Positions 1-64,000 of a stretch of 64,000 bases of DNA are shown one piece after another. Every line of letters begins with the position of its first letter. Position 1 is the stretch's first letter. Both the position numbers and the translations under genes were made by a program. The notes beneath the pieces were generated by a model. That model worked only from the letters and a program-made list of their open reading frames with translations. It made no database searches and was not told where the DNA came from. The DNA comes from a virus, in IMG/VR virus record IMGVR_UViG_3300024359_000006, positions 1 through 64,000 of that record; one strand, written 5' to 3'.

Positions 1-1
1 C

Positions 2-100
2 AATACTAATGTAGAAAACATTTCTGCAAAAATGACAAATGGTTTATTAATTATCGACTTTGGCGGCAAAACTGAATCTAAATCTATTACAATTAAGTAA
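2..100 (+). CDS. Small heat shock protein (Hsp20), 3' end only
   Basis: Only the last 32 codons are inside the window. The peptide has the pattern A-K-M-T-N-G-L-L-I-I-D-F followed by K-S-I-T-I-K at the end, which fits the last strands of an alpha-crystallin domain (A..ENGVL.I..P then K.I.I). Hsp20-type chaperones are known in T4-like marine phages, where they may protect folding of virion proteins. The gene is followed at once by an inverted repeat with a T run (118-156), a likely terminator. The call depends on a short stretch, so it is moderate. Confidence 0.55.
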   Translation, partial: NTNVENISAKMTNGLLIIDFGGKTESKSITIK

Positions 101-103
101 ATT

Positions 104-190
104 GTTAATAACTTTTGAAAAAAAGCGGTCCAGGATTTTCACGGGTCGCTTTTTTTGTTTATATTAGTATTATAATTAAAACTTAAAAAA
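104..190 (+). promoter_or_regulatory. Three-copy upstream element, copy 1
   Basis: It begins GTTAATAACTTTTG, has TTTTCACGGGTC in the middle and ends TATTATAATTAAAACTTAAA just before the ATG at 191. The same three blocks at almost the same spacing occur before 7312 and 62240. CACGGGTC sits 12 bases before TATATTAG, which is one base off the Bacteroidota -7 element TAnnTTTG, so the box would occupy the -33 position. Promoter function is an inference. Confidence 0.6.
118..156 (+). terminator. Rho-independent terminator after the Hsp20 gene
   Basis: A perfect 10-bp inverted repeat, AAAAAAAGCG at 118-127 and CGCTTTTTTT at 147-156, encloses a 19-base loop and ends in a T run. It lies inside the first copy of the three-copy upstream element, so the same bases may serve termination and promoter spacing. 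The loop is long for a terminator. Confidence 0.5.
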
Positions 191-370
191 ATGACAATAG
201 AAAAACAAGTACAAAAAAGCTGGAAAAACAAATCCGATTTAGATTGGGAATTATGTTGCACAATTAACTCAAAAAATCCATTAATTACATGGGGAGAATA
301 TTATGAACTAAATAAATTACATGTTGAATTTGAGATGGGTTGTGAGAATTTAGGTTATAAATTTGTATAA
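191..370 (+). CDS. Hypothetical protein, 59 aa
   Basis: A short ORF directly downstream of upstream-element copy 1, starting three bases after its conserved AAAACTTAAA end, which supports both the start and expression. The product is hydrophilic, with several Trp and a Cys pair (residues 21-22), and has no motif I recognise. It is followed one base later by another small ORF, so 191-1957 may be one transcription unit of accessory genes. Confidence 0.6.
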   Translation: MTIEKQVQKSWKNKSDLDWELCCTINSKNPLITWGEYYELNKLHVEFEMGCENLGYKFV

Positions 371-371
371 G

Positions 372-536
372 ATGACAAGATATACAGTACGCTTATTTAT
401 AAATGGTGAGATTATAGACTATTTAAATACAGATAATTGGGATTTAGCCCATGCAATAGAAAGAGAGTTAACAAATAAACACGGCAAAGACAACGTTTCA
501 TTATGCGATGCTGAAATAGAATGGATGGTAGGATAA
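372..536 (+). CDS. Hypothetical protein, 54 aa
   Basis: A 54-residue ORF starting one base after the previous stop. It reads as a compact alpha/beta peptide: a strand R-Y-T-V-R-L-F-I-N-G-E, then a helix around residues 24-38, then a short strand. No family is recognised. The tight spacing and continuous frame are the main evidence that it is real. Confidence 0.55.
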   Translation: MTRYTVRLFINGEIIDYLNTDNWDLAHAIERELTNKHGKDNVSLCDAEIEWMVG

Positions 537-546
537 TAAATAAAAT

Positions 547-780
547 ATGAGAATAGATTATAAAATATTAAAAAAGATAGAAAAAGAATACGGGTCTGAT
601 GATTTTCAAGTAGGCCCATCTACTGAAGGAATGTTTGGTAGCATTACACTTAGATTTGGATATTGGGGAAGAGTTCCTTTAGATTCTTTACAAAAGGCAA
701 TCGGAGACAGATATGTTGTTGAAGAAATAGAATATGATGATGAAGATACTGGTTGGCTATATCACTACATAATTAAATAG
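547..780 (+). CDS. Hypothetical protein, 77 aa
   Basis: A small acidic protein with no recognised domain. It alternates short strands (SITLRFGYWG, residues 32-41) with helices and ends in an acidic and aromatic stretch. It lies ten bases after the previous ORF in the same run of small genes. The function is unknown. Confidence 0.6.
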   Translation: MRIDYKILKKIEKEYGSDDFQVGPSTEGMFGSITLRFGYWGRVPLDSLQKAIGDRYVVEEIEYDDEDTGWLYHYIIK

Positions 781-794
781 ATAAATATAATATT

Positions 795-1148
795 ATGAAA
801 GATTATTTTGACAACGAGGATTATGATGATTTGTTTGATGATGAAAACAATAATCGTAGAGGAAGTGAATCATTTAATAGTTTAGATGATTTTAACGAAG
901 CTGATTTTAAAGATTTAATTGAAAAATTAAAAAGGGTTAGAGAAGAACAATTAATTATGGAAAACTATAACAACATTGTAAAACAAGGAGTAGACGTTGA
1001 AGGTATTGCCGAATATGGTGAAGATAATTTAAATAGACTAAAACAGACTCTTGATATTATGATTGAGTTTTTTGAAGATAGAGAAGATTATGAAAAATGC
1101 CATGATGTTAAATTATTTTCAGATCAAATAAAAGAAATTGAATTTTGA
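795..1148 (+). CDS. UVR-like hairpin protein A, 117 aa
   Basis: The first 30 residues are extremely acidic (D/E/N). The C-terminal ~35 residues form a predicted helical hairpin with the pattern L..hI.FFEDRE-DYEKCHDVK. The same pattern ends the proteins at 2773-3036 and 3295-3561, so the three are paralogues in this part. It resembles the UVR motif of UvrB/UvrC (..DYEKAA.LRD.I) with Cys in place of Ala. The UVR link is an inference. The stop overlaps the TTG start of the next gene. Confidence 0.6.
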   Translation: MKDYFDNEDYDDLFDDENNNRRGSESFNSLDDFNEADFKDLIEKLKRVREEQLIMENYNNIVKQGVDVEGIAEYGEDNLNRLKQTLDIMIEFFEDREDYEKCHDVKLFSDQIKEIEF

Positions 1149-1465
1149 AAACAATAAAAACATTTGAAAGTTTTATTTCTGAAAAGAAAAAGAATAACAC
1201 TACTACTAAAATAAAAGCTGTAACTAAAAAACAGAAAAAAGCAGTTAAAAAAGTTAAGAAGTTTTTAAAGAAAGATAAAAAAATAACCAGCGACGTTAAA
1301 GATGGTAAAGCAGATAGTTCTGATAAAATGAGAAGTATGTTATTTAAATTACAGGCTAAGGGCGCGAAGGTTGATGTGCAAAAGACTGATTTAAAAAAGA
1401 AAGAATTAGAAGTTAGATCTAAATTAGATACTATTAGAAAATCTAAAAAGAAAGAAGACGAATGA
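1145..1465 (+). CDS. Lys-rich protein with T4 internal-protein-like N-terminus, 106 aa
   Basis: The start is a TTG that overlaps the previous TGA stop (TTGA). It is preferred because the resulting N-terminus, M-K-T-I-K-T-F-E-S-F-I-S-E, matches the tag found on many proteins at 52-64 kb and the T4 IPI/II/III capsid-targeting peptide (MKTYQEFIAE). The rest is very basic, with about a third Lys, and contains no hydrophobic segment, which fits a DNA-associated internal virion protein. Cleavage after SE (residue 13) would be expected by analogy. Packaging is inferred. Confidence 0.6.
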   Translation: MKTIKTFESFISEKKKNNTTTKIKAVTKKQKKAVKKVKKFLKKDKKITSDVKDGKADSSDKMRSMLFKLQAKGAKVDVQKTDLKKKELEVRSKLDTIRKSKKKEDE

Positions 1466-1746
1466 AATATGTAAAAACATATAACGTGTTTGAACATCAA
1501 GGAACTGGTGATTCTACAGGTGAAGATTCTAACTTATATAACATTAGGAATTTTAGAGGTACTATAAAGGACTTTGATGCATATTTTAAATCAAAGATGG
1601 GTGAAACAAATCCATATAAAGATAATATAAAAGTAGAAGGGCCACAAATAGATAGTCCACATGAAGGAGAAAAGGATAATAGTTTGCCTTACCAAGATTT
1701 TCAAAATGGAAAGTCAGACCTAGTAAAAAACAGATATGGAAAATAA
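1462..1746 (+). CDS. Hypothetical protein, 94 aa, possible degenerate capsid tag
   Basis: The ATG overlaps the previous stop (ATGA). The N-terminus M-K-Y-V-K-T-Y-N-V-F-E resembles the internal-protein tag of neighbouring genes but lacks the final I-x-E. The remainder is hydrophilic and rich in Asp, Gly, Pro and Lys, probably mostly disordered. No domain is recognised. Its position next to another tagged gene suggests a virion protein. Confidence 0.5.
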   Translation: MKYVKTYNVFEHQGTGDSTGEDSNLYNIRNFRGTIKDFDAYFKSKMGETNPYKDNIKVEGPQIDSPHEGEKDNSLPYQDFQNGKSDLVKNRYGK

Positions 1747-1957
1747 TAGACTTACACAAGATCTTTTAAAACAATTAAAGAGAATTGCAGATGCTCTTGA
1801 AAAAGGGAACGTATTAACCGAAGCACAAAATAAAAAATCTGAAAAGTTTAATAAGGTGCAAGAAAAGAAGGCAACTTTAGAATTAAAAGATATTCAAGAA
1901 AAAAGAAAAGTAGGCCAAGTTACTGAGATTATTAATAAGAAACTTGATCAATCATAG
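1736..1957 (+). CDS. Small coiled-coil protein, 73 aa
   Basis: Overlaps the previous gene by 11 bases. The whole protein is helical and charged, with a heptad-like Leu/Ile spacing in residues 5-25 and again around 45-70. No family is recognised. It is translationally linked to its neighbours and lies just before the DnaJ-like gene. Confidence 0.55.
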   Translation: MENNRLTQDLLKQLKRIADALEKGNVLTEAQNKKSEKFNKVQEKKATLELKDIQEKRKVGQVTEIINKKLDQS

Positions 1958-1960
1958 GAG

Positions 1961-2776
1961 ATGAACTACTACAACGTATTAGGCGTAGATAAAGGGGCAT
2001 CTGATTCTGAAATAAAGAAAGCATATCGTAAAAAAGCAAAGGAGTATCATCCTGATAAAAACGGCGACTCAGAAAAGTTTAAGGAAGTTAGTGAAGCTTA
2101 TGATGTTTTAGGAGATAAAACTAAGAAGCAAAACTATGATCAATTTGGAGATCCTAAGGGAAGTCCATTTAGTGGAAGGAATCCCTTTGGAGGTAATGGT
2201 GGAAATCCCTTTGGTGGCAGTGGAGACTTTGCAGATATGTTTAATGACATATTTGGAAATAGAAGACAGGCTAAAGGCCAAGACTTTAGAGTTAATATGA
2301 CTATTAGTTTTAATGAAGCCTTTCATGGTTGTCGTAAAGAATTTTCAGTAAATGGACAAAGGCTTGCTATGAATTTTAAACCTGGTATGTTTACTGGTCA
2401 AACATTTAGAATTAATGACAAAGGAGGCACTAACCCCTATAACCCTGATGGTCCTAGAGGGGATGTTATCATAAATGTATCTGTTATACAAGATTCTAGA
2501 TTTGTGTTACAAGGAAGTGATATCTGGACTGAATTAACTCTCAACTGGTGGGACATAATGTTAGGTTGTAAAAGAGAAGTTGAAACACCTGATGGCAAAG
2601 TCTTACTTAAAATTCCAGAAAACACATATCCTGGCAGGGTACTGAGGATAGTTGACAAAGGTTTCCCGATATATAATACAACAAACAGAGGAAGTTTGCT
2701 TTGTAGAATTAATGGTAAATGGCCAAAACTTACAGAGGAACAACTTGAACATGTTAAAAAAATAAAAGTAAAATGA
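1961..2776 (+). CDS. DnaJ-like co-chaperone (type II Hsp40, CbpA-like)
   Basis: Residues 2-64 are a J domain with the diagnostic H-P-D at 30-32 between helices II and III. A Gly/Phe-rich linker follows (residues 63-95), then a DnaJ C-terminal substrate-binding region (about 110-265). The CxxCxGxG zinc-finger repeats of type I DnaJ are absent. At 271 aa it is about the length of CbpA-type proteins. J proteins stimulate DnaK ATPase, so this one could redirect host DnaK to phage proteins. An Hsp20 gene ends at base 100, so two chaperone genes lie near each other. Its stop overlaps the next start (ATGA). Confidence 0.9.
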
Positions 2777-3036
2777 TAGGCGAAAGTCCACTTGGTGAAT
2801 TTAATGATTTTGAAATGTTTCTAAATATGTTAGTAACTAAACCAATTAATCCTGGTCACGTCTATGAAATGATTTATGATGCTTTAATAAAAGATACTTC
2901 ATATGCAATATATGGAGGTTATCCAAAGGATTTAAAATTAAAAGCCTTAGATTCTTTAATTAATTGGTTTGAATTAACTGAAGAATTTGAAAAGTGTAAA
3001 GAAGTAAAAACTATAAAAGACAAGATATGCTCATAG
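2773..3036 (+). CDS. UVR-like hairpin protein B, 87 aa
   Basis: Starts inside the stop codon of the DnaJ-like gene. The N-terminal half is unrelated to the other two members. The C-terminal half carries the shared pattern [18 protein letters not shown], a helical hairpin like the UVR motif. Coupling to a J-domain protein could hint at a protein-binding role, but nothing in the sequence proves it. Confidence 0.6.
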
Positions 3037-3218
3037 TAAATGTAAAGAAAGATATAGAAAAGGCGTTAAAGCAATATAAAAGAAAAGTGTTTAAAACTAA
3101 ACAATCTAAGAAAGTTAGTGCAAGAAGACACCATACTAAAAAATCAGTACTCCGTAGAGAGGAAGTCAAACATGCCCAATACGTTGAAAGAATGTATGGG
3201 AATAAAAATAATGACTAA
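3027..3218 (+). CDS. Small basic protein, 63 aa
   Basis: Overlaps the previous gene by ten bases. It is strongly basic (KRKVFKTKQSKK, SARRHHTKK) with no hydrophobic segment, consistent with nucleic-acid binding. No family is recognised. It is followed by a 76-base gap that ends in a variant of the GATATATAA-type motif (GAATATATAAATA from 3270) before the next gene. Confidence 0.55.
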   Translation: MLIVNVKKDIEKALKQYKRKVFKTKQSKKVSARRHHTKKSVLRREEVKHAQYVERMYGNKNND

Positions 3219-3294
3219 TAATATAATCTATTTTTTTTATTAAACAAGGCTGCCAATAAAAGGTGGTTGGAATATATAAATAAAAGTAAGTAAA

Positions 3295-3561
3295 ATGGCG
3301 ATGGAAGGATATTTATCCAGTGAGGATCACGACAAATTAATGGAAGAGTCATATGAACTGTTAAGTAAAAACCATACTAAATCAGTTAATAGATTCATTG
3401 TATATAAAGAAGGAAGCCAGAGTGTTGAGGTACCACATGGTATTGGTCAACGTTCTAAATACATTGACTTGCTTATTAAACACTTTGAAGAAAAAGAGGA
3501 ATATGAGAAGTGTACAAATCTACAAGAACTTAAAGAGCTTGTTATTATGGCAGGTGACTAA
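3295..3561 (+). CDS. UVR-like hairpin protein C, 88 aa
   Basis: Third member of the small family. The C-terminal part reads I-D-L-L-I-K-H-F-E-E-K-E-E-Y-E-K-C, the closest of the three to a UVR-type hairpin. The N-terminus is helical and acidic. A GAATATATAAATA sequence about 20 bases upstream may be its promoter. An overlapping ORF in another frame (3398-3607) is a shadow. The function is unknown. Confidence 0.6.
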   Translation: MAMEGYLSSEDHDKLMEESYELLSKNHTKSVNRFIVYKEGSQSVEVPHGIGQRSKYIDLLIKHFEEKEEYEKCTNLQELKELVIMAGD

Positions 3562-3576
3562 AAAATACCACAATAG

Positions 3577-4269
3577 ATGCAAAAAAGACAAAATGGAAAC
3601 TCGTTAAAAAAACACATTCAAGAGTCGCTAAAGCGAGTACAGCTTAGACAATCACAACAAGAATATGTAAGAACAGTTAATGAAAATCAAATTATATTTT
3701 GTCACGGCCCTGCCGGAACCTCAAAAACCTTTACAGCATGTTATATTGGACTTAAAATGTTTAGTGAAAAACAAATTAAGAGACTTGTACTTTGTAGACC
3801 AATGGTTGAAAGTAGCGAGAAACTTGGATTCTTACCAGGTGTATTAGAAGAAAAGATCTCACCATATTTAAAATCTTATAAATCTAATATTGAAAAAATC
3901 ATAGGTTCTGAAATGACTGAACTTATGTTTGAAAAGAATTTTATTACATTTGAACCACTTGCATATATGAGAGGAGATACCTATGATGATGCATTAATGA
4001 TTCTTGATGAGGCGCAAAATGCTGAAATGAAAAGCTTAATGCTATTTATAACAAGAATGGGTAAATCTAGTAAATCAATTGTAGCTGGTGATATTAACCA
4101 ATATGACATTCAAAAAAATAAAGTTAGTATGCCAAAGTTTTATGAAATAATTAAAACTACTAAAGGTGTCAATGAACATGTCTTCACAGAAAAAGATATT
4201 GTTAGAGCCAAGATTCTTATTGATATTGTTAAGAAGTATGATGCATGGCGAGATAACGAAGGCAGATAA
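3577..4269 (+). CDS. phoH: PhoH-like ATPase
   Basis: A P-loop NTPase with Walker A GPAGTSKT at residues 44-51, the PhoH signature around LVLCRPMVESSEKLGFLPG (70-88) and Walker B MILDEAQNAE (141-150). The N-terminal 40 residues are a short helical extension. The length (230 aa) is normal for a single-domain PhoH. PhoH-like genes are very common in marine T4-like phages; roles in RNA metabolism and phosphate stress have been proposed but are not settled. It precedes RNase HII, so a nucleic-acid role is plausible. Confidence 0.9.
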   Translation: MQKRQNGNSLKKHIQESLKRVQLRQSQQEYVRTVNENQIIFCHGPAGTSKTFTACYIGLKMFSEKQIKRLVLCRPMVESSEKLGFLPGVLEEKISPYLKSYKSNIEKIIGSEMTELMFEKNFITFEPLAYMRGDTYDDALMILDEAQNAEMKSLMLFITRMGKSSKSIVAGDINQYDIQKNKVSMPKFYEIIKTTKGVNEHVFTEKDIVRAKILIDIVKKYDAWRDNEGR

Positions 4270-4299
4270 ACATTTTTCATTTTCTTCATATAATAACAT

Positions 4300-4932
4300 A
4301 TGAATAAAGCAAAACACATTATTTTAAAATCTTACATGAACAAAGAACTTGTTGAGGTAGGATTAGATGAAGCGGGAAGAGGAGCATTGGCTGGACCAGT
4401 TGTGGTTGCAGGTGTTATAATGCCAAAAGGATTTACACATCCATTAATTAAAGATTCTAAATTATTAAACGAAGGTCAAAGACGAGAGGCAAGGGCATTG
4501 GTGTTAGATAATGCAATTTCATATTCAATTAAAGCAGTTGATGTAGATTATATTGAAAAAACAAATATTTTAAAAGCTACATTATTTGGAATGAAAGAAT
4601 GTTTAGATGGAATTAAAATAAAAGGAGATCAATTTGATTTTATTCTTGTAGATGGAGATCAATTTCATGGATGGAACGGGCTTCCATTCGAAACAGTAGT
4701 CGGCGGTGATAATAAATACACATCAATTGCTGCAGCTTCTATACTTGCAAAAACAAGTAGAGATTTAATTATGAAAAAATTAAACGAAGGCCATGAACAA
4801 TATGGTTGGAATTCCAATAAAGGTTATGGAACAAGTGCACATCGAAATGCAATTAAACAGGATGGAGCAACTGAACATCATAGAATGAGTTTTATAAGTC
4901 ACATGCTAACCTCAACCTCGAGTTTGTTTTGA
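4300..4932 (+). CDS. rnhB: Ribonuclease HII
   Basis: Residues 21-28 read G-L-D-E-A-G-R-G, the first catalytic block of RNase HII (D23, E24). A second acidic residue lies in LVDGD (D118), and a conserved block TSIAAASILAKTSRD follows (141-155). The enzyme cuts RNA in RNA:DNA hybrids and could remove primers, replacing the T4 Rnh 5'-nuclease role. It is 210 aa, typical for the family. Its TGA overlaps the TTG start of the next gene. Confidence 0.92.
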   Translation: MNKAKHIILKSYMNKELVEVGLDEAGRGALAGPVVVAGVIMPKGFTHPLIKDSKLLNEGQRREARALVLDNAISYSIKAVDVDYIEKTNILKATLFGMKECLDGIKIKGDQFDFILVDGDQFHGWNGLPFETVVGGDNKYTSIAAASILAKTSRDLIMKKLNEGHEQYGWNSNKGYGTSAHRNAIKQDGATEHHRMSFISHMLTSTSSLF

Positions 4933-5273
4933 AAAACTTATTAATAGGCATAGGGCTTTATACTTTATCACAGTCACTTGTTTGGTTTCAATCAAATGGT
5001 CAATTTATATGGCCATTCTTTAAGAAAAATACTTGGCTTATTGCCTTACTAGGAAGTGGTATTGCATATATGTTTATTAAAGGAACTGGTTATATAGCAG
5101 CACATTACGATGGGCAAATTTGGCCAGGAAGATTTATAGGATTTTCAATAGGTATGGTAACTTATTCAATATTTACATATTTTATCATGGGAGAAGGAAT
5201 GAATTTAAAGACAACAATTTGTTTAATGTTAGCACTTTGTATATTATTAATACAATTATTTTGGAAAATATGA
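4929..5273 (+). CDS. Small membrane protein, 114 aa
   Basis: Read from a TTG overlapping the previous stop (TTGA). Four hydrophobic segments are visible, roughly residues 4-20, 36-56, 64-85 and 92-112, so it is probably a four-helix inner-membrane protein. No family is recognised. Holin is possible but unsupported, as it lies far from any lysis gene. It ends in ATGA with the next gene. Confidence 0.6.
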   Translation: MKNLLIGIGLYTLSQSLVWFQSNGQFIWPFFKKNTWLIALLGSGIAYMFIKGTGYIAAHYDGQIWPGRFIGFSIGMVTYSIFTYFIMGEGMNLKTTICLMLALCILLIQLFWKI

Positions 5274-5500
5274 GAGAAACAAAACCCGACGTCGTAGTCG
5301 TTTGGAGAAAAAGCGATAGATCAGCAAAAAGATATATGACAATTTTTAAAGACGTTAAAGTAGATGATGTCTTAGAAGAAAAAAGAAAACCTTTATTAGA
5401 TAATAGCTATGTAATGGATGAGGTTGGAGTTGGCAGTTCATTTATAGATACTTGGCAACATAAATATAAAATTAATAAATATAATACAGTAAAAAAATAA
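5270..5500 (+). CDS. Hypothetical protein, 76 aa
   Basis: Start chosen at 5270, where the ATG overlaps the stop of the membrane protein (ATGA). A longer in-frame start at 5120 would overlap it by 150 bases and is unlikely. The product is basic at its N-terminus (VVVVWRKSDRSAKR) with an acidic middle. No domain is recognised. Confidence 0.55.
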   Translation: MRETKPDVVVVWRKSDRSAKRYMTIFKDVKVDDVLEEKRKPLLDNSYVMDEVGVGSSFIDTWQHKYKINKYNTVKK

Positions 5501-5506
5501 ATTAAT

Positions 5507-5827
5507 ATGCATCCAATAGATTTAAATTACGTTAGTCATGAAACTAGACACATTGATGAAATGGAAATTAGAGTAAATGAACTAAAAGAAGATAAAAAGA
5601 AATATGTAAAGAATCTTGAAGTAAGATTTAGAAAAAACTGTTCTTTAGAAGAAGCACAACGTAGATTAAAAGATCATCTCGATAGAAATCCAAAGGGATT
5701 GGAAATGAAAAAACTCAAATCAATGGATTCTACTTTACATCATGTTATTAAGCAATTAGATATTAGAAAAGAAAAACTGGAAAAATTCTGTAATGAGAGA
5801 ACGATTGAAGGAGAAAGTAATTCTTAA
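5507..5827 (+). CDS. Coiled-coil protein, 106 aa
   Basis: A highly charged, almost fully helical protein with two long helices, about residues 10-60 and 68-100, that probably form an antiparallel hairpin. No known family. It overlaps the next gene by 35 bases. Confidence 0.55.
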   Translation: MHPIDLNYVSHETRHIDEMEIRVNELKEDKKKYVKNLEVRFRKNCSLEEAQRRLKDHLDRNPKGLEMKKLKSMDSTLHHVIKQLDIRKEKLEKFCNERTIEGESNS

Positions 5828-6026
5828 TGACCTTTTAAATGAGTTACAGTTCGTAAGAAGAGTAATTCAAAGTTGTAAAACAGGGCACCAATTAGAAATT
5901 GCGATTGATTGGATGAATCGCTGGAAACATAGTCGTAAAAAATGGATCGAATCTAAAAGGATGCCATATTTATTAAAAGAGTTTGAAAGTATTGAATTCT
6001 TTAAAGAAATAAACAATTTGCAATAA
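5793..6026 (+). CDS. Hypothetical helical protein, 77 aa
   Basis: The ATG lies 35 bases inside the previous gene. No other ATG follows before I-D-W-M near residue 42, so the early start is kept. The protein is helical and basic, with W-M-N-R-W-K-H-S-R-K-K-W in the middle. The function is unknown. Confidence 0.5.
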   Translation: MRERLKEKVILNDLLNELQFVRRVIQSCKTGHQLEIAIDWMNRWKHSRKKWIESKRMPYLLKEFESIEFFKEINNLQ

Positions 6027-6042
6027 TTTCATATAAAATTAA

Positions 6043-6267
6043 ATGTTACAAGCAATCTCAATATATTTACTAATCGGAATCTTAATTAACTTATTAGTAG
6101 ATTTAATGTATGATTGGATTGGTAGGAGTAACATTGACACTAAATTAATAGACACTAACATGAGTAATGAAAAATGGGATAACTTTACAAAGGTAGTAGT
6201 TACTTTATTATGGCCAATATGTATTGTTTATGTGATAATTCAAATTTTTAACGAATATACAAAATGA
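6043..6267 (+). CDS. Small membrane protein, 74 aa
   Basis: Two hydrophobic segments, residues 3-20 and about 49-68, flank a polar loop, suggesting a two-helix membrane protein. Its stop overlaps the start of the UV endonuclease gene (ATGA). No family is recognised. Confidence 0.6.
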   Translation: MLQAISIYLLIGILINLLVDLMYDWIGRSNIDTKLIDTNMSNEKWDNFTKVVVTLLWPICIVYVIIQIFNEYTK

Positions 6268-7214
6268 CAAATTACGGATATTGTTGTATCAACAAAACAC
6301 TTGCCGAACAAGATATTAAAGTCGGCAGAAAAATGATTAAAAAAACCTTTACTGAAAGAGGTATTGAATATGCAGGTCAACTTGCACTCTTAAATGTAAG
6401 TGATATGTGTAAGATTATTAAATGGAATAATGAAAATGGCATTAAACTTTATCGTATGTCTTCAAGTATGTTTCCATGGTCCACTGAATATGATTTAAAA
6501 GATCTTCCTACATATAATAGAATTAAAGTATTATTACAAGGCGCAGGTCACATGGCTATTGAAGGTGGTCAAAGACTTACATTCCATCCTGGTCATTTTT
6601 GTGTATTGGCTAGCATGACTCCTAGGGTAGTATCTTCTGCGATACATGAATTAAATCAACATGGCGAAATCATGGACCTCATGGGTCTCCCAAGAAATCC
6701 TAACGCACCTATCAATATACATGTCAATACAACAATGGGTGGCAAGAAAGAAAGTATGGAAAGGTTCTGTAAAATATTTAAAACACTAGATGAAAGCGTA
6801 AGATGTAGACTTGTTGTAGAAAATGATGACAAGAAAGCACAATACAGTGTAAAAGATTTGAAAGAAGGAATTTCAGATGTGATTGGATGTCCAGTTATGT
6901 TTGATTATCACCATCATTGGTGTTATGAAGATCCAATGCCAGTCAAAGAAGCATTTGAACTTGCAAGATCAACATGGCCAGTAGGAACTAAACAATGTAC
7001 ACACTACAGTTCATGTAAACAAATACATGAAGATAGTTCAGTTATGAATAGAGCACATGCTGATTATATTTATGAAACTATTCCAACATTTGGTTATGAT
7101 GTAGACGTGGAATTAGAAGCTAAGGCTAAAGAACTTGCATTAATTAAATACTTAGAAGATTTAGCCCATAAAAAATTTTATGAGACTAATACTGGTCAAA
7201 CCATGGTTGTTTAA
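6264..7214 (+). CDS. uvsE: UV DNA damage endonuclease (UvsE/UVDE family)
   Basis: The N-terminus NYGYCCIN and the metal-binding blocks of this TIM-barrel family are present: HPGH (108-111), IHVN (152-155), VENDD (185-189), DYHHHW (214-219), THYS (246-249) and HAD (265-267). The enzyme nicks DNA next to UV photoproducts and starts excision repair without UvrABC. At 316 aa it has normal length. T4 uses DenV for this job, so this is a functional replacement suited to sunlit water. The gene is the last before the second three-copy element. Confidence 0.93.
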   Translation: MTNYGYCCINKTLAEQDIKVGRKMIKKTFTERGIEYAGQLALLNVSDMCKIIKWNNENGIKLYRMSSSMFPWSTEYDLKDLPTYNRIKVLLQGAGHMAIEGGQRLTFHPGHFCVLASMTPRVVSSAIHELNQHGEIMDLMGLPRNPNAPINIHVNTTMGGKKESMERFCKIFKTLDESVRCRLVVENDDKKAQYSVKDLKEGISDVIGCPVMFDYHHHWCYEDPMPVKEAFELARSTWPVGTKQCTHYSSCKQIHEDSSVMNRAHADYIYETIPTFGYDVDVELEAKAKELALIKYLEDLAHKKFYETNTGQTMVV

Positions 7215-7222
7215 TTAAAATT

Positions 7223-7311
7223 GTTAATAACTTTTGAAAAAAAGTGTTAAAAAGTTTTCACGGGTCAAAGATTATAGTTATATTAGTATTATAATTAAAA
7301 CTTAAAAAAAC
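7223..7311 (+). promoter_or_regulatory. Three-copy upstream element, copy 2
   Basis: Shares GTTAATAACTTTTGAAAAAAA with copy 1, TTTTCACGGGTC with both other copies and AAAGATTATAGT with copy 3, and ends in the common AAAACTTAAA before the start at 7312. Unlike copy 1 it has no terminator stem, which shows that the conserved blocks are not simply a terminator. Confidence 0.65.
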
Positions 7312-7953
7312 ATGAAAAAAATAGCAATAACAATATTTACATTATTTACACTATCAACAACTGCACAGGATATTTGTAATGCACTAAACATAACTTACAC
7401 CCAATTTGGGACAAACTCTTTTAGATTATATTCAAATCTAGATAGTGTTAACATGTCGGGGGCTACTTCATTTAGATGGAAAGCATTTCCTGATAGTGTA
7501 TTCGCACAATTAGATACTGCTAATTATAATTTTAAAACATGGTTAGATAGTACTAATATGAGCTGGGAGAGTGGGGATTCTGTGCCTTTTATACATTTTC
7601 TTTACCATAATACTAATCATAGAAAAAAATATGGAGTATTTTTATTTTCTTTTTTAAGAGATGGAGATACATGTGTTATTCCATTTACAATGAGTAGAAC
7701 TAATAGTCCAATTACTTGGCATATGAATCAAATACCTTCATTTAATACTACAGTAGTTACTCCACCTAGTACTGGGAATCCAAATGGCAATACTACTGGA
7801 ATTGAAGATTATACTAATACTAATAAAAAATTAGTTGCAGTGTATAATTTAATGGGACAAATTGTAAATCCTGATGAGGTTAACAATCAAGTTTTAATAT
7901 ATCTATATGATGATAGAAGTATTGAAAAGAAGTACAAACAAACAATGTTCTAG
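7312..7953 (+). CDS. Secreted protein with type IX-like C-terminal sorting domain
   Basis: Residues 1-18 are a signal peptide (KK, hydrophobic core, then S-T-T-A|Q, the cut site typical of Bacteroidota). Residues 20-147 form an unknown domain with two Cys. A Pro/Thr/Asn linker (148-163) leads to a C-terminal region, 164-213, with V-Y-N-L-M-G-Q and V-L-I-Y-L-Y-D-D-R-S-I-E-K-K. This closely follows T9SS type A sorting domains of marine flavobacteria (..NLLGQ...IYIYDDGT.EKK). The product may be exported to the infected cell surface, perhaps for superinfection exclusion. The domain call is pattern-based; the role is inferred. It has its own upstream element and a terminator. Confidence 0.75.
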   Translation: MKKIAITIFTLFTLSTTAQDICNALNITYTQFGTNSFRLYSNLDSVNMSGATSFRWKAFPDSVFAQLDTANYNFKTWLDSTNMSWESGDSVPFIHFLYHNTNHRKKYGVFLFSFLRDGDTCVIPFTMSRTNSPITWHMNQIPSFNTTVVTPPSTGNPNGNTTGIEDYTNTNKKLVAVYNLMGQIVNPDEVNNQVLIYLYDDRSIEKKYKQTMF

Positions 7954-7973
7954 ATATATTTAAATATTTAAAC

Positions 7974-8001
7974 AAAAAAGGTGGCCTAGGCTGCCTTTTT
8001 T
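7974..8001 (+). terminator. Terminator after the secreted-protein gene
   Basis: AAAAAGGTGGC and GCTGCCTTTTT pair around a CTAG loop, with two G:T wobbles in the stem, and run into T residues. It isolates 7312-7953 as a single-gene unit. Confidence 0.75.
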
Positions 8002-8029
8002 ATTTTCAAAAATATTAATATATTATAAT

Positions 8030-8039
8030 GATATATAAC
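8030..8039 (+). promoter_or_regulatory. Candidate late promoter GATATATAAC
   Basis: Matches the recurrent GATATATAA motif and stands 33 bases before the ATG at 8063, just after a terminator, where a new promoter is needed. Confidence 0.5.
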
Positions 8040-8062
8040 TAATAACAAAAAAATACTTTAAA

Positions 8063-8686
8063 ATGAATACTAATCAAATATTATCATTCGAAGAGTTTTC
8101 AACAAGAGGTACAGATACTGCCACTGCTGAAGCTCCAACAACAGATACTGCCACTGTAGATACTGATACTACTGTTACAGATACTGAAACAACAGACACT
8201 GACTCTGAAGAAACAACTGACTCTGAAGAAACAGAAGAAGAAACTACTGATACTGAAGAAACAGAAGAAGAGCCAGTTCACACACACACTCACTCAGCTG
8301 CTGAATCTGTTCAAGTAAATGAAGAAGAAGAAACACATACGACAACAGTTGCTGAAATGTACAAGAATATTAAAGAAGCTTGTAAAAATGAAGCAATGGC
8401 ATATGAAGCTGATGATTATGCAGAACATACAAAAGACACATACATGACTGAAATGGCTACACTTGCTGCTGAAACTGCATGTAATGTTATTCAAGAAATG
8501 TATGAAAAAGAAGATTGTACAAAAGAACAATATGAAGCTGCATGTAATTCTATAAAAGAAGCTTATGCTAAAAAATGTAACGAAGCATGTGAAGCATATG
8601 GTACTTCTGAGAATGAAAGACCTGAATCTGAGAACGAACCAGTTCAAGGTCCAGAAAATTCAATCATTACTAAAACAGAAGCTTAA
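8063..8686 (+). CDS. Acidic Thr/Glu-rich protein, candidate virion core protein
   Basis: Residues 20-75 are almost entirely Thr, Asp, Glu and Ser in short repeats (TDSEETEEETTDTEE), followed by H-T-H-T-H. Residues 95-180 are helical and Cys-containing (six Cys), and the tail is disordered. The N-terminus I-L-S-F-E-E-F resembles the internal-protein tag without a clear cut site. Low complexity, acidity and a late-type promoter suggest a scaffold or internal head protein. No homologous family is recognised. Confidence 0.5.
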   Translation: MNTNQILSFEEFSTRGTDTATAEAPTTDTATVDTDTTVTDTETTDTDSEETTDSEETEEETTDTEETEEEPVHTHTHSAAESVQVNEEEETHTTTVAEMYKNIKEACKNEAMAYEADDYAEHTKDTYMTEMATLAAETACNVIQEMYEKEDCTKEQYEAACNSIKEAYAKKCNEACEAYGTSENERPESENEPVQGPENSIITKTEA

Positions 8687-8868
8687 TGAATAAGATAAAA
8701 GAAATCGTTAATGCGTCTTGGTTTAAAGCCGCAATTGCAGGAGGAATAGCAACCCTATTACTATTCCAAGGAGATAAATTCTACGCTGGCATTGCTTACG
8801 GTATTGCCATTAGAGAATTCTTATTAGGACTTAAAGTTGAAGGCGGGACTCAACAACTTAATTCTTAA
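8686..8868 (+). CDS. Small membrane protein, 60 aa
   Basis: Starts in TAATG overlap with the acidic protein. Residues 13-45 are hydrophobic and glycine-rich (A-A-I-A-G-G-I-A-T-L-L-L), enough for one or two membrane helices. No family is recognised. It is the last gene before a strong terminator. Confidence 0.55.
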   Translation: MNKIKEIVNASWFKAAIAGGIATLLLFQGDKFYAGIAYGIAIREFLLGLKVEGGTQQLNS

Positions 8869-8899
8869 TAAATTTATTAACAATTTAAAAACTTTAATC

Positions 8900-8933
8900 A
8901 AGCCATCTATATAATAATAAAGATGGCTTTTTT
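8900..8933 (+). terminator. Rho-independent terminator
   Basis: AAGCCATCT (8900-8908) pairs perfectly with AGATGGCTT (8921-8929) around a 12-base A/T loop, followed by a T run. It separates 8063-8868 from the dCMP deaminase unit. Confidence 0.85.
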
Positions 8934-8951
8934 AATACAAACTAAACAGAC

Positions 8952-9386
8952 ATGCCAAAGACACCAATAGAATATACATATATGCAAGTTGCTTATCAAT
9001 TTGCTAAATTAAGCTATGCTGAAAGAAGGCAAGTTGGATGTATTCTCGTTAAGAATGAACAAGTAATAAGTTTTGGCTATAATGGAACGCCAAGAGGATT
9101 TAATAACACTTGTGAATTAGATAACACTACTAAACCTGAAGTGTTACATGCAGAATCTAATGCTATTACTAAAGTTGCCCAATCTACGATGGGGAGTGGC
9201 GGGGCGGAACTCTACACTACAACAGCCCCCTGTTTTAGTTGTTCAAAAATAATTATTCAATCTGGTATATCAAGAGTATATTATTCAGAAACATATAGGG
9301 ATATGTCAGGTATAGAACTATTAGAACAAGCCAATATAGAAGTAATAAGAATAGAACCAATACACATGAATGGATCAAGTAAATAA
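8952..9386 (+). CDS. dCMP deaminase (zinc-dependent)
   Basis: Zinc-site motifs of the cytidine/deoxycytidylate deaminase family are present: H-A-E at 66-68 and P-C-F-S-C at 93-97. Length (144 aa) and the start of the catalytic domain (VGCILVKN, FGYNGTPRG) fit dCMP deaminase, which makes dUMP for thymidylate synthesis. T4 gene cd has the same role. The gene overlaps the following helicase by 17 bases. Confidence 0.9.
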   Translation: MPKTPIEYTYMQVAYQFAKLSYAERRQVGCILVKNEQVISFGYNGTPRGFNNTCELDNTTKPEVLHAESNAITKVAQSTMGSGGAELYTTTAPCFSCSKIIIQSGISRVYYSETYRDMSGIELLEQANIEVIRIEPIHMNGSSK

Positions 9387-11190
9387 GATTATAGAACAAG
9401 CCTTACAAGAAAAAACTTTTGGTAAAGACTTTAAGTTTAGACAATATCAACGTGAAACAATCACAGCAATCGTTAATCAATATATAGAAGACCCTGAGTC
9501 TACAATTGTTATAGATGCTCCAACAGGTACTGGTAAATCAATTATTGCAATGTGGTCCTCATACATCCTTAAAGAACTTGGCAATCAAGGCTACATAGTA
9601 ACATCGGATAAAACACTACAAGAACAATACGAATATGACTTCTCACAGTATAATACAGGATGGCCCTCAATTCAAGGCATTGACAACTACAACTGTGAAG
9701 TGAATGGCCTGCCGTTTAGCCTAGGTGAATGTAAGATGAGAGGCTACTCTTATGGCCAAGCCGAAAGACTACAATGCGCCAGAATGTGCGACTATTTAAA
9801 CACTCGTAAAAAGGCGATCGATGCGCCAGTTACCCTTGTAAATTATAGTTTCTGGTTAATACAACAAAATTATGTTAATTATAGAATGGCTGTAAGACAA
9901 ATGGAGAAAGAAGGACATAATACCCTTATTAATGATATGTCCTCGGAACGATATGATGAAATACTAGAGTCATATGATAATTTTTTTCCTTTTAAGAAAC
10001 GGGACTTTGTTTTCTTTGATGAGGCGCACAAGATAGATGAAATTGTTCAACAACATTTTTCTCCTTCTTTGAAAAAATTTTCCCTATTTAAAACGGGCGC
10101 TTTGATTGACTTCATGATGGCTGAAGGAGTTAGAGTCCCAGCAGTTTCTAAAAGTTTTATAGGAGATCTAATGGATGAAATTCTAATAGAAGAAAATAAG
10201 GAAAAACTTCTCATTAAACTAGCAAAAGTAAAGGGGTTTTTATGGAGCATTTTAAAAGGTAGAGCAGAATTAAATCAGCGAGCAAAACAAAAGTTTGGAA
10301 TTGATGTAAATTCAAGTCTTCCAAAGAAATGGCAACGGGCATTTTCACAGCTTGACGGGCTTAAAGATACTCATTGTAAAATTGAAGACTATTTAGAAAT
10401 TATAGAAACTACAGGCATTGAGTCTATGGTTTTTAATCAAAACCTACATGATGGTGAAATTAAATTAATGTGTTTGAGTGAGGCACATCTAATTAAAAAG
10501 CATTTACACAAAAGAGCAGGCTTTAAAGTATTTATGTCAGCAACTATCGGAGAACCTAAAACTTATATGAAAGTAATGGGAATAGACAATGCTAAATTTA
10601 TCAGACTATCTAATGGATTTACATATGAGAAGTCTCCAATTGTATTTGTTGATAGATGGAAGATGTCAATGCAACATAAACATAAAAGTTTACCGGAAGC
10701 TATTAAGATGTTAGATCAAATTTTAGAGAAACATAAAGGGCACAGAGGACTTATTCACACAGGAAGTTATGAATTTAGTCAATATATTAAAGGACACACC
10801 TCGAACATTAGAAGGATTATTGAGTATAATAAGAGTAGCGAAAAGAAAGAAGCATTGGTTAAATTTAAGAATACAATGAATGGAGTTATTATGGGTCCAT
10901 CAATTCTTGAAGGTTTAGATTTTAAAGATGACACTTGTAGGTTTCAAATATTTTTTAAAGTACCCTATCCTTCATTAGGAGATCCATTAACAAGTGCTAA
11001 AATAAAGAAATCACCAGGTTGGTATGATTGGAAAACTGGAATAACAATCCAACAAGGTGCAGGTAGAAGTATTAGAAACAAAGAAGATTGGGCAGTTACA
11101 TATATCTTAGATGCCTGCTTTGGAAATCTGATAAATAAACTAGAATACTTTCCAGATAATTTTAAACAAAGAATTAAGACAATAAAATGA
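9370..11190 (+). CDS. XPD/DinG-family DNA helicase with Fe-S cysteines
   Basis: Walker A APTGTGKS (50-57), DEAH box (217-220) and motif VI QQGAGRSIRN near residue 565 define a superfamily 2 helicase. Four Cys between motifs I and II (109, 121, 136, 140) match the Fe-S cluster of XPD/DinG proteins. At 606 aa it is close to DinG length. It could resolve R-loops or damaged DNA. It may be unrelated by descent to T4 Dda or gp41. The stop overlaps the next start (ATGA). Confidence 0.9.
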   Translation: MDQVNKIIEQALQEKTFGKDFKFRQYQRETITAIVNQYIEDPESTIVIDAPTGTGKSIIAMWSSYILKELGNQGYIVTSDKTLQEQYEYDFSQYNTGWPSIQGIDNYNCEVNGLPFSLGECKMRGYSYGQAERLQCARMCDYLNTRKKAIDAPVTLVNYSFWLIQQNYVNYRMAVRQMEKEGHNTLINDMSSERYDEILESYDNFFPFKKRDFVFFDEAHKIDEIVQQHFSPSLKKFSLFKTGALIDFMMAEGVRVPAVSKSFIGDLMDEILIEENKEKLLIKLAKVKGFLWSILKGRAELNQRAKQKFGIDVNSSLPKKWQRAFSQLDGLKDTHCKIEDYLEIIETTGIESMVFNQNLHDGEIKLMCLSEAHLIKKHLHKRAGFKVFMSATIGEPKTYMKVMGIDNAKFIRLSNGFTYEKSPIVFVDRWKMSMQHKHKSLPEAIKMLDQILEKHKGHRGLIHTGSYEFSQYIKGHTSNIRRIIEYNKSSEKKEALVKFKNTMNGVIMGPSILEGLDFKDDTCRFQIFFKVPYPSLGDPLTSAKIKKSPGWYDWKTGITIQQGAGRSIRNKEDWAVTYILDACFGNLINKLEYFPDNFKQRIKTIK

Positions 11191-11375
11191 CGTATATAAG
11201 AACAATCCTACCAGAACCAGATGTATTAAGAAAAATGATAGCAGAACAAGGAGAAGTTACTATTTTTAAAAGATATAAAAAATATGACACTCTACAGGGT
11301 TCAGCTGAAAGTACTAAAATCATTAATGAAATACTATACAAACATTACAATAAAAAGAAACCTATAAAACAATAG
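11187..11375 (+). CDS. Hypothetical protein, 62 aa
   Basis: Translationally coupled to the helicase (ATGA). Short, basic, mostly helical, with no recognised motif. The coupling suggests a role linked to DNA metabolism, but nothing else supports it. Confidence 0.5.
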   Translation: MTYIRTILPEPDVLRKMIAEQGEVTIFKRYKKYDTLQGSAESTKIINEILYKHYNKKKPIKQ

Positions 11376-11395
11376 GTCGTTAAATTTAAACACAC

Positions 11396-12019
11396 ATGTC
11401 GTTGTTACGTAAACTTTTTCGTAAAAGGGAGTATAATATTAAAAATAAGAATATGTCAGAAGAAAAGACTGCCAATATTTATGTATGGCAAAAATCTGAA
11501 AGAATAGGTAAAATAGTAGTTGAGAAAGAAACTAAGGATGGATGGTTATACTTCACAGACGGAAGTAGAATTAATCCAAAATTAGTAGGTGAATTTTTAA
11601 GTCAAACAACGTCTATGGAAGATGCAGAAGGTATTGCAAAAATATTAAGTCCAGTTGCTGGAGTTGCACAAGCGGGTACAGAAAGAGGACCGGGTGTTAT
11701 GGTGCATGAAAATAAACCTAAAAAACCAATAGAAATAATTACAGAAACTAAAAAGGTGGACAGTAATATTAAAGATCCAGAAGATAGTATAGTAGTTGGT
11801 ATTTTAGAAAAACTTAGTAAAAAGAATAAAACTAATTTTGATATTAGTGTAGGTGTTAATATACCTGGAAAGACTATTTTTAAAGCTTTACAAATGGACA
11901 TGGAAGAAGAAGAATTAAAAGAAGGCCTAGTGGAGCTTGTAAAAAAACAGATAAATAATCTAGAACAACAATTAAACAAAGAAGTAGAAACTTTTATTCA
12001 AAATCAATACTATGAATAG
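11396..12019 (+). CDS. Hypothetical protein, 207 aa
   Basis: The listed ATG gives a basic leader of 19 residues; a second ATG at 11453 (M-S-E-E-K) is equally plausible. Residues 25-55 look like a small beta domain (ANIYVWQKSERIGKIVV). Residues 140-207 read F-D-I-S-V-G-V-N-I-P followed by two acidic helices. It opens a tightly overlapping block of five unknown genes ahead of the virion cluster, the place where T4 encodes small baseplate assembly factors, so an assembly role is possible. Confidence 0.55.
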   Translation: MSLLRKLFRKREYNIKNKNMSEEKTANIYVWQKSERIGKIVVEKETKDGWLYFTDGSRINPKLVGEFLSQTTSMEDAEGIAKILSPVAGVAQAGTERGPGVMVHENKPKKPIEIITETKKVDSNIKDPEDSIVVGILEKLSKKNKTNFDISVGVNIPGKTIFKALQMDMEEEELKEGLVELVKKQINNLEQQLNKEVETFIQNQYYE

Positions 12020-12377
12020 GCAACAAAGAAGAAATGCATATAAGTCTATGGGAATTCTTAAAAACAAGAGCTCTAGACAATTTAATGATCCAGTAAGAAA
12101 TCAAATTACAGAACAGCTTAGTAGAGAAGGTAAAGAAAAACATAGAGCAATGGTTGAAGCTAATGAAAGGCAATATCATGAGGATATGGAACATAAGCTT
12201 GCTGAATATAAAAAGACTCTCGAAGTTACGGGATGGGAAGGTAAAGAAATTGAAAAATTAGCAGAGGCTTGGATGCTTAAGGCAGTTAAAGATAAAGAGA
12301 ATTATCAACAAGATAAAAAAGATGCTAAAAGATTAACTAAAGAAGCAGAAGCTTTAAAAGCTAAGAGAACTAAGTAA
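12012..12377 (+). CDS. Charged helical protein, 121 aa
   Basis: Starts eight bases inside the previous gene with M-N-R-Q-Q-R-R. The body is one long charged helix region (about residues 35-120) with many Lys and Glu, probably coiled coil. No family is recognised. It ends in TAATG with the next gene. Confidence 0.55.
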   Translation: MNRQQRRNAYKSMGILKNKSSRQFNDPVRNQITEQLSREGKEKHRAMVEANERQYHEDMEHKLAEYKKTLEVTGWEGKEIEKLAEAWMLKAVKDKENYQQDKKDAKRLTKEAEALKAKRTK

Positions 12378-12715
12378 TGGTTACAGTAGTATTAGACATA
12401 GGAGACAATGGTGTAGTCAAAATTATAGAAGATGACAACTACAATGGAAATGGTGAAGTTAATGTCACTAAAACTCTTTATGTCTTTGATGGAGATCCTG
12501 ATTATGAAAATAGAATTAAATTTTTAAAAGATCTTTGTTTAGATATTGGGTTAAGTATAGGTAATAAAGATGCTCAGAAAAGACTTAATATAAATCTTCA
12601 CAAGAAGTCAAAAGACATGTCACTAATGACTAAAAAGGAATTAGAGACGAGTATTATGGCAGCAGGTAGACTTGTGGAGAAGTATAAAAAAGAACTTAAA
12701 AAATATGAATCTTAA
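12377..12715 (+). CDS. Hypothetical protein, 112 aa
   Basis: The ATG overlaps the previous stop (TAATG). The N-terminal half looks like beta strands (VTVVLDIGDNGVVKII), and the C-terminal 40 residues form a helix with regular Leu spacing. Unknown function. Confidence 0.55.
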   Translation: MVTVVLDIGDNGVVKIIEDDNYNGNGEVNVTKTLYVFDGDPDYENRIKFLKDLCLDIGLSIGNKDAQKRLNINLHKKSKDMSLMTKKELETSIMAAGRLVEKYKKELKKYES

Positions 12716-13154
12716 GGTAGAATGTATATGGTGTAAAACTAAAACTGATTTTAATAGATTTGCAAGAGAAACTAAAAAGTCAGAAGAATATGACAAGTTT
12801 AAAAACCAAATAATTTCTTATAATGAAATTGGAGATAGACTTTCTAAGAGTGATCCTTATGGAAATACTCCATCTGAAACTTTAGTTGCTTTACATATAC
12901 AAAAATTAATACGAAATCTTGTTAATAAAAATAGGAGAGTAGAAGAAGAAGTTGAAGAAGATCAAACTGCAAAGGTTACATATCTTCTTAAAAACTTAAA
13001 TCAAGAAAATGTACTAAATTTTAAAAACTTTATTAATGAAATAGCTGATGGAGTAGAGTTTGAATTAGTAGTTATTAATAGAGAAGATAAATTAGATCCT
13101 AAAGTATTGAGTAAATTCGATAACGTTAGAATTGTAGACAATGATAAGACATAA
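12705..13154 (+). CDS. Hypothetical protein with N-terminal CxxC, 149 aa
   Basis: Start chosen at 12705 (M-N-L-K-V-E-C-I-W-C), eleven bases inside the previous gene; an in-frame ATG at 12672 would overlap more. Only one Cys pair is visible, so zinc binding would need a partner. The middle is helical and acidic. No family is recognised. It overlaps the next gene by 14 bases. Confidence 0.55.
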   Translation: MNLKVECIWCKTKTDFNRFARETKKSEEYDKFKNQIISYNEIGDRLSKSDPYGNTPSETLVALHIQKLIRNLVNKNRRVEEEVEEDQTAKVTYLLKNLNQENVLNFKNFINEIADGVEFELVVINREDKLDPKVLSKFDNVRIVDNDKT

Positions 13155-13734
13155 GATATTTTCAAAAGGTGAAAGAATCCATGCTCTAATACATTCAACA
13201 ACAAATCCAAATATTTTATTTCCAGTTAGAGGCATGATTTACGATACTAAATTTGATGAGTACAATCCTCAATATCAAATTAAAGTAGATAAAATGTATG
13301 ATGATATTGCGTTCTTAAAGCGATATTTATTTAAAGGCCGAACTATCCGAAACTTTGATGGTAAAGATAGTAGATGGAAATTTACAAGAACAAGTTATAA
13401 AACAACCGATGAGTTTGTACAAAAAGTTTTTAATGGTGATAATTGGGAAGGCTACTTAATTGTAGTTGATAGCGTTTATTGCTGTAGAACAAGAAAAGAA
13501 CAGGTTGGCTTCTTTAATAAGATACAAACATTTATGATACAAAAGAATCTGAGAGAGCTATACGAGATGACTAGAAGGAAAGAATACAGATATGGTAGAT
13601 TTTATTATCATACTAAAGATATGTTTAAGAGAGCACTTAAAAAGTTCTTTGGAGAACGATCACCTCAATCAGATAAATGGTGGAATGATTTTCTTGCATC
13701 CACTGATATTAGAGATTTAGACAAACACGTCTAA
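13141..13734 (+). CDS. Hypothetical protein, 197 aa
   Basis: A basic, aromatic-rich protein. The N-terminal 50 residues look like a small beta barrel (GERIHALIHS..FPVRGMIYD). The rest is helical with the pattern RKEYRYGRFYYHTKDMFKRA. It is the last gene before the first strong late-type motif of the virion cluster, so it is probably transcribed with the unknown block upstream. Confidence 0.55.
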   Translation: MIRHKIFSKGERIHALIHSTTNPNILFPVRGMIYDTKFDEYNPQYQIKVDKMYDDIAFLKRYLFKGRTIRNFDGKDSRWKFTRTSYKTTDEFVQKVFNGDNWEGYLIVVDSVYCCRTRKEQVGFFNKIQTFMIQKNLRELYEMTRRKEYRYGRFYYHTKDMFKRALKKFFGERSPQSDKWWNDFLASTDIRDLDKHV

Positions 13735-13743
13735 ACTTTAAGT

Positions 13744-13753
13744 GATATATAAA
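13744..13753 (+). promoter_or_regulatory. Candidate late promoter GATATATAAA
   Basis: Exact GATATATAA motif, 28 bases before the ATG at 13772, in a 37-base gap at the head of the virion gene cluster. Confidence 0.6.
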
Positions 13754-13771
13754 TAAAAATAATACTTTTTA

Positions 13772-15502
13772 ATGAGCACATTTACCCATATTTTGGAAGA
13801 AGGCCTAAGCGCTGCAGATTTTGTATTCGATGAAATAACAGATGCTGGGGAAGTCATGTATACTAATCTTGTAGATGGCTTAACATCTAAGGCATATAGT
13901 GGTATAATAGAAGGTGCTAAAAATAATCCAACTCCTGAAGAAGTACAAAAGGCATTATTTAAAGCTTCAAATCCAGATTTTGACCCCGCACTCGTTAAAG
14001 AGGAAGGACTTTATCCTAAATCAAACTTTAAACAGCCTACTACATATTCTGTTAAAAAAGGAGTAGAATCAGACGCAGAGTCAGATGCACCTACTAGTAG
14101 AGTTAATAATTGGACTTTATTAAAATATAAAGGGCAAGGAGAAAATCCAGATTATAATAAAGCAATGGTTGGATCAGGTGCAGGAGATTCTGGTTTAGCA
14201 ATAAACCCTACTGCAAATAACATTATTCAAAGAACTTTTACTAAAGGATCTGCTAGTTTTAGATATTTTCAAAAAGACTTTATATTTTGTGAACATTATG
14301 GTAAAGTTACAAATAATCATATGTTAACTTTAAGAAGGTTTCCATTCCCAGTTGAAGATAATATATTAGATCCTAAAAAATATAGCATGCAAGAAAAAAA
14401 GGTTGTTGATAATATTCAACCTGCTCTTGCACAGGCCGTAACGTGGATGAGTCCAACTATTGGAAATAGTTTAAATGAGATATTAAAATTTGGAGTTGGT
14501 TTTAAATGGAAAGAAACCGAAGCTGAGCTTCAAACTATTGAAAGTAAACCTAGAGATAGAGGCATGGTTGGAGGAATGATTGATAGTATTCCATATTCTC
14601 AAAATGCACAAGGTGGTTTAGCAGGAGAGAGTGCAGCAACTACTCATAGAAGAAAGCAACAAGGAGGTGGCTGGGATCCTTTAAAACAAACATATCCTAA
14701 TCACACATTCGCTCCACTTAACGTTATAAAAAGTATGCAAGTTAGAGATAGTGGTTTAACCTTTGATCAAAGTTTTAGTTTGACATTTAATTATGATTTA
14801 AAAGGAATTCCAAATACTTCTCCTAAAATGGCTTTTTTAGATGTTTTAGCTAATTTATTAGTATTGACATATAACAATGCTCCTTTTTGGGGAGGAGCAA
14901 TTAGATACACAGGAGGTGGAGTTGTTGGTAATTCATTAGGTGATCTTGAAAAATTAAAAAAGGGAGATATTAAAGGTTTTATGGGAAGTGTAATGAAAGA
15001 TATAGGAGGAACTATAAAAAATGTTGCAGAAGATCTTAAAGGTGCACTCAGTGGAGATAGTAAAATATTAAATAACGTAATCGGTGGAGGATTGATGGAT
15101 TTATTTGGTGGACCACAAGGTGGACAAGTTGCAGCTGCATTCTTAACAGGAGAATCTACAGGTCAATGGCATTTAACGGTTGGAAATCCATTAAATCCAA
15201 TTGCTGTAATTGGAAATTTAGGATGTAAGAAAGCTGATTTTCAATTTGATGGACCATTAGGTTATGAAGACTTTCCTACTAAACTAAAAGTTGTAATTGA
15301 ATTGCAACCTAATAGGCCAAGAGATAAAGCAGATATTGAATCAATGTTTAATGCTGGTAAAGGTAGATTATATTTACCAGAACAAGGAGTATTAGACCCT
15401 AGTAATGATACATATGATGTTAGTGCTTATGGTAATAAAGAATTTAAAGGAAGAAGTAAAGAGGCATTTATTAAGAAGGCCGCAAAAACTGCAAACGGAT
15501 AA
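13772..15502 (+). CDS. Virion protein, candidate baseplate/tail-tube junction protein
   Basis: The 576-aa product has a C-terminal third with L-T-V-G-N-P-L-N-P-I-A-V-I-G-N-L, then G-P-L-G-Y-E-D-F-P-T, then R-P-R-D-K and an M-F-N-A-G-K-G-R block. I associate this pattern with tube or tube-cap proteins of contractile tails (the role of T4 gp48/gp54), but I cannot confirm it without a search. The N-terminus H-I-L-E-E-G is weakly like the head-protease sites. It is followed in TAATG overlap by the LysM protein, the order found in contractile injection systems. Confidence 0.5.
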   Translation: MSTFTHILEEGLSAADFVFDEITDAGEVMYTNLVDGLTSKAYSGIIEGAKNNPTPEEVQKALFKASNPDFDPALVKEEGLYPKSNFKQPTTYSVKKGVESDAESDAPTSRVNNWTLLKYKGQGENPDYNKAMVGSGAGDSGLAINPTANNIIQRTFTKGSASFRYFQKDFIFCEHYGKVTNNHMLTLRRFPFPVEDNILDPKKYSMQEKKVVDNIQPALAQAVTWMSPTIGNSLNEILKFGVGFKWKETEAELQTIESKPRDRGMVGGMIDSIPYSQNAQGGLAGESAATTHRRKQQGGGWDPLKQTYPNHTFAPLNVIKSMQVRDSGLTFDQSFSLTFNYDLKGIPNTSPKMAFLDVLANLLVLTYNNAPFWGGAIRYTGGGVVGNSLGDLEKLKKGDIKGFMGSVMKDIGGTIKNVAEDLKGALSGDSKILNNVIGGGLMDLFGGPQGGQVAAAFLTGESTGQWHLTVGNPLNPIAVIGNLGCKKADFQFDGPLGYEDFPTKLKVVIELQPNRPRDKADIESMFNAGKGRLYLPEQGVLDPSNDTYDVSAYGNKEFKGRSKEAFIKKAAKTANG

Positions 15503-16422
15503 TGAATTTTAAAACAATATTAGATAAATTAATAGAGGGTGGAAAACTTATTTTAGCTCAACCTACATTTATATTTAAAGATGATGAGGTTCCATTTAGT
15601 GAATATGTTGTCAAAAATACAGATGCTGGTAGAATTGATTTAATAGCTGAGGAATATTATGGAAGTGCTGTTGATTTAGAAAGTATTTTAAAATTTAATG
15701 GAATATCTGATCCGTTTTCAATTAACGAAGGTGATGTTTTAAAAATGCCAATAGATGATGCTGTTATTAAAAAATTAGAAAGGCCTAGCATTGCAATAAG
15801 TAATATAGTTAGACAAGAATTTATAGATGGTAAGAAATTAACTAAAAAAGATAAAAGAAGAATTGATTTTCTTAAAAAGAAATATAATCTTAAAGAAGTA
15901 CTCCCACCTAATATGTTAAAGTCTGGATTTAAAAACTTTGAATTAAGGAAAGAAGAAGGTGAAGATGTCATTAAGATGGGAATGGGTGTATCTACTCCAG
16001 AATCTTCATTTTCTGCACCTAAGAAGAAAGCCAAGAAAGTTTCAGTTAATGAGTCTGAAGCTGATTCAATTTCTAAAAAAATTAAAAGCGGTGCTAATGA
16101 AGAATTAACAGATGCTGAAATTGCAAAATTAGAAAATAGTGGAATTAAATCTTCTAATATTTCTAAAAAGGCGTCTAAGTTAGCTACTACATTTGATGGA
16201 AAAGAAATAGGAAACCGAGGAAATACTTCTTCTAATTTCACAGCCAATACGTCAGATGCATTAGACGATGACGGTAACAAGGTAGGAAACCAATCAGTAA
16301 CTCAATCTGAACAAATTGAAGGTGATAAAGTTACAAAAACTGTCACAAAAACTATTGTAAAACCAGATGGCTCTTCTGAAACTACTCAAACTGTTACTTT
16401 TTCTAAATACGAATCTAAATAA
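15502..16422 (+). CDS. LysM-domain baseplate protein (gp53-like)
   Basis: Residues 34-83 read as a LysM fold: a strand (EYVVKN), R-I-D-L-I-A-E-E-Y-Y-G, then L-E-S-I-L-K-F-N-G-I, then I-N-E-G-D-V-L-K-M-P. T4 gp53 and Afp7-type proteins of contractile injection systems carry such a domain in the baseplate. Residues 90-306 are a long, Ser/Lys-rich, probably disordered tail ending in a repetitive Thr/Val region. The gene lies between the tube-junction candidate and the hub. Confidence 0.65.
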   Translation: MNFKTILDKLIEGGKLILAQPTFIFKDDEVPFSEYVVKNTDAGRIDLIAEEYYGSAVDLESILKFNGISDPFSINEGDVLKMPIDDAVIKKLERPSIAISNIVRQEFIDGKKLTKKDKRRIDFLKKKYNLKEVLPPNMLKSGFKNFELRKEEGEDVIKMGMGVSTPESSFSAPKKKAKKVSVNESEADSISKKIKSGANEELTDAEIAKLENSGIKSSNISKKASKLATTFDGKEIGNRGNTSSNFTANTSDALDDDGNKVGNQSVTQSEQIEGDKVTKTVTKTIVKPDGSSETTQTVTFSKYESK

Positions 16423-16439
16423 TTTAGATAAATAATATA

Positions 16440-17963
16440 ATGGAGTTAAATAATAATATACTATCACTAATAGAGCCTAAAATTAGACCAACTGATGTTG
16501 AGTTAAAGGGAGGAACTGAATCCGGCGAAGGTGATAAAACTTCTAAGTCATTTGGTACAGATTTACCTAGAATAACAATTAATAATTACTTATTTGAAGA
16601 AGGAGATTTAATATCTTTTAAACTTAATACTGGAATTACTAAAAAATATCCAACCGTTAATGTTACTGTTATTGATACAGGTGGAACATTTGACATTGAT
16701 CAATTTCCTAGAGACGGAGATGTAATTACAGTTTATATTAATTCTAAAAACACAGATACTTTTAAAAGTATTCACATGGATTTTAATATTACATCAATAT
16801 CTTCACCTCCTAAAGGTTTACCAAATAGTCTTAAACAATATAGTTTTCAGGGCACATGTAAAGTACCAGGTTTATTTAGTGAAGATTGTGTTGCATATAC
16901 TGAAAACACAAGTTTAGGTCACTTAGAAGAAATTGCTACTAATTTAGAACTAGGTTTAGCATCAAACATTGACTCTACAGATGATACTCAAAATAGGCTA
17001 CAGGCTTATACAACTACATTAGATTATATTAAAGAAACTGTTAATTCCTCTTATATAGATGAAGAAAGTTTTCAAACATTTTACATTGATCAATACTACA
17101 ATTTAAACTTTGTAGAGATGAATAGAATTTTTAATTCTGAAAATGTAAGTCTTGAGAGCATGCAAAGTAATTTTGCTTCTTTAGCAAAAAGTTTTAGTCA
17201 AGAGGCAGGAGTAGAAGATAATACAGACAATATAGAGAATAAATTAATGTTAACTAATAACACGCAATTTGATAAAAGCAATGTTAAAATATCTCAATTT
17301 GCATTAAAAAATAATTCAAGTAAAATATCATTATTGAATGGTTATAGAAGAGTACTTCAAATGTGGGATGAATTAGAAGATAGTGAACCTACTGCATGGG
17401 ATACTGAGCGTTTAGTTGAGTTTGATGTTGAGGCGTATACTAGTAAAAATATTAGAGACGTTGAAGAACCTTTAAAAGGTAGGAGAGGTGAGACAGAATA
17501 TGATAATCATTCTAAATATAAATGGGTAGGTAGAATGCAAGATTATTCTTTAGAAGGAAATGTACACCTTAATCATAAGTATTCTATATTAAATAATTGG
17601 CAAAATTTACAGGAACTTGAAAAAATAAAACTAGTCGTAGAATTAGATTCTTTTAACCCAAGCTTATATGTATGTCAAAAAATACCAGTAATGATGTACA
17701 CTTATGATGAGATACAATCTGCAGCTGCTACCAAAACCCAAACAGGTTTAAAAGATAAAGGTGTAAAAACAGATGATAAAGCTTTTCCTAGTAAAACTGA
17801 AGAAGTTGAGGCTACAGAAGCTCCAGTAAGACAAGATGATTTTACATCTGGTCATTATGTTATCGGCGGAATAGAATATATATACTCAGACGGCGATCAA
17901 GCCTTAACTCAGCGATTAACTCTTTTAAGGAGGGAATGGCCAACAAGAGCAAATAATTTATAA
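16440..17963 (+). CDS. Baseplate hub protein (gp27-like)
   Basis: The N-terminal region (about 45-150) has the beta-rich pattern of phage hub or late-control D proteins, with F-E-E-G-D-L-I-S-F-K and F-P-R-D-G-D-V-I-T-V-Y-I. The second domain includes F-Y-I-D-Q-Y-Y-N-L-N-F-V-E, a recurrent hub motif. The tail is disordered then beta (HYVIGGIEYIYSDGD). In T4, gp27 forms the trimeric ring that holds the gp5 spike, and here the spike gene follows 1.5 kb later. A GATAAATAATATA sequence sits directly upstream. Confidence 0.65.
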   Translation: MELNNNILSLIEPKIRPTDVELKGGTESGEGDKTSKSFGTDLPRITINNYLFEEGDLISFKLNTGITKKYPTVNVTVIDTGGTFDIDQFPRDGDVITVYINSKNTDTFKSIHMDFNITSISSPPKGLPNSLKQYSFQGTCKVPGLFSEDCVAYTENTSLGHLEEIATNLELGLASNIDSTDDTQNRLQAYTTTLDYIKETVNSSYIDEESFQTFYIDQYYNLNFVEMNRIFNSENVSLESMQSNFASLAKSFSQEAGVEDNTDNIENKLMLTNNTQFDKSNVKISQFALKNNSSKISLLNGYRRVLQMWDELEDSEPTAWDTERLVEFDVEAYTSKNIRDVEEPLKGRRGETEYDNHSKYKWVGRMQDYSLEGNVHLNHKYSILNNWQNLQELEKIKLVVELDSFNPSLYVCQKIPVMMYTYDEIQSAAATKTQTGLKDKGVKTDDKAFPSKTEEVEATEAPVRQDDFTSGHYVIGGIEYIYSDGDQALTQRLTLLRREWPTRANNL

Positions 17964-17966
17964 GAA

Positions 17967-19349
17967 ATGGGTCTATTAGGAAATAAAAACAAATTTGCAA
18001 AAGCTAAAGGTAGAAGTGCTCATCCTTATGGTGATCCTACATTTCTTAGTTTCTTTTTAATGTTCGATTGGTATAGCCCAAAATCACCTTTGTTTAATGG
18101 TGATGCAACTAATTTTTTAAGAAATGTTATAGGAGATAACAATAGAGCAGATCAACTTGAAAAATTTAAAAAGTATTTAAAGAGAATAAATCAAGAAATG
18201 CCATGGTTTTGGCAATCAATTACTGGTTTAAATGCAGCATATGACTATGGTAAAATGGATGACGCTCTAGTATTTAAAGAAGGCGCAGAAATTGAAATAG
18301 GTTGTTTAGAAACTTTAGACTTTACAATGGCTGGTATTTTTAATATGTATCAATCAATTGTATTAGACACTGAAAGGTATGTACAAGTTTTACCAGATAA
18401 TTTATGTTATTTTAATGTTTACGTACATGTGCAAGAAATAAGAAATTTTGTGCCATTTATTGGAAGTGGAAGTGCTGTAGAAAGAGCAATGGCAGGTATT
18501 GAAAAGGCAAAAGGAGCTGCAAGTTCCTTAGCAGCGTTTAAAGCTGGAGACGCAGCAGACAGAAAAAAATTAATAGAAGATAACAAGGATGGTGTTTTAG
18601 GCAAAATACAAGACAGACTTAATTCTGACCAACTTGATTGGAAGTCAAAGGGATTAGGACCTAGATTTATAACTAAATTAGGAAAATGTAAGTTTAGTTA
18701 TAATAATGGAATGGATATGTTTAGTGAGATAAGTAATGCTGAATTAGGAAGCCCTGTGCAACACAAATTAAAATTTAAATTTCATACAAGTAAAGTTCAT
18801 GAATTTGAATATTTAACAGGTTTTAATCATGTAGATCCTGATCCTCTTAGTCCATTTAATAATGACATATTAAATGATTTAGCAAATGATGCTGTAAATC
18901 AATTAGTTACTAAAGGAACTGCATTTGCTAAAGGAAAACTTGAAGACTTTAAAAATAAACTATTATTAGGAAACGTATACGGTGCTAATGCTCTTTCTAA
19001 AATACAAGATGTTTTTAATTCAGGTTCTATAAATGCTATAGTACCTTTAGTAAAAGGAGAAGATCCAAAAGGAGAGCCCGAAAACGTTGGAAGACCTATA
19101 GGTGACAATGTTCACCCTGTACTTCCAGCTGACGAAGTTGCATTAGAATCTACTAAAATTTACGAAGATACTCCAGAAGAACAGCCATTAACAAGTACTA
19201 ATACAATGCCAATCGCAAGCCCGGAAGTGCCATTAGAATCTACTAGAATTTATGATGATGCTCCGGAAGAAGGCACATTGAATAGTACTAGAATTTATGA
19301 TGATGCTCCACCTGAAAGTCCATTAGAAAATAGCAATGTTTATGAGTAA
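17967..19349 (+). CDS. Virion protein with C-terminal acidic repeats
   Basis: Residues 25-170 contain F-L-S-F-F-L-M-F-D-W-Y-S-P and several Trp/Tyr-rich blocks. Residues 235-275 (L-K-F-K-F-H-T-S-K-V-H-E-F-E-Y) look like tube-type strands, so a role near the tube base is possible. The last 70 residues repeat P-L-E-S-T-R-I-Y-D-D-A-P-E-E about four times with variation. Location between hub and spike supports a baseplate protein. Exact identity is not recognised. Confidence 0.55.
   Translation: MGLLGNKNKFAKAKGRSAHPYGDPTFLSFFLMFDWYSPKSPLFNGDATNFLRNVIGDNNRADQLEKFKKYLKRINQEMPWFWQSITGLNAAYDYGKMDDALVFKEGAEIEIGCLETLDFTMAGIFNMYQSIVLDTERYVQVLPDNLCYFNVYVHVQEIRNFVPFIGSGSAVERAMAGIEKAKGAASSLAAFKAGDAADRKKLIEDNKDGVLGKIQDRLNSDQLDWKSKGLGPRFITKLGKCKFSYNNGMDMFSEISNAELGSPVQHKLKFKFHTSKVHEFEYLTGFNHVDPDPLSPFNNDILNDLANDAVNQLVTKGTAFAKGKLEDFKNKLLLGNVYGANALSKIQDVFNSGSINAIVPLVKGEDPKGEPENVGRPIGDNVHPVLPADEVALESTKIYEDTPEEQPLTSTNTMPIASPEVPLESTRIYDDAPEEGTLNSTRIYDDAPPESPLENSNVYE
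19141..19346 (+). repeat. Degenerate coding repeat (LESTRIYDDAPEE units)
   Basis: About four imperfect units of 14-18 residues at the C-terminus of the 17967 gene, two of them nearly identical at the DNA level. The unit is acidic with a conserved I-Y-[DE]-D core and could be a flexible docking tail. Confidence 0.7.
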
Positions 19350-19497
19350 ACGTGGTAATAAAACTCAATTAAGAATTTTAGAATTTGCAAGAAACATAGT
19401 GTGTGGAAAGGTAATGGATTCACCAGAAGATATTCAATTTTATTTAAACTATAGAGTAGAAATCGAAGAAACTCTAAGAAATTGGTCAGAAGATTAA
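19342..19497 (+). CDS. Small helical protein, 51 aa
   Basis: The ATG overlaps the end of the previous gene (eight bases), and the frame is open to a TAA just before the next promoter-like motif. The product, starting M-S-K-R-G-N-K, is helical with a C-terminal E-E-T-L-R-N-W. It is short, but the tight fit between genes makes it credible. No family is recognised. Confidence 0.55.
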   Translation: MSKRGNKTQLRILEFARNIVCGKVMDSPEDIQFYLNYRVEIEETLRNWSED

Positions 19498-19512
19498 CAG
19501 AATATATAATAT

Positions 19513-20235
19513 ATGAAGGCTGAAGAATTATATAAAGATAATTTAAGGGATACTCATTGGTTGGGAAAGGTTGTTGATACAGCTGATCCTTTAATTGAAG
19601 GTAGATGTCGAGTGATGGTATATGGTAAGTTTGATAAAATACCAACTGAATCAATTCCATGGGCAACATCTTCTAATAGTAATATGATAGGTAGTTATTC
19701 TACTCCAAAATTAGGAGATATTGTTTCTGTTAACTTTGATAATGGAGATATTTACCATCCTGAATATACTTATACAATTAACAGCAAAGATAGAAATACA
19801 TTTAAAACAGAAATATTAGAAGCGCTAGGAGCTGAGGAAGCTGTTAAAGCACAATCAATTGTATATGATGTTGATAATAAATTTAGAATCTATTATGAAC
19901 CAAATGAAGGTTTAATAGTTTCAATGGGTGATGGAATTAAAACAGAGCCTTTTATAAATGTAAAACAAACGGGTGAAATACACATTCATACTGATCAAGA
20001 AGGTAAGGTTGAAGTGTTTACAGATGGAGACGTTGAGGTCAAAGGTAAAAAGGTACATGTTAATAGCCCAGCAGTTGAGCTTGGTGAACTTGCACTTGAA
20101 CAAGTAATTAAAGGAAATACTTTTCAAGCTTTATTTAACACACATACTCACACTGGAAATTTAGGACTACCTACAACTCCTCCTATGGTACCATTAACAG
20201 GAACAGAATTAAGTAAAATAACTAAAACGGAATAA
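19513..20235 (+). CDS. Baseplate central spike protein (gp5/VgrG-like, no lysozyme)
   Basis: Residues 15-95 form an OB-fold-like segment (LGKVVDTADPLIEGRCRVMV then LGDIVSVNFDNGD). Residues 150-195 have the short alternating strands of a spike beta-helix (GEIHIHTD, VEVFTDGDVEVKGKKVHVNS). The C-terminus N-T-H-T-H-T-G-N-L-G-L-P-T-T-P-P is typical of gpV/gp5-type spikes. T4 gp5 carries a lysozyme domain between these parts; here it is absent, so cell-wall digestion must come from elsewhere. AATATATAATAT lies just before the start. Confidence 0.82.
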   Translation: MKAEELYKDNLRDTHWLGKVVDTADPLIEGRCRVMVYGKFDKIPTESIPWATSSNSNMIGSYSTPKLGDIVSVNFDNGDIYHPEYTYTINSKDRNTFKTEILEALGAEEAVKAQSIVYDVDNKFRIYYEPNEGLIVSMGDGIKTEPFINVKQTGEIHIHTDQEGKVEVFTDGDVEVKGKKVHVNSPAVELGELALEQVIKGNTFQALFNTHTHTGNLGLPTTPPMVPLTGTELSKITKTE

Positions 20236-20237
20236 AA

Positions 20238-20762
20238 ATGGCAAGTAAAGATACTTTAATATTTGAAGGTTTATTAAGAGCAGATGTAAAAGAACAAGAA
20301 GAAAACCTAAAACTAAGGTTAGAAGGAGGTGATTTAAATAATGTAAGACTTGATGATTTTTTAACATCTGATTATAAAGGTGAGGAATTAGTAACTCCTC
20401 CAGGTGGAATTTATAATGCTCAAAAGGAATTAGAAGAGTGGATGAATGCAAATAGACCTGCGCCCGGAGAAGACCAAGATAAAATTAAAAAGAAAATGTG
20501 GAGACAGTTTTCAAAAGAAATGTCTAAAGAAATTTCAAAAAATATAGTAGATTGGTTAAACAAAGATGTAATTCCTAATTTAGCTGTTACTATTAATAAT
20601 CAAATTTTAGATTTAGAGTTTGATTTGACTATTCCTATAGGAGAAATAAATGTTGTAGGCACCGCAGCTGCTCAAAATAATACAACACCTATCACCTTAA
20701 GTGGAGTCCAAACTTCTGATCCTTTGACTACTACATTGGAGATTAAAACTGAAATAATTTAA
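20238..20762 (+). CDS. Virion-cluster protein, 174 aa
   Basis: Two bases after the spike gene. Residues 1-95 are helical and charged. Residues 100-174 are beta-like and Thr/Pro-rich (LDLEFDLTIPIGEINVVGT). No PAAR tip motif is visible, although the position after the spike is where a tip protein might be encoded. Function unknown; baseplate role inferred from location. Confidence 0.55.
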   Translation: MASKDTLIFEGLLRADVKEQEENLKLRLEGGDLNNVRLDDFLTSDYKGEELVTPPGGIYNAQKELEEWMNANRPAPGEDQDKIKKKMWRQFSKEMSKEISKNIVDWLNKDVIPNLAVTINNQILDLEFDLTIPIGEINVVGTAAAQNNTTPITLSGVQTSDPLTTTLEIKTEII

Positions 20763-20788
20763 TTTACGATATATTATAATAATATTAT

Positions 20789-20798
20789 GATATATAAT
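20789..20798 (+). promoter_or_regulatory. Candidate late promoter GATATATAAT
   Basis: Exact motif, 35 bases before the S1-domain gene at 20824. A second, weaker GATATATTATAAT lies at 20768. Confidence 0.6.
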
Positions 20799-20823
20799 TT
20801 ACTAACACTTTAAAAAAATAAAA

Positions 20824-22023
20824 ATGATAGAAAAACAGAATGCTGACTTTTTTGATAAAGATGGCAATTTCGACTGGGATGGATATGAATCAACGTGTCC
20901 AAAAATTTTAAGAACCCCAAACCCACACATAAAAGTAGTAAACGATAAGCATAAAGTATATAGTAGAGAGCCATATGCTCAAGAAATGTATAATAAGCTT
21001 ATAGGTCACATTGAAGAAAATGACATTATTACTCATATTAAATATGGATCTGCTTATAATGGTAAAGTTTTTGCAGTTACAGACATGACTGCAAGTATTG
21101 ACATTGGCTACAGACAGCTTGTTTATGTTAATTTAGAAAAAGAGGATGATGAATTCAAAGGCATGCAAACTGGAGATGAGGTTAGTGTTATTATTACATC
21201 ATTGATGGAAGATGATAGACAACCTATAATGGGCAGTGTTAGTGAAGGAACTAAACAGGCTACTTTCCAAGAAATGTTAGGTGCTATTGAAGAACAAGAT
21301 ACTGCATGGGTCGGTACAGTTACTAGAATGCTATCTGCTGCTGGTTATATGGTTAATGTTAAGGGTATAGAGTGTTTTATGCCAGGTAGTCTTGCAGGCA
21401 TTAATAAATTACATGATTTTGAAAGCATAGTAGGACAAGAAATCTATGTTGTACCTGTTAGTTTTTCTAAAGAAAGAAAAATAATGGTTGTATCTCATAG
21501 AGCATATCTTAAAACATTAATTCCAGATGCTATTGAAAAATTAAAAGAAACGGCAGGTGAATATATTACTGGAAGTGTTACAGGTTCTGCTAAATATGGA
21601 GTTTTCTGTGAATTCTCACAATGTTTAACTGGTATGATTCATGTTAATGATTTAGATGGAGATACATTGGCTAGACATAAAAATAGAGAAATAGAACCGG
21701 GTGAAGAGATTAAGTTTAAAGTAAAAGATATTGTATCTGATACTAAAATAACCTTGACTCAAAGAGACGATGTCGAATTAAATCCATGGTTAGAAATTAA
21801 TAAGAAATTTAAAGTACCTTCTGAGGTTGAGGCTACTGTAAAAACTTGTAAAGATTATGGTTTATTCGTGGAGTTAGAAGAAGGCATTGTTGGACTATTA
21901 CATGTTAGTGAAATTGGAGAAGACAATATTAAAAAATACCGGCCAAAACAAACTATCAACGTTTTAATTACTAAAATAGAAGAAGATACTAAGAAGATAT
22001 TCTTAAAATTACCTAAGGAATAA
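20824..22023 (+). CDS. S1-domain RNA-binding protein, ribosomal protein bS1-like
   Basis: Four S1-type OB repeats can be placed at residues 75-138, 160-226, 245-313 and 333-396. The last two are clearest (GSVTGSAKYGVFCEF..GMIHVNDL; ATVKTCKDYGLFVEL..GLLHVSEI). The N-terminus N-F-D-W-D-G-Y-E resembles Bacteroidota bS1. Host bS1 has six repeats, so this is a shortened form. bS1 recruits mRNA to the ribosome, which matters in hosts that make little use of Shine-Dalgarno pairing. A late-type promoter and a place among virion genes suggest late translation control or packaging. Confidence 0.88.
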   Translation: MIEKQNADFFDKDGNFDWDGYESTCPKILRTPNPHIKVVNDKHKVYSREPYAQEMYNKLIGHIEENDIITHIKYGSAYNGKVFAVTDMTASIDIGYRQLVYVNLEKEDDEFKGMQTGDEVSVIITSLMEDDRQPIMGSVSEGTKQATFQEMLGAIEEQDTAWVGTVTRMLSAAGYMVNVKGIECFMPGSLAGINKLHDFESIVGQEIYVVPVSFSKERKIMVVSHRAYLKTLIPDAIEKLKETAGEYITGSVTGSAKYGVFCEFSQCLTGMIHVNDLDGDTLARHKNREIEPGEEIKFKVKDIVSDTKITLTQRDDVELNPWLEINKKFKVPSEVEATVKTCKDYGLFVELEEGIVGLLHVSEIGEDNIKKYRPKQTINVLITKIEEDTKKIFLKLPKE

Positions 22024-22043
22024 TTTAGGTAATAAATAAATGT

Positions 22044-22053
22044 GATATATAAA
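22044..22053 (+). promoter_or_regulatory. Candidate late promoter GATATATAAA
   Basis: Exact motif, 32 bases before the ATG at 22076, in the short gap after the S1-domain gene. Confidence 0.55.
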
Positions 22054-22075
22054 TAAATAATTTATTTTATATTGC

Positions 22076-23389
22076 ATGCTAACGTATCAAATTACAAAAC
22101 ATAAAAGTAAAGAATATATTTTACAAGATTCTCTTGTCGGAATAGAGTTTGAATTTTATTCCGATAAGAGTCTTGAAAATACTCAAAAGGAGCTTGCTCA
22201 ATTATTAGGTAAAAAGATTAGACTAGAGGATAAAGCACATAGTGACTTTGTACCAACTGATAAAGAATTTAAAATTGAGCCAGATATGAGTGGAGGTAAA
22301 GGTCTAATGGAACTTGTTACAGGTCCAACCCCATATTCTGTTGCAAGAAATATAATACTTAAAACACTTGGCTGGATTCAAGAAAACGGCTACACTACTG
22401 AAAAAAGTTCAATTCACCTAAATTTAAGCTTTGATCCTAAAAAAACTAATAAACCTAGTTTAATATCTAAAATGGACACTCTTAAATTTATTTTAGGATT
22501 TAATGAAAATGAAGTTTACAAATTATTTCCAAATAGAAAAGATAGTGTATATGCTAAGTCTGTGAAATGGATAACTCCTAAAATTGATTATAATTACTTT
22601 GAAGGACAAAACATTAATTCACATGTTTTTCATTTTGCAACTGAAAAATATTATGGAGTTAATTTTGAAAAATTACAACAAGGTTATTTAGAATTTAGAT
22701 ACATCGGTGGTAAAGATTATGAAAATAAAACTACTAATATTTTATACCTATTAGACCGGTTTTTACTGCAACTTTGGTCAATTGCTAATCAAACTAAATA
22801 TACTGATTTAAATTATATTGAACTTAAAAAAATTCTTAATAAAAACTATAAATTTACTGAGATATTAAAAGATTGGAGAAAGTTAAAAGATTATTATCCT
22901 GATATTAATTTATACGTAGATTTAAAAGATAATGAAAAAATAATTGACATGTATTGGCCTAAGATATTGATGGAAGTTGTACAATTAATTAGCCATGGCG
23001 GATTAGAAAAAGGAGATATTAATTATGATAGTGATATTAGTAGAGTGCAAGTAAGTGGAGGTAAATTGCCATTTTGTTTTGATTTAAGTAATTATGATTT
23101 TGTAGACTGTGAAATCGCGGGTTCTATAAGTTTTTGTGATATTTTTAGAAGTCAAATTAGTAATGCTACTCTATTAAGATGTAATTTATACCAAGGCACG
23201 TCTGTTGAAGGTAGTAAAGTAGAATCATGTTATGTTAATCAAACATGTGAAGTTAAAAATAGTTATGTGTTTCAGTGGGATTCTGTATTTAAAGGTAAAA
23301 TGATTGGTGGAATATTTAGACACGGTCAAATAGGTAAAGAAGCTGAATTTGACGGTACTGAAATAATAACTAGTAAAAAAATTAATTAA
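22076..23389 (+). CDS. Amidoligase-like protein with C-terminal pentapeptide-like beta-helix
   Basis: Residues 21-27 read V-G-I-E-F-E-F, 68-84 read I-E-P-D-M-S-G.. to E-L-V-T-G-P, and 114-118 read H-L-N-L-S. This is the block order of the amidoligase family (ATP-grasp-related COOH-NH2 ligases). Residues 335-430 show short Cys/Ser/Asn-rich repeats (FVDCEIAGSISFCDI) like pentapeptide or right-handed beta-helix proteins. It lies between the S1-domain gene and the baseplate wedge genes under its own late-type motif. An enzyme in this position could modify a virion or host protein; that is inference. The family call is by motif only. Confidence 0.6.
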   Translation: MLTYQITKHKSKEYILQDSLVGIEFEFYSDKSLENTQKELAQLLGKKIRLEDKAHSDFVPTDKEFKIEPDMSGGKGLMELVTGPTPYSVARNIILKTLGWIQENGYTTEKSSIHLNLSFDPKKTNKPSLISKMDTLKFILGFNENEVYKLFPNRKDSVYAKSVKWITPKIDYNYFEGQNINSHVFHFATEKYYGVNFEKLQQGYLEFRYIGGKDYENKTTNILYLLDRFLLQLWSIANQTKYTDLNYIELKKILNKNYKFTEILKDWRKLKDYYPDINLYVDLKDNEKIIDMYWPKILMEVVQLISHGGLEKGDINYDSDISRVQVSGGKLPFCFDLSNYDFVDCEIAGSISFCDIFRSQISNATLLRCNLYQGTSVEGSKVESCYVNQTCEVKNSYVFQWDSVFKGKMIGGIFRHGQIGKEAEFDGTEIITSKKIN

Positions 23390-23391
23390 AA

Positions 23392-24237
23392 ATGAGTGAT
23401 ATTAGAAGCGGCGATAATATAGATTTAAGTCAAGGTAGAGATTATGGGACTGATTGTTTAACTGAATTCTTAAATGAAATTGGTTCAGAAATAACAGGAG
23501 CATGTATGGTACCTCTTAATTTGCCACAAGCTGAAATAATAAACATTATAAAAAGAGCAGTAAAATGGTTCCGGAAAAATTATGAATATAGTCTTAGAGA
23601 AAACTATTTTCATGTACCTAATGGAGTTTTTAGTAGTCAAAGTTTTAAGACAACTAGAACTTTAAACTTTCCAAAGGAAAATGCAACATCAGGTGCTGGT
23701 GAAGTCTTTTCAATATATGGAGTGTATGACCTTGCATCTGGTTGGAATACAGGTGGAAGTGGATTAGATTTAAGATTTGCAGGCGGTGCTGATTTTAATA
23801 TTGAAAAAATGTTTTTTAGTAATTCATTTGCAGGAACAGGAGCAGCTGAATCTGCAGAAGAACTTCAATATTATGTAATTAACCAAAGTTATTTTGATAT
23901 GGCTCGTCAAATCCTAGAAAACCCTTTGAGTTTTCACTATTCACAACTAACAGGTCAGCTTAAATTTATGGGAGATACTCCTAAAGGTGATGTAATAATT
24001 GAGTGTTATGAAAGTATTGAAAACTGTGCATTATATAATGATGAAATATTTTTTAGATATGTTGCAGCTAAAGTAAAACAAGCCGTTGGTGCTAAATTAG
24101 GAGTCTTTAAATTCTCTTTACCAGGTGGTGTTGAAATTGATTATGATGGCATTAAAGGCATGGGTGACGAAGAAATGGATAGAGTGCTTGAGGAAATTAA
24201 AGGAGATGAAGGTGTTGACTGGATGTTTCACTCATAA
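23392..24237 (+). CDS. Virion structural protein, 281 aa (neck or baseplate)
   Basis: Starts two bases after the amidoligase-like gene. The N-terminal 80 residues are helical (AEIINIIKRAVKWFRKNYEY), the middle is Gly-rich, and the C-terminus has I-F-F-R-Y-V-A-A-K-V-K-Q-A-V-G and an acidic helix. I do not recognise the family. Its place directly before gp25 and gp6 suggests a structural component of neck or baseplate. Confidence 0.6.
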   Translation: MSDIRSGDNIDLSQGRDYGTDCLTEFLNEIGSEITGACMVPLNLPQAEIINIIKRAVKWFRKNYEYSLRENYFHVPNGVFSSQSFKTTRTLNFPKENATSGAGEVFSIYGVYDLASGWNTGGSGLDLRFAGGADFNIEKMFFSNSFAGTGAAESAEELQYYVINQSYFDMARQILENPLSFHYSQLTGQLKFMGDTPKGDVIIECYESIENCALYNDEIFFRYVAAKVKQAVGAKLGVFKFSLPGGVEIDYDGIKGMGDEEMDRVLEEIKGDEGVDWMFHS

Positions 24238-24256
24238 AAAAACGGATAAATAATTA

Positions 24257-24613
24257 ATGGAACTGTATATCAAAACATTAGGCGACCCTAACTATGATCC
24301 AAAAAGAGTAGATGTAGAGAATGAATTAAGTCAACTTTTAATTCAAATCGAAACACTTCTTTTTACAAGTAGTGGAGATGTATTAGGAAATACTAGATTC
24401 GGTGTTGATTTAGAACAAATGATATATGATTTTCAATTTAATGAATTTGAAATAAAAAGAGTAATAGAAGATCAGATAGAGGAGTATTGTCCAAATTCTG
24501 GTAAATATAAGACTAAGGTAGATATTAATTTTACAAGAGGTGAAGTAAGAGATATTGCTCAAATAAATATAACAGTAGACTCTAAGTATTTGATTGGAGT
24601 TTATGTAAATTAA
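24257..24613 (+). CDS. Baseplate wedge protein gp25 (GPW/gp25 family)
   Basis: The 118-aa product matches the gp25 pattern: an N-terminal helix (NELSQLLIQIETLLFTSSG), then the signature D-V-L-G-N-T-R-F-G-V-D-L-E (residues 50-62), then a strand-rich C-terminus. gp25 joins the inner baseplate to the sheath and is conserved in all contractile tails. GATAAATAATTA stands directly upstream. The gp6-like gene follows after 11 bases, as in other contractile tails. Confidence 0.88.
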   Translation: MELYIKTLGDPNYDPKRVDVENELSQLLIQIETLLFTSSGDVLGNTRFGVDLEQMIYDFQFNEFEIKRVIEDQIEEYCPNSGKYKTKVDINFTRGEVRDIAQINITVDSKYLIGVYVN

Positions 24614-24624
24614 AAGATTAAAGA

Positions 24625-26478
24625 ATGGCAGATTTTAAATTTTTAGATAAGGCTAGAGTAACTGCTGGAAACATAGTAGAAGACTCTAGATCATATTTAA
24701 GTAGAGTCTATAAAAAGGCTGGTAATTATTTTACAACAGCTTCACCGTTTTCTCAAATACTTGAGGTAATGGCTGAAATGAATGAGATGCTTATGTTCTA
24801 TATAGAGGACTCTACTGTAGAGCAGAATATTTATACAGCTCAACAGCCTGAATCTATTCACGGACTTGCAAGACTTGCAGGGCATGATGCTACTAGAGGT
24901 TTCGCGGCAACTGGAGAAATAAGATTTAGATGGAAGCCTGGTGTAACAGAAGATGTTGCTGGAAGTAATTTAATAATTGAGCCAAATACTGAAATTCAAT
25001 ATGATAACAATGGTTTAATTTATTTTTTAAGAACTGATAAAGATGAGTTCTTATTACCAAAGAGTAGTAACGATTGGGTTAGAGCAAATATTATACAAGG
25101 TAAATTAGAGTCTCAAACCTTAACAAGTACAGGTGAAAGTATGCAAAGCTTTAATATTCAATCTAAAGGAACGACTGACCATGCTTTAGTAAAGGTAAGT
25201 GTTAATGGAGAACAATGGACAAAGTTTAATTCATTATACGAAATGTTAGCCACTGATAAAGGTTGTTTAGTAAAGACTGGAATTAGTGGAGGAATGGATG
25301 TTTATTTCGGAACTGGTAACTTTGGTATAATTCCACCAAGTGGAGCTACTATCGAAATAGAATATATTAAATGTGATGGTGCAGCTGGAAATCTTAACCA
25401 AGCAGGAGATCTTACATTTAAATGGTTAGGTGAAGGTAAGGACTCAACTGGAGATACACATGACCTAAACGAATTATTAGAAATGGAGACTTCAACTTCT
25501 CCTTTTATGGGAGCAGATCCTGAAAGTACTGAATTTACGAAGTTAATGGCACCACTTGCAAGCAAGAGTTTTGTACTTGCAAATCCAGATGCATATGAAT
25601 ATTTCTTAAGTAGATATGCGCAGTTTAGTTATTTAGATGCATATAATACTACGAACGATGGTTATTTAGATGATGACAATGTTATTTATATTTTTGCAAT
25701 TCCAGATTTAGAGAAAAGATTATTAAAAGGGACAGATTATTTTTCAGTTGACGAAAGCGAGTTTTTCTTTGGAAAAGACGAAACCGATAGAATGCTTGGT
25801 GTAATTGAAGATAGTGGGCAGCAAATGGTTACAAGTGAAGCAATATTTGTAGAGCCGGAAGCTGTTAAATATAGAATGGATATTTCTATTAGATGGTTTG
25901 AAGGATTTAAGCAACAAGATATTTTCAATGACATTAGAGCGGCTATCTCAAATTATCTAATAAAAATTGTACGAAGAGATAAACTACCTAAGAGTGATAT
26001 TATTGCAATCATAGAAGGTATCGAAGGTGTAGATGCGGTAAATGTACAATTTGTATCAAGTATTGAGGAGCAAGCAAGAAAGGATGGATTTTATAATTAT
26101 ACTGAAGTTACTGTAACGCCATCAACTCCTGAATTAGAAGGAGCAGATGGAGATCAAAAAAGACTTGTATTTTTTAAGAGAACTGAAGAAATTAAGAAGA
26201 TAGTATTAGAAAATCCTGACTTATTAATACCAGTTACTGGAGATAAGCAAATAGAAGACTGGTATAATAAAATAGGACTTGACAGATATGGTGATATTAT
26301 TTTAGACAAGCAAGAAGTTGCAATATTTAGAGGAGGCTGGGAAGATAGAGATGGAGAACTAGTAAAAGATGAGCCATCAATTGGAGAAATGGCTTCAATG
26401 TCTTTATACTTTGATAACCCACCTGTGCCAAGAACTATTTATAGTAGAGTACAGGCTGGAAATAGAAGCGCATTATAA
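24625..26478 (+). CDS. Baseplate wedge protein gp6-like (baseplate J family)
   Basis: At 617 aa it is close to T4 gp6 (660 aa). The N-terminal region has a helix and F-Y-I-E-D-S-T-V-E-Q-N-I-Y-T-A, then L-A-R-L-A-G-H-D, a typical start of gp6/gpJ proteins. The centre holds beta domains (T-I-E-I-E-Y-I-K-C-D-G-A-A-G-N), followed by the gpJ-like block (R-M-D-I-S-I-R-W-F..D-I-R-A-A-I-S-N-Y). Two gp6 molecules per wedge form the inner iris of the baseplate. It ends in TAATG with the next gene. Confidence 0.85.
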   Translation: MADFKFLDKARVTAGNIVEDSRSYLSRVYKKAGNYFTTASPFSQILEVMAEMNEMLMFYIEDSTVEQNIYTAQQPESIHGLARLAGHDATRGFAATGEIRFRWKPGVTEDVAGSNLIIEPNTEIQYDNNGLIYFLRTDKDEFLLPKSSNDWVRANIIQGKLESQTLTSTGESMQSFNIQSKGTTDHALVKVSVNGEQWTKFNSLYEMLATDKGCLVKTGISGGMDVYFGTGNFGIIPPSGATIEIEYIKCDGAAGNLNQAGDLTFKWLGEGKDSTGDTHDLNELLEMETSTSPFMGADPESTEFTKLMAPLASKSFVLANPDAYEYFLSRYAQFSYLDAYNTTNDGYLDDDNVIYIFAIPDLEKRLLKGTDYFSVDESEFFFGKDETDRMLGVIEDSGQQMVTSEAIFVEPEAVKYRMDISIRWFEGFKQQDIFNDIRAAISNYLIKIVRRDKLPKSDIIAIIEGIEGVDAVNVQFVSSIEEQARKDGFYNYTEVTVTPSTPELEGADGDQKRLVFFKRTEEIKKIVLENPDLLIPVTGDKQIEDWYNKIGLDRYGDIILDKQEVAIFRGGWEDRDGELVKDEPSIGEMASMSLYFDNPPVPRTIYSRVQAGNRSAL

Positions 26479-26747
26479 TGGGACTATACGACGATTTATA
26501 CAGATATAAAAGAGAAAAGATTTATGACATTAAAAAGTCTGCCAAAGATAATAAAAAGTATTTAGGCTATGATTATAAAAATGACTTAATAACTAATAGA
26601 GTTTCTAGGCACATTGTTAGAAATCAAACCATTCTTGATTTTTTACAATTCTGTACTGACTATTATTACAATACTATTAAACAAATTCGTGTAATGAAAA
26701 ATTGGAAAAATTACACAGCAAACAAAGATGATAAAAATATAAGATAA
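26478..26747 (+). CDS. Small protein between wedge genes, 89 aa
   Basis: Overlaps both neighbours by one base (TAATG). It is basic, Tyr-rich and helical, with no motif I recognise. Coupled translation between the gp6-like and gp7-like genes suggests a small baseplate component or assembly factor. Confidence 0.6.
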   Translation: MGLYDDLYRYKREKIYDIKKSAKDNKKYLGYDYKNDLITNRVSRHIVRNQTILDFLQFCTDYYYNTIKQIRVMKNWKNYTANKDDKNIR

Positions 26748-29494
26748 TGTCAAAGTATTCATATTTAAGATTTTTTAATGGAGTTGAGAATGAATTAAAC
26801 CTTGACTATGATTCTACAAATGAAAAGTGGAGTGGTGTTGTATATTTACCTGAGGTTTCAGTAGGCCTTTATGAAACTTTAAACTTATTTATATTAGAAG
26901 AGCTTGTAGATGCTAATGGCCAAATAGTATATGGTAGACCTGTTTCTGTAGATAGTAATGGTAGTAATTTTAAATTTAGTTGGAAAGACGATAGGTATAT
27001 TAGTAAAGATATTTTTATATATGGTACAAGTTTAGAAAACAATGCTGTAAAAATACAAAACCTAGATGGACTAAATATTCAAGTATTAGATCATACGGAT
27101 GTTGTTTCAGTAATTGCAGGTTTAAAAACTGTAAATAATTTTACAAATGATGCAATACAGGCTAACATTGCACTTTCATCTAAGGCTGAACAAAGACATC
27201 AAAGAACTTTATTAATTACAGATGATAGTGATGGACATGAAGTTGCTGAAATAATAATATATGGTGAAACTGTTGGAGAGGATGAAAGAATGCAGGACCT
27301 ATTACAAAACATGGGTGCTACTCTTGATGATGGTGATTTTATAATTTTTAAAGAGCATGATATTAATGAAATGGGAATCGACTGGAGACTCATGAATCAA
27401 AAAAGAAGAGAGCTACTTTTAGAATTACACAATATTAAACCATTTATTGGAACTTATAAAGCTGTATTAAATGCAATTGATTTTTTCGGTTATAATAATA
27501 TTACACTTAAAGAATATTGGCTAAATATAAATCAAGATAGCGATAGCTTTGGAAAACTAAAAGCAGTTTCAGTTCCAGATAAAAATGCTGGATTTAGTTA
27601 TAAGAAAAGAAAGCAATTTAATTTGCCTTCTACTACAATGAAAAAAACAAGCAGATTTTCATTGGTTTATAAATTAAACGAGCCTAATGGATCATTTGAT
27701 TATTGGGACATTCCTAATGTCGATGAGGTATTTGATTTTACACCGGAAGAGATTTTAATAAAATTATACGGTCTTAAGAATAAACTACAAAAAGAATACC
27801 TTCCACTTCAAGCAAAGATTGTAGATATTGTAGGAGAAGGAAGTTATTTTGATCAAAAGAATTTAAACGTTTGGAATAATCAACAACCTATTGTTTCATT
27901 CAATGAAGGTAAAGATGTTGAATTTAAGGTTTATCCAGAAGATAAACAACTTTACGTTGAAGATTATGCACTTGTTTCAAATAATGATATTTTAATAGAC
28001 AATGTAAATTTTGAACCTATTTCACTAGATGGTTTTGGAAATCTTAACGAAACTGAATATGAAACTTTATTATCAGATTTTGAAACATTTTACAATAACT
28101 ACTATATAAATAAAAAGGAAACTTTTAACAATGACACAGATGGAGAGCACTCAATTCCTGTAGGCTGTCCAATAATTTTAGAATGTACTTCACTTCCACA
28201 AGAATGGGAATTTGCAAACTTTACATGGTTTGATGCGTTAGATTCAACAGTTACTTGGGATAACTGGTGGAAGCAGCATGTTTATGAATTAGAATGGGTA
28301 GTTACTGGACCTAATAATTATTCGCAAAGTTTTAGAGGCAGTATTGGTTATTATGAAACAGATGGCACGTTTCATCCTGGATATTTAAGGTTTCCAATAA
28401 TTGTACCCTTTGAAGGAGACTACAGCGTAGAGCTAAGAATGTATGACCTTCAAGGAATTATGAGTTTTAGAAAAGAGTCAGACTTCTTTAACGTTAAGGT
28501 AAAGCCACTTGAAATATATGGAATTTATCAATGGAAAGAAGATAATAGATGGAAAGATTGGAAAACTGATTGGAATAAAACAGGAGGTTATTGGGAATTG
28601 CCAACTGAAAATTTACAAAAGGTTGAAGATAGTTTCCAGTCTTTATACTTAACAATGGATAGGGCTAATTATGTACACAATGAAAGTCAAGGTAAAGTTT
28701 TTAGTACGGTTGAAAGATATGTAGATACAGATCCTGTTAATTTAACGGGTTATAGTGAAACTACTGGACCTTATGTTTGGAATGAAATGGATCCAGTCAG
28801 ATGGGTAGATGGAAAATATAATTGGTGGGACGCTACTAGAATTGGTGCTGATTTGACGGCAAGTTTTAAAATAAATACAATTCAACAAGGCAGTGTTTTA
28901 ACTATTACACATAAAAACCCTACCACACATTTAATTGAAACAGGAATTCACACACTAGTTACTACAACTCCTACTAATAACTCAGATCTTTCAGGTTGGC
29001 AAGCAATTGCTGATGAATTAAATGCATCTACAGATTCTATTATTAGTAAGTTTAATTATAACCCAGTATTTGAAGATACTGATAATGATGATACCAATGA
29101 CATATTTAAATTCTTAATATGTGTAGGAAAAGATTATTCTTTTAAATATGATTTTGAAGAGGTGACATTAACTAATGGAACAATTTATGGTAAAACAAAA
29201 TATGTTAGGTACAATCCTACATTTGATACTGTAAGAATTATTAACGGAAGTGCAGAGGTGGAAAGATCAACCCATGTTACATTTGCTTTAGATAAAACAC
29301 AAATGCCTGGTATTAAAAAGCCAGTTTGGAGAATATATAAAGATAGTAGTCAAGAAGAACATGATATATATTATGATAATATGTGGATGACATATATCTT
29401 TAAGGACGCTGGAAACTATAAAATTTCAGCTGAAATAGAAGATACAAATGGTAATAGAAATAAAACCATTAGAAACATGATAATAGTAAAATAA
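26747..29494 (+). CDS. Large baseplate wedge protein, gp7-like by position
   Basis: The 915-aa product follows gp6 as gp7 does in T4 (1032 aa). Residues 195-260 contain a conserved-looking helical block around W-R-L-M-N-Q-K-R-R-E-L-L. Several Ig/PKD-like beta domains follow (for example residues 500-600, F-E-G-D-Y-S-V-E-L-R-M-Y-D, and the last 60 residues, D-A-G-N-Y-K-I-S-A-E-I-E-D). Such domains are frequent in Bacteroidota phage surface proteins. Identity with gp7 is by position, not by a diagnostic motif. Confidence 0.6.
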   Translation: MSKYSYLRFFNGVENELNLDYDSTNEKWSGVVYLPEVSVGLYETLNLFILEELVDANGQIVYGRPVSVDSNGSNFKFSWKDDRYISKDIFIYGTSLENNAVKIQNLDGLNIQVLDHTDVVSVIAGLKTVNNFTNDAIQANIALSSKAEQRHQRTLLITDDSDGHEVAEIIIYGETVGEDERMQDLLQNMGATLDDGDFIIFKEHDINEMGIDWRLMNQKRRELLLELHNIKPFIGTYKAVLNAIDFFGYNNITLKEYWLNINQDSDSFGKLKAVSVPDKNAGFSYKKRKQFNLPSTTMKKTSRFSLVYKLNEPNGSFDYWDIPNVDEVFDFTPEEILIKLYGLKNKLQKEYLPLQAKIVDIVGEGSYFDQKNLNVWNNQQPIVSFNEGKDVEFKVYPEDKQLYVEDYALVSNNDILIDNVNFEPISLDGFGNLNETEYETLLSDFETFYNNYYINKKETFNNDTDGEHSIPVGCPIILECTSLPQEWEFANFTWFDALDSTVTWDNWWKQHVYELEWVVTGPNNYSQSFRGSIGYYETDGTFHPGYLRFPIIVPFEGDYSVELRMYDLQGIMSFRKESDFFNVKVKPLEIYGIYQWKEDNRWKDWKTDWNKTGGYWELPTENLQKVEDSFQSLYLTMDRANYVHNESQGKVFSTVERYVDTDPVNLTGYSETTGPYVWNEMDPVRWVDGKYNWWDATRIGADLTASFKINTIQQGSVLTITHKNPTTHLIETGIHTLVTTTPTNNSDLSGWQAIADELNASTDSIISKFNYNPVFEDTDNDDTNDIFKFLICVGKDYSFKYDFEEVTLTNGTIYGKTKYVRYNPTFDTVRIINGSAEVERSTHVTFALDKTQMPGIKKPVWRIYKDSSQEEHDIYYDNMWMTYIFKDAGNYKISAEIEDTNGNRNKTIRNMIIVK

Positions 29495-29508
29495 AAAAAT
29501 AAAATAAA

Positions 29509-30057
29509 ATGGCGGTTACAGAAATTTTAGGAACAGATTCGCTTTCATCATCGAGAATTACACTTAATGATAACTTTACTTCAATTGAAGATGAAATAAC
29601 AAGCTTAAAGGGATATTTAGATCCAACAGCTTTAACTCTTTCAGGGGTTACTATTTCGACTAGTCAAATTGCAATTGATGGAGGAACAGCAGTAAATGCT
29701 AGTTCAGCTACCTTTGGAGTTGCTAGTACGTTTAATAATGAAATTAATATCGATGCAGGTATTACAAAGAGTAGTATTAGGAAAAGTTCTTCAGACGGGC
29801 TTACATCAATGCCTGTTAATCTTCAACATTCTAGTTATTTTGTAGATGTAGCGGATGGATCAATTCCACTAGCGTTACCAACAAGTACAATAGCAGGTAA
29901 AGAAATTACATTAATTGCAACATCAACTGGTGATATTGAAGCTACTAATGTTGCAGGTGCAGCAAGTATTGCAATAGTGCAAAATGGAACACTTACTTTA
30001 AGATCAGATGGTACTTCATGGTACGTTATTGGTTCTTTTGGTGCAACGATTGCGTAA
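29509..30057 (+). CDS. Fibre-like virion protein, 182 aa
   Basis: Thr/Ser/Ala/Ile-rich with short repeating strands and almost no charged residues after position 45, typical of trimeric fibre or decoration proteins. The N-terminal 35 residues (LNDNFTSIEDEITSLKGYL) may form a short coiled coil for trimerisation. The C-terminus T-L-T-L-R-S-D-G-T-S-W-Y-V-I-G resembles tail-fibre tips. No named family is recognised. Confidence 0.55.
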   Translation: MAVTEILGTDSLSSSRITLNDNFTSIEDEITSLKGYLDPTALTLSGVTISTSQIAIDGGTAVNASSATFGVASTFNNEINIDAGITKSSIRKSSSDGLTSMPVNLQHSSYFVDVADGSIPLALPTSTIAGKEITLIATSTGDIEATNVAGAASIAIVQNGTLTLRSDGTSWYVIGSFGATIA

Positions 30058-30074
30058 AAAAATTATAAGAATAA

Positions 30075-32003
30075 ATGGCTACATCATTAGTTAGAATACC
30101 TCAAATCCAAGGAGGAACAATGTACGCTTTTGCAAGTGGGACTAGAGATTTGACAAGAGCTTTTAATAACCCAGATATTAAATTTGAGTTTAGTAAATAT
30201 GCTCTTTTAGATATTCCTAATTTTGAAACTGCAGTTTCCGGTAAAAATACAATGGATTTTACGAATATGTTAGATTATTCTGGTCTATCATACGTTTTAA
30301 AAGGAGATGCAGGTCATGATTTTGCTAACACCTTTCAAAACTATGCACTTAACTTAGAAGAAGAGCTTTTACAAGATGATGATTTTGACAGTACTTTATA
30401 TGGTTCAGATGCAGAAAAAATATTTTTTAAATGGTTAAACACTATAGGTGCTATTAGATTTAGAACCGCTGATTCTAATGAGTCTGTAAATCCTGGCTTT
30501 TATACTGAAGAACAAAATGCGTCAGGCACTGGAACTGACTATGATAGAGTAGTTAAATATTTAGGCAGTATCGATGTAGGTAATGATATACAATATAAAG
30601 GTAATGCATACCACGAGGTATATATTAATGTTCCCTCAAGCGTAGGATATACTCCAGCAGTATTATTTAACAATTCTCTTTATAATGCCTCTGGTAACAA
30701 GACTTACACAGAAGCTGAAATTAGCGGTAGAGCAAGTCAAACACACCCTGATCCTAATATGGATTTAGAAACTTTAGTGGATGTTGCAGGCGTAACTCCT
30801 TATTATGATGTTGATTCTAATACTACTTCTAATTTTGAAATTGATTGGAACATTGCTAATTATAATGCAGTTGCTAATAATTCAGACATAAATAGTTTAC
30901 AAGATTATGCTAAGCAAGGAGGAGACTTTAGGTTTAACGCAGTTCTTGTTTATTATGATTTATATAGTGATTCAGTATCTGCAAATAGAGAAACTAATCT
31001 CTATGGTGTATTAATATTGGATAATCCTCAAGATAATCCTGGTGCAGCAAACAGTTCTTATATTCCTGAACTTATTAAATATAAGCCAAATGAAATTACT
31101 GGCTTAAATGGAAATGCATTCGGTCTTAAATTAAATATTAAATTTAATTCATCTCTTGATAATGTTGGTGTTGAAGTTAACATTAATGACTTTACAACAT
31201 TCTCAATGGATTTATTTATGGATACGACAAGTGCCCTAGAGAATGCTGCCAAATTATTATCAGATGCGAATGCAAGATATACTAGAATTAAAGGCAGAGT
31301 TGATGACTTAGAAAACTTAGTAATGTCGATGGACTCAAGTGCTGAAATGCTAAGCAGAATAAGTTCATTAGAAACAGATTTTCAAAATGCAAGTGCAAAC
31401 CTTGCAGATAGCAACAGTTTATTAGAATTAATTACAAGTGCCAATGGAAGAATTAATCAACTTATTGATGGTACAATTCCATCTGAAGTACAATATAATA
31501 CTGATATTTTATTTAATGGTCCTGGCATATTAGTTGACAAAACAGTTCCTAATAAAATTAAAATTAAAAACGATTTAAAAACATATGTATTTGGAAAGCC
31601 ATTCTTATGGAATGAAAATACATTAAGTGTTTATAATGAAATTAAAGATACTAATCAGTTTAACCCATCAAATGCAACAGGTTTTGGAATATGGGCTAGA
31701 CTAAAAGAATTTTCAAATCAACTTAGGTTAGTTGGTAAAACAATGGATCAAGGCGCAGATAATAATATTAATATATACATAGATGACAAACTTATAAATT
31801 GGAAAGATGGCCAAAGTTATAAGATTGTTTTTGAAAACTTAAATTTAAGCGGGAATAACATTAACGTTTATACTAATTGGAAAGCTGGATATGATAAACT
31901 AATTGGAAGTATATCAAACACACAAGTTGGAAACAATCCATATTTCGAAATAGTTTGTATAAACGCTGCGATGTTTGAATTTGAAATAGATGTTATAAGA
32001 TAA
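30075..32003 (+). CDS. Structural protein with central coiled coil, 642 aa
   Basis: The N-terminal 370 residues are beta-rich. Residues about 385-465 form a heptad-rich coiled coil (RIKGRVDDLENLVMSM, SRISSLETDFQNA). The last 150 residues are again beta-rich. This head-rod-head plan fits a trimeric baseplate or fibre component. It lies between two fibre-like genes. No family is recognised. Confidence 0.6.
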   Translation: MATSLVRIPQIQGGTMYAFASGTRDLTRAFNNPDIKFEFSKYALLDIPNFETAVSGKNTMDFTNMLDYSGLSYVLKGDAGHDFANTFQNYALNLEEELLQDDDFDSTLYGSDAEKIFFKWLNTIGAIRFRTADSNESVNPGFYTEEQNASGTGTDYDRVVKYLGSIDVGNDIQYKGNAYHEVYINVPSSVGYTPAVLFNNSLYNASGNKTYTEAEISGRASQTHPDPNMDLETLVDVAGVTPYYDVDSNTTSNFEIDWNIANYNAVANNSDINSLQDYAKQGGDFRFNAVLVYYDLYSDSVSANRETNLYGVLILDNPQDNPGAANSSYIPELIKYKPNEITGLNGNAFGLKLNIKFNSSLDNVGVEVNINDFTTFSMDLFMDTTSALENAAKLLSDANARYTRIKGRVDDLENLVMSMDSSAEMLSRISSLETDFQNASANLADSNSLLELITSANGRINQLIDGTIPSEVQYNTDILFNGPGILVDKTVPNKIKIKNDLKTYVFGKPFLWNENTLSVYNEIKDTNQFNPSNATGFGIWARLKEFSNQLRLVGKTMDQGADNNINIYIDDKLINWKDGQSYKIVFENLNLSGNNINVYTNWKAGYDKLIGSISNTQVGNNPYFEIVCINAAMFEFEIDVIR

Positions 32004-32006
32004 TAG

Positions 32007-35000
32007 ATGGACACACAAAACTCATTTTCAGGAATAATCAAGCAATTCACACAGATGAATGCCAATGCGTTAGAAACTTTTGAGCGTATTAATGAGGCAA
32101 TGACTAGTGAAAAGGATGCTATTACAGTTTCAGTAGACTTATTCGGTACGCCAGATGATGACGGCGTAACTACAATTAAAACTTATCAAATACCTTCGTT
32201 TGGGTTTATTGATAGAGAAATAAAAAGATTAGAAAATAATATTAAAGCATTGAGTGGTGTTGGAACTGCAGATGCAACTGTACAGATGCCTGACGGTAGC
32301 TTTAAAAAGATTATTGCAAGAAAACTTAAAACTCCTGCAAGTGATTTAACTTCAATTGCATTACCTACACAATTCGTAACTACAGATAATGACTTTTTTG
32401 AAGATTATTTAAATCCATTATTAACTGTTAAATTTGATGTTAGTAATCAAATTGTAGTAGATACTGAAAGAGTTTTAGTAAAAAGATATATTTTTCAAGC
32501 AAACGATGAATTTGCTGCAGCTTATTTTGATGACACTTATAATAATGTTGATGAGATTAATTATCAAACATTTGTAGAAGACTTAATAAGTAGTGGGGCA
32601 AATGCAACTATTGATGAACAGGTTAGAGACCTTCCTTTTAAATCAACTCAATACTATGGTGATTTTGATGTATTAGCAGTTGAAAATGCAGAAAGAGAAT
32701 TTGTAGTAGACGGAACTCCAGTTATAAAAACAGTTAAACTATATACTTTAAATAAATTAACTTATACTGATGGAGATAAATCTTTAAATGATACTGAATT
32801 TTTATCAGTTGGTGATGAGCTACTTGTAAATAGCGGCAACAACAATACGAGGTATAGAATTGAAAATGTATATAACGGTACTAGTCAACTTGAACTAAGA
32901 TTAATTGAAGGTTTTGACAGTATTAAAATTGGAACTAGTCAACTTAGAATTTATAAATCTTTAGAAAACAAAGTAGATCTAAGCATTAATGTGGGATTTG
33001 ATGAGAGACAAGTTGTATTCTTTAAAGCAATTGATCCTGATTCTAAAATCATTGCAGAAAACTGGTCACCCGGTGTTGGTTTTTATTCTAATGATTTAAC
33101 AATTGAGAACGAAGCTGGAGGAACTCAAACATTATCTGCTTTCTATAGAGATAGCGTTTCTGACTTTGGTCAATTTATTAAAGCCTTAAAAGAAGACTTT
33201 ATTCCACCAGCAAATGTTGGTATTGTACCAGATCCAGTTGAATTAAATGTAGATAATTTTCAAGTTGTACAGATTAATACACACTTAACTGAAAATGACG
33301 CATTAGATAATATTAAAAAATTAAACACTGATAAAATAACAGTTAGTGAAAATTTAAAGAAATTAGATGACACTATTTCTAGTAAGAGAAGTGAAATTGC
33401 TACTAAGAAATATAGTTCACAAATACAAAAAAATAAAGATAAAAATACTCTAAACACTCTTATTGAAAAAAGAAGTAGTGAAGCTAAATTATATTCTTCA
33501 GTTGTTAATCAAATCCAAAGCATTAGCACAGATCAGAATGTAAAAGATATTAAGCCTAAATTTAGAGTTAGAGGTTTTTGGAAAGTGCCTGAAGCAAAAA
33601 CAAATGCGGATACGCTTCCACAAGAAATTGTTAAATTTAGTATTCAATATAGATATGTTTCTGCAAGTGGTAAAACAAGTAACATTGAACAAATACCATT
33701 TACACAAGATAATAAAACTACAACTGCAAGTTTTTCAAACTGGAATCAACTAGATACTCCAACTAGAAAGAGATTAAAGGATGTGACTACGGGTAAATAT
33801 ATTTGGACAACTGAAAGTATAGAAGATGGACAAGAAGTTAATTTTAATCAACTAGATCTTCCTATTAATTTAGGTGAAAATATTGAAATTAGAATAAAGG
33901 CATATTCAGAAGCTGGTTTTCCATCAACTCCTGTAACTTCAGATTGGAGTGAACCTATATTAATAGAATTTCCACAAGGTATGTTAGATACTTCTGATGT
34001 AATTAACCTTGTTGAGGAAAATAGCAAAGAAACTACTTATGTAAAACTTGTTGATGAATTAGATTCTAAAGGAGTTTACACACATATTGCTGATAGTTTT
34101 ATTGCAAATGAAAAATATTTTACACATGGAGCCGGTAATATCGCTTCAGGTTTTTTATCTTCTGAACAAACTCCAATTAGTTTATTAGATAAATTAATAG
34201 ATCTTCAAAAGGAAATAGATAGTCTTAAGGAACAATTAGAAAATGCCGAAGGTGAGTTATTGGCAACTATAGTAGATGAGGAAGGTAGAACAACCCAGGT
34301 TGAGGCAAACACTACTACTAAATTATTTGCAGGATATTATGTAGATGAGGTAGCTGACTTAAATATTAAGAAAGGAACAATTGTAACTAAGACTTTTAAA
34401 TTATTATTAGAAAATAGTAAAGCAACTGACTTAGAATTAACTGCAAGAATAATAGGAAATAGAAATGATGCAGTTTATCCATCTTCTTCTTCGGGAGACG
34501 AAGTTACTTTTGAAATGGGTACGCATGATTATAGCACAGGTACACCTGCTCTTGCTTCAAGAATTGAAAACGATACATATTACACAGTTGAAGGAAAATA
34601 TGATTTAGTTCCTATTCAATATCAGAATATGACTACTATAGAAGCTAACGCTGAAATATTTAACAATAAAGCTGCTATGCAATCTGCGCAGCGTAAAGGT
34701 CAATTTATATATGGTAGATATATGGATGTTACTGGTGAAAATCCATTATATTCAACATTGCCTCTAGATTATTTAACAGGAGATGATACTAGTTTGACAA
34801 ACGGTACTAATAGATTTGAATATTTTGGAAAGGCTGCTACAGGTACTGACGGTACTTCAACAAATGACTTCATATGGAAAGGTGTAAACGCTGAGGTAAT
34901 TCAATTATCAAGTTTAACAAGTGGAGATTATGATGACTCTATTTATGTACATGTTGATCACCCTACTGTATTTACAGGTACAACCTATCAGGCTACCTGG

Positions 35001-35555
35001 AACAACATCTCTCAATTTGCAACATTATCAACTGATGATAATTATTCTAATCTACAGACACCTTACAGGTACGATAACAGTCAATTTTATCAGAGAACTA
35101 TGAAAATGTCGTTTAGTGATAATGATCAATTTTTATTAGGAGGTAAATCTTGTGGAGCATATTTATTTATGTCACCTGCTAGAATCGGAAGTTTAGTAGT
35201 TGATGGAGATAATAAATTTGGAAAAAAGACAATAGGTAAAGTAGATAGTAAGCAGGTTAATTCCCAAGTTGCAAAATCCCCTAATATTACAGTTGATCTT
35301 GTTTTCCAATATAGAATGACTGATTATTTTGGAGTTACTGCAAGTGGAGGAGTTGATACTTCAACTGGTAGGGTTGCAGGTAAGAATACAAATCCTGTTT
35401 CTAATTTAACATATTCTAAAACAATTGGTTTAGATATATTTGATTCTAATGAAAATCAATTTTCTTTTGATTTAGAAGTGTTTGCTAAATATAAGCCACA
35501 AGGATATAACTTAAACAATACTAAAACAGTTACTCTTACTAAAGCAGTTAGTTAA
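32007..35555 (+). CDS. Large baseplate/fibre protein with fibronectin III-like domain, 1182 aa
   Basis: Residues 1-95 include a helical start (FSGIIKQFTQMNANALETF) and I-D-R-E-I-K-R-L-E-N-N-I. Residues 440-510 are a coiled coil. Residues about 516-655 look like a fibronectin type III pair (VKFSIQYRYVSASGKTSNIE, then I-E-I-R-I-K-A-Y-S-E-A-G). A second coiled coil lies near 730-750. The rest is beta-rich, with Y/T/D patches. The gene could be the gp10 analogue by position, but no diagnostic motif was seen. Confidence 0.6.
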   Translation: MDTQNSFSGIIKQFTQMNANALETFERINEAMTSEKDAITVSVDLFGTPDDDGVTTIKTYQIPSFGFIDREIKRLENNIKALSGVGTADATVQMPDGSFKKIIARKLKTPASDLTSIALPTQFVTTDNDFFEDYLNPLLTVKFDVSNQIVVDTERVLVKRYIFQANDEFAAAYFDDTYNNVDEINYQTFVEDLISSGANATIDEQVRDLPFKSTQYYGDFDVLAVENAEREFVVDGTPVIKTVKLYTLNKLTYTDGDKSLNDTEFLSVGDELLVNSGNNNTRYRIENVYNGTSQLELRLIEGFDSIKIGTSQLRIYKSLENKVDLSINVGFDERQVVFFKAIDPDSKIIAENWSPGVGFYSNDLTIENEAGGTQTLSAFYRDSVSDFGQFIKALKEDFIPPANVGIVPDPVELNVDNFQVVQINTHLTENDALDNIKKLNTDKITVSENLKKLDDTISSKRSEIATKKYSSQIQKNKDKNTLNTLIEKRSSEAKLYSSVVNQIQSISTDQNVKDIKPKFRVRGFWKVPEAKTNADTLPQEIVKFSIQYRYVSASGKTSNIEQIPFTQDNKTTTASFSNWNQLDTPTRKRLKDVTTGKYIWTTESIEDGQEVNFNQLDLPINLGENIEIRIKAYSEAGFPSTPVTSDWSEPILIEFPQGMLDTSDVINLVEENSKETTYVKLVDELDSKGVYTHIADSFIANEKYFTHGAGNIASGFLSSEQTPISLLDKLIDLQKEIDSLKEQLENAEGELLATIVDEEGRTTQVEANTTTKLFAGYYVDEVADLNIKKGTIVTKTFKLLLENSKATDLELTARIIGNRNDAVYPSSSSGDEVTFEMGTHDYSTGTPALASRIENDTYYTVEGKYDLVPIQYQNMTTIEANAEIFNNKAAMQSAQRKGQFIYGRYMDVTGENPLYSTLPLDYLTGDDTSLTNGTNRFEYFGKAATGTDGTSTNDFIWKGVNAEVIQLSSLTSGDYDDSIYVHVDHPTVFTGTTYQATWNNISQFATLSTDDNYSNLQTPYRYDNSQFYQRTMKMSFSDNDQFLLGGKSCGAYLFMSPARIGSLVVDGDNKFGKKTIGKVDSKQVNSQVAKSPNITVDLVFQYRMTDYFGVTASGGVDTSTGRVAGKNTNPVSNLTYSKTIGLDIFDSNENQFSFDLEVFAKYKPQGYNLNNTKTVTLTKAVS

Positions 35556-35568
35556 TAAAACTAATAGA

Positions 35569-35578
35569 GATATATAAT
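35569..35578 (+). promoter_or_regulatory. Candidate late promoter GATATATAAT
   Basis: Exact motif in the 59-base gap before the 1900-aa gene, 46 bases from its ATG. Confidence 0.6.
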
Positions 35579-35614
35579 CTTAAGTAATATTAAACTAAAA
35601 ATAAAAACACAAAT

Positions 35615-38600
35615 ATGTTTGAAGGTGGAGATGACCCAATATTAGGTGGAGATGACACTGACTCAGGTTCTGGAGACGGCCCAACTGATTTTAACGACAC
35701 TGATTCGGGTGCCGGTGGAACCCCAATAGGAGATGGTGGAGATAGCGGTGGAGACGCTGATGGGGATGGAGTAGCTGATAATAAAGATGCTTTTCCAAAC
35801 GATCCAACTGAAACTGCTGATACAGATGGGGATGGTGTAGGTGATAACGCTGATGACTTTCCAACAGATCCTAACGAAGACACAGATTCAGATGAAGATG
35901 GTGTAGGTGATAACGCCGATGACTTTCCAACAGATCCTAACGAAGATACTGATACTGATGGGGACGGTGTAGGTGATAACGCTGATGACTTTCCAACAGA
36001 TCCTAACGAAGATACTGATACTGACGGGGACGGTGTAGGAGATAACACCGATGCATTTCCAAATGATTCAACTGAAACTTTAGATTCTGATGGAGATGGT
36101 GTAGGAGATAACACTGATTCATTTCCAACAGATCCTAACGAAGACACTGATTCAGATGGAGATGGTGTAGGAGATAACGCTGATGCATTTCCAAATAATT
36201 CAACTGAAACTTTAGATTCAGATGGAGACGGTGTAGGAGATAACACTGATGCATTTCCAAATGATTCAACTGAAACTTTAGATTCTGATGGAGACGGCGT
36301 AGGTAATAACGCTGATGCATTTCCAAATGATTCAACTGAAACTTTAGATTCTGATGGAGATGGTGTAGGTGATAATGCAGATGATTTTCCAACAGATCCT
36401 AATCAACAAGTAGCACAAATTAATCCTAATTTAATACAACAGGTAGCTGAATCTTTAGAAAACTTAAATGGAACGTCTGATGGAAGCGATCCTTATAGTA
36501 GTTTAACTCCTTTTAAAATTAGAACAGATATAGAAAATAATGGAAGATATGACAACATTTCAAAACCATTACTTAGAACAAATCCTAAAATAAGCACTAA
36601 TATAAAGTTAATAGTTGAAAATGATCAAATGTATTTAGAAAGTTTTAATGCGACTGATCAACTTGCTGCTTCTAATTATAAAAAATATTTAGTTAAAGAA
36701 ACTGGATCATATTCATATGATGTTGCTAAATTTTGGAATAAAGATTCTACACCAAATGATTTAGTTTATAAAGTAAAAAGAGATAATTCAGATTTTTCAG
36801 TATTAGATAGTTATGAAAAACAATTAGAAGAAACTTATAATTATGGTACTTCTATAAATTATAATAAACTATATGATAGTGAATTTGCAATGTTAGCTCC
36901 AATTTGGCTAGATAAAAAAGTACCTTCTAAGTTTTTAATCTATAGGGTTAAAGATCCGATAAACACAAAGAATTATTCTAATTCTGAAAATTTAGATAGA
37001 ATTAATGAAATGCTTAAAAATGCAACATTAATAAAGACAATTGATCTTTCTAATGACTCTGCTATAGGTAAATATATTAGAAATTATGTAAATGATGATA
37101 GTTTTCCAGACTCTCCATTAACTGTTTCATTTAATAAAGATGAACAAACTTTTTATAATGGTATAGATTTAGAAAAAGGTGGCTTCACTAGTAAAGGAGA
37201 ATTTCACTATAAAGATACTATTAAAACAGATAAACCTATTATAGAATATAATGATTTTATAACTGAAGGTTTTTCTAGAAATAATTTAGCATGTGCAAAC
37301 TTAGTTAATTTAGAATTTTTATTTGATGATGAAGAAGCTGAAGAGTTTTCTATAAATAGGTATTTTGGAATTTATGTAGATGAACATAAATTAGGAGGAG
37401 GATCCGTTGATAATATTAAAAACGATTTATTTACATTTAAAAAAGACACACTAATCAGTGAAATGGATTTAAGCGATGTTGGTTCCGGAACTTATATGTT
37501 ACCTCATAATGTGTTTTATCAAAATATGCCAATGTTAGGTTGGATTAAAAGTTTTTCAAATTATCATAATATTAAAAATGGAGTATATTGGAATCGTAAA
37601 AATTATGAATTAAGAGCAGATACTAATAATACTGATTATAGTTTATTTACAGGAATTAAAAAGACTAATAAAAACATAGAGATTATTGTTAATACAAGTG
37701 CAGCTTCTGATTTTATTAAAATTAAAATAATAGATAACCCATTAAATGGAGATGAGTTTAGACTTTTAAAATTAAAAAAACAAAGATTCACAATAAAGAT
37801 TGTAGTTAATGAAAATACAGGGTCAGTAACATTAAATGATAATACTGGATTTGGTTATACAAGACCTTCAGGCGCAACTGAATATGACACTCTTCTAGAT
37901 TTAGTAAACAATTGGCCTATCAGTGTAGGTAATACTTTTGAAAAGTATGAACCTTCTTTAATTCAACGTGGCAATAAATACTTTATAGAACTTGTAGAAA
38001 AGCAATATAATTTTGAAGAAAACCATAGTATTTTTTGTTTAAATAACAACTTAACAATATTAGATGTTAAAAAAACATACACTCATATTAATGTTGTAGA
38101 AAATACATTTATAGCCGATAACAACGTTGATAAAGGTAGATTTGAAAATAATAGATTCTCAAATCAAGGTACTTTAAAGAATGTTGCAGATTCAATAAGT
38201 TCACTAATTAATAATTATACTTTATTTAGTTCTATTGTTTTAGAAAATGAAATTATAATTTATTCAGACGTTGACGGTTATAATAGAGAATTAGGAATTT
38301 TTGTTAAAAATTTATCTTCTTCTAATTTCATAGAAATAAATGAGGAATCCTCTAATAAAAACATAACTTCTAACTTTTTATTAAATAATGAAGTTTGGTA
38401 TTTAAAAGGAGGAAGTAATGTAAATTCTTCAATTTATATTAATGAAGATGATGAAGATGAAATCAGTATAGGTGAATATTTATTAGATATTGAAAATAGA
38501 TTTAATGAGGTATTAGACATAGTAGATGATCCAAGAGAGATAAATTCTAATTTTAAAAGAGTAATTCTTAAAGATAAAAACAATGGTATAGAAAATATTG

Positions 38601-41317
38601 TTAATGTTTATAAAGACTTTAAAATTGAATGGGGAATGTTTAGTGCATATGATATTCATGATATGGATTTTGATTTTTATGATGAATCTAATTCTGATTT
38701 AAAAGAATTAGATTTAGAAGATGACATACTTTACCCATTTTCAAATGCAATTGATGAACCTACTGGGCCTAATGGAGAAATGCCTTTAGATGCATATGCT
38801 GATGTTGAAAGGTTAAAGGAAGATTCTAATACTTATTTTTCTAATTTAATAAACATATTAGAAGATGAAAACAGTTTACCTGAAGGAAACACAATGACTA
38901 GAATATCTAGTGAATTTGAAAGACTACAAGAAAATAATACAACGGAATTTGCTACAATCTCCAGAGTAGTTCCATATATTAATAAATGGTCTCTAAAGGA
39001 TAGCTTAAACGTTAGAGAAAACCCATACTTTCTAAATTTAAATGAAGCATTTGGTGAAACTAATTTTGCTGCTTCTCTAGAAAGTTTAGATAGAGACGAA
39101 ACTAAAATGACACACGAATGGTTCTATATAGACGAATACCCTACATACTTAGAGTATTTTGATGTCGATAATACTTTTAGTTATTTAAAACCTTCACCCA
39201 ATATTGAATTTAGTTTAGATCATTTTAAAGATATAAATTTTGATTATTTTAAAACATATTTTGTAGGGACTGGGGCAATGGTTGGTTCTGATGAAACATT
39301 TGCTCAAACTTCATTTGGAAAATCTAGAACTTTTAAAAAGTATACAATAATAGAAGATGGAGGAGGTGAATCGTTTGCCTCAACAATATTTAAAGGTATT
39401 AGATTTATACCTAAAACTAGAAAAAAAATTGAAAATAACATAACTAAAGAATTTATTAAAAATAGTGAATTTAATGGTTATAGATTTTCAACCGTTTTAA
39501 AAACATCCTTTGATGTAAATTCTCCAAATGAATTAAAACTTAGAATAATTCAAAATAAAAAATTTAAATTTGTTGTTTTAATTTTAGATTTAAATTTATC
39601 AGATGATAACTTTAGATGTTTAAATAGAAAATTATTATATGAACTAGATCATAAGTTACAAGATCTTTATAACTATTCAAATAGCATAGTTTCGGGTGCA
39701 TTAGATTTAAGTTCAGTTAATTTAAGTCAAGGTCAAAGCACTGTAATAGATGGAATTACTCACAACAGTAGTAGTGTTCCTTCATTTACTTCACAAATAC
39801 TTAAAGATCCTATAACTGGTTCTTATGGTATTTTAGAAGTTGAAGTTGCTGGAATAACATATGAACTAAACATAGACAATGTAATAAATGATAATAAAAT
39901 TTCAGTTACTGGGGAAATGACAATAAATGGTGTTCCTCAACCTACTCAATTTTATACATTAAATCAATATAAGTCTGCAAGCTATTCATATAGAGGTGGA
40001 GGTATTTTTGCACATTCATCTTTATTAAATTTATTATCTGCTGGAAATGTTGCAAATGTTTTAAATACTACTAACAATGCTGAATATTTAACAGTTAATG
40101 TTGATGGAAGTATTATTGAAAATACATTTTCTTTAGAAATGCAAGACGGTGTTGAAATAGTTAAAACTTCTAACTTATATCCTGAAATAGACATTAATAA
40201 ACCTAAAGCATTTGGATTAACAAATGAATCTATTGGATATAGTATAAAATCTAGAAACGAATATTTTGCTCTTTTAACTAGACAAAATGGAAAATATACC
40301 ATAAATACTAAACCTATTATTACATTTAGTGAACCTTTTTCTATGCATAAAATTGAACCAGGTGACGGATATGATTGGAGCGATGTATATAGAACTCCAA
40401 TTGGATATGTCTATAATTATAACATTGGTAATGCTGATGAAAATAAACTTGCAATAGAATTATATAAAAAACTAAATGGGTGTGGTGTATTATTTAACAT
40501 AGGTGAAGTTAAATCACCTTTACATGACAGCCAATGGGGAAGTATTAAAAATCATTTTTTCCATAAAGTAAACGACATAGATACTAGTGGAGTTATAAAA
40601 CTTTCAGAATCAGATGATTTATTACCTAAATATAATTTAATAAATGAAATTGCTATTGAAAAGAAAAACAAAAATGTTTTCATGTCAAGATGGGAAGATA
40701 CTTACTACATTAGATCAACCAGTGGAGGAGGTATTCAATATATTCCAGGAACTAAAAATATAGTTGAAGAAAAAAGTTATATGAGTTCAAGCGCTATAAA
40801 GTTAAATAAAGAATATGAAGTATTTAACTTTACACATGGAAGATATGAGGCTATTGAGGAGTTAAACAATATTAAATTATTAGGTGAATCTCAAAATGAT
40901 ATTAATTATATAGAAACTGAAAGAGAAGTAATAATGGATTTTTATATGAGGGAGGCCGTTGTTAAAAAACTAAGCAGTTTAGGTTTAAGTTATACAATGA
41001 ACAGATTGGTAGAGGTTGAAAATAGTTTTGGTAGAATTGACACGTTAAGTGATGATATTAATGGATATGTTGCTGAAAATATAATACCTGCATTTTCAAT
41101 AGATTCTATTAGATTAGCGGTATATGAAGGGAAAAAACAAATAACTACAATTGATATTATTTCTGATCCCTCTAATTTAAATGTAAATGGATATATCTCA
41201 GATGGTAATTTTACTTATAAATTAGACCCTGTAAACCCTCTCAATTTTAGATTAATATATAATAAAAGAATAGGCTACTCTTATAAGATTAGACCTTTAA
41301 TAAAAATAAAGTCATAA
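35615..41317 (+). CDS. Giant virion protein with ten thrombospondin type 3 repeats, 1900 aa
   Basis: After a 45-residue Gly/Asp leader, residues 46-265 hold ten 22-residue repeats of the type D-x-D-G-D-G-V-G-D-N-x-D-x-F-P. This is the calcium-binding thrombospondin type 3 motif also used as linkers in Bacteroidota surface proteins. The remaining 1600 residues are beta-rich and Asn/Asp/Tyr-rich without recognised domains. The gene is preceded by a late-type motif and followed by a collagen-like fibre, so a tail-fibre or adhesin role is likely, with calcium stiffening the N-terminal rod. The domain call is direct; the role is inferred. Confidence 0.75.
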   Translation: MFEGGDDPILGGDDTDSGSGDGPTDFNDTDSGAGGTPIGDGGDSGGDADGDGVADNKDAFPNDPTETADTDGDGVGDNADDFPTDPNEDTDSDEDGVGDNADDFPTDPNEDTDTDGDGVGDNADDFPTDPNEDTDTDGDGVGDNTDAFPNDSTETLDSDGDGVGDNTDSFPTDPNEDTDSDGDGVGDNADAFPNNSTETLDSDGDGVGDNTDAFPNDSTETLDSDGDGVGNNADAFPNDSTETLDSDGDGVGDNADDFPTDPNQQVAQINPNLIQQVAESLENLNGTSDGSDPYSSLTPFKIRTDIENNGRYDNISKPLLRTNPKISTNIKLIVENDQMYLESFNATDQLAASNYKKYLVKETGSYSYDVAKFWNKDSTPNDLVYKVKRDNSDFSVLDSYEKQLEETYNYGTSINYNKLYDSEFAMLAPIWLDKKVPSKFLIYRVKDPINTKNYSNSENLDRINEMLKNATLIKTIDLSNDSAIGKYIRNYVNDDSFPDSPLTVSFNKDEQTFYNGIDLEKGGFTSKGEFHYKDTIKTDKPIIEYNDFITEGFSRNNLACANLVNLEFLFDDEEAEEFSINRYFGIYVDEHKLGGGSVDNIKNDLFTFKKDTLISEMDLSDVGSGTYMLPHNVFYQNMPMLGWIKSFSNYHNIKNGVYWNRKNYELRADTNNTDYSLFTGIKKTNKNIEIIVNTSAASDFIKIKIIDNPLNGDEFRLLKLKKQRFTIKIVVNENTGSVTLNDNTGFGYTRPSGATEYDTLLDLVNNWPISVGNTFEKYEPSLIQRGNKYFIELVEKQYNFEENHSIFCLNNNLTILDVKKTYTHINVVENTFIADNNVDKGRFENNRFSNQGTLKNVADSISSLINNYTLFSSIVLENEIIIYSDVDGYNRELGIFVKNLSSSNFIEINEESSNKNITSNFLLNNEVWYLKGGSNVNSSIYINEDDEDEISIGEYLLDIENRFNEVLDIVDDPREINSNFKRVILKDKNNGIENIVNVYKDFKIEWGMFSAYDIHDMDFDFYDESNSDLKELDLEDDILYPFSNAIDEPTGPNGEMPLDAYADVERLKEDSNTYFSNLINILEDENSLPEGNTMTRISSEFERLQENNTTEFATISRVVPYINKWSLKDSLNVRENPYFLNLNEAFGETNFAASLESLDRDETKMTHEWFYIDEYPTYLEYFDVDNTFSYLKPSPNIEFSLDHFKDINFDYFKTYFVGTGAMVGSDETFAQTSFGKSRTFKKYTIIEDGGGESFASTIFKGIRFIPKTRKKIENNITKEFIKNSEFNGYRFSTVLKTSFDVNSPNELKLRIIQNKKFKFVVLILDLNLSDDNFRCLNRKLLYELDHKLQDLYNYSNSIVSGALDLSSVNLSQGQSTVIDGITHNSSSVPSFTSQILKDPITGSYGILEVEVAGITYELNIDNVINDNKISVTGEMTINGVPQPTQFYTLNQYKSASYSYRGGGIFAHSSLLNLLSAGNVANVLNTTNNAEYLTVNVDGSIIENTFSLEMQDGVEIVKTSNLYPEIDINKPKAFGLTNESIGYSIKSRNEYFALLTRQNGKYTINTKPIITFSEPFSMHKIEPGDGYDWSDVYRTPIGYVYNYNIGNADENKLAIELYKKLNGCGVLFNIGEVKSPLHDSQWGSIKNHFFHKVNDIDTSGVIKLSESDDLLPKYNLINEIAIEKKNKNVFMSRWEDTYYIRSTSGGGIQYIPGTKNIVEEKSYMSSSAIKLNKEYEVFNFTHGRYEAIEELNNIKLLGESQNDINYIETEREVIMDFYMREAVVKKLSSLGLSYTMNRLVEVENSFGRIDTLSDDINGYVAENIIPAFSIDSIRLAVYEGKKQITTIDIISDPSNLNVNGYISDGNFTYKLDPVNPLNFRLIYNKRIGYSYKIRPLIKIKS
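35750..36409 (+). repeat. Ten tandem 66-bp coding repeats (TSP3 units)
   Basis: Ten in-frame copies of 66 bp, diverged by scattered substitutions. They alternate between two unit types, ending F-P-T-D-P-N-E-D or F-P-N-D-S-T-E-T, which suggests past duplication of blocks and possible copy-number change. Long open frames on the opposite strand here are a by-product of the repeat. Confidence 0.9.
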
Positions 41318-41318
41318 A

Positions 41319-43310
41319 ATGGCAATAAATATAAAAGAATTATTCGATGCTGACTCAGATAATATCAAGGTTGAAAAGACAAATTACAACTTTGATCAAG
41401 TTTTAGCAAATGGTGGAGGGCCAATTGGTCCTAAAGGAGTTCAAGGAACTACCGGAAACGTAGGACAAAAAGGAGACGGAGGTGATAAAGGTGATAAAGG
41501 TGACGGTGGACAAAAAGGAGAACAAGGTGTTTCTTTAAATATATGGGACAGTGATGTTAATTCATCCGTAGCTCCATTGTTTAATATACTAAGACCTTTT
41601 AATCAGTCTGGAACTATACCTAATCAAGCATTAACTTCTAGAATTATATTAGGAGACGACACAAGTGTCTCTACTGCTCCTTCATATTCTCCAACCGCAT
41701 TATTAAGTATGTTGTTAAAGGCAGATGATGCTCCAAACCATATTGAGCTAAAGGTAGATAATAGCAATGCTGCAATTTACAATATTAGAAGTGAATATTC
41801 TAACGGTAATGGTACTACTTTAAAAATAGTAGGAAGCGCTGCTGCTGTTCAAGGGGAAACTGTTAATATGACAATAAACCCTGGAAATAATATTACATTA
41901 TTAGGTTCTACTTTAAATTTTGAAGGAAGTGGACTTATTGAAATATTGTCTAATGGATCTGCAATACAGATAGAAGGAAATCAAGGAGTGACGATCGATG
42001 GTCAGGATGGAGACATATTAATTGACAACACGTCAGGAGACAGCAACATTGATATAAATTCTAATGAGGATTTAAACTTAGATGCTTCTGCGGTTAATAT
42101 AATAGCAAATGGAGGTGGAGACAATTTAGATATTGCTATTACAGCAAATGATGGAGAAGTTAATATTAAGGCTTTAAATGATAATGATGTTTTAATTGGA
42201 AATGCTGCCGGTACGGATTCTATTTATTTGGCGGCGAAAAGCTTAATAAGATTAAATACTCCTATTTTTCGAATAAATGCGACAACTAATGTTGATATTA
42301 ATTCACCTGTATTAGATATTGATGTTTCAAATGCGACTAATATTACAACTGCGAATACTAACGTAATTAACGTATCTAGTGCTTCTGGTTTTAATGATCT
42401 ACAAGTAGAATCTGCATCTAAACTTAAAATAGAAAAGGAATTAATTACAGCTGACAAATCATTATTTTTTAGTGATAGTGATGGAGACCATGATGGCGAT
42501 ACTGATGGGGCTATTGATCCTACTGAAGTAAGTTCAGGTGATGGTATTAGATTTAAAGGAGGTGCAGCAGCAACCGGTGGGCCTGCTATAGGCTCTACAA
42601 CTGCAGGCTTTTATCCTGCTCCGAATAATGGATCAACTGACGATAAAAGAACTCTTAGCGATTATTTCTTTGAAGATAATTTAGTAGATCCTATTACTGC
42701 AAATAAAAGATCAGATGCAGCAAGTGGAACTCTAAGCAGTGAACCCACTGGTAGCACATTTGACTCATTGCCTACAGGTTCTGGTGGAAGTAGTAGCGTT
42801 GTATCGTATGTAAAAATTGGAAATTCAATTAGTGTAAATGGAAGGTTTACGTGTAGATCTCATACCTTATGGTCACTATATGATATTGATGGTAGCTTTA
42901 ATAATAATTATTTTGTATTAAGATTTGATGAGACTTTTCCATATTTAAATAGTGGAACTTCTCCTGTATATGCAAATATTGCTATCTCTACACAATTCGG
43001 TAGTGATCTAAACCTAGCGATAGGCCCAGGTACATCTGTTGATGTTTATTTTGGATTTGTAGGAGTAATTTATCCTAATTCTAATACTATTCATTTTTAT
43101 AAAAATGGTGTAAGAACAGTAAATGGTCAAAATCCTATAACTCCTATACCATTGTCTCCTAAAGATTTAAGTAGAAATGCTTCAACGACATCGGATCAAA
43201 GTATTGACATTTCATTTTCATTTACCATGCCTACTATTTGGAATTCATACAATAGAGAATATACAAGCGGTACTAGTATCAATGATGGTGATGGTAAATT
43301 AGGTGGTTAA
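41319..43310 (+). CDS. Collagen-like tail fibre protein, 663 aa
   Basis: Residues 34-70 are twelve uninterrupted G-x-y triplets (GPIGPKGVQG, GDKGDKGDGG), a collagen-like trimer stem. Residues 150-370 are short repeating strands rich in Asn, Asp and Ile, likely a beta-helix (D-G-D-I-L-I-D-N-T-S-G-D). Around residues 385-402 a D-S-D-G-D-H-D-G-D-T-D-G segment could bind calcium. The C-terminal 200 residues may be the receptor-binding tip. Typical plan of a phage side-tail fibre. Confidence 0.72.
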   Translation: MAINIKELFDADSDNIKVEKTNYNFDQVLANGGGPIGPKGVQGTTGNVGQKGDGGDKGDKGDGGQKGEQGVSLNIWDSDVNSSVAPLFNILRPFNQSGTIPNQALTSRIILGDDTSVSTAPSYSPTALLSMLLKADDAPNHIELKVDNSNAAIYNIRSEYSNGNGTTLKIVGSAAAVQGETVNMTINPGNNITLLGSTLNFEGSGLIEILSNGSAIQIEGNQGVTIDGQDGDILIDNTSGDSNIDINSNEDLNLDASAVNIIANGGGDNLDIAITANDGEVNIKALNDNDVLIGNAAGTDSIYLAAKSLIRLNTPIFRINATTNVDINSPVLDIDVSNATNITTANTNVINVSSASGFNDLQVESASKLKIEKELITADKSLFFSDSDGDHDGDTDGAIDPTEVSSGDGIRFKGGAAATGGPAIGSTTAGFYPAPNNGSTDDKRTLSDYFFEDNLVDPITANKRSDAASGTLSSEPTGSTFDSLPTGSGGSSSVVSYVKIGNSISVNGRFTCRSHTLWSLYDIDGSFNNNYFVLRFDETFPYLNSGTSPVYANIAISTQFGSDLNLAIGPGTSVDVYFGFVGVIYPNSNTIHFYKNGVRTVNGQNPITPIPLSPKDLSRNASTTSDQSIDISFSFTMPTIWNSYNREYTSGTSINDGDGKLGG

Positions 43311-43326
43311 TAAAATAAAAAAATAA

Positions 43327-44124
43327 ATGTTTAAAAGTTTAGAAATAAAGCCAATTCATTTTATAGCAACTATTTTATTGCTTATTATTTTACTAATGCA
43401 TCAATGTAATAGGACTTCTAAAATAAAGGCTATTAATAAAGGCTTAGAGGTTAAAGTAGAAAGAGCGGGTCAAAATATTATCGCTAGTCAAGATAGTATA
43501 AAATATTATAAAAATGAAAATGACTTCTTAGTTAGCGAAATTACAGCATATGAGTTTACTGCAGAAGAATTAACAAATGACGCGAATGACTTATATGCAA
43601 AATACGAAAATGCACTAGGAGATATTAAAAAACTTAAAAAGGTAAATCAATTGTTAAGTGCAGAAATTAATATTAAAGAAGTTGATACAGTTTACGCTTT
43701 TATAGAAAGTGATTCAGTTTTATATTTTAATGATTCTACAGTTTATGGAGATGGCAATTGGAGAAAATGGAATAGTAAGATTAGTCTGTTCGAAAAAGAT
43801 AATAAATTAACAGGTGCATTGAATAGTTTTAGTTATGAACAAGGAATTAAACTATACTCAAGTGTTGAGGAAATTGATGGCATTAAAAAAATTAATATTG
43901 CTACAAAATATCCGGGCTTAACATTTAATAGTATTGAAGGAATTAGTCTCATTGAAGATGAGATAAATAAAGCAAAGGAAGAATATAAAAGTAGAGTTAA
44001 ATTAGGTCTAGGAGTTGGCTATGGCTTAACTTTTACAAAAGACAATAGAGTTTATCATGGACCTCAACTTGGTTTATTTTTAACATATACTCCAAAGTTG
44101 TTCAATTTTAAAAGAGATAAATAA
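43327..44124 (+). CDS. Membrane-anchored coiled-coil protein, spanin-like
   Basis: Residues 10-26 form one membrane segment, followed by C27 and a basic stretch, so an N-terminal anchor is clear; the Cys context M-H-Q-C is not a good lipobox. Residues 30-110 are coiled coil. The end has V-K-L-G-L-G-V-G-Y-G-L and G-P-Q-L-G-L-F-L-T-Y, beta segments like outer-membrane strands. Such a plan could span the periplasm as a lysis (spanin-like) protein. It lies between fibre genes, which is unusual for a lysis gene. Identity is uncertain. Confidence 0.5.
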   Translation: MFKSLEIKPIHFIATILLLIILLMHQCNRTSKIKAINKGLEVKVERAGQNIIASQDSIKYYKNENDFLVSEITAYEFTAEELTNDANDLYAKYENALGDIKKLKKVNQLLSAEINIKEVDTVYAFIESDSVLYFNDSTVYGDGNWRKWNSKISLFEKDNKLTGALNSFSYEQGIKLYSSVEEIDGIKKINIATKYPGLTFNSIEGISLIEDEINKAKEEYKSRVKLGLGVGYGLTFTKDNRVYHGPQLGLFLTYTPKLFNFKRDK

Positions 44125-44127
44125 ATT

Positions 44128-46128
44128 ATGGCAGAAAGTTCAAGATATTACAAAATAGATAATGATATACTTTTAGAGTTTATCTATCACGATCAAGCAG
44201 ATACCACTCCTTATGAGATAGACGTTGATGATAATGGTAGTGAGATGAAAATACTAAGTACCGATGAATCAAATCCTGCATTAACTAGACATCTTATAAA
44301 TGAACTAGGCAGCGATGTTGTGAATTTCGATGTTACTGAAGATGGAGCTTATATATCAATTGAAGGATTTGCTGCAAGAACTCTGTTATTAGAAGTTGGA
44401 AAAACATATAAGTTTAATTTAAGTGCTCTTACTATTGCTGCTAACTTTGCAATTACTGGAACGAATAATGCTAGTGGATTAAGTGGAAACATATTCACAT
44501 ACATTCCAGCAAATACAGGAAATTTTGAATATTCTTTAACTAATTTCATAGGTGGCAAAGTTACAGTTGGAAATGTTGCAAACCCATTATTTGCTACACC
44601 GGATGAAGAAACTGGTAATAGTATCATAACTGGCTCGGGAAGTATCGAAAGATACCATGCTGTAAATGTTAATGAAAATAAATATGCTCTTTTAGATAGT
44701 ACTGAAGGATTTATAGATAGTGTAGAATGGACCGGTACTGATTCTACTGAATTATTAGCAAGTCAAACAAACGCTACAAATAATATTACTAAAATAAAAT
44801 ATGATAAAGTTAGACTTCATTTAAGAAGTGGTTTTAGTTTTGCAGCAAGAGGTTATGAGGGTTTTTTATTCGAAGTAAAAACTAATAGAACATCAGGAGT
44901 TCAAAACTTTTTAACTCAAATAGTTTATTTAAATACTTCAAGTTTTGAAATTAAAAATCCAAGACCCTTTATATTAAGTGAAACTCTTTATAGTAATTTT
45001 ATAGAAGTTAAACTACCAACATTAAAAGATCAGTTTGTAGATTTTAACAATTTATTTTATGACAATGGTTCTGGCTCTAGTGACTTAGACCCTACTTCAA
45101 ATTATGAAGTTTCTTTAAAATTAGTTGATGTTTTAGAAGATACTAATGGGACTGACTACATTTACACAGGAGACGAAACTAATTTCACAATTGCTAAAGA
45201 AGATGAATTCCAAGATTTTACAGTAGTTGTAGAAGAGGCAACTGATGGAGACTACTTTAAAATATATGGAGAGAAAGATAATAGTGCAGCAGACTTTGAG
45301 TCCTATATAATAAATAGAATATCGACAAGCTCAGATGACATTAGCGTTATTTATGATATTATAGTAAATGAACAAATAGGCACAAGTTATATTGAAACAT
45401 ATTCAACTTCAATTACGCAAACTCAAGATTTTGAAGAGCCAATTCAATTTAGACCAATTATACAAAATGCAAATAACGCTGCAAGTTTTATGATTGATGT
45501 GACTATGAGAATTTACAATCAAACAGACAATACTCAAATTGTAAAGAGAGGAAGTTTAATCGGTAACAACGCGCCTAAATATGGTAAGAGAATGATGCAA
45601 GTAAATATAGCATCAAGTGCTAACTTAACTAGAGTATATAATACTCTTCCGGATTTACAAGCTTCAAGGAATGTTGCACAGGTGATTAATTCTAGTTTAC
45701 CTAAAGCTCAAGTAAAGTATGCACCTGCATTTATTGAGAGATTAAATGTTGTAGTTAATGTAGGAAATGTAACAATAGATGATGGTCAAATTACTTCTAT
45801 TAATAATCAAAGTGGTTTAGAAATATCACCATTTGATATGTATGTTAAATTTAGTATTTCTAAAATCGACAATGGTGAAAGAAAGGCAATATCTTTTACT
45901 AATTTAAAAAATATAAAACTTAATTTTTCAGATGGCATTTATTTTAACAATGTTACAAGTTTTAAAGATGTTGATTTAAGCAATGGAGAAGTCCTATTTA
46001 AGATAGATAAAGCAAATGCTAGTAAATTACAAGGTAAAGGTGGTCTAAAAGATAAAAAATATTATATTTCAATCGATAACGGAAGTACTGAAACTATGGT
46101 GTTTAAAGGTAAATATACAATAGTATGA
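44128..46128 (+). CDS. Virion protein with cupredoxin-like domain, 666 aa
   Basis: Residues about 83-150 (R-T-L-L-L-E-V-G-K-T-Y-K-F-N-L-S, then F-T-Y-I-P-A-N-T-G-N-F-E-Y, then G-G-K-V-T-V-G-N) match the layout of cupredoxin-like modules found in marine phage fibres. The His/Cys copper ligands are missing, so only the fold would be kept. The rest is beta-rich with no named domain. The stop overlaps the next gene (ATGA). Probably a fibre or baseplate-surface protein. Confidence 0.55.
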   Translation: MAESSRYYKIDNDILLEFIYHDQADTTPYEIDVDDNGSEMKILSTDESNPALTRHLINELGSDVVNFDVTEDGAYISIEGFAARTLLLEVGKTYKFNLSALTIAANFAITGTNNASGLSGNIFTYIPANTGNFEYSLTNFIGGKVTVGNVANPLFATPDEETGNSIITGSGSIERYHAVNVNENKYALLDSTEGFIDSVEWTGTDSTELLASQTNATNNITKIKYDKVRLHLRSGFSFAARGYEGFLFEVKTNRTSGVQNFLTQIVYLNTSSFEIKNPRPFILSETLYSNFIEVKLPTLKDQFVDFNNLFYDNGSGSSDLDPTSNYEVSLKLVDVLEDTNGTDYIYTGDETNFTIAKEDEFQDFTVVVEEATDGDYFKIYGEKDNSAADFESYIINRISTSSDDISVIYDIIVNEQIGTSYIETYSTSITQTQDFEEPIQFRPIIQNANNAASFMIDVTMRIYNQTDNTQIVKRGSLIGNNAPKYGKRMMQVNIASSANLTRVYNTLPDLQASRNVAQVINSSLPKAQVKYAPAFIERLNVVVNVGNVTIDDGQITSINNQSGLEISPFDMYVKFSISKIDNGERKAISFTNLKNIKLNFSDGIYFNNVTSFKDVDLSNGEVLFKIDKANASKLQGKGGLKDKKYYISIDNGSTETMVFKGKYTIV

Positions 46129-46676
46129 TTTTAAATAGTAGAAATAATTTATTTGATTTTAGATTTAATAAGAATTTTATACCTAAAGAAATCGTAAAAA
46201 AGTATAAACCTTATTTAAATAAAATACCTGGAAATCTTTTTGAAGAGCCTATTGATTTTATTAATTATGGTATTCAAGGTATTAATTTACCAGGAGTTAC
46301 CTTCGACCCTGTAAGCCAATCAGATAATGATGGAACTACTCGTTATTTTAGAGGTAAAATTCCAACACAAAATACTATTACTAGACAATTTACAGTTACA
46401 ATGCAGCTAATGGATGGTTATATTAACTACTGGATGATGAATGACATTTTATTACATTATTATGCACCTACGACTAAACAAAAACATTTAGATGATTTAA
46501 AACTTAGAGTCTTAGATGCAGAAGGATTAGGAATAGCAAGTATTACATTTGAACAACCTATATTAAATCAAATAAGTGAGTTAACATTAAACATGGCTGA
46601 AAACGTTTCAGAATTTAATACATTTGATTTAAACTTTTATTATAATAAGTTTGAAATTAAAATGGACATAGATTAA
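46125..46676 (+). CDS. Tail-tube-fold candidate, 183 aa
   Basis: Coupled to the previous gene (ATGA). Residues 60-183 read like a gp19-type tube protein: I-N-L-P-G-V-T-F, then R-Q-F-T-V-T-M-Q-L-M-D-G-Y-I-N-Y-W, then I-T-F-E-Q-P and F-D-L-N-F-Y-Y-N-K-F-E-I. Size fits a tube monomer (T4 gp19 is 163 aa). It could equally be a tube-initiator protein, because the main tube gene normally lies next to the sheath gene, which is not in this window. Confidence 0.45.
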   Translation: MILNSRNNLFDFRFNKNFIPKEIVKKYKPYLNKIPGNLFEEPIDFINYGIQGINLPGVTFDPVSQSDNDGTTRYFRGKIPTQNTITRQFTVTMQLMDGYINYWMMNDILLHYYAPTTKQKHLDDLKLRVLDAEGLGIASITFEQPILNQISELTLNMAENVSEFNTFDLNFYYNKFEIKMDID

Positions 46677-46678
46677 AA

Positions 46679-46688
46679 GATATATAAC
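46679..46688 (+). promoter_or_regulatory. GATATATAAC motif directly upstream of a start
   Basis: Exact motif, but only 12 bases before the ATG at 46691, so a transcript started from it would be nearly or fully leaderless. Either such mRNAs are used, or this copy is not a promoter for this gene. Confidence 0.4.
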
Positions 46689-46690
46689 TT

Positions 46691-47059
46691 ATGAAAACAT
46701 TTATAGAATATTTAGAAGAAAACAGAGTTACTGAAAAGGAAATGCAACTTTTAACAGAAGGACTTCAACAAGAATGGACTCCTGAACTAGAAGAAAAAGT
46801 AGATAAAGCAGTTGATGAATTTTTAAACGAATACAGAGATAAAAATGGAGACTTAGATGTTGATAGATTTAATAATGAAATGACTAATGAAGGTCTTTTA
46901 GGTTCCATTGTAGGTGGTCTTGCTGGATTTGCTTTAGGAAAATCTATTGGAAAAATGGTAGCTAAAGTATTAGGTGTACAAAAAGGTATTCTATATGATT
47001 TATTAACTTCACGACTCGTTGGAACTGCAATCGGAGCTTCAATCGGTAAAAGGTTTTAA
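46691..47059 (+). CDS. Glycine-zipper protein with capsid tag and protease sites, 122 aa
   Basis: The N-terminus M-K-T-F-I-E-Y-L-E-E resembles the internal-protein tag. Two head-protease-like sites follow, L-T-E|G (23/24) and T-N-E|G (67/68). After the second come two glycine-zipper helices: G75, G79, G83, G87 and then G111, G115, G119, all at GxxxG spacing. Cleavage at 67/68 would release a 55-residue membrane-active peptide. Glycine zippers form helix packs in membranes, so a pore used during DNA entry is possible. Packaging, cleavage and pore formation are inferred. Confidence 0.65.
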   Translation: MKTFIEYLEENRVTEKEMQLLTEGLQQEWTPELEEKVDKAVDEFLNEYRDKNGDLDVDRFNNEMTNEGLLGSIVGGLAGFALGKSIGKMVAKVLGVQKGILYDLLTSRLVGTAIGASIGKRF

Positions 47060-47060
47060 T

Positions 47061-47717
47061 ATGAATTTTATTACAATTGATTTTTCTTTAAACTCTCCTG
47101 GTATTTGTTTATTTAATGACAATACTAATCAATATCATTTTATTTCTTATTTAAAAAGATCAGGTACAAAAAAGGCTATTAAGACACAGGAAGACTTAGC
47201 TTTAATGGAGGGTGTTACTCTTGTTTTTCAGCCGGATTGGGAAACTCATGTTGATTATTCTAGTATTGAACTTGCTAAGATTAAACGTTATGATATTATG
47301 TCAAATAATATTATCGAACTAATTACAAAACATATAGATAAAGAAGACTCATTTAAGATAGCATTTGAAGGGGTATCTTATGGTAGTTCTGCTGGGACTA
47401 ATAATATTATTGATATGGCAGCGGCTGCATCTATTCTTAAGATTAAACTTCTCAAATACTTTAAGCCTGAAGATATTTTAACAATAGCTCCTTCAACAAT
47501 TAAAAAACATGCAGGTAAAGGTAATATGAATAAGCTAGCTTTATGGGAAGTTTTTATAAATAATTCTACTGGTGAAAAATTTCTCGAGGAGACAAAATTC
47601 TGGAAGTTCGCTAAAACCGTTGAATTCGGTAAATCTATCCCAAAGCCCTTTGATGACCTTGTAGACGCTTTCTACTTAAACTCCTTAATGAGAACCTTAG
47701 AACCTAATCTTCCCTGA
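47061..47717 (+). CDS. RuvC-like nuclease / Holliday junction resolvase
   Basis: The start at 47061 follows the previous stop closely; an earlier in-frame ATG at 47019 lies inside the previous gene. RNase H-fold acidic residues are in place: I-D-F-S (D7) with S-P-G in the first strand, A-F-E-G (E103) and the final D-D-L-V-D-A (D198-D202). T4 uses gp49 (endonuclease VII) for debranching, which has another fold, so this is a likely replacement that resolves junctions before packaging. It lies just upstream of the gp32-primase-UvsY-UvsW block. Confidence 0.7.
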   Translation: MNFITIDFSLNSPGICLFNDNTNQYHFISYLKRSGTKKAIKTQEDLALMEGVTLVFQPDWETHVDYSSIELAKIKRYDIMSNNIIELITKHIDKEDSFKIAFEGVSYGSSAGTNNIIDMAAAASILKIKLLKYFKPEDILTIAPSTIKKHAGKGNMNKLALWEVFINNSTGEKFLEETKFWKFAKTVEFGKSIPKPFDDLVDAFYLNSLMRTLEPNLP

Positions 47718-47842
47718 GGCTTAAATACTTAAGTTATATAGCCCGTTCTCTCTTTTGTTTCAGAAAATATAAAAAAAAATTAAAAAAAGTTTTTAGTCTA
47801 TTTGGTTGAAACTATTCTAAAAAGAGATATATAATATTGTAT
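47718..47842 (+). other. A/T-rich gap without a gene
   Basis: The first half of the 336-base gap 47718-48053. A small inverted repeat CTTAA-ATAC-TTAAG and a run of A residues are visible, but no U-tract terminator. The rest of the gap holds a 43-codon ORF and the gp32 leader, listed separately. Confidence 0.6.
47826..47835 (+). promoter_or_regulatory. Candidate late promoter GATATATAAT
   Basis: Exact motif 17 bases before a 43-codon ORF and about 225 bases before the gp32-like gene. It could serve either. Confidence 0.5.
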
Positions 47843-47974
47843 ATGGAAAACGATAAACTAAGTTCATATTTGAACACTAATTATCGGACCCTGTCTGAAG
47901 CAAACATAGGTGCAATAGCACAAACTAAGTCGGTTAGACGCGCAAACAAGGTTCATATTATGAAACTATTTTAA
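47843..47974 (+). CDS. Small ORF, 43 aa, upstream of gp32
   Basis: An ATG just after a GATATATAAT motif opens 43 codons, product starting M-E-N-D-K-L-S-S-Y-L and basic near its end (K-S-V-R-R-A-N-K). Neither the codon use nor a family proves it. It is the only ORF in a 336-base gap and is placed like a short leader peptide. Confidence 0.35.
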   Translation: MENDKLSSYLNTNYRTLSEANIGAIAQTKSVRRANKVHIMKLF

Positions 47975-47978
47975 AGTT

Positions 47979-48053
47979 GACTATATAATATTATAAGTTT
48001 AAAGTATAAACGGTAAATTAAAGTAAATTAAAGATTAAAAGTAAATTAAAGTT
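47979..48053 (+). promoter_or_regulatory. gp32-like leader: promoter-like box, hairpin and TAAATTAAAG repeats
   Basis: GACTATATAATA (47979-47990) is a promoter-like variant. GTTTA-AAGTA-TAAAC (47997-48011) can form a 5-bp hairpin. Then TAAATTAAAG occurs in tandem with variants, about four times up to the ATG at 48054. In T4 gene 32 a pseudoknot followed by unstructured UUAAA/UAAA repeats is the operator bound by gp32 to repress its own translation. The repeat part matches that design well; only a hairpin, not a pseudoknot, is visible here. Confidence 0.6.
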
Positions 48054-48980
48054 ATGGAAGATTTTAACATTTTTAGCATTGGTGTCGAAGACATCAACAC
48101 ACATGAACAAGAGGTAAATACAACTGGAAACATGATGTATAAGCCTTCTGCCGATGATGGCAAAGACGGAACGTATAAAGCATTAATTAGATTCGTTCCT
48201 AATATTGAAAACCCAAGAAATTCATTAATTAAAAAATACGTAAACTGGCTAACAGGTCCAAACGGCGATTCTAAGTTGATTGATTCTCCAACTACAATTG
48301 GTGAACACTGTCCAGTTTCTGATGCATTTTTTAGATTAAGAAAATCAGAAAGCGCAGTTGATAGAAAGGCGTCTGATAAATTAAAAAGAAGAGAATCTTA
48401 TGTAGCTCTTGTAAAAATTATCAAAGACCCTCAACAACCTGAATTAGAAGGTACTTATAAAATATTTAAATTCGGTTACAAAATCAAAGAAAAAATCGAT
48501 GCGGAATTAAAGCCTAATTTTGGTGAGCCAACTCAAGTATTTGATTTATTTGAAGGTAAAAACTTTGAATTAGTAATTACAAGACAAAACGATTATAATA
48601 ACTACGACACTTCTAAATTCTCATCTTCAACATCTGCGGTCACTGTTAAAGGTAAAGCAGCAGAAAGAACTAAAGAAGATATGGATGCTATTAAAACTGA
48701 ATTAGAAGGAGCCCCTTCAATGAAGCAGTTTGAATACAGACCATGGGATGAAGACACAAGAAATTTCGTAAATAGCGTTCTTAAAATGTATTTAAACCCT
48801 GGTGAAGCAATAGATGCTGTAACTAATCAGTTTGAAACAAGCACTCCGGTACCTAAAGCTGAAAAGGCTACTTCAACTCCTAAAGCTGAAAAGGCTACTT
48901 CAACTCCTAAAGCTGAAAAGGAAGCAACACCAGCAGGTGGCGATGATTTAGAATCTTTTCTGAATGATCTCGAACTCTAA
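48054..48980 (+). CDS. 32: Single-stranded DNA-binding protein (gp32-like)
   Basis: Residues 40-100 include Y-K-A-L-I-R-F-V-P-N, then N-P-R-N-S-L-I-K-K-Y-V-N-W-L and E-H-C-P-V-S-D-A-F-F, the core pattern of T4 gp32. T4 gp32 binds zinc with His and three Cys; here only H85-C86 remain, so the zinc site is probably lost. Residues 130-250 continue the OB fold. Residues 267-290 are repeats of P-K-A-E-K-A-T-S-T, then a D-D-L-E-S-F-L-N-D-L acidic tail, the part that contacts partner proteins in T4. Primase, UvsY and UvsW follow, as expected for a recombination-replication module. Confidence 0.88.
   Translation: MEDFNIFSIGVEDINTHEQEVNTTGNMMYKPSADDGKDGTYKALIRFVPNIENPRNSLIKKYVNWLTGPNGDSKLIDSPTTIGEHCPVSDAFFRLRKSESAVDRKASDKLKRRESYVALVKIIKDPQQPELEGTYKIFKFGYKIKEKIDAELKPNFGEPTQVFDLFEGKNFELVITRQNDYNNYDTSKFSSSTSAVTVKGKAAERTKEDMDAIKTELEGAPSMKQFEYRPWDEDTRNFVNSVLKMYLNPGEAIDAVTNQFETSTPVPKAEKATSTPKAEKATSTPKAEKEATPAGGDDLESFLNDLEL
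48852..48920 (+). repeat. 27-bp tandem coding repeat in gp32 tail
   Basis: Two exact 27-bp copies (PKAEKATST) plus a partial third form a flexible linker between the DNA-binding domain and the acidic C-terminus. The near-perfect identity suggests a recent slippage duplication. Confidence 0.85.
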
Positions 48981-50046
48981 TATAGAATTAACATTAGAAC
49001 TAAGAGAGAAGGTAAAAACACTAGTCAAAGAAGTAGTTGTAAAAACCCACTCTAATCGCAATAAGCAAATGATAAAGGACATGTCAGGTAGATTAAACCT
49101 GGCATGTCCCTATTGCGGTGATTCTCACAAAGATGAAAATGCTAAAAGAGGCAACGTCTTTTGGAATAACTTAGGTTATTATTGTTTTAACTGTGACTAC
49201 CACACTAACTTTTATTCTTTCTTAAAAGATTTCGGTATTCAACTGCCAGATAAAATGGACGCTATTACTCTAATAGATTATATTAAGACAAATACACAGG
49301 TTAAAGACACTTCTGAAAAATTTACACCATTTGTATATGAAAAAATATTAGAGCTTTCAATTGAAATAGAAGACTTTTCAAAAGCAACTGGAGCAAAGCC
49401 TATTCAAATCGGGGATTGGATATGGTTTAAATTAAAGGAAAGGCTCTTACACAAAAAACTAGATAGCTTTTTATTTAATCCAAGAGATCAAAGACTTTGG
49501 ATTTTAAATAAATCCAATAATAATAAAATTATAGGTGCACAGTGTAGAAGAATGAAAGGGCATGGATCTAGATACTTAACATATGATCTAAGTAAAATAC
49601 ATGAAGCCATACTCAATAAACCTATTGAAATGGACGAGATGACTCGCCAACAATTTAATAACGTGTCTACATTGTTTGGAGCATTAAAGGTTAATTTCCA
49701 AAATCCAGTTACAATATTCGAAGGCCCATTAGATGCAATGTTTATGAGAAACTCAATTGCATTATGTACAGTTGGAAGAGATACTACTAAATTAGACTAT
49801 ATTGATAGTAGTCGATATATGTTAGATAATGATGAAGCCGGCCTCAAAAAATCCATTGAAAAACTTAAATCAGGTAAAAAGGTATTTATGTGGACTAAAT
49901 ATCTAAAGGATAAAAAAATGGATAAATATACTATAAAAGATTTAAACGACCTTGTAAAGGTTTGTTATAATGAAAAAATAAAGTTATCTCTGTCAGAGTT
50001 AGATGATTATTTTACTAACGATAAACTTGATATGAGATATGTTTGA
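48964..50046 (+). CDS. DNA primase (DnaG type, zinc ribbon and TOPRIM)
   Basis: A zinc ribbon with C48, C51, C74 and C77 (CPYC and CFNC) is followed by a TOPRIM domain with F-E-G-P-L-D-A-M-F (near 253-261) and L-D-N-D-E-A-G (near 289-295), the acidic metal-binding sites. At 360 aa it matches T4 gp61 (342 aa), the primase that works with a gp41 helicase. It overlaps the gp32 gene by 17 bases and the next small gene by eight. Confidence 0.9.
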   Translation: MISNSNIELTLELREKVKTLVKEVVVKTHSNRNKQMIKDMSGRLNLACPYCGDSHKDENAKRGNVFWNNLGYYCFNCDYHTNFYSFLKDFGIQLPDKMDAITLIDYIKTNTQVKDTSEKFTPFVYEKILELSIEIEDFSKATGAKPIQIGDWIWFKLKERLLHKKLDSFLFNPRDQRLWILNKSNNNKIIGAQCRRMKGHGSRYLTYDLSKIHEAILNKPIEMDEMTRQQFNNVSTLFGALKVNFQNPVTIFEGPLDAMFMRNSIALCTVGRDTTKLDYIDSSRYMLDNDEAGLKKSIEKLKSGKKVFMWTKYLKDKKMDKYTIKDLNDLVKVCYNEKIKLSLSELDDYFTNDKLDMRYV

Positions 50047-50245
50047 TATAGATATGGATGAGGAATTAGACAAGTTTTATAGAGATAAAAACAGGTTTAA
50101 AAATTTAAAGAAAATGTTAGATTTTAAATTTAACAAAGAAGATTTTGAAGGTAAAGGTATTAAGATGAGTCAACCTAAATTTAAAAAGAAATTGACTACA
50201 TCGACGTTTATAAAAAGTAAAAGTAATAAGAAAGGACTATTTTAA
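50039..50245 (+). CDS. Small basic protein, 68 aa
   Basis: Acidic first 12 residues, then strongly basic. It ends in K-S-N-K-K-G-L-F, a C-terminus that could dock to the sliding clamp, as short phage late-transcription factors do, but that is speculation. It overlaps the primase and touches the UvsY gene (TAATG). No family is recognised. Confidence 0.55.
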   Translation: MFDIDMDEELDKFYRDKNRFKNLKKMLDFKFNKEDFEGKGIKMSQPKFKKKLTTSTFIKSKSNKKGLF

Positions 50246-50688
50246 TGGAACAACAAAAAGACACAAAGGCAAGTAAGATATTAAAGTTAGATGAAAAGTT
50301 AGGAGTACAGAGAGAAAGATGGACTAAAAAGATAACTGCACTTGCACATGGTATTAAGACATTAAGTGGAATGGAAATTGTTATCGGTGATATTTTACAT
50401 ACAAGACAATTAATGGTAGAACAGTTAATGTATGTACAGCTTAAAACAAAAGAGCAGAAAAAACAAGTCGACATTAAATGGAAAGAGGCTTGGATAAGAT
50501 ATTACAACTATGATTATAAATTAACTGATAAAATAAAAGCACAATTTTTAGAAGCTGAATTAGCAGATGATAAAATGATTTTATCTCAGTTAGAAAATCA
50601 AGTTGAATTTTATAGAGAATCAATAAAGACTCTCGATAATATGGGATTTGCAGTACGTAATAGACTTGCAATTAAAGATCTCGTTTAA
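50245..50688 (+). CDS. uvsY: Recombination mediator UvsY-like
   Basis: At 147 aa it is close to T4 UvsY (137 aa). The C-terminal half follows UvsY: I-R-Y-Y-N, then K-A-Q-F-L-E-A-E-L-A-D-D, then Q-V-E-F-Y-R-E-S-I-K-T-L-D and the end G-F-A-V-R-N-R-L-A-I-K-D (T4: GFAIKHIQD). UvsY loads the UvsX recombinase on gp32-covered DNA. It is directly followed by UvsW, the T4 partner. Identification is by pattern plus synteny. Confidence 0.75.
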   Translation: MEQQKDTKASKILKLDEKLGVQRERWTKKITALAHGIKTLSGMEIVIGDILHTRQLMVEQLMYVQLKTKEQKKQVDIKWKEAWIRYYNYDYKLTDKIKAQFLEAELADDKMILSQLENQVEFYRESIKTLDNMGFAVRNRLAIKDLV

Positions 50689-50704
50689 AAATTATGTTGA
50701 ATGA

Positions 50705-52204
50705 ATGGAGCTTACTCTCACAGAGAATAAACAATATTTAAGAGTTGATGAAGCATCTGAGCTTGAACTTGAACAACTAAACATATCACTAACTAAAAGA
50801 ATCGACAGCTGGAGATTTAATCCTCTAGTAAAAAAAGGAATATGGGATGGGTACATTTCATATTTTAAAGATAATAAGTGGATTCCGGCAGGTTTATGGA
50901 GATATGTTTATAATGTTTGTAAAGAATATAGATTTGAACTTAATATTAATGGCGTTAAAGAGCTGTTTGATAAGAATGTTACAGCATCTTATTTTGAGAA
51001 GTGGGCTTTGGCCTTCTTTGAAGGTTCAGAGATAACTCCTAGGGACTATCAAATAGAAGCTGCGTATAATATCCTTAAGTTTAGAAAGTGTCTTAGTGAA
51101 CTTGCTACGTCTGCAGGAAAGACATTAATTAGTTTCCTTACAGTTGCTTATTTATTAGAACAAGAAAAGGCAAAGAAGATTTTATTCATTGTACCTAATG
51201 TTTCATTGGTTGTTCAAGCAACTGAAGATTTTTCAGACTATAATTATGCAAATAGGGTTAATATAAAAATTCAACAAATATTTAGTGGTAAAAAGATTAG
51301 AGATGGTAGAAATGTAGTGATAGGTACATATCAATCTCTCGTTAAAAAGAAGCAAGAATATTTTGATCAGTTTGATGCTGTTATAATTGATGAGTGTCAC
51401 AAAATGAAAAGCCAATCTATTAAAACAATCTTACAGAAATGTGTAAACGCAGAATATAGATATGGTCTTTCAGGTACAATTCCTAAAGACGGCACATTAG
51501 ATCGTTTAACATTGATGGCTTATACAGGTCCACTAATCAGTGAGGTGAGTGCTAGTTTCTTACAACAAGAGGGGTATATAGCAAATTGTAAGGTTAAAGT
51601 AATTGAAATGGATTATGCACCTGAAAGTGCTAAGAATGCCTTTACAGAAATGGCTCAAAACAGATATGAAAACAAGGACTTATTTCAATTAGAACAAAAC
51701 TACATAATTAATTCAGAACCAAGATTAAATTTTATATGTAAGGTTATTGGTAAAATACCAAGAAATAGTCTTGTACTTTTTCATAGGATTGAACATGGAA
51801 AAAAGGTTTATGAAAAACTTAGACAAGAAAGTAATAAAGCGGTCTATTATGTAGATGGCGGCACAGACAAGGATATTAGAGAAGAGTATAAGAAAAAGAT
51901 GGAAGCTGGAGATGAGGTTGCAATCGTTGCAAGTTATGGTACATTCTCTACAGGTATATCAATTAAAAAAATTCACAATATCTTTTTTACAGAAAGTTTT
52001 AAGTCTGAGGTTATTATTAGACAATCAATTGGTAGAGGATTAAGACAACATCACTCTAAAAGTAGTGTTCTTATTATAGACTTTGTAGATGATTTGGCCA
52101 CTACAGAATGGAGTAATTATTTAATGAAACACTCTAAAGCAAGACAATCAATATACAAAGAACAACAGTTTGAGTACAGTGTAAAGAAATTTCAATTTGA
52201 GTGA
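50705..52204 (+). CDS. uvsW: UvsW-like superfamily 2 helicase
   Basis: Q-like motif R-D-Y-Q-I-E-A-A (113-120), Walker A S-A-G-K-T (136-140), DECH box (229-232), motif III L-S-G-T, and a second RecA domain with I-G-R-G-L-R-Q-H. The N-terminal ~100 residues match the small UvsW N-domain in size. At 499 aa it equals T4 UvsW (about 500 aa), the RecG-like enzyme that remodels forks and R-loops. It follows uvsY. Confidence 0.92.
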   Translation: MELTLTENKQYLRVDEASELELEQLNISLTKRIDSWRFNPLVKKGIWDGYISYFKDNKWIPAGLWRYVYNVCKEYRFELNINGVKELFDKNVTASYFEKWALAFFEGSEITPRDYQIEAAYNILKFRKCLSELATSAGKTLISFLTVAYLLEQEKAKKILFIVPNVSLVVQATEDFSDYNYANRVNIKIQQIFSGKKIRDGRNVVIGTYQSLVKKKQEYFDQFDAVIIDECHKMKSQSIKTILQKCVNAEYRYGLSGTIPKDGTLDRLTLMAYTGPLISEVSASFLQQEGYIANCKVKVIEMDYAPESAKNAFTEMAQNRYENKDLFQLEQNYIINSEPRLNFICKVIGKIPRNSLVLFHRIEHGKKVYEKLRQESNKAVYYVDGGTDKDIREEYKKKMEAGDEVAIVASYGTFSTGISIKKIHNIFFTESFKSEVIIRQSIGRGLRQHHSKSSVLIIDFVDDLATTEWSNYLMKHSKARQSIYKEQQFEYSVKKFQFE

Positions 52205-52214
52205 TATTTAAGGT

Positions 52215-52224
52215 GATATATAAT
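52215..52224 (+). promoter_or_regulatory. Candidate late promoter GATATATAAT
   Basis: Exact motif, 41 bases before the ATG at 52256. It marks the change from replication genes to the tagged virion-protein array. Confidence 0.6.
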
Positions 52225-52255
52225 TATAATATAGTAATAAAAAAACATAATAAAA

Positions 52256-52990
52256 ATGGAAACACAAATTCAATCATTTGCTACATTTTCTGAAACTAGA
52301 AAAGCAGCAATAGACACTAAGATAAAAGAAGAAGCGTCTACAAAGAGAACAACTGAAGCTCAAAGATTTGCTGACTTATTAGCTGAGTATGAAGTAACCA
52401 CTGTTGCTGAAATAGCTGAAGAACAAAGAACTGAATTTTTTGCTAAATTAGTTGGAGAAACTGATGAGGTAGAAACTGAAGGTAATGCATTTGGAGCAGC
52501 TGTTAAAAAAGCAAAAGAAGAAGATAAAGAAGAATTTAAAGTAGGCGGAGAAACTTACAAAGTAGAAGAATCAACAGTTACCGAAGCTAGAGCTAAATAT
52601 GTAAATACACAAAAAACAGTAGATGGTAATCCATTAATATCTTTTAATAGCTCCACTACTAGAGCTAAATGGATTGATGAAAATAAATCAAATGTTATAT
52701 CTGTACCTGATTCAACGGTTATTAATTCCGATCAAGGTAGAGTAGTAGGTTCTAGTAGAGGTCCTTATTACTTAATCGTAAAGGCAGATGTACTAGAAGA
52801 ATCTAAAGTTGAAGAAGCTGAAGTTAAGTCTGATGAAGATTTTATGGAGATGGCTATGACAATGTATAAAGAAGCATTCGGTGATGATTTTGACGAGGCT
52901 AAAGCTAAAGAAGCTGCTGAAGGAATGTTAAAGAAAGCTGATGGAGACTATGGAGCTGCTGTAGGAATGTTACAATCATCTTTAGGATAA
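52256..52990 (+). CDS. Tagged head/internal protein with C-terminal UBA-like helices, 244 aa
   Basis: The N-terminus M-E-T-Q-I-Q-S-F-A-T-F-S-E-T is a variant of the internal-protein tag. A head-protease-like site S-T-V-T-E|A-R-A lies near residue 117. The N-terminal half is acidic and helical, as in prohead core proteins. The last 50 residues form three short helices (EAAEGMLKKADGDYGAAVGM) like a UBA fold. A late-type promoter precedes it. A scaffold or internal protein is inferred. Confidence 0.6.
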   Translation: METQIQSFATFSETRKAAIDTKIKEEASTKRTTEAQRFADLLAEYEVTTVAEIAEEQRTEFFAKLVGETDEVETEGNAFGAAVKKAKEEDKEEFKVGGETYKVEESTVTEARAKYVNTQKTVDGNPLISFNSSTTRAKWIDENKSNVISVPDSTVINSDQGRVVGSSRGPYYLIVKADVLEESKVEEAEVKSDEDFMEMAMTMYKEAFGDDFDEAKAKEAAEGMLKKADGDYGAAVGMLQSSLG

Positions 52991-53005
52991 AAATAAAATA
53001 TAGAC

Positions 53006-54271
53006 ATGTTATTAACTTACGAACAATTTCTAGTCGAAAAGGCTCAGATAGTAGAGGGTAATTTGATTTTAGAAGGAGGAGCTGCAGGCCACATGCCTCA
53101 TCCCTTTGACTATAATGATTTAACTTTCCAAGATTTTAAAACCATTGTTACAAATTCATTACAAGGTGAAATACATTTTGAAGAAGGACCTACTGAAAAA
53201 ACAGATGGTCAAAACTTCTTTGTTACAGTAAAGGATGGTCAAGTTCTTTTCTCAAGAAACAAAGGGCAACTAATGGCACCTGTATCTTTAGATGGAGTTA
53301 TTAAAATGTTCACGGGCCATGCATCAAAACTAGTAGAAGATACTTTTATCTATGCTGCAACAGATTTAGAAGCTGCATTATTAAGTTTAAGCGATCACCA
53401 AGAATTTAACAATGGACAAAACTTTCTTAATATGGAGTTAATTTATTCTAAGAACCCTAATGTGATTAATTATGACAGAGATGTTATTCAATTTCACGGC
53501 ATGGCAGAAACTGATGGCAAAGGTAATATAGTTAACATGTCACAGCAAACAGGTGCAAAACTTGCAAGACTTCTTAAAGGTATAGAGGCAGATGTACAAA
53601 AGACATTTACAATTATTCCTCCACAAATACTTAAACTTCAGAAAAACATAGATTTTGAAAAGAGACAAAGTTATTATCACAGTAAATTAAATGACTTAAG
53701 AGATGAGTTTAATTTATCAGACGGTGACGAAGTTAAAATGTATCATGAAGCATGGTGGAGAAGAGAAATTGAAAAAGATTTTGCAGATATTTCAAGTGAT
53801 TTAAAAGAAGGTTTATTTTTAAGATGGGCATACAATGACAAGCAAACTATGAATATGGTTGCTATGAAAAAGATTGCTACTCCCGAACAAATGAAAAAAA
53901 TCAAAGAGTTTGATAAGATAAAAGGTAAAAAGTATAAGCAGAATATTTTACCATTTGAAAACTTATTTTTAGAGTTAGGAAAAGATGTATTATTAAATGC
54001 AAGTAATTTTGTTGCTGCAAATCCTGATTTAGAAAAGAAAAACTTACATGCTAAAATTAGAAAGGCAGCAGCTGACGTTAAACTTAACGGTGACTTAAAG
54101 CAAGTTGCTAAAATCGAAGCTGAATTAGAAAGATTAGAAAGTATTGGAGGTATCGAAGGTATTGTACCAACTGAGGGAATAGTCTTTAAATATAAAGGTA
54201 AGATTATGAAACTTACCGGCACATTTGCTGCAATTAATCAGCTTATGGGCATCATAAAATACGGAAGATAA
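53006..54271 (+). CDS. Tagged nucleotidyltransferase (ligase-like) internal protein
   Basis: The first 24 residues carry a tag (LLTYEQFLVE|KA) and further cut-site-like positions (I-V-E|G, I-L-E|G). The body has ordered motifs of covalent nucleotidyltransferases: E-K-T-D-G-Q-N with K65 as adenylylated Lys (motif I), S-R-N-K-G (83-87), M-E-L-I-Y (143-147, motif III) and E-G-I-V-F-K-Y..K-L-T-G at 390-405 (motifs IV-V). DNA/RNA ligases use these residues. A ligase that is packaged and injected would be comparable in idea to the T4 Alt enzyme. The fold call is by motif; the substrate is unknown. Confidence 0.72.
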   Translation: MLLTYEQFLVEKAQIVEGNLILEGGAAGHMPHPFDYNDLTFQDFKTIVTNSLQGEIHFEEGPTEKTDGQNFFVTVKDGQVLFSRNKGQLMAPVSLDGVIKMFTGHASKLVEDTFIYAATDLEAALLSLSDHQEFNNGQNFLNMELIYSKNPNVINYDRDVIQFHGMAETDGKGNIVNMSQQTGAKLARLLKGIEADVQKTFTIIPPQILKLQKNIDFEKRQSYYHSKLNDLRDEFNLSDGDEVKMYHEAWWRREIEKDFADISSDLKEGLFLRWAYNDKQTMNMVAMKKIATPEQMKKIKEFDKIKGKKYKQNILPFENLFLELGKDVLLNASNFVAANPDLEKKNLHAKIRKAAADVKLNGDLKQVAKIEAELERLESIGGIEGIVPTEGIVFKYKGKIMKLTGTFAAINQLMGIIKYGR

Positions 54272-54278
54272 ATATACT

Positions 54279-56237
54279 ATGATAATTAATTATAATCAAT
54301 TTATTTTAGAAAACGAAGATAAGGAATATGAGAAGTTAGATGCGAAAGCAGGTGACATGTCAAAAAAGTTAACCGATAAGGAGAGAGCACGTTATAAAGA
54401 ATTAAGTAAAAAACATTTCCCAATAGTTATTAAAAAATTACCTGGAGATGTTTATGAAATTAAGACAGTAGGTTTAGGATATACAGGCCCACAAGGAGAT
54501 GTGTTAGCAGAATATTATAGAGAAGAAATTTTAGCAAAGGTAAAAAATCCAAAAGGTATTCACATGGATATTAGAAGAAATGATGGAGGACAACAGGCTC
54601 CAGCTAAGGCAATATTGGATTTTTTTGTAGATACACCTAAAGACGAAGATGGAAATAGAAAAATTCCATTAGAACAACAAAGTAATTATTGGCCAACTGA
54701 TGAATGGACAGATGAAGATAGAGAAAGAGGTTATCAATCGAAGACTAATTATTTAGAAAGTAAAATAGAAGATAAGAATAAATTTACAAATATACCTACA
54801 GTGGTTTCCACAAGTGATTGGACATTTTCAGGAGGTGAATTCTTAACTGACACTATAAAAAACTTTGGCAAAGACAACATTACACACGTTGGCTCTAATT
54901 CAGGAGGAGGAGCAAATAGAACGTCACATACTGCCGACGACATGGCATCAACTTGGCCAGATGAAGATCCAAATGCTGAAGGATTATCAGTTGATGAAAA
55001 GTTAGAAAGATCAATGAAAGTATTTGAAAAGTTTTATGTAGATAAAGAAAAAGCCAAAGAATGTAGAGAAGCAGTTATGAAAGATCCTAGTAAATATATT
55101 AAGGATGGAAAAATAAACGATAAAACAGTTCAAGACAAAATGCGTGAAATTACAAAAGATTTTCATGTAGCATATTTTACAAGAGAAGATGGAAAAATTG
55201 AAGTAGCGACGCCTTATGGAAAATCTGATAGGATAGTAACTGATAAAGATGGTAAGCCATTTGGACCTCCTTATGAATTTAAAGGAAATTGGGAAGGAAC
55301 AGGAACAGGAAATGCAGTACCAGGAATAGGAATTACAGAAACAGATCCAGATACTGCTAAAAACAGCGCATTAGAATTACTATATACAAAGACTGGTCAG
55401 AAAGATCAGCTTGAAAAAATGAAATCAAATCCAAAAGAATTTGGTCTTACTAAAGACGGCAAAGATGATTGGTATAAAAGAGGTACACTTGCAGATAGAG
55501 AAGCAGGTAGAGAACATAATTACCCAGGATATGCAGCTGAAGGAAAACACCCTGAAATGTGGAAAGCTAGCCAAAAGGCAGCAAGTAAAAATATGAAAAA
55601 CTGGAAAAGCATTCTTAAAAAAGCAGAGTCTAATAAAAATATAGATGATAAATCTAAACCAGAGCCTGAAAATTGGTGGGAAGAATACAGTGATGAAGCA
55701 AAGGCCAAATATATTAAAAAACACGGAGAGGCTCCAGACGTCGGTAATAAAGTAAAACCAACTAATGAAAATAAAAGAAATATTATGAAAAAGGTTAAAC
55801 TATTTGAAGAATTCTTAAATGAATCAACAATGAATAATTTTAAACCCGAGGTATTGTCTAATAGAGATAAAGTAGATATGAAGCTTTTTAAAAGTTTAAT
55901 GCCTAGAACTGCTAAAACGGTTAAAGACGCTGATCGTAGAATTCAAACATGGAAGGGTAATAAAATGTTTGTACATTATCAAGCATTTACAGTTCAACCA
56001 AATGGTAATAAACCAGATTTACCAACATATAAGTTCCATAATTCACAATATTGGTTAAACGATACTCAATTAGGTTGGGCAGGTAGAGCAGGTGAAAAGG
56101 TAAACATCACTTTATTAACAATAACTGATGTAACTGATCCTGATAATGAAAAAATGTTAGGAGAACTTTATGTTAATACCGATACATATTTACAAGAACA
56201 CAATATAGTATTTAACGAGTTAAAGAAAATATCATAA
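54279..56237 (+). CDS. Tagged S41 protease-like protein fused to a second tagged domain
   Basis: The tag is M-I-I-N-Y-N-Q-F-I-L-E. Residues 94-104 (I-H-M-D-I-R-R-N-D-G-G) and 181-188 (W-T-F-S-G-G-E-F, S184 as nucleophile) match the S41 C-terminal-processing-protease core. The usual Lys about 25 residues later is not evident (G-S-N-S-G-G-G-A-N), so activity is uncertain. Residues 330-500 are Lys/Glu-rich. A second tag, M-K-K-V-K-L-F-E-E-F-L-N-E-S, begins at residue 503, with an ATG at 55785. The gene may make a polyprotein or a second product from the internal start. Confidence 0.68.
   Translation: MIINYNQFILENEDKEYEKLDAKAGDMSKKLTDKERARYKELSKKHFPIVIKKLPGDVYEIKTVGLGYTGPQGDVLAEYYREEILAKVKNPKGIHMDIRRNDGGQQAPAKAILDFFVDTPKDEDGNRKIPLEQQSNYWPTDEWTDEDRERGYQSKTNYLESKIEDKNKFTNIPTVVSTSDWTFSGGEFLTDTIKNFGKDNITHVGSNSGGGANRTSHTADDMASTWPDEDPNAEGLSVDEKLERSMKVFEKFYVDKEKAKECREAVMKDPSKYIKDGKINDKTVQDKMREITKDFHVAYFTREDGKIEVATPYGKSDRIVTDKDGKPFGPPYEFKGNWEGTGTGNAVPGIGITETDPDTAKNSALELLYTKTGQKDQLEKMKSNPKEFGLTKDGKDDWYKRGTLADREAGREHNYPGYAAEGKHPEMWKASQKAASKNMKNWKSILKKAESNKNIDDKSKPEPENWWEEYSDEAKAKYIKKHGEAPDVGNKVKPTNENKRNIMKKVKLFEEFLNESTMNNFKPEVLSNRDKVDMKLFKSLMPRTAKTVKDADRRIQTWKGNKMFVHYQAFTVQPNGNKPDLPTYKFHNSQYWLNDTQLGWAGRAGEKVNITLLTITDVTDPDNEKMLGELYVNTDTYLQEHNIVFNELKKIS
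55785..56237 (+). other. Internal tagged segment, 150 codons, possible separate start
   Basis: In-frame ATG followed by a full tag of the same form as at 62993 and 63323. The domain downstream (S-L-M-P-R-T-A-K..F-V-H-Y-Q-A-F-T-V) is compact and unlike the protease part. It is either a fused gene or an overlapping start. Confidence 0.5.
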
Positions 56238-56248
56238 AATTATAAGAA

Positions 56249-58087
56249 ATGGCATTACAGGATTTAAGAACATATTATGAGTCAGTTGAAAAAGAGGATT
56301 TTAATAATCTCTTAGCACAGAAATGTTTAGTTACTGAAAAGATTCAAGCAAGTAGTCTTCATGTAAGAAGAGAAGATAGACTCTTAGAATTTTATAAATC
56401 AGGTAATAAGCAGGCTCTTAATAAAATAGATAGAACAATTGTTTCTTACTATGAAAAAGGTATAGGCCATTTTAAAGCATTATTAGACGAGACTATTCAA
56501 CAGATGCCAAGTGATTGGAAATTTGGATTTGATTATATGGTTAGTGAAAAGACAGTAGACATTGAATATGATACACTTCCAAAAAATAGTCTTATATTAA
56601 CACATATTCAAGTATTAAATGAAGACAGAACCCAGATTAAAAAAGTAATTAGAGATCCTAAGATTTTAGAAAAATGGGCTAATCTTTTAGAAGTTCAATC
56701 GCCTGAGGTTGTTTATGAAGGCATCCTTTCAGATCACCAAAAGGAAAAGTTAGTTAATATACTGAGCTTACAAGGAGAGCAAGCAAAAATAGAATTACAA
56801 GATTTTGGTTTTTCTTATAGAGCATTTACAACATTTAACGAGTCAATTCATAAGTCAATGTTAAACAATGATATTCATAAAGACATTGATGGATTAGTTG
56901 TAAGTTTTGTAGAGGGCAAATCATTAAAGAACTTTAAACTACAGAGTCCATTAAAAGAAATTAAAGAACAAGAAGAAAGAAAGAGTTCGGATGCGTATCA
57001 AATTACCGTAGTAAAACTTATTGAATATTTTAATGCGTTTGATTTTAGTGAAATACAACTTGAAAGTAAAGAAGTTGATGAGAGATATTTAGAATTAATG
57101 ACAGCAGGTTTTAATTCATTTATAAAAGATAATGGAGCAAGCTTTATTGGCATGAATTTTGATAGCGCAGAGTTTGCAAACAATGAAGCATTTGATTTAA
57201 ATCCAAAAATGATAACAAATCAAGAAACTATTAGGCTTGTTAATGAATCAAGAGAAGTCGCAGAATTATTAAAAATAACATTAGGTACTTTTAGAAAGAA
57301 GAGACAGAAAGAAAATGGAGTTTTAGCAGGAGATGCATTTAATAGTTTAAACGGTATTATAGAAAAGATTGAAGCAAGAATTTACGAAAAAGTAGAGGAA
57401 GATAGTGTAATGGATTTTAAAACATTTAAAATTAACGATACACTTAAGGGACAAACAAATCCAATTAACGAAGGTTTAAAAGTAAACCATCCTGAAAGAG
57501 GAGCTAAAGAAGTTAATATGTTTGTTGGTAGGTTTCAGCCATTCACATTAGGACATGTTAAAGTCGTTGAACATTTGCATAAACAAAATGGACTTCCAAC
57601 TGTTATATTTTTAGTTAAAGCTAAAAAGAAAAAGAAAGAAGACAGTTTTAAAAGACCATTTGATGAAACAATGCAGGTAAATATGATAAAACAGGTGATG
57701 AAGGAATATCCTATTGAGACAGTGTATGTTATAGATACCGCAGCAATTGACAAAATGTTTAATGCTATGAGACCTAAGTATGAACCTGTATTATGGGGAA
57801 CAGGTAGTGATAGAATGAAAACATATGGCTATCAAGTTAATAACCCAAAATATAGAGGAGAATTAGGAGTTGAAGATAGCTTCAGATTAGAAGAAATTCC
57901 AAGGACAGACGATAACATTAGTGCAACAAAGGTAAGAAACGCTTTATTAGATGGAGACGAAAAGACATATAAGTCCATGACTCCAAAATCTATGCACAAA
58001 ATGTATAAATTATTAAAACAAACAATGGAAGAAAGTGTTGAACTACAAGAACAAGTTTTAACATTTTCAGAATTTAAAAGCAAATAA
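56249..58087 (+). CDS. Ligase-like domain fused to an NMN/pantetheine-type adenylyltransferase
   Basis: Residues 28-40 (V-T-E-K-I-Q-A-S-S-L, K31) with I-D-G-L-V-V-S-F (213-220) and K-N-F-K-L-Q-S-P (227-234) look like motifs I, IV and V of RNA/DNA ligases. Residues 424-590 form a Rossmann nucleotidyltransferase: G-R-F-Q-P-F-T-L-G-H (427-436) and I-S-A-T-K-V-R-N-A-L (557-566), the [HT]xGH and ISxTxxR motifs of NMNAT/NadR/CoaD enzymes. A head-protease-like site, N-P-I-N-E|G-L, stands between the halves (408/409). The C-terminus is tag-like (L-T-F-S-E-F). Together they suggest nucleotide-cofactor or nucleic-acid repair, perhaps NAD salvage. Both fold calls are by motif. Confidence 0.72.
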   Translation: MALQDLRTYYESVEKEDFNNLLAQKCLVTEKIQASSLHVRREDRLLEFYKSGNKQALNKIDRTIVSYYEKGIGHFKALLDETIQQMPSDWKFGFDYMVSEKTVDIEYDTLPKNSLILTHIQVLNEDRTQIKKVIRDPKILEKWANLLEVQSPEVVYEGILSDHQKEKLVNILSLQGEQAKIELQDFGFSYRAFTTFNESIHKSMLNNDIHKDIDGLVVSFVEGKSLKNFKLQSPLKEIKEQEERKSSDAYQITVVKLIEYFNAFDFSEIQLESKEVDERYLELMTAGFNSFIKDNGASFIGMNFDSAEFANNEAFDLNPKMITNQETIRLVNESREVAELLKITLGTFRKKRQKENGVLAGDAFNSLNGIIEKIEARIYEKVEEDSVMDFKTFKINDTLKGQTNPINEGLKVNHPERGAKEVNMFVGRFQPFTLGHVKVVEHLHKQNGLPTVIFLVKAKKKKKEDSFKRPFDETMQVNMIKQVMKEYPIETVYVIDTAAIDKMFNAMRPKYEPVLWGTGSDRMKTYGYQVNNPKYRGELGVEDSFRLEEIPRTDDNISATKVRNALLDGDEKTYKSMTPKSMHKMYKLLKQTMEESVELQEQVLTFSEFKSK

Positions 58088-58088
58088 G

Positions 58089-59099
58089 ATGAGTATAAGA
58101 ACAGATTTTCAAATATTATTAAATAAAGCTATTAAAAGAGAAGATCTTTTAGTAGAAGGAAATATAGGTAAGTATCAATCACTAGGAAGTTTAAATAATT
58201 TAAAGGCAAAGCAACAAATGTTTGACCTTATTAACAAAGATTATTTTAAAGGAAAATCTCCTTTTTCAAAGAGATTAACTTTAACAGAAATAGATGATTC
58301 TACAATGCAAGAAGTTTTTACATTAATGAGTGAAGATATTGATGCAGCAAATACAATATTTAATTTAAAAAGAACAGGTATTGGTTCAGGTGAAATATTA
58401 ATGGCATACCTTGTTGAAAACTTAGTAATAGGAGGAGGTAGTGCAGATGTAGACTTAAACTTATTCGATCCAAAGTCGGGTAAATTTTTAAGTGCTGGAA
58501 TAGCAGAATTAAAAGAGGTTACAAGAACAAATGATGGTTTTTTAAAAGGTTGGAGAACAGGCGCAAGGCACGCTGCAATTAGAGCACAGGCTATTGCGGA
58601 TATTAGAAATTTATATTTAGCAGTTAGGGATTCTATTACTGAATTAGACCCTACTACAAAGGCTGGTCAAGCTGCAGCAATAAGTGCAGCAAAAGGAGAA
58701 TATTCAGCACTACTTAAATATTTTGAAGACCTAGATGCAATACCAGCAGCAGCTGATAGAGATTTTAAACTTAAACAAGGTACAAAAGGTGAAATAATCG
58801 TAAAGTTTCAAGGGAATGTAATAGGTAATATTGGTGACGCAAAAACAATTTCAGAAATTAATAAGATTTTAAGTCAAGATGTTAATACGAATGTAAAAAC
58901 TTATAGGCAAATCGAAGAAGAAGTGGCAAAAGGGTTTGGAGATATAGATGAAAAGTTTGTATTTATTAGAACTACAGGAAAATCTGAAAAGAAAAAGATA
59001 CAAGGTATTTATTATAAGGAAAAATTACCTGATAATGCTAAAGAATTAAAAATATCAGAAGTCACTCAAAATACGATTAAAGTTAAAGTAAAAATTTGA
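58089..59099 (+). CDS. Candidate PD-(D/E)xK nuclease, possible internal protein
   Basis: Starts one base after the previous stop. A possible cut site L-L-V-E|G-N lies at 23/24. Residues 98-142 contain G-S-G-E (E102), A-D-V-D (D122) and I-A-E-L-K (E140-K142), the helix-Glu, Asp and ExK layout of PD-(D/E)xK nucleases. Ala-rich helices (residues 160-215) and a beta-rich end follow. The nuclease fold is inferred from spacing of three acidic residues and one Lys. It lies inside the tagged array, so packaging is likely if the site is used. Confidence 0.5.
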   Translation: MSIRTDFQILLNKAIKREDLLVEGNIGKYQSLGSLNNLKAKQQMFDLINKDYFKGKSPFSKRLTLTEIDDSTMQEVFTLMSEDIDAANTIFNLKRTGIGSGEILMAYLVENLVIGGGSADVDLNLFDPKSGKFLSAGIAELKEVTRTNDGFLKGWRTGARHAAIRAQAIADIRNLYLAVRDSITELDPTTKAGQAAAISAAKGEYSALLKYFEDLDAIPAAADRDFKLKQGTKGEIIVKFQGNVIGNIGDAKTISEINKILSQDVNTNVKTYRQIEEEVAKGFGDIDEKFVFIRTTGKSEKKKIQGIYYKEKLPDNAKELKISEVTQNTIKVKVKI

Positions 59100-59107
59100 T
59101 ATATAAT
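59098..59107 (+). promoter_or_regulatory. Candidate late promoter GATATATAAT
   Basis: Exact motif that overlaps the stop codon of the previous gene, 37 bases before the ATG at 59135. Confidence 0.6.
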
Positions 59108-59134
59108 AGATAGGACAAAAAATAAAGAAAAAAA

Positions 59135-61588
59135 ATGGCAACATTCGAAGAATTTTTAAACGAAAGAAATATAACTCTTAAAAGAAGATATACTGAATCA
59201 CACCCTTCCCAAACTGTAGGCAATTCAGCTAGAGTTAGAAATGCAATTATCGAAGCATTAAAGGATGGCAAAATAACAGTTGAAGAATTTAATAATATAG
59301 TTAGTCAACACTCTTCTGCTCCATCAAAATGGACAAGAGGTAATAAAAGATTTTTCAAAATAGAAGAAGATGGCGTAAGTCTTTCTAAATATGGAACAAA
59401 AATATTAAATAGCTTAGTTACTGAATCTATAGATGAAGGTTTAAATAAGTCAGATGTTACATATCAATTAGCAATAGATTATACAGGTAGAACTAAGCCG
59501 AAAATTACTAAACTTAATAAGAAAAGACTTGAAATTAAGTACGGTTATAAAATTAGCCCAGAAACGGTAATTGATTCTATCAAGAAGGTTCATCCAGAAG
59601 TAGAACTTAAACATGTTGAATGGTCAGATAAAATGTCAGGTGGAGGTTTTCACATATTTGATATTTTAGAATCTGCAGTTACTGAAGGAACATATGACTC
59701 AAAAGATCATATAGGATCTACATCAGATGGACAAGGTTCTAATGCTGAGATTTATAAAAAAGGTAGAGGATATTATGTAGTTGTTAGTGGAGAGTATGAT
59801 TATGACTTCGAGGCTAAGAATGACAAAGAACTAATAAATAAGTTAGAAGAATATGAATTTGATTCTTCTGATATTTTAGAATCAGCGATTAATAATATAG
59901 AAGAAAATATGATACATAATAATTTTAATGAATTCATTAATAAATCAATTAATGAAAATAACGTACAGGATTTAGATATGGAAGATATGAATCCTAAAAT
60001 GGCTAAGCAGCTATTAAACATGGCTAGTAAACAATATAAAAACGAATTTCAAGGATCTTATACTGTAGATAAAGGAAATAAAAAAATGAGGTTTGATACT
60101 TATAGTGCTTTATTAGCTATGGTAAAGCAAAAAGATTCTGGACCTTATGGTCCTTCATATGGTATTAATATTGGAGGAAATAATGAATTAGAAGATTTTG
60201 AAGGTAATGTTTTAGGTAAGCTAAATGATAAATCATTATCAAGTGCAATTAGTAGTGTTGCAGCTGCTATGAAAATGGCAGCTAAAAACAGTAATGAATC
60301 AGTAGTTACTGAAGCCAGAGTAAGTGCAAAAAAGTTATTAAAATCAGTTGTAAATGGAGAAAGTAACTCAGTTGAAGGTATTAAACTTTCTAAAGAAATG
60401 GCCCAATCATTTTTAGAGTGGCTAGATCAATCAAGTTATGGTAGAAAATTTAGCGATCTTCCATTTGATAAATTATTTAGTGCAGCATTTAATTGGGGTA
60501 TTGAAAGATATGCTAAAGACAATAAACTGAAAAATGAATTAAAAGATTTAAAAACAAAGGCAAAAACAATGAAAGAATCAAAAATATACGAAAGTTTCAG
60601 TGAATTTGTTAATGAATCTTTAGAACTTAATGAAGCATTAAAGAGTTCTAAACTTAGAGGACTTCTTACTATGAAAAGAGGTAGTAAGGCAATTTTAAAA
60701 GCAATTTATGGCTTTAGTAAAATAGAATTAGACAAAATAACAGATGATCAAATAATAGATATTGATCCTAAATTAGGTAAAAAAGCAGAAGGTTTAGTTG
60801 TTTATTATACAACTCAAGAAAAAGACAACCCTTATGCTGATACTTCAAAATCTACATATAATTCTGCTGGTAAAATTCCAGCAAATACAATACTTGCATT
60901 AGGTATGGGAAAAGACGTTGCATATGTTAAAAGAGATTATATTAAGAGAAAAATGACAATGTCTTTAACTACAGATCCTAGAAAATCATCTTATGATATT
61001 GGAATTAATAAAGAGTATAGAGGCTGGGACGCATCCGGTATTTATAATGTAAAAAGAGTAATTGATGTTGCAGACGCTGCATTTGTAATTAATACTAACG
61101 CTCTTCCAAATACTAAAGGAAAAATTGAAGACAGAGTAAAAGCTAAAGAAGGTGCATTAGCATTTAAATCTGATAAGGAATTTAAAGATGCAAACATAGC
61201 AAGATATAGAGAAATTCTACAAAAGAGAGCAAGTGAATTACCAATAGATAAATTAGTAGAAGATGCAATTGATGATGCAACTAAGGTTATGAAAGATGGT
61301 TTAAAAAATCAAGAAAAAAATAAGTACGGAGAACTTATTGCAGGTGTAGGAAAGGACGGTAGAGCTTATAAATTAAATGACATTAGTAATTTTATAAATG
61401 GTTTAATTTCAGACTATGAAAGATGGTCAGGTTATATGGCAACAATTGAAGAGGCTGAAGCTAAATATGGTAAAGATTCTAGAGAATTTGAATGGGAAGC
61501 TAGATATTCTCAAAAAGAATCTGAGGAATACGCAAAGAGAATTAAAGATAAATTAGCTAAACTTAAGAAAAGAAACTTAGCTTGGTAA
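59135..61588 (+). CDS. Multi-tag polyprotein of internal proteins, 817 aa
   Basis: The start M-A-T-F-E-E-F-L-N-E is a tag. Two more tags appear inside: M-I-H-N-N-F-N-E-F-I-N-K at 259 and K-I-Y-E-S-F-S-E-F-V-N-E at 483-494. Head-protease-like sites stand between compact segments: V-T-E|S (97), I-D-E|G (101), V-T-E|G (184), V-T-E|A (393), V-N-E|S (494) and L-N-E|A (500). The segments (1-97, 102-184, 185-258, 259-393, 394-478, 501-817) have no recognised domains. The plan looks like several internal proteins fused in one frame and cut apart in the prohead. Cleavage is inferred. Confidence 0.7.
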   Translation: MATFEEFLNERNITLKRRYTESHPSQTVGNSARVRNAIIEALKDGKITVEEFNNIVSQHSSAPSKWTRGNKRFFKIEEDGVSLSKYGTKILNSLVTESIDEGLNKSDVTYQLAIDYTGRTKPKITKLNKKRLEIKYGYKISPETVIDSIKKVHPEVELKHVEWSDKMSGGGFHIFDILESAVTEGTYDSKDHIGSTSDGQGSNAEIYKKGRGYYVVVSGEYDYDFEAKNDKELINKLEEYEFDSSDILESAINNIEENMIHNNFNEFINKSINENNVQDLDMEDMNPKMAKQLLNMASKQYKNEFQGSYTVDKGNKKMRFDTYSALLAMVKQKDSGPYGPSYGINIGGNNELEDFEGNVLGKLNDKSLSSAISSVAAAMKMAAKNSNESVVTEARVSAKKLLKSVVNGESNSVEGIKLSKEMAQSFLEWLDQSSYGRKFSDLPFDKLFSAAFNWGIERYAKDNKLKNELKDLKTKAKTMKESKIYESFSEFVNESLELNEALKSSKLRGLLTMKRGSKAILKAIYGFSKIELDKITDDQIIDIDPKLGKKAEGLVVYYTTQEKDNPYADTSKSTYNSAGKIPANTILALGMGKDVAYVKRDYIKRKMTMSLTTDPRKSSYDIGINKEYRGWDASGIYNVKRVIDVADAAFVINTNALPNTKGKIEDRVKAKEGALAFKSDKEFKDANIARYREILQKRASELPIDKLVEDAIDDATKVMKDGLKNQEKNKYGELIAGVGKDGRAYKLNDISNFINGLISDYERWSGYMATIEEAEAKYGKDSREFEWEARYSQKESEEYAKRIKDKLAKLKKRNLAW

Positions 61589-62094
61589 TGAACGAAAACG
61601 TTACACCAGCAAATATTGGAGGTATGGGAAATCCTGCCTTTCCACAAGGTGGAGAAGTAGGAAGTGGAGATGTGCCAGCTGGTAAAGGAGATGCTAAGAA
61701 AGAGCAAAAGAAAAAGAAGAAAGAAAGAGAAGAATATCTTAAAAATAGAAAAGAAGAAATGGTACATACTACATTTAGTGGATTTATAAATGAAGCTAAA
61801 ATTAAAGATGCTAGAAAAGATTTAGGCTATATTGCATTTCTTGAAGAAATGGCAGAAATTAATAATAGAGACATTCAAAACGCATATGATGTTGCACTAA
61901 AAGTTTTACAAGATAAAGGTATGAGTGAAAAGGAAGCAATTGGATTTTTAAACTCACCACATGGAAAGTATATGGCAGAATATTTAATTCCAGGTCAAGA
62001 TTATAGTCATGAAGCATTCTTAGACAAATTAGATGAATACTATAACGAAAGAATGTTGAAACAATATGCAAAGGATTTTAAAAACCTAGCATAA
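61588..62094 (+). CDS. Head-associated protein with internal tag, 168 aa
   Basis: Start at the ATG overlapping the previous stop (TAATG). Residues 1-40 are Gly/Pro-rich and disordered (N-I-G-G-M-G-N-P-A-F-P-Q, G-S-G-D-V-P), then Lys/Glu-rich. At residue 58 a tag begins, M-V-H-T-T-F-S-G-F-I-N-E|A. The C-terminal 100 residues are helical. Prohead scaffold proteins often have such a plan, and the tag may mark a mature C-terminal domain. It ends the late-type run before a terminator. Confidence 0.6.
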   Translation: MNENVTPANIGGMGNPAFPQGGEVGSGDVPAGKGDAKKEQKKKKKEREEYLKNRKEEMVHTTFSGFINEAKIKDARKDLGYIAFLEEMAEINNRDIQNAYDVALKVLQDKGMSEKEAIGFLNSPHGKYMAEYLIPGQDYSHEAFLDKLDEYYNERMLKQYAKDFKNLA

Positions 62095-62116
62095 GAATAA
62101 GTTAGTATTTATAATT

Positions 62117-62150
62117 AAAACCCAAGTTCTCGCAGATCTTGGGTTTTTTT
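62117..62150 (+). terminator. Rho-independent terminator
   Basis: AAAACCCAAG and CTTGGGTTTT pair perfectly, with an 11-base loop, followed by a T run. It ends the 59135-62094 unit. Just before it, TTAGTATTTATAATTAAAAC (from 62102) is a near-copy of the end of the three-copy upstream element. Confidence 0.9.
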
Positions 62151-62239
62151 GTTAATAACTTTAGTAAAAAAGTTGCCTCAAAATTTTCACGGGTCAAAGA
62201 TTATAGTTATATTAGTATTATAATTAAAACTTAAACTAG
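62151..62239 (+). promoter_or_regulatory. Three-copy upstream element, copy 3
   Basis: Directly after a terminator. GTTAATAACTTTAG, then TTTTCACGGGTC, then AAAGATTATAGT and the common AAAACTTAAA end, leading into the ATG at 62240. Its spacing differs from the other copies by one base between the first two blocks. Confidence 0.65.
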
Positions 62240-62515
62240 ATGAGCTATACAAATTTTAACAGACATGAATCAATGAATTCAGAAACTAGAAAAGAAATCA
62301 TGAACTTAATTAATGATTTAATAAATTACGATGAACAAATAGATAAAAAATTAAGAAGATCTATTGAAAACAAATTATATGGTTTATTTGATGGTTATTT
62401 ATATGATAAACTTCAATTGAATGCATTAGAATGTCCAAGTGATTTAGCAAGTAGAATTATGAAAATATATCATAAATGTGCAATGTACCCAAAGTCAAAA
62501 ACAATTATATTTTAA
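62240..62515 (+). CDS. Hypothetical helical protein, 91 aa
   Basis: Driven by upstream-element copy 3. Residues 15-55 form charged helices, and the C-terminus has two Cys. No family is recognised. Like the genes after copies 1 and 2 it is a small accessory gene, so the element may control host-takeover functions. Confidence 0.6.
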   Translation: MSYTNFNRHESMNSETRKEIMNLINDLINYDEQIDKKLRRSIENKLYGLFDGYLYDKLQLNALECPSDLASRIMKIYHKCAMYPKSKTIIF

Positions 62516-62518
62516 TCT

Positions 62519-62528
62519 GATATATAAT
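62519..62528 (+). promoter_or_regulatory. Candidate late promoter GATATATAAT
   Basis: Exact motif 35 bases before the tagged gene at 62554. Confidence 0.6.
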
Positions 62529-62553
62529 ATAATATTAAAAATAAAATAACAAG

Positions 62554-62976
62554 ATGAACAATATTAAGAATTTTAACGACTTTATTAATGAGTCTCAAGA
62601 AATAAACGAAGGTACTCGTTCTCAATTTGGAAAAATTGATAAAAAAGGAAATATAACTTCAGTTTATATGCATTATGATGGTTATCCAGAAAACGTATTA
62701 CCTATTTTAAGAAAAGGTTATAAAGGTGGAAAAAATGTAGATTATGTACTTTCACAAGGAAGTGGTTCAGGTCTTGAAGTAAATCCTAAGAAAATTAACT
62801 TTTATAAAGATGATAGAGATTCTCAATCAACTGGTAATGTTGCAACAATTGCAAATTATTTATCAGATGTAGAAGATGATGGTGGAGCAGAATACGTTTA
62901 TTTATGGGATGAAAGATCAAAGCAATGGATGATGGCATCTTATGGTGAAAGAGACTTAAAGGTTGCAGAAGTTTAA
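62554..62976 (+). CDS. Tagged protein with a DGYP-type domain, 140 aa
   Basis: The tag M-N-N-I-K-N-F-N-D-F-I-N-E-S is followed by a cut site, E-I-N-E|G (19/20). The domain begins with V-Y-M-H-Y-D-G-Y-P-E-N-V (residues 37-48) and contains G-S-G-S-G-L-E and Y-V-Y-L-W-D-E. I associate the H-x-D-G-Y-P-x-x-V pattern with a widespread small phage and plasmid family of unknown function. Here that family appears to have gained a capsid tag and is probably injected. Family assignment is by memory of the pattern only. Confidence 0.6.
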   Translation: MNNIKNFNDFINESQEINEGTRSQFGKIDKKGNITSVYMHYDGYPENVLPILRKGYKGGKNVDYVLSQGSGSGLEVNPKKINFYKDDRDSQSTGNVATIANYLSDVEDDGGAEYVYLWDERSKQWMMASYGERDLKVAEV

Positions 62977-62992
62977 AAAAATTAAAGTAACA

Positions 62993-63304
62993 ATGAAAAA
63001 CGTAAAATTATTCGAAGAATTTATAAACGAAGATATTGACTCAAATAAAATATTTGAATTAACTGAACTAGAAAAAAAAATTAATGGCTTTACAGGCCAA
63101 GCACAGGTAAAAGCTAAAGTTGGAGTAACGACATTTTCTGTTTCAAAATACATGATAGTGTTTGATTATGACGAAGCTAATAAAGATTTACCATTTGTAT
63201 TTAGACCAGATATGAAATCTGCAAAAGTAGCAAAGGATAAATTAGAAAAAACTGACATGTTTACTCCTGAAATGAACTTAAGAATTGAAGAAATTAAATA
63301 TTAA
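62993..63304 (+). CDS. Tagged internal protein, 103 aa
   Basis: Start at 62993, chosen because the tag M-K-N-V-K-L-F-E-E-F-I-N-E then lies at the N-terminus; an in-frame ATG at 62963 would bury it. Cleavage after residue 13 would leave a 90-residue alpha/beta domain (KYMIVFDYDEANKDLPFVF). No family is recognised. Confidence 0.65.
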   Translation: MKNVKLFEEFINEDIDSNKIFELTELEKKINGFTGQAQVKAKVGVTTFSVSKYMIVFDYDEANKDLPFVFRPDMKSAKVAKDKLEKTDMFTPEMNLRIEEIKY

Positions 63305-63322
63305 AATTAAAAAAACAAAGTT

Positions 63323-63778
63323 ATGAAAAATATAAAATTATTCGAAGAGTTTATCAATGAAAACGATATGATGGCTACAACGCCAGCAGAACTTAAAAAA
63401 ATGGCTAAAAAATTTAAACAAATCCATTATGACATGGCCTCCGGTGATTTTGAAGAGGAAGATATAGATGCAAACTTTAAATTTATAACAGACTTTCTTG
63501 GAACAGACCAAATAGTTGAAATAGTTGGAGGAGACCATTGGGCTAATCATTCTTCTGGAAAAGAATTAACAGACATTTATAATGATTTAATCACTAAGAT
63601 TAAAAACAAGAAAGACCATGAATTAGATTCAGGAGCAGACTATGTTACAGGTACATTAAATGGAGCAAAGGTAGTTTGTCAATACGATGGTTACAGTACC
63701 CCTACTCATTTATCAATTATGATAAACGTTAATGACATTAAAAAGTTTGACATTAAAACAACACCTTTTGTAGTTTAA
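63323..63778 (+). CDS. Tagged internal protein, 151 aa
   Basis: Tag M-K-N-I-K-L-F-E-E-F-I-N-E, almost identical to the previous gene, showing recent duplication of the tag. The mature part is helical then beta (GADYVTGTLNGAKVVCQYDG) with no recognised fold. It is the last of the array and is followed by a terminator. Confidence 0.65.
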   Translation: MKNIKLFEEFINENDMMATTPAELKKMAKKFKQIHYDMASGDFEEEDIDANFKFITDFLGTDQIVEIVGGDHWANHSSGKELTDIYNDLITKIKNKKDHELDSGADYVTGTLNGAKVVCQYDGYSTPTHLSIMINVNDIKKFDIKTTPFVV

Positions 63779-63823
63779 TATTAGGAAGGTATCATTAAAA
63801 AGTTAATAACTAATTAGTAATTT

Positions 63824-63855
63824 AAAGGAGATTGTATGAAACAATCTCCTTTTTT
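63824..63855 (+). terminator. Rho-independent terminator
   Basis: AAAGGAGATTGT and ACAATCTCCTTT pair perfectly around ATGAA, with a T run after it. It closes the tagged array. A GTTAATAACTAA sequence at 63802 upstream resembles only the first block of the three-copy element. Confidence 0.92.
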
Positions 63856-63880
63856 AGTATATAAGTTTTAAAATAACTAT

Positions 63881-64000
63881 ATGAAAAGTATACTAGAAGA
63901 AGCAGATCAAATTATCAATCACAGAAGCGAAGAAAAAGAAAGACAATATGGCCCTTTCAGCGAGGGTATGGATAGAGCAGCATCTATTTTCAATGGCATG
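63881..64000 (+). CDS. DUF6378-like protein, 5' end only
   Basis: Forty codons before the window edge: M-K-S-I-L-E-E-A-D-Q-I, then E-R-Q-Y-G-P-F-S-E-G-M-D-R-A. The L-E-E-A and R-x-x-x-Y-G-x-F blocks match the start of a small phage protein family annotated DUF6378, of unknown function and common in dsDNA phages. The gene follows a strong terminator, so it starts a new unit. Confidence 0.6.
   Translation, partial: MKSILEEADQIINHRSEEKERQYGPFSEGMDRAASIFNGM

What the first reader, a model, noticed from the sequence alone, without database searches (positions are those of the whole stretch)
52256..63778. Array of virion effector candidates carrying T4-like capsid-targeting tags
Starts at 52256, 53006, 54279, 59135, 62554, 62993 and 63323, and outside the array 1145 and 46691, share an N-terminal peptide with aromatic-x-[ED]-F-[IL]-x-E. 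It closely resembles the T4 IPI/II/III capsid-targeting sequence (MKTYQEFIAE), which directs proteins into the prohead and is cut off by the gp21 protease. Here the tag precedes many unrelated domains, several enzyme-like. This suggests a modular packaging code that loads an injected effector set much larger than that of T4.
Basis: partly seen in the sequence, partly recalled or inferred. Interest (0 to 1): 0.95.

Follow-up and report, generated by a model that had tools for sequence, protein, structure and literature searches.

The report
Phage address-tagged effector cargo cassettes
A group of mostly uncultured marine relatives of phage T4 seems to put the same short 'pack me into the head' label on many unrelated proteins, more than T4 does, and to swap the cargo behind the label, so one virus particle may deliver a large, changeable toolkit into a bacterium.

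Summary
The tag is real. Eight of nine listed starts carry [FY]xx[FY][ILV]xE close behind the start codon; 52256 does not. A further copy starts at 61759, two lie beyond the window in the same 88-kb record, and copies sit inside long ORFs. By uniform calling 9 of 95 ORFs in the record are tagged, against 0.2 in shuffles; related records, several of them fragments, have 4-24, one with thirteen tagged genes in one array. The record encodes a gp21-type prohead protease fused to a scaffold-like domain that repeats the motif, and a tagged gene at T4's gp67/68 position. Cargo is diverse: 127 tagged proteins, 68 clusters. Between close relatives DNA homology breaks at the tag's end (5 of 14 tags; 3 of 183 control ORFs): cargo is swapped, inserted, deleted, or chained in frame into multi-tag ORFs. 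Relatives' cargo includes NUDIX, GNAT, zeta-kinase and Acb1-like domains. Best reading: a T4-type capsid-targeting leader, removed by the prohead protease, expanded into a cassette system. Packaging, cleavage and injection are inferred, not shown. New variant of a known kind.

The parts
1145..1465 (+). Tagged ORF (TTG start), MKTIKTFESFISE, lysine-rich cargo
46691..47059 (+). Tagged ORF MKTFIEYLEE, glycine-rich C-terminal part; tagged orthologs in five related records
53006..54271 (+). Tagged ORF MLLTYEQFLVE; nucleotidyltransferase/RNA-ligase-like (invariant EKTDGQN)
   Evidence: fold match not significant
54279..56237 (+). Two-module ORF: tag MIINYNQFILE, S41-peptidase-like (below Pfam cut-off), then internal tag MKKVKLFEEFLNE at 55785-55823 and a second module
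54286..55779 (+). Segment absent from two close relatives, in which the second module is a separate tagged gene
59135..61588 (+). Mosaic multi-tag ORF: tag MATFEEFLNE, internal tag FSEFVNE at 60596, degenerate one (FNEFINK) near 59924
61759..62094 (+). Tagged product MVHTTFSGFINE from an ATG inside ORF 61582-62094 (start inferred); homology break at tag end
62554..62976 (+). Tagged ORF MNNIKNFNDFINE (PHROG 1987, unknown function); about 0.47 kb is inserted at the tag end in relative L235
62993..63304 (+). Tagged ORF MKNVKLFEEFINE; absent from L237 with the junction at the tag
63323..63778 (+). Tagged ORF MKNIKLFEEFINE; whole cargo replaced behind the same tag in L235

Best explanation
The peptide is a T4-type capsid-targeting leader. 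Shown by sequence: many unrelated genes begin with a leader of the kind M(K)xxK[LT][FY]xx[FY][ILV]xE; the same record carries a gp21-family protease fused to a scaffold-like domain that repeats the motif; between close relatives DNA homology often breaks at the end of the leader, so the leader stays while cargo changes. Inferred: during head assembly the leader docks the protein on the scaffold core, perhaps because it imitates a scaffold repeat; the protease then cuts after the leader's Glu, as gp21 does in T4; the freed cargo stays in the head and is ejected with the DNA. ORFs with internal leaders would be cut into several cargo proteins, or be started separately at the internal ATG. The short leader-coding DNA also acts as a recombination seam, so that cargo is gained, lost, swapped and chained.
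For: N-terminal excess over shuffles; 0 of 29 motif matches on the non-coding strand. 127 tagged proteins in 68 cargo clusters. Protease family: PHROG 207 E 1.9e-38, T4 gp21 5jbl E 1.6e-4 with the His and Ser kept. Eight tag-like heptads in the scaffold-like part. Tagged ORF right after the portal, the gp67/68 place, in 57 of 73 loci. Tag kept in 35 of 37 orthologs of 53006. Synonymous codons vary among tags. Breakpoints at tag ends: 5 of 14 tags, 3 of 183 controls, with four detailed cases and a cassette joined in frame. GATATATA, a late-promoter-like motif, upstream of 19 of 52 tagged and 93 of 829 untagged genes. T4 IPII/IPIII carry the same leader and T4 internal proteins are packaged and injected (passages). 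In PAU 4 of 5 genes labelled internal capsid protein carry that phage's own leader.
Against: No virion proteomics, cleavage or injection data. The motif was fixed after seeing the finding. Counts in G003 (6), G009 (4), MA9V-2 (5) and T4 (4) are close to, or within, shuffle maxima (3, 2, 3, 5). 16 of 73 loci have no strictly tagged ORF after the portal. The major capsid protein shares only the last residues of the tag (LINE-A). PAU gp70 and the two 'internal capsid vertex' proteins lack the PAU leader. Breakpoints come from five relatives and some are shared, so not independent. The scaffold-mimic idea was not tested.
Confidence: 0.8

Rival explanations
1. The motif is only a prohead-protease recognition site: the proteins reach the head, or are destroyed, by other means, and the leader is a processing site or degradation mark, not an address.
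For: The same motif recurs in the protease-scaffold protein itself, and the Glu end resembles the T4 gp23 site (that gp23 is cut there is recalled).
Against: A cut site alone need not sit 3-8 residues from the start with a constant basic and hydrophobic text before it; in T4 the homologous leader targets proteins to the head (passages; PMC7411985).
Confidence: 0.09
2. The peptide targets proteins to another place used late in infection (membrane, tail, baseplate hub or another compartment) rather than the prohead interior.
For: The window array lies between tail and replication genes, not beside the capsid genes, and 46691 sits at the end of the tail module.
Against: T4 IPII/IPIII share the motif and T4 internal proteins are head proteins; the motif recurs in the protease-scaffold protein and right after the portal.
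Confidence: 0.06
3. The shared text is a DNA-level effect: a recombination seam or a translation-start context spread by gene conversion, without protein function.
For: Homology breaks at tag ends; some tags are close in DNA (pairwise up to 0.87 identical).
Against: Synonymous codons are near genome background and third positions only 48-56% identical between tags of one genome; orthologs at 54-70% protein identity keep the motif; the motif occurs inside ORFs and in the scaffold-like domain.
Confidence: 0.03

Closest known systems
T4 / T-even internal proteins IPI, IPII, IPIII (and Alt) with a capsid targeting sequence cut by gp21
   Same: Short N-terminal leader of the same text (IPII, IPIII: MKTYQEFIAE) on unrelated proteins, and a gp21-family protease. 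In T-even phages the leader is the conserved part of a diverse set (passages of PMC3012670 and PMC12373910).
   Different: Up to 24 tagged genes in one record where T4 has three IPs; a thirteen-gene array; internal leaders in multi-module ORFs; enzyme domains among relatives' cargo. Packaging and injection are not shown here.
Sphingomonas phage PAU genes labelled internal capsid protein
   Same: A leader shared by many genes (MKTxxxLYE, 13 of 296 ORFs by the narrow pattern), including 4 of 5 genes so labelled and the gene labelled scaffolding.
   Different: Other leader text; the basis of the labels is unknown to me.
Phage P1 Dar proteins (DarB capsid targeting sequence)
   Same: Anti-restriction cargo carried in the head; the first 30 residues of DarB suffice to package a reporter (passages of PMC9024508).
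   Different: Its authors found no consensus among the N-termini of the Dar proteins.
Ejection proteins of SPN3US / phiKZ-type giant phages
   Same: Head proteins with N-terminal propeptides removed by a prohead protease (passages of PMC7411985, PMC10052503, PMC5694885).
   Different: Cut after AXE; propeptides mostly 111-254 residues, only two short ones (20 and 24) reported.

Membership tests
T4-type CTS-bearing internal proteins | Short N-terminal leader of common text on unrelated proteins | tested here: met
   127 tagged proteins, 68 clusters
T4-type CTS-bearing internal proteins | gp21-family prohead protease in the same genome | tested here: met
   (record 85641-87539)
T4-type CTS-bearing internal proteins | Leader removed after its Glu in the prohead | not testable with these tools
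   needs mass spectrometry of virions
T4-type CTS-bearing internal proteins | Protein present in the head and injected | not testable with these tools
   no data for these phages; PAU labels only
T4-type CTS-bearing internal proteins | Cargo homologous to T4 IPI/II/III | tested here: inconclusive
   PHROG scan of ten window proteins, seven of them tagged, gave no family so named; no direct comparison with T4 IPs was run
gp21 prohead protease family | Homology and catalytic His and Ser | tested here: met
   the 5jbl chain has Ala where native gp21 has that His and Ser
Acb1 anti-CBASS phosphodiesterases (relatives' cargo) | Pfam Acb1 cut-off of 27 bits and two HxT motifs | tested here: met
   G016 198662: 28.3 bits, HCT and HMT seen; G006 96068 reaches only 22.9; activity untested
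RNA/DNA ligase-type nucleotidyltransferases (53006) | KxDG motif and ligase fold | tested here: inconclusive
   EKTDGQN invariant in 19 aligned proteins; top PDB fold matches are RNA ligases but E 0.37 or worse, model pLDDT 71; no Pfam ligase hit

The most novel reading that the evidence does not exclude
The tag is the constant part of a protein-cargo cassette system. One short leader is at once the prohead address (imitating a scaffold repeat), the protease cut site and, in its DNA, the seam at which cargo is captured, swapped, deleted or joined in frame. Chained cassettes make polyproteins that the prohead protease cuts inside the head into several effectors. One virion could thus deliver about two dozen different proteins, among them counter-defence enzymes such as Acb1-like phosphodiesterases, and each lineage keeps its own tag dialect.
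Probability: 0.45. Interest if true: 0.92.

Novelty: new variant of a known kind. Interest (0 to 1): 0.8.

Why it matters
Few T4 internal proteins had an identified target until recently (passages of PMC12373910). Here an N-terminal pattern plus a gp21-type protease flags dozens of unknown, exchangeable genes as likely first-response effectors in phages about which almost nothing is known. It gives a search rule for counter-defence genes (relatives' hits include Acb1-like, NUDIX, GNAT and zeta-kinase domains), candidate tags for loading proteins into phage heads, and a testable idea of how phages exchange injected cargo.

Tried and rejected
Megablast of 50000-64000 against phages found nothing. 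Pfam, PHROG and NCBIfam gave no function for most window cargo; S41 for 54279 and C25 for 63323 are below the Pfam cut-offs; 1145 and 46691 were scanned with PHROGs only (no hit). PDB sequence searches with 54279, 53006, the 53006 profile and the G006 2H protein gave nothing usable. The single-sequence model of 54279 is unusable, mean pLDDT 38. The PDB fold search with 53006 is suggestive only. TATAAATA (T4's late promoter, recalled) is not significantly enriched upstream of tagged genes (3 of 52; 20 of 829 untagged; p 0.15), GATATATA is. 52256 was rejected as a member. A matrix scan against internal methionines is not used as main evidence: the matrix was trained on the same tags. That orthologs adopt a local tag dialect could not be separated from ancestry. 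Literature searches that showed me no description of such an expanded leader set in this group: (open-licence library only; listings, with passages read from eight papers, none read whole).
Full report
WHERE IT IS. The window is bases 1-64000 of an 88,349-base virus record (G000). The rest of the record holds a T4-type head module: head closure, DNA end protector and portal by PHROGs, a small tagged ORF, then a 632-aa protease-scaffold fusion (PHROG 207, E 1.9e-38); in the closest relative the major capsid gene follows. Portal relatives in IMG/VR include a 205-kb record with an identical portal protein (G001). Among annotated phages the best-ranked portal matches are uncultured huge phages, Sphingomonas phage PAU, Prevotella Lak phages, and Tenacibaculum and Chryseobacterium phages, so a Bacteroidota host is likely (inference).

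CHECK OF THE OBSERVATION. In six-frame stop-free segments of the record there are 29 matches, all on the coding strand. A uniform caller with shuffled controls gives tagged ORFs of all ORFs of 50 aa or more: G000 9 of 95 (shuffle mean 0.20, maximum 2), G001 13 of 260, G002 14 of 208, G003 6 of 213, G005 7 of 137, G006 10 of 133, G007 7 of 158, G008 9 of 102, G009 4 of 114, G016 24 of 344 (mean 0.65, maximum 5), LR756500 (100-460 kb) 19 of 503 (mean 1.14, maximum 5), MA9V-2 5 of 269; T4 4 of 267 (IPII, IPIII, gene 61.1 and one more that is perhaps chance), phage phi14:2 (first 50 kb) 0 of 67, lambda 0 of 77, PAU 0 of 296 by this motif. The low counts (G003, G009, MA9V-2, T4) are close to or within the shuffle maxima (3, 2, 3, 5) and should not be leaned on. 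G000, G001, G007 and G008 are close relatives, so counts are not independent; several records are fragments. The caller misses 1145 (overlapped by a longer antisense ORF) and 61759 (a start far inside its ORF); with these the record has 11.

THE TAG. In 75 tagged genes from eight IMG/VR records the last place is Glu by definition; the fourth is F in 66 and Y in 9, the fifth I 34, L 29, V 12, the sixth N in 46; before it the usual text is M-K-x-[IV]-K-[LT]. T4 IPII and IPIII read MKTYQEFIAE, and T4 gp23 reads FGSFLTE-AE near residue 65 (that gp23 is cut there is recalled). In three genomes tags of one genome share on average 60-63% of bases and 48-56% of third positions, and codon choice at Glu, Phe and Asn is near genome background, so the peptide rather than the DNA text is conserved. 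In the 53006 family 35 of 37 orthologs examined keep the strict tag (4 of 41 loci, all at least 98% identical to the query, were left out); one miss reads LKDFISE, the other has no start in view.

THE MACHINE THAT WOULD READ IT. The protease domain matches T4 gp21 (5jbl, E 1.6e-4) and keeps the His of GELxHP and the Ser of SSR; the 5jbl chain has Ala where native gp21 has them. The scaffold-like half carries eight tag-like heptads (YTKYLAE, YVKYVAE, YSEYLAE, YAEHIAE, YTEHIAE, YSNYIAE, YVNYLKD, YANYIAE), mostly 14 residues apart; the strict motif recurs in the same protein of the seven relatives listed. The ORF right after the portal, where T4 has gp67 and gp68, is strictly tagged in 57 of 73 loci with 700 bases or more behind the portal (7 of 80 loci dropped). 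The major capsid protein from an inner ATG begins MANLINEAEI, sharing only the last residues of the tag. I infer that the aromatic part serves docking on the scaffold and [ILV]-x-E serves cutting.

CARGO. With tags removed, 127 tagged proteins fall into 68 clusters (48 singletons), and the 24 of G016 into 24. G016 has thirteen tagged genes between 193196 and 200292, with two ORFs among them that lack the strict tag; one of these (198294) has a near-tag, MKHVTNFDDFANE. Of 30 tagged proteins of relatives scanned with Pfam, 8 pass a curated cut-off: NUDIX, GNAT, 2'-5' RNA ligase/2H (twice, one also Acb1 at 28.3 bits against 27), ATP-grasp R2K (twice), zeta-toxin/AAA kinase, and a DUF2201 metallopeptidase. 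None of the seven tagged window proteins scanned passes: 54279 is S41-like just below the cut-off (22.6 against 24). 53006 has an invariant EKTDGQN and a late EGxVF text, read as ligase-type nucleotidyltransferase motifs (recalled); RNA ligases lead a PDB fold list without significant hits, and the best predicted viral matches (E 1.8e-26, 1.2e-22) are named for cytidyltransferase-like domains. The untagged neighbour 56249 has a cytidylyltransferase/NMNAT-like domain.

CASSETTE BEHAVIOUR. Against relative L235 the 63323 gene keeps its upstream DNA and its tag (homology to 63363; tag ends 63361), then homology is lost until 63798, past the stop: the cargo is replaced. In the gene of the 61759 product L235 has about 0.25 kb more, with the break at 61787-61795 (tag ends 61794), and in 62554 about 0.47 kb more, with the break at 62585-62594 (tag ends 62592). 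L237 lacks the 62993 gene, and one L237 stretch aligns to both neighbouring window tags, as expected from tag-to-tag recombination. Over five relatives and 134 alignment ends, 5 of 14 N-terminal tags of G001 have an end within 15 nt of the tag's last base, against 3 of 183 untagged ORFs at the same offset (Fisher p 4e-5) and a mean of 0.63 (maximum 4) in 2000 shifted sets. Two of the five are seen in both G007 and G008, so these are probably not independent; internal tags were not in the test. ORF 54279 shows two cassettes joined: two relatives about 95% identical in the preceding DNA lack 54286-55779 and have the second module, with its own tag, as a separate gene. The 59135 family has common ends and a variable middle, 521-1170 aa, with internal tags such as MKESKIYxxFSxFVNES at module borders in the closer relatives; the G003, G005 and G006 copies show only the N-terminal tag. 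Whether internal tags are cut, or are internal starts, is open.

EXPRESSION. GATATATA is strongly biased to the coding strand (43 to 5, 32 to 1, 29 to 0, 21 to 0, 24 to 0 in five records). It lies upstream of the protease-scaffold gene among others, and upstream of 19 of 52 tagged against 93 of 829 untagged genes, although the untagged were counted generously. I read it as this group's late promoter (inference).

INDEPENDENT HINT. PAU has its own leader, MKTxxxLYE, on 13 of 296 ORFs by the narrow pattern (shuffle mean 0.06, maximum 2; 0 in 63,486 inner positions). I read the whole PAU annotation. Five genes are labelled 'internal capsid protein'; four carry the leader (wider pattern), as do 16 of 290 other CDS (p 7e-5). 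gp70 does not, nor do gp1 and gp10, labelled 'internal capsid vertex protein'. The basis of these labels is unknown to me and could include the motif itself.

WHAT IS KNOWN AND WHAT IS NEW. In T-even phages a conserved leader on unrelated internal proteins, their packaging and injection, and their action against GmrSD restriction are described (passages of PMC3012670, PMC9391042 and PMC12373910). PMC12373910 speaks of at least 10 internal proteins among T-even relatives and three in T4. What I did not find, in the open-licence library, is the size of the set in one genome, the array, the multi-tag ORFs, the enzyme domains and the breakpoints at tag ends in this group. The paper on T-even polymorphism cited there (Repoila 1994) is not held and may describe similar exchange in T-even phages. 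I file it as a new variant of a known kind.

Noticed in passing
window 8063-8686, 1462-1746, 52256-52990: Neighbouring genes with weak or no tag (SFEEFSTRG, TYNVFEHQG, none); the G001 copies of 8063 and 52256 have GATATATA upstream.
   Followed up: partly
window 56249-58087: Untagged ORF with a ligase-motif-like N-terminal text (TEKIQASS) and a C-terminal NMNAT/cytidylyltransferase domain; in Microcystis phage Mel-JY01 a 53006-like domain lies in a gene annotated cytidylyltransferase-like, which suggests a functional link between 53006 and 56249.
   Followed up: partly
L265 13196-20000 and on (G016 193196-200292): Thirteen tagged genes in one array in a 256-kb record, with zeta-kinase-like, acetyltransferase-like and Acb1-like members.
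   Followed up: partly
T4 gene 61.1 (L136 18966-19130): The 54-aa T4 gp61.1 begins MKTFKEFIKE, which looks like a capsid targeting leader.
   Followed up: no
window and G001-G006: GATATATA, strongly strand-biased and upstream of late-type genes, is probably this group's late promoter.
   Followed up: partly
JQ362498 (phage PAU): A separate leader dialect, MKTxxxLYE, on many genes, clustered around the portal and capsid genes.
   Followed up: partly
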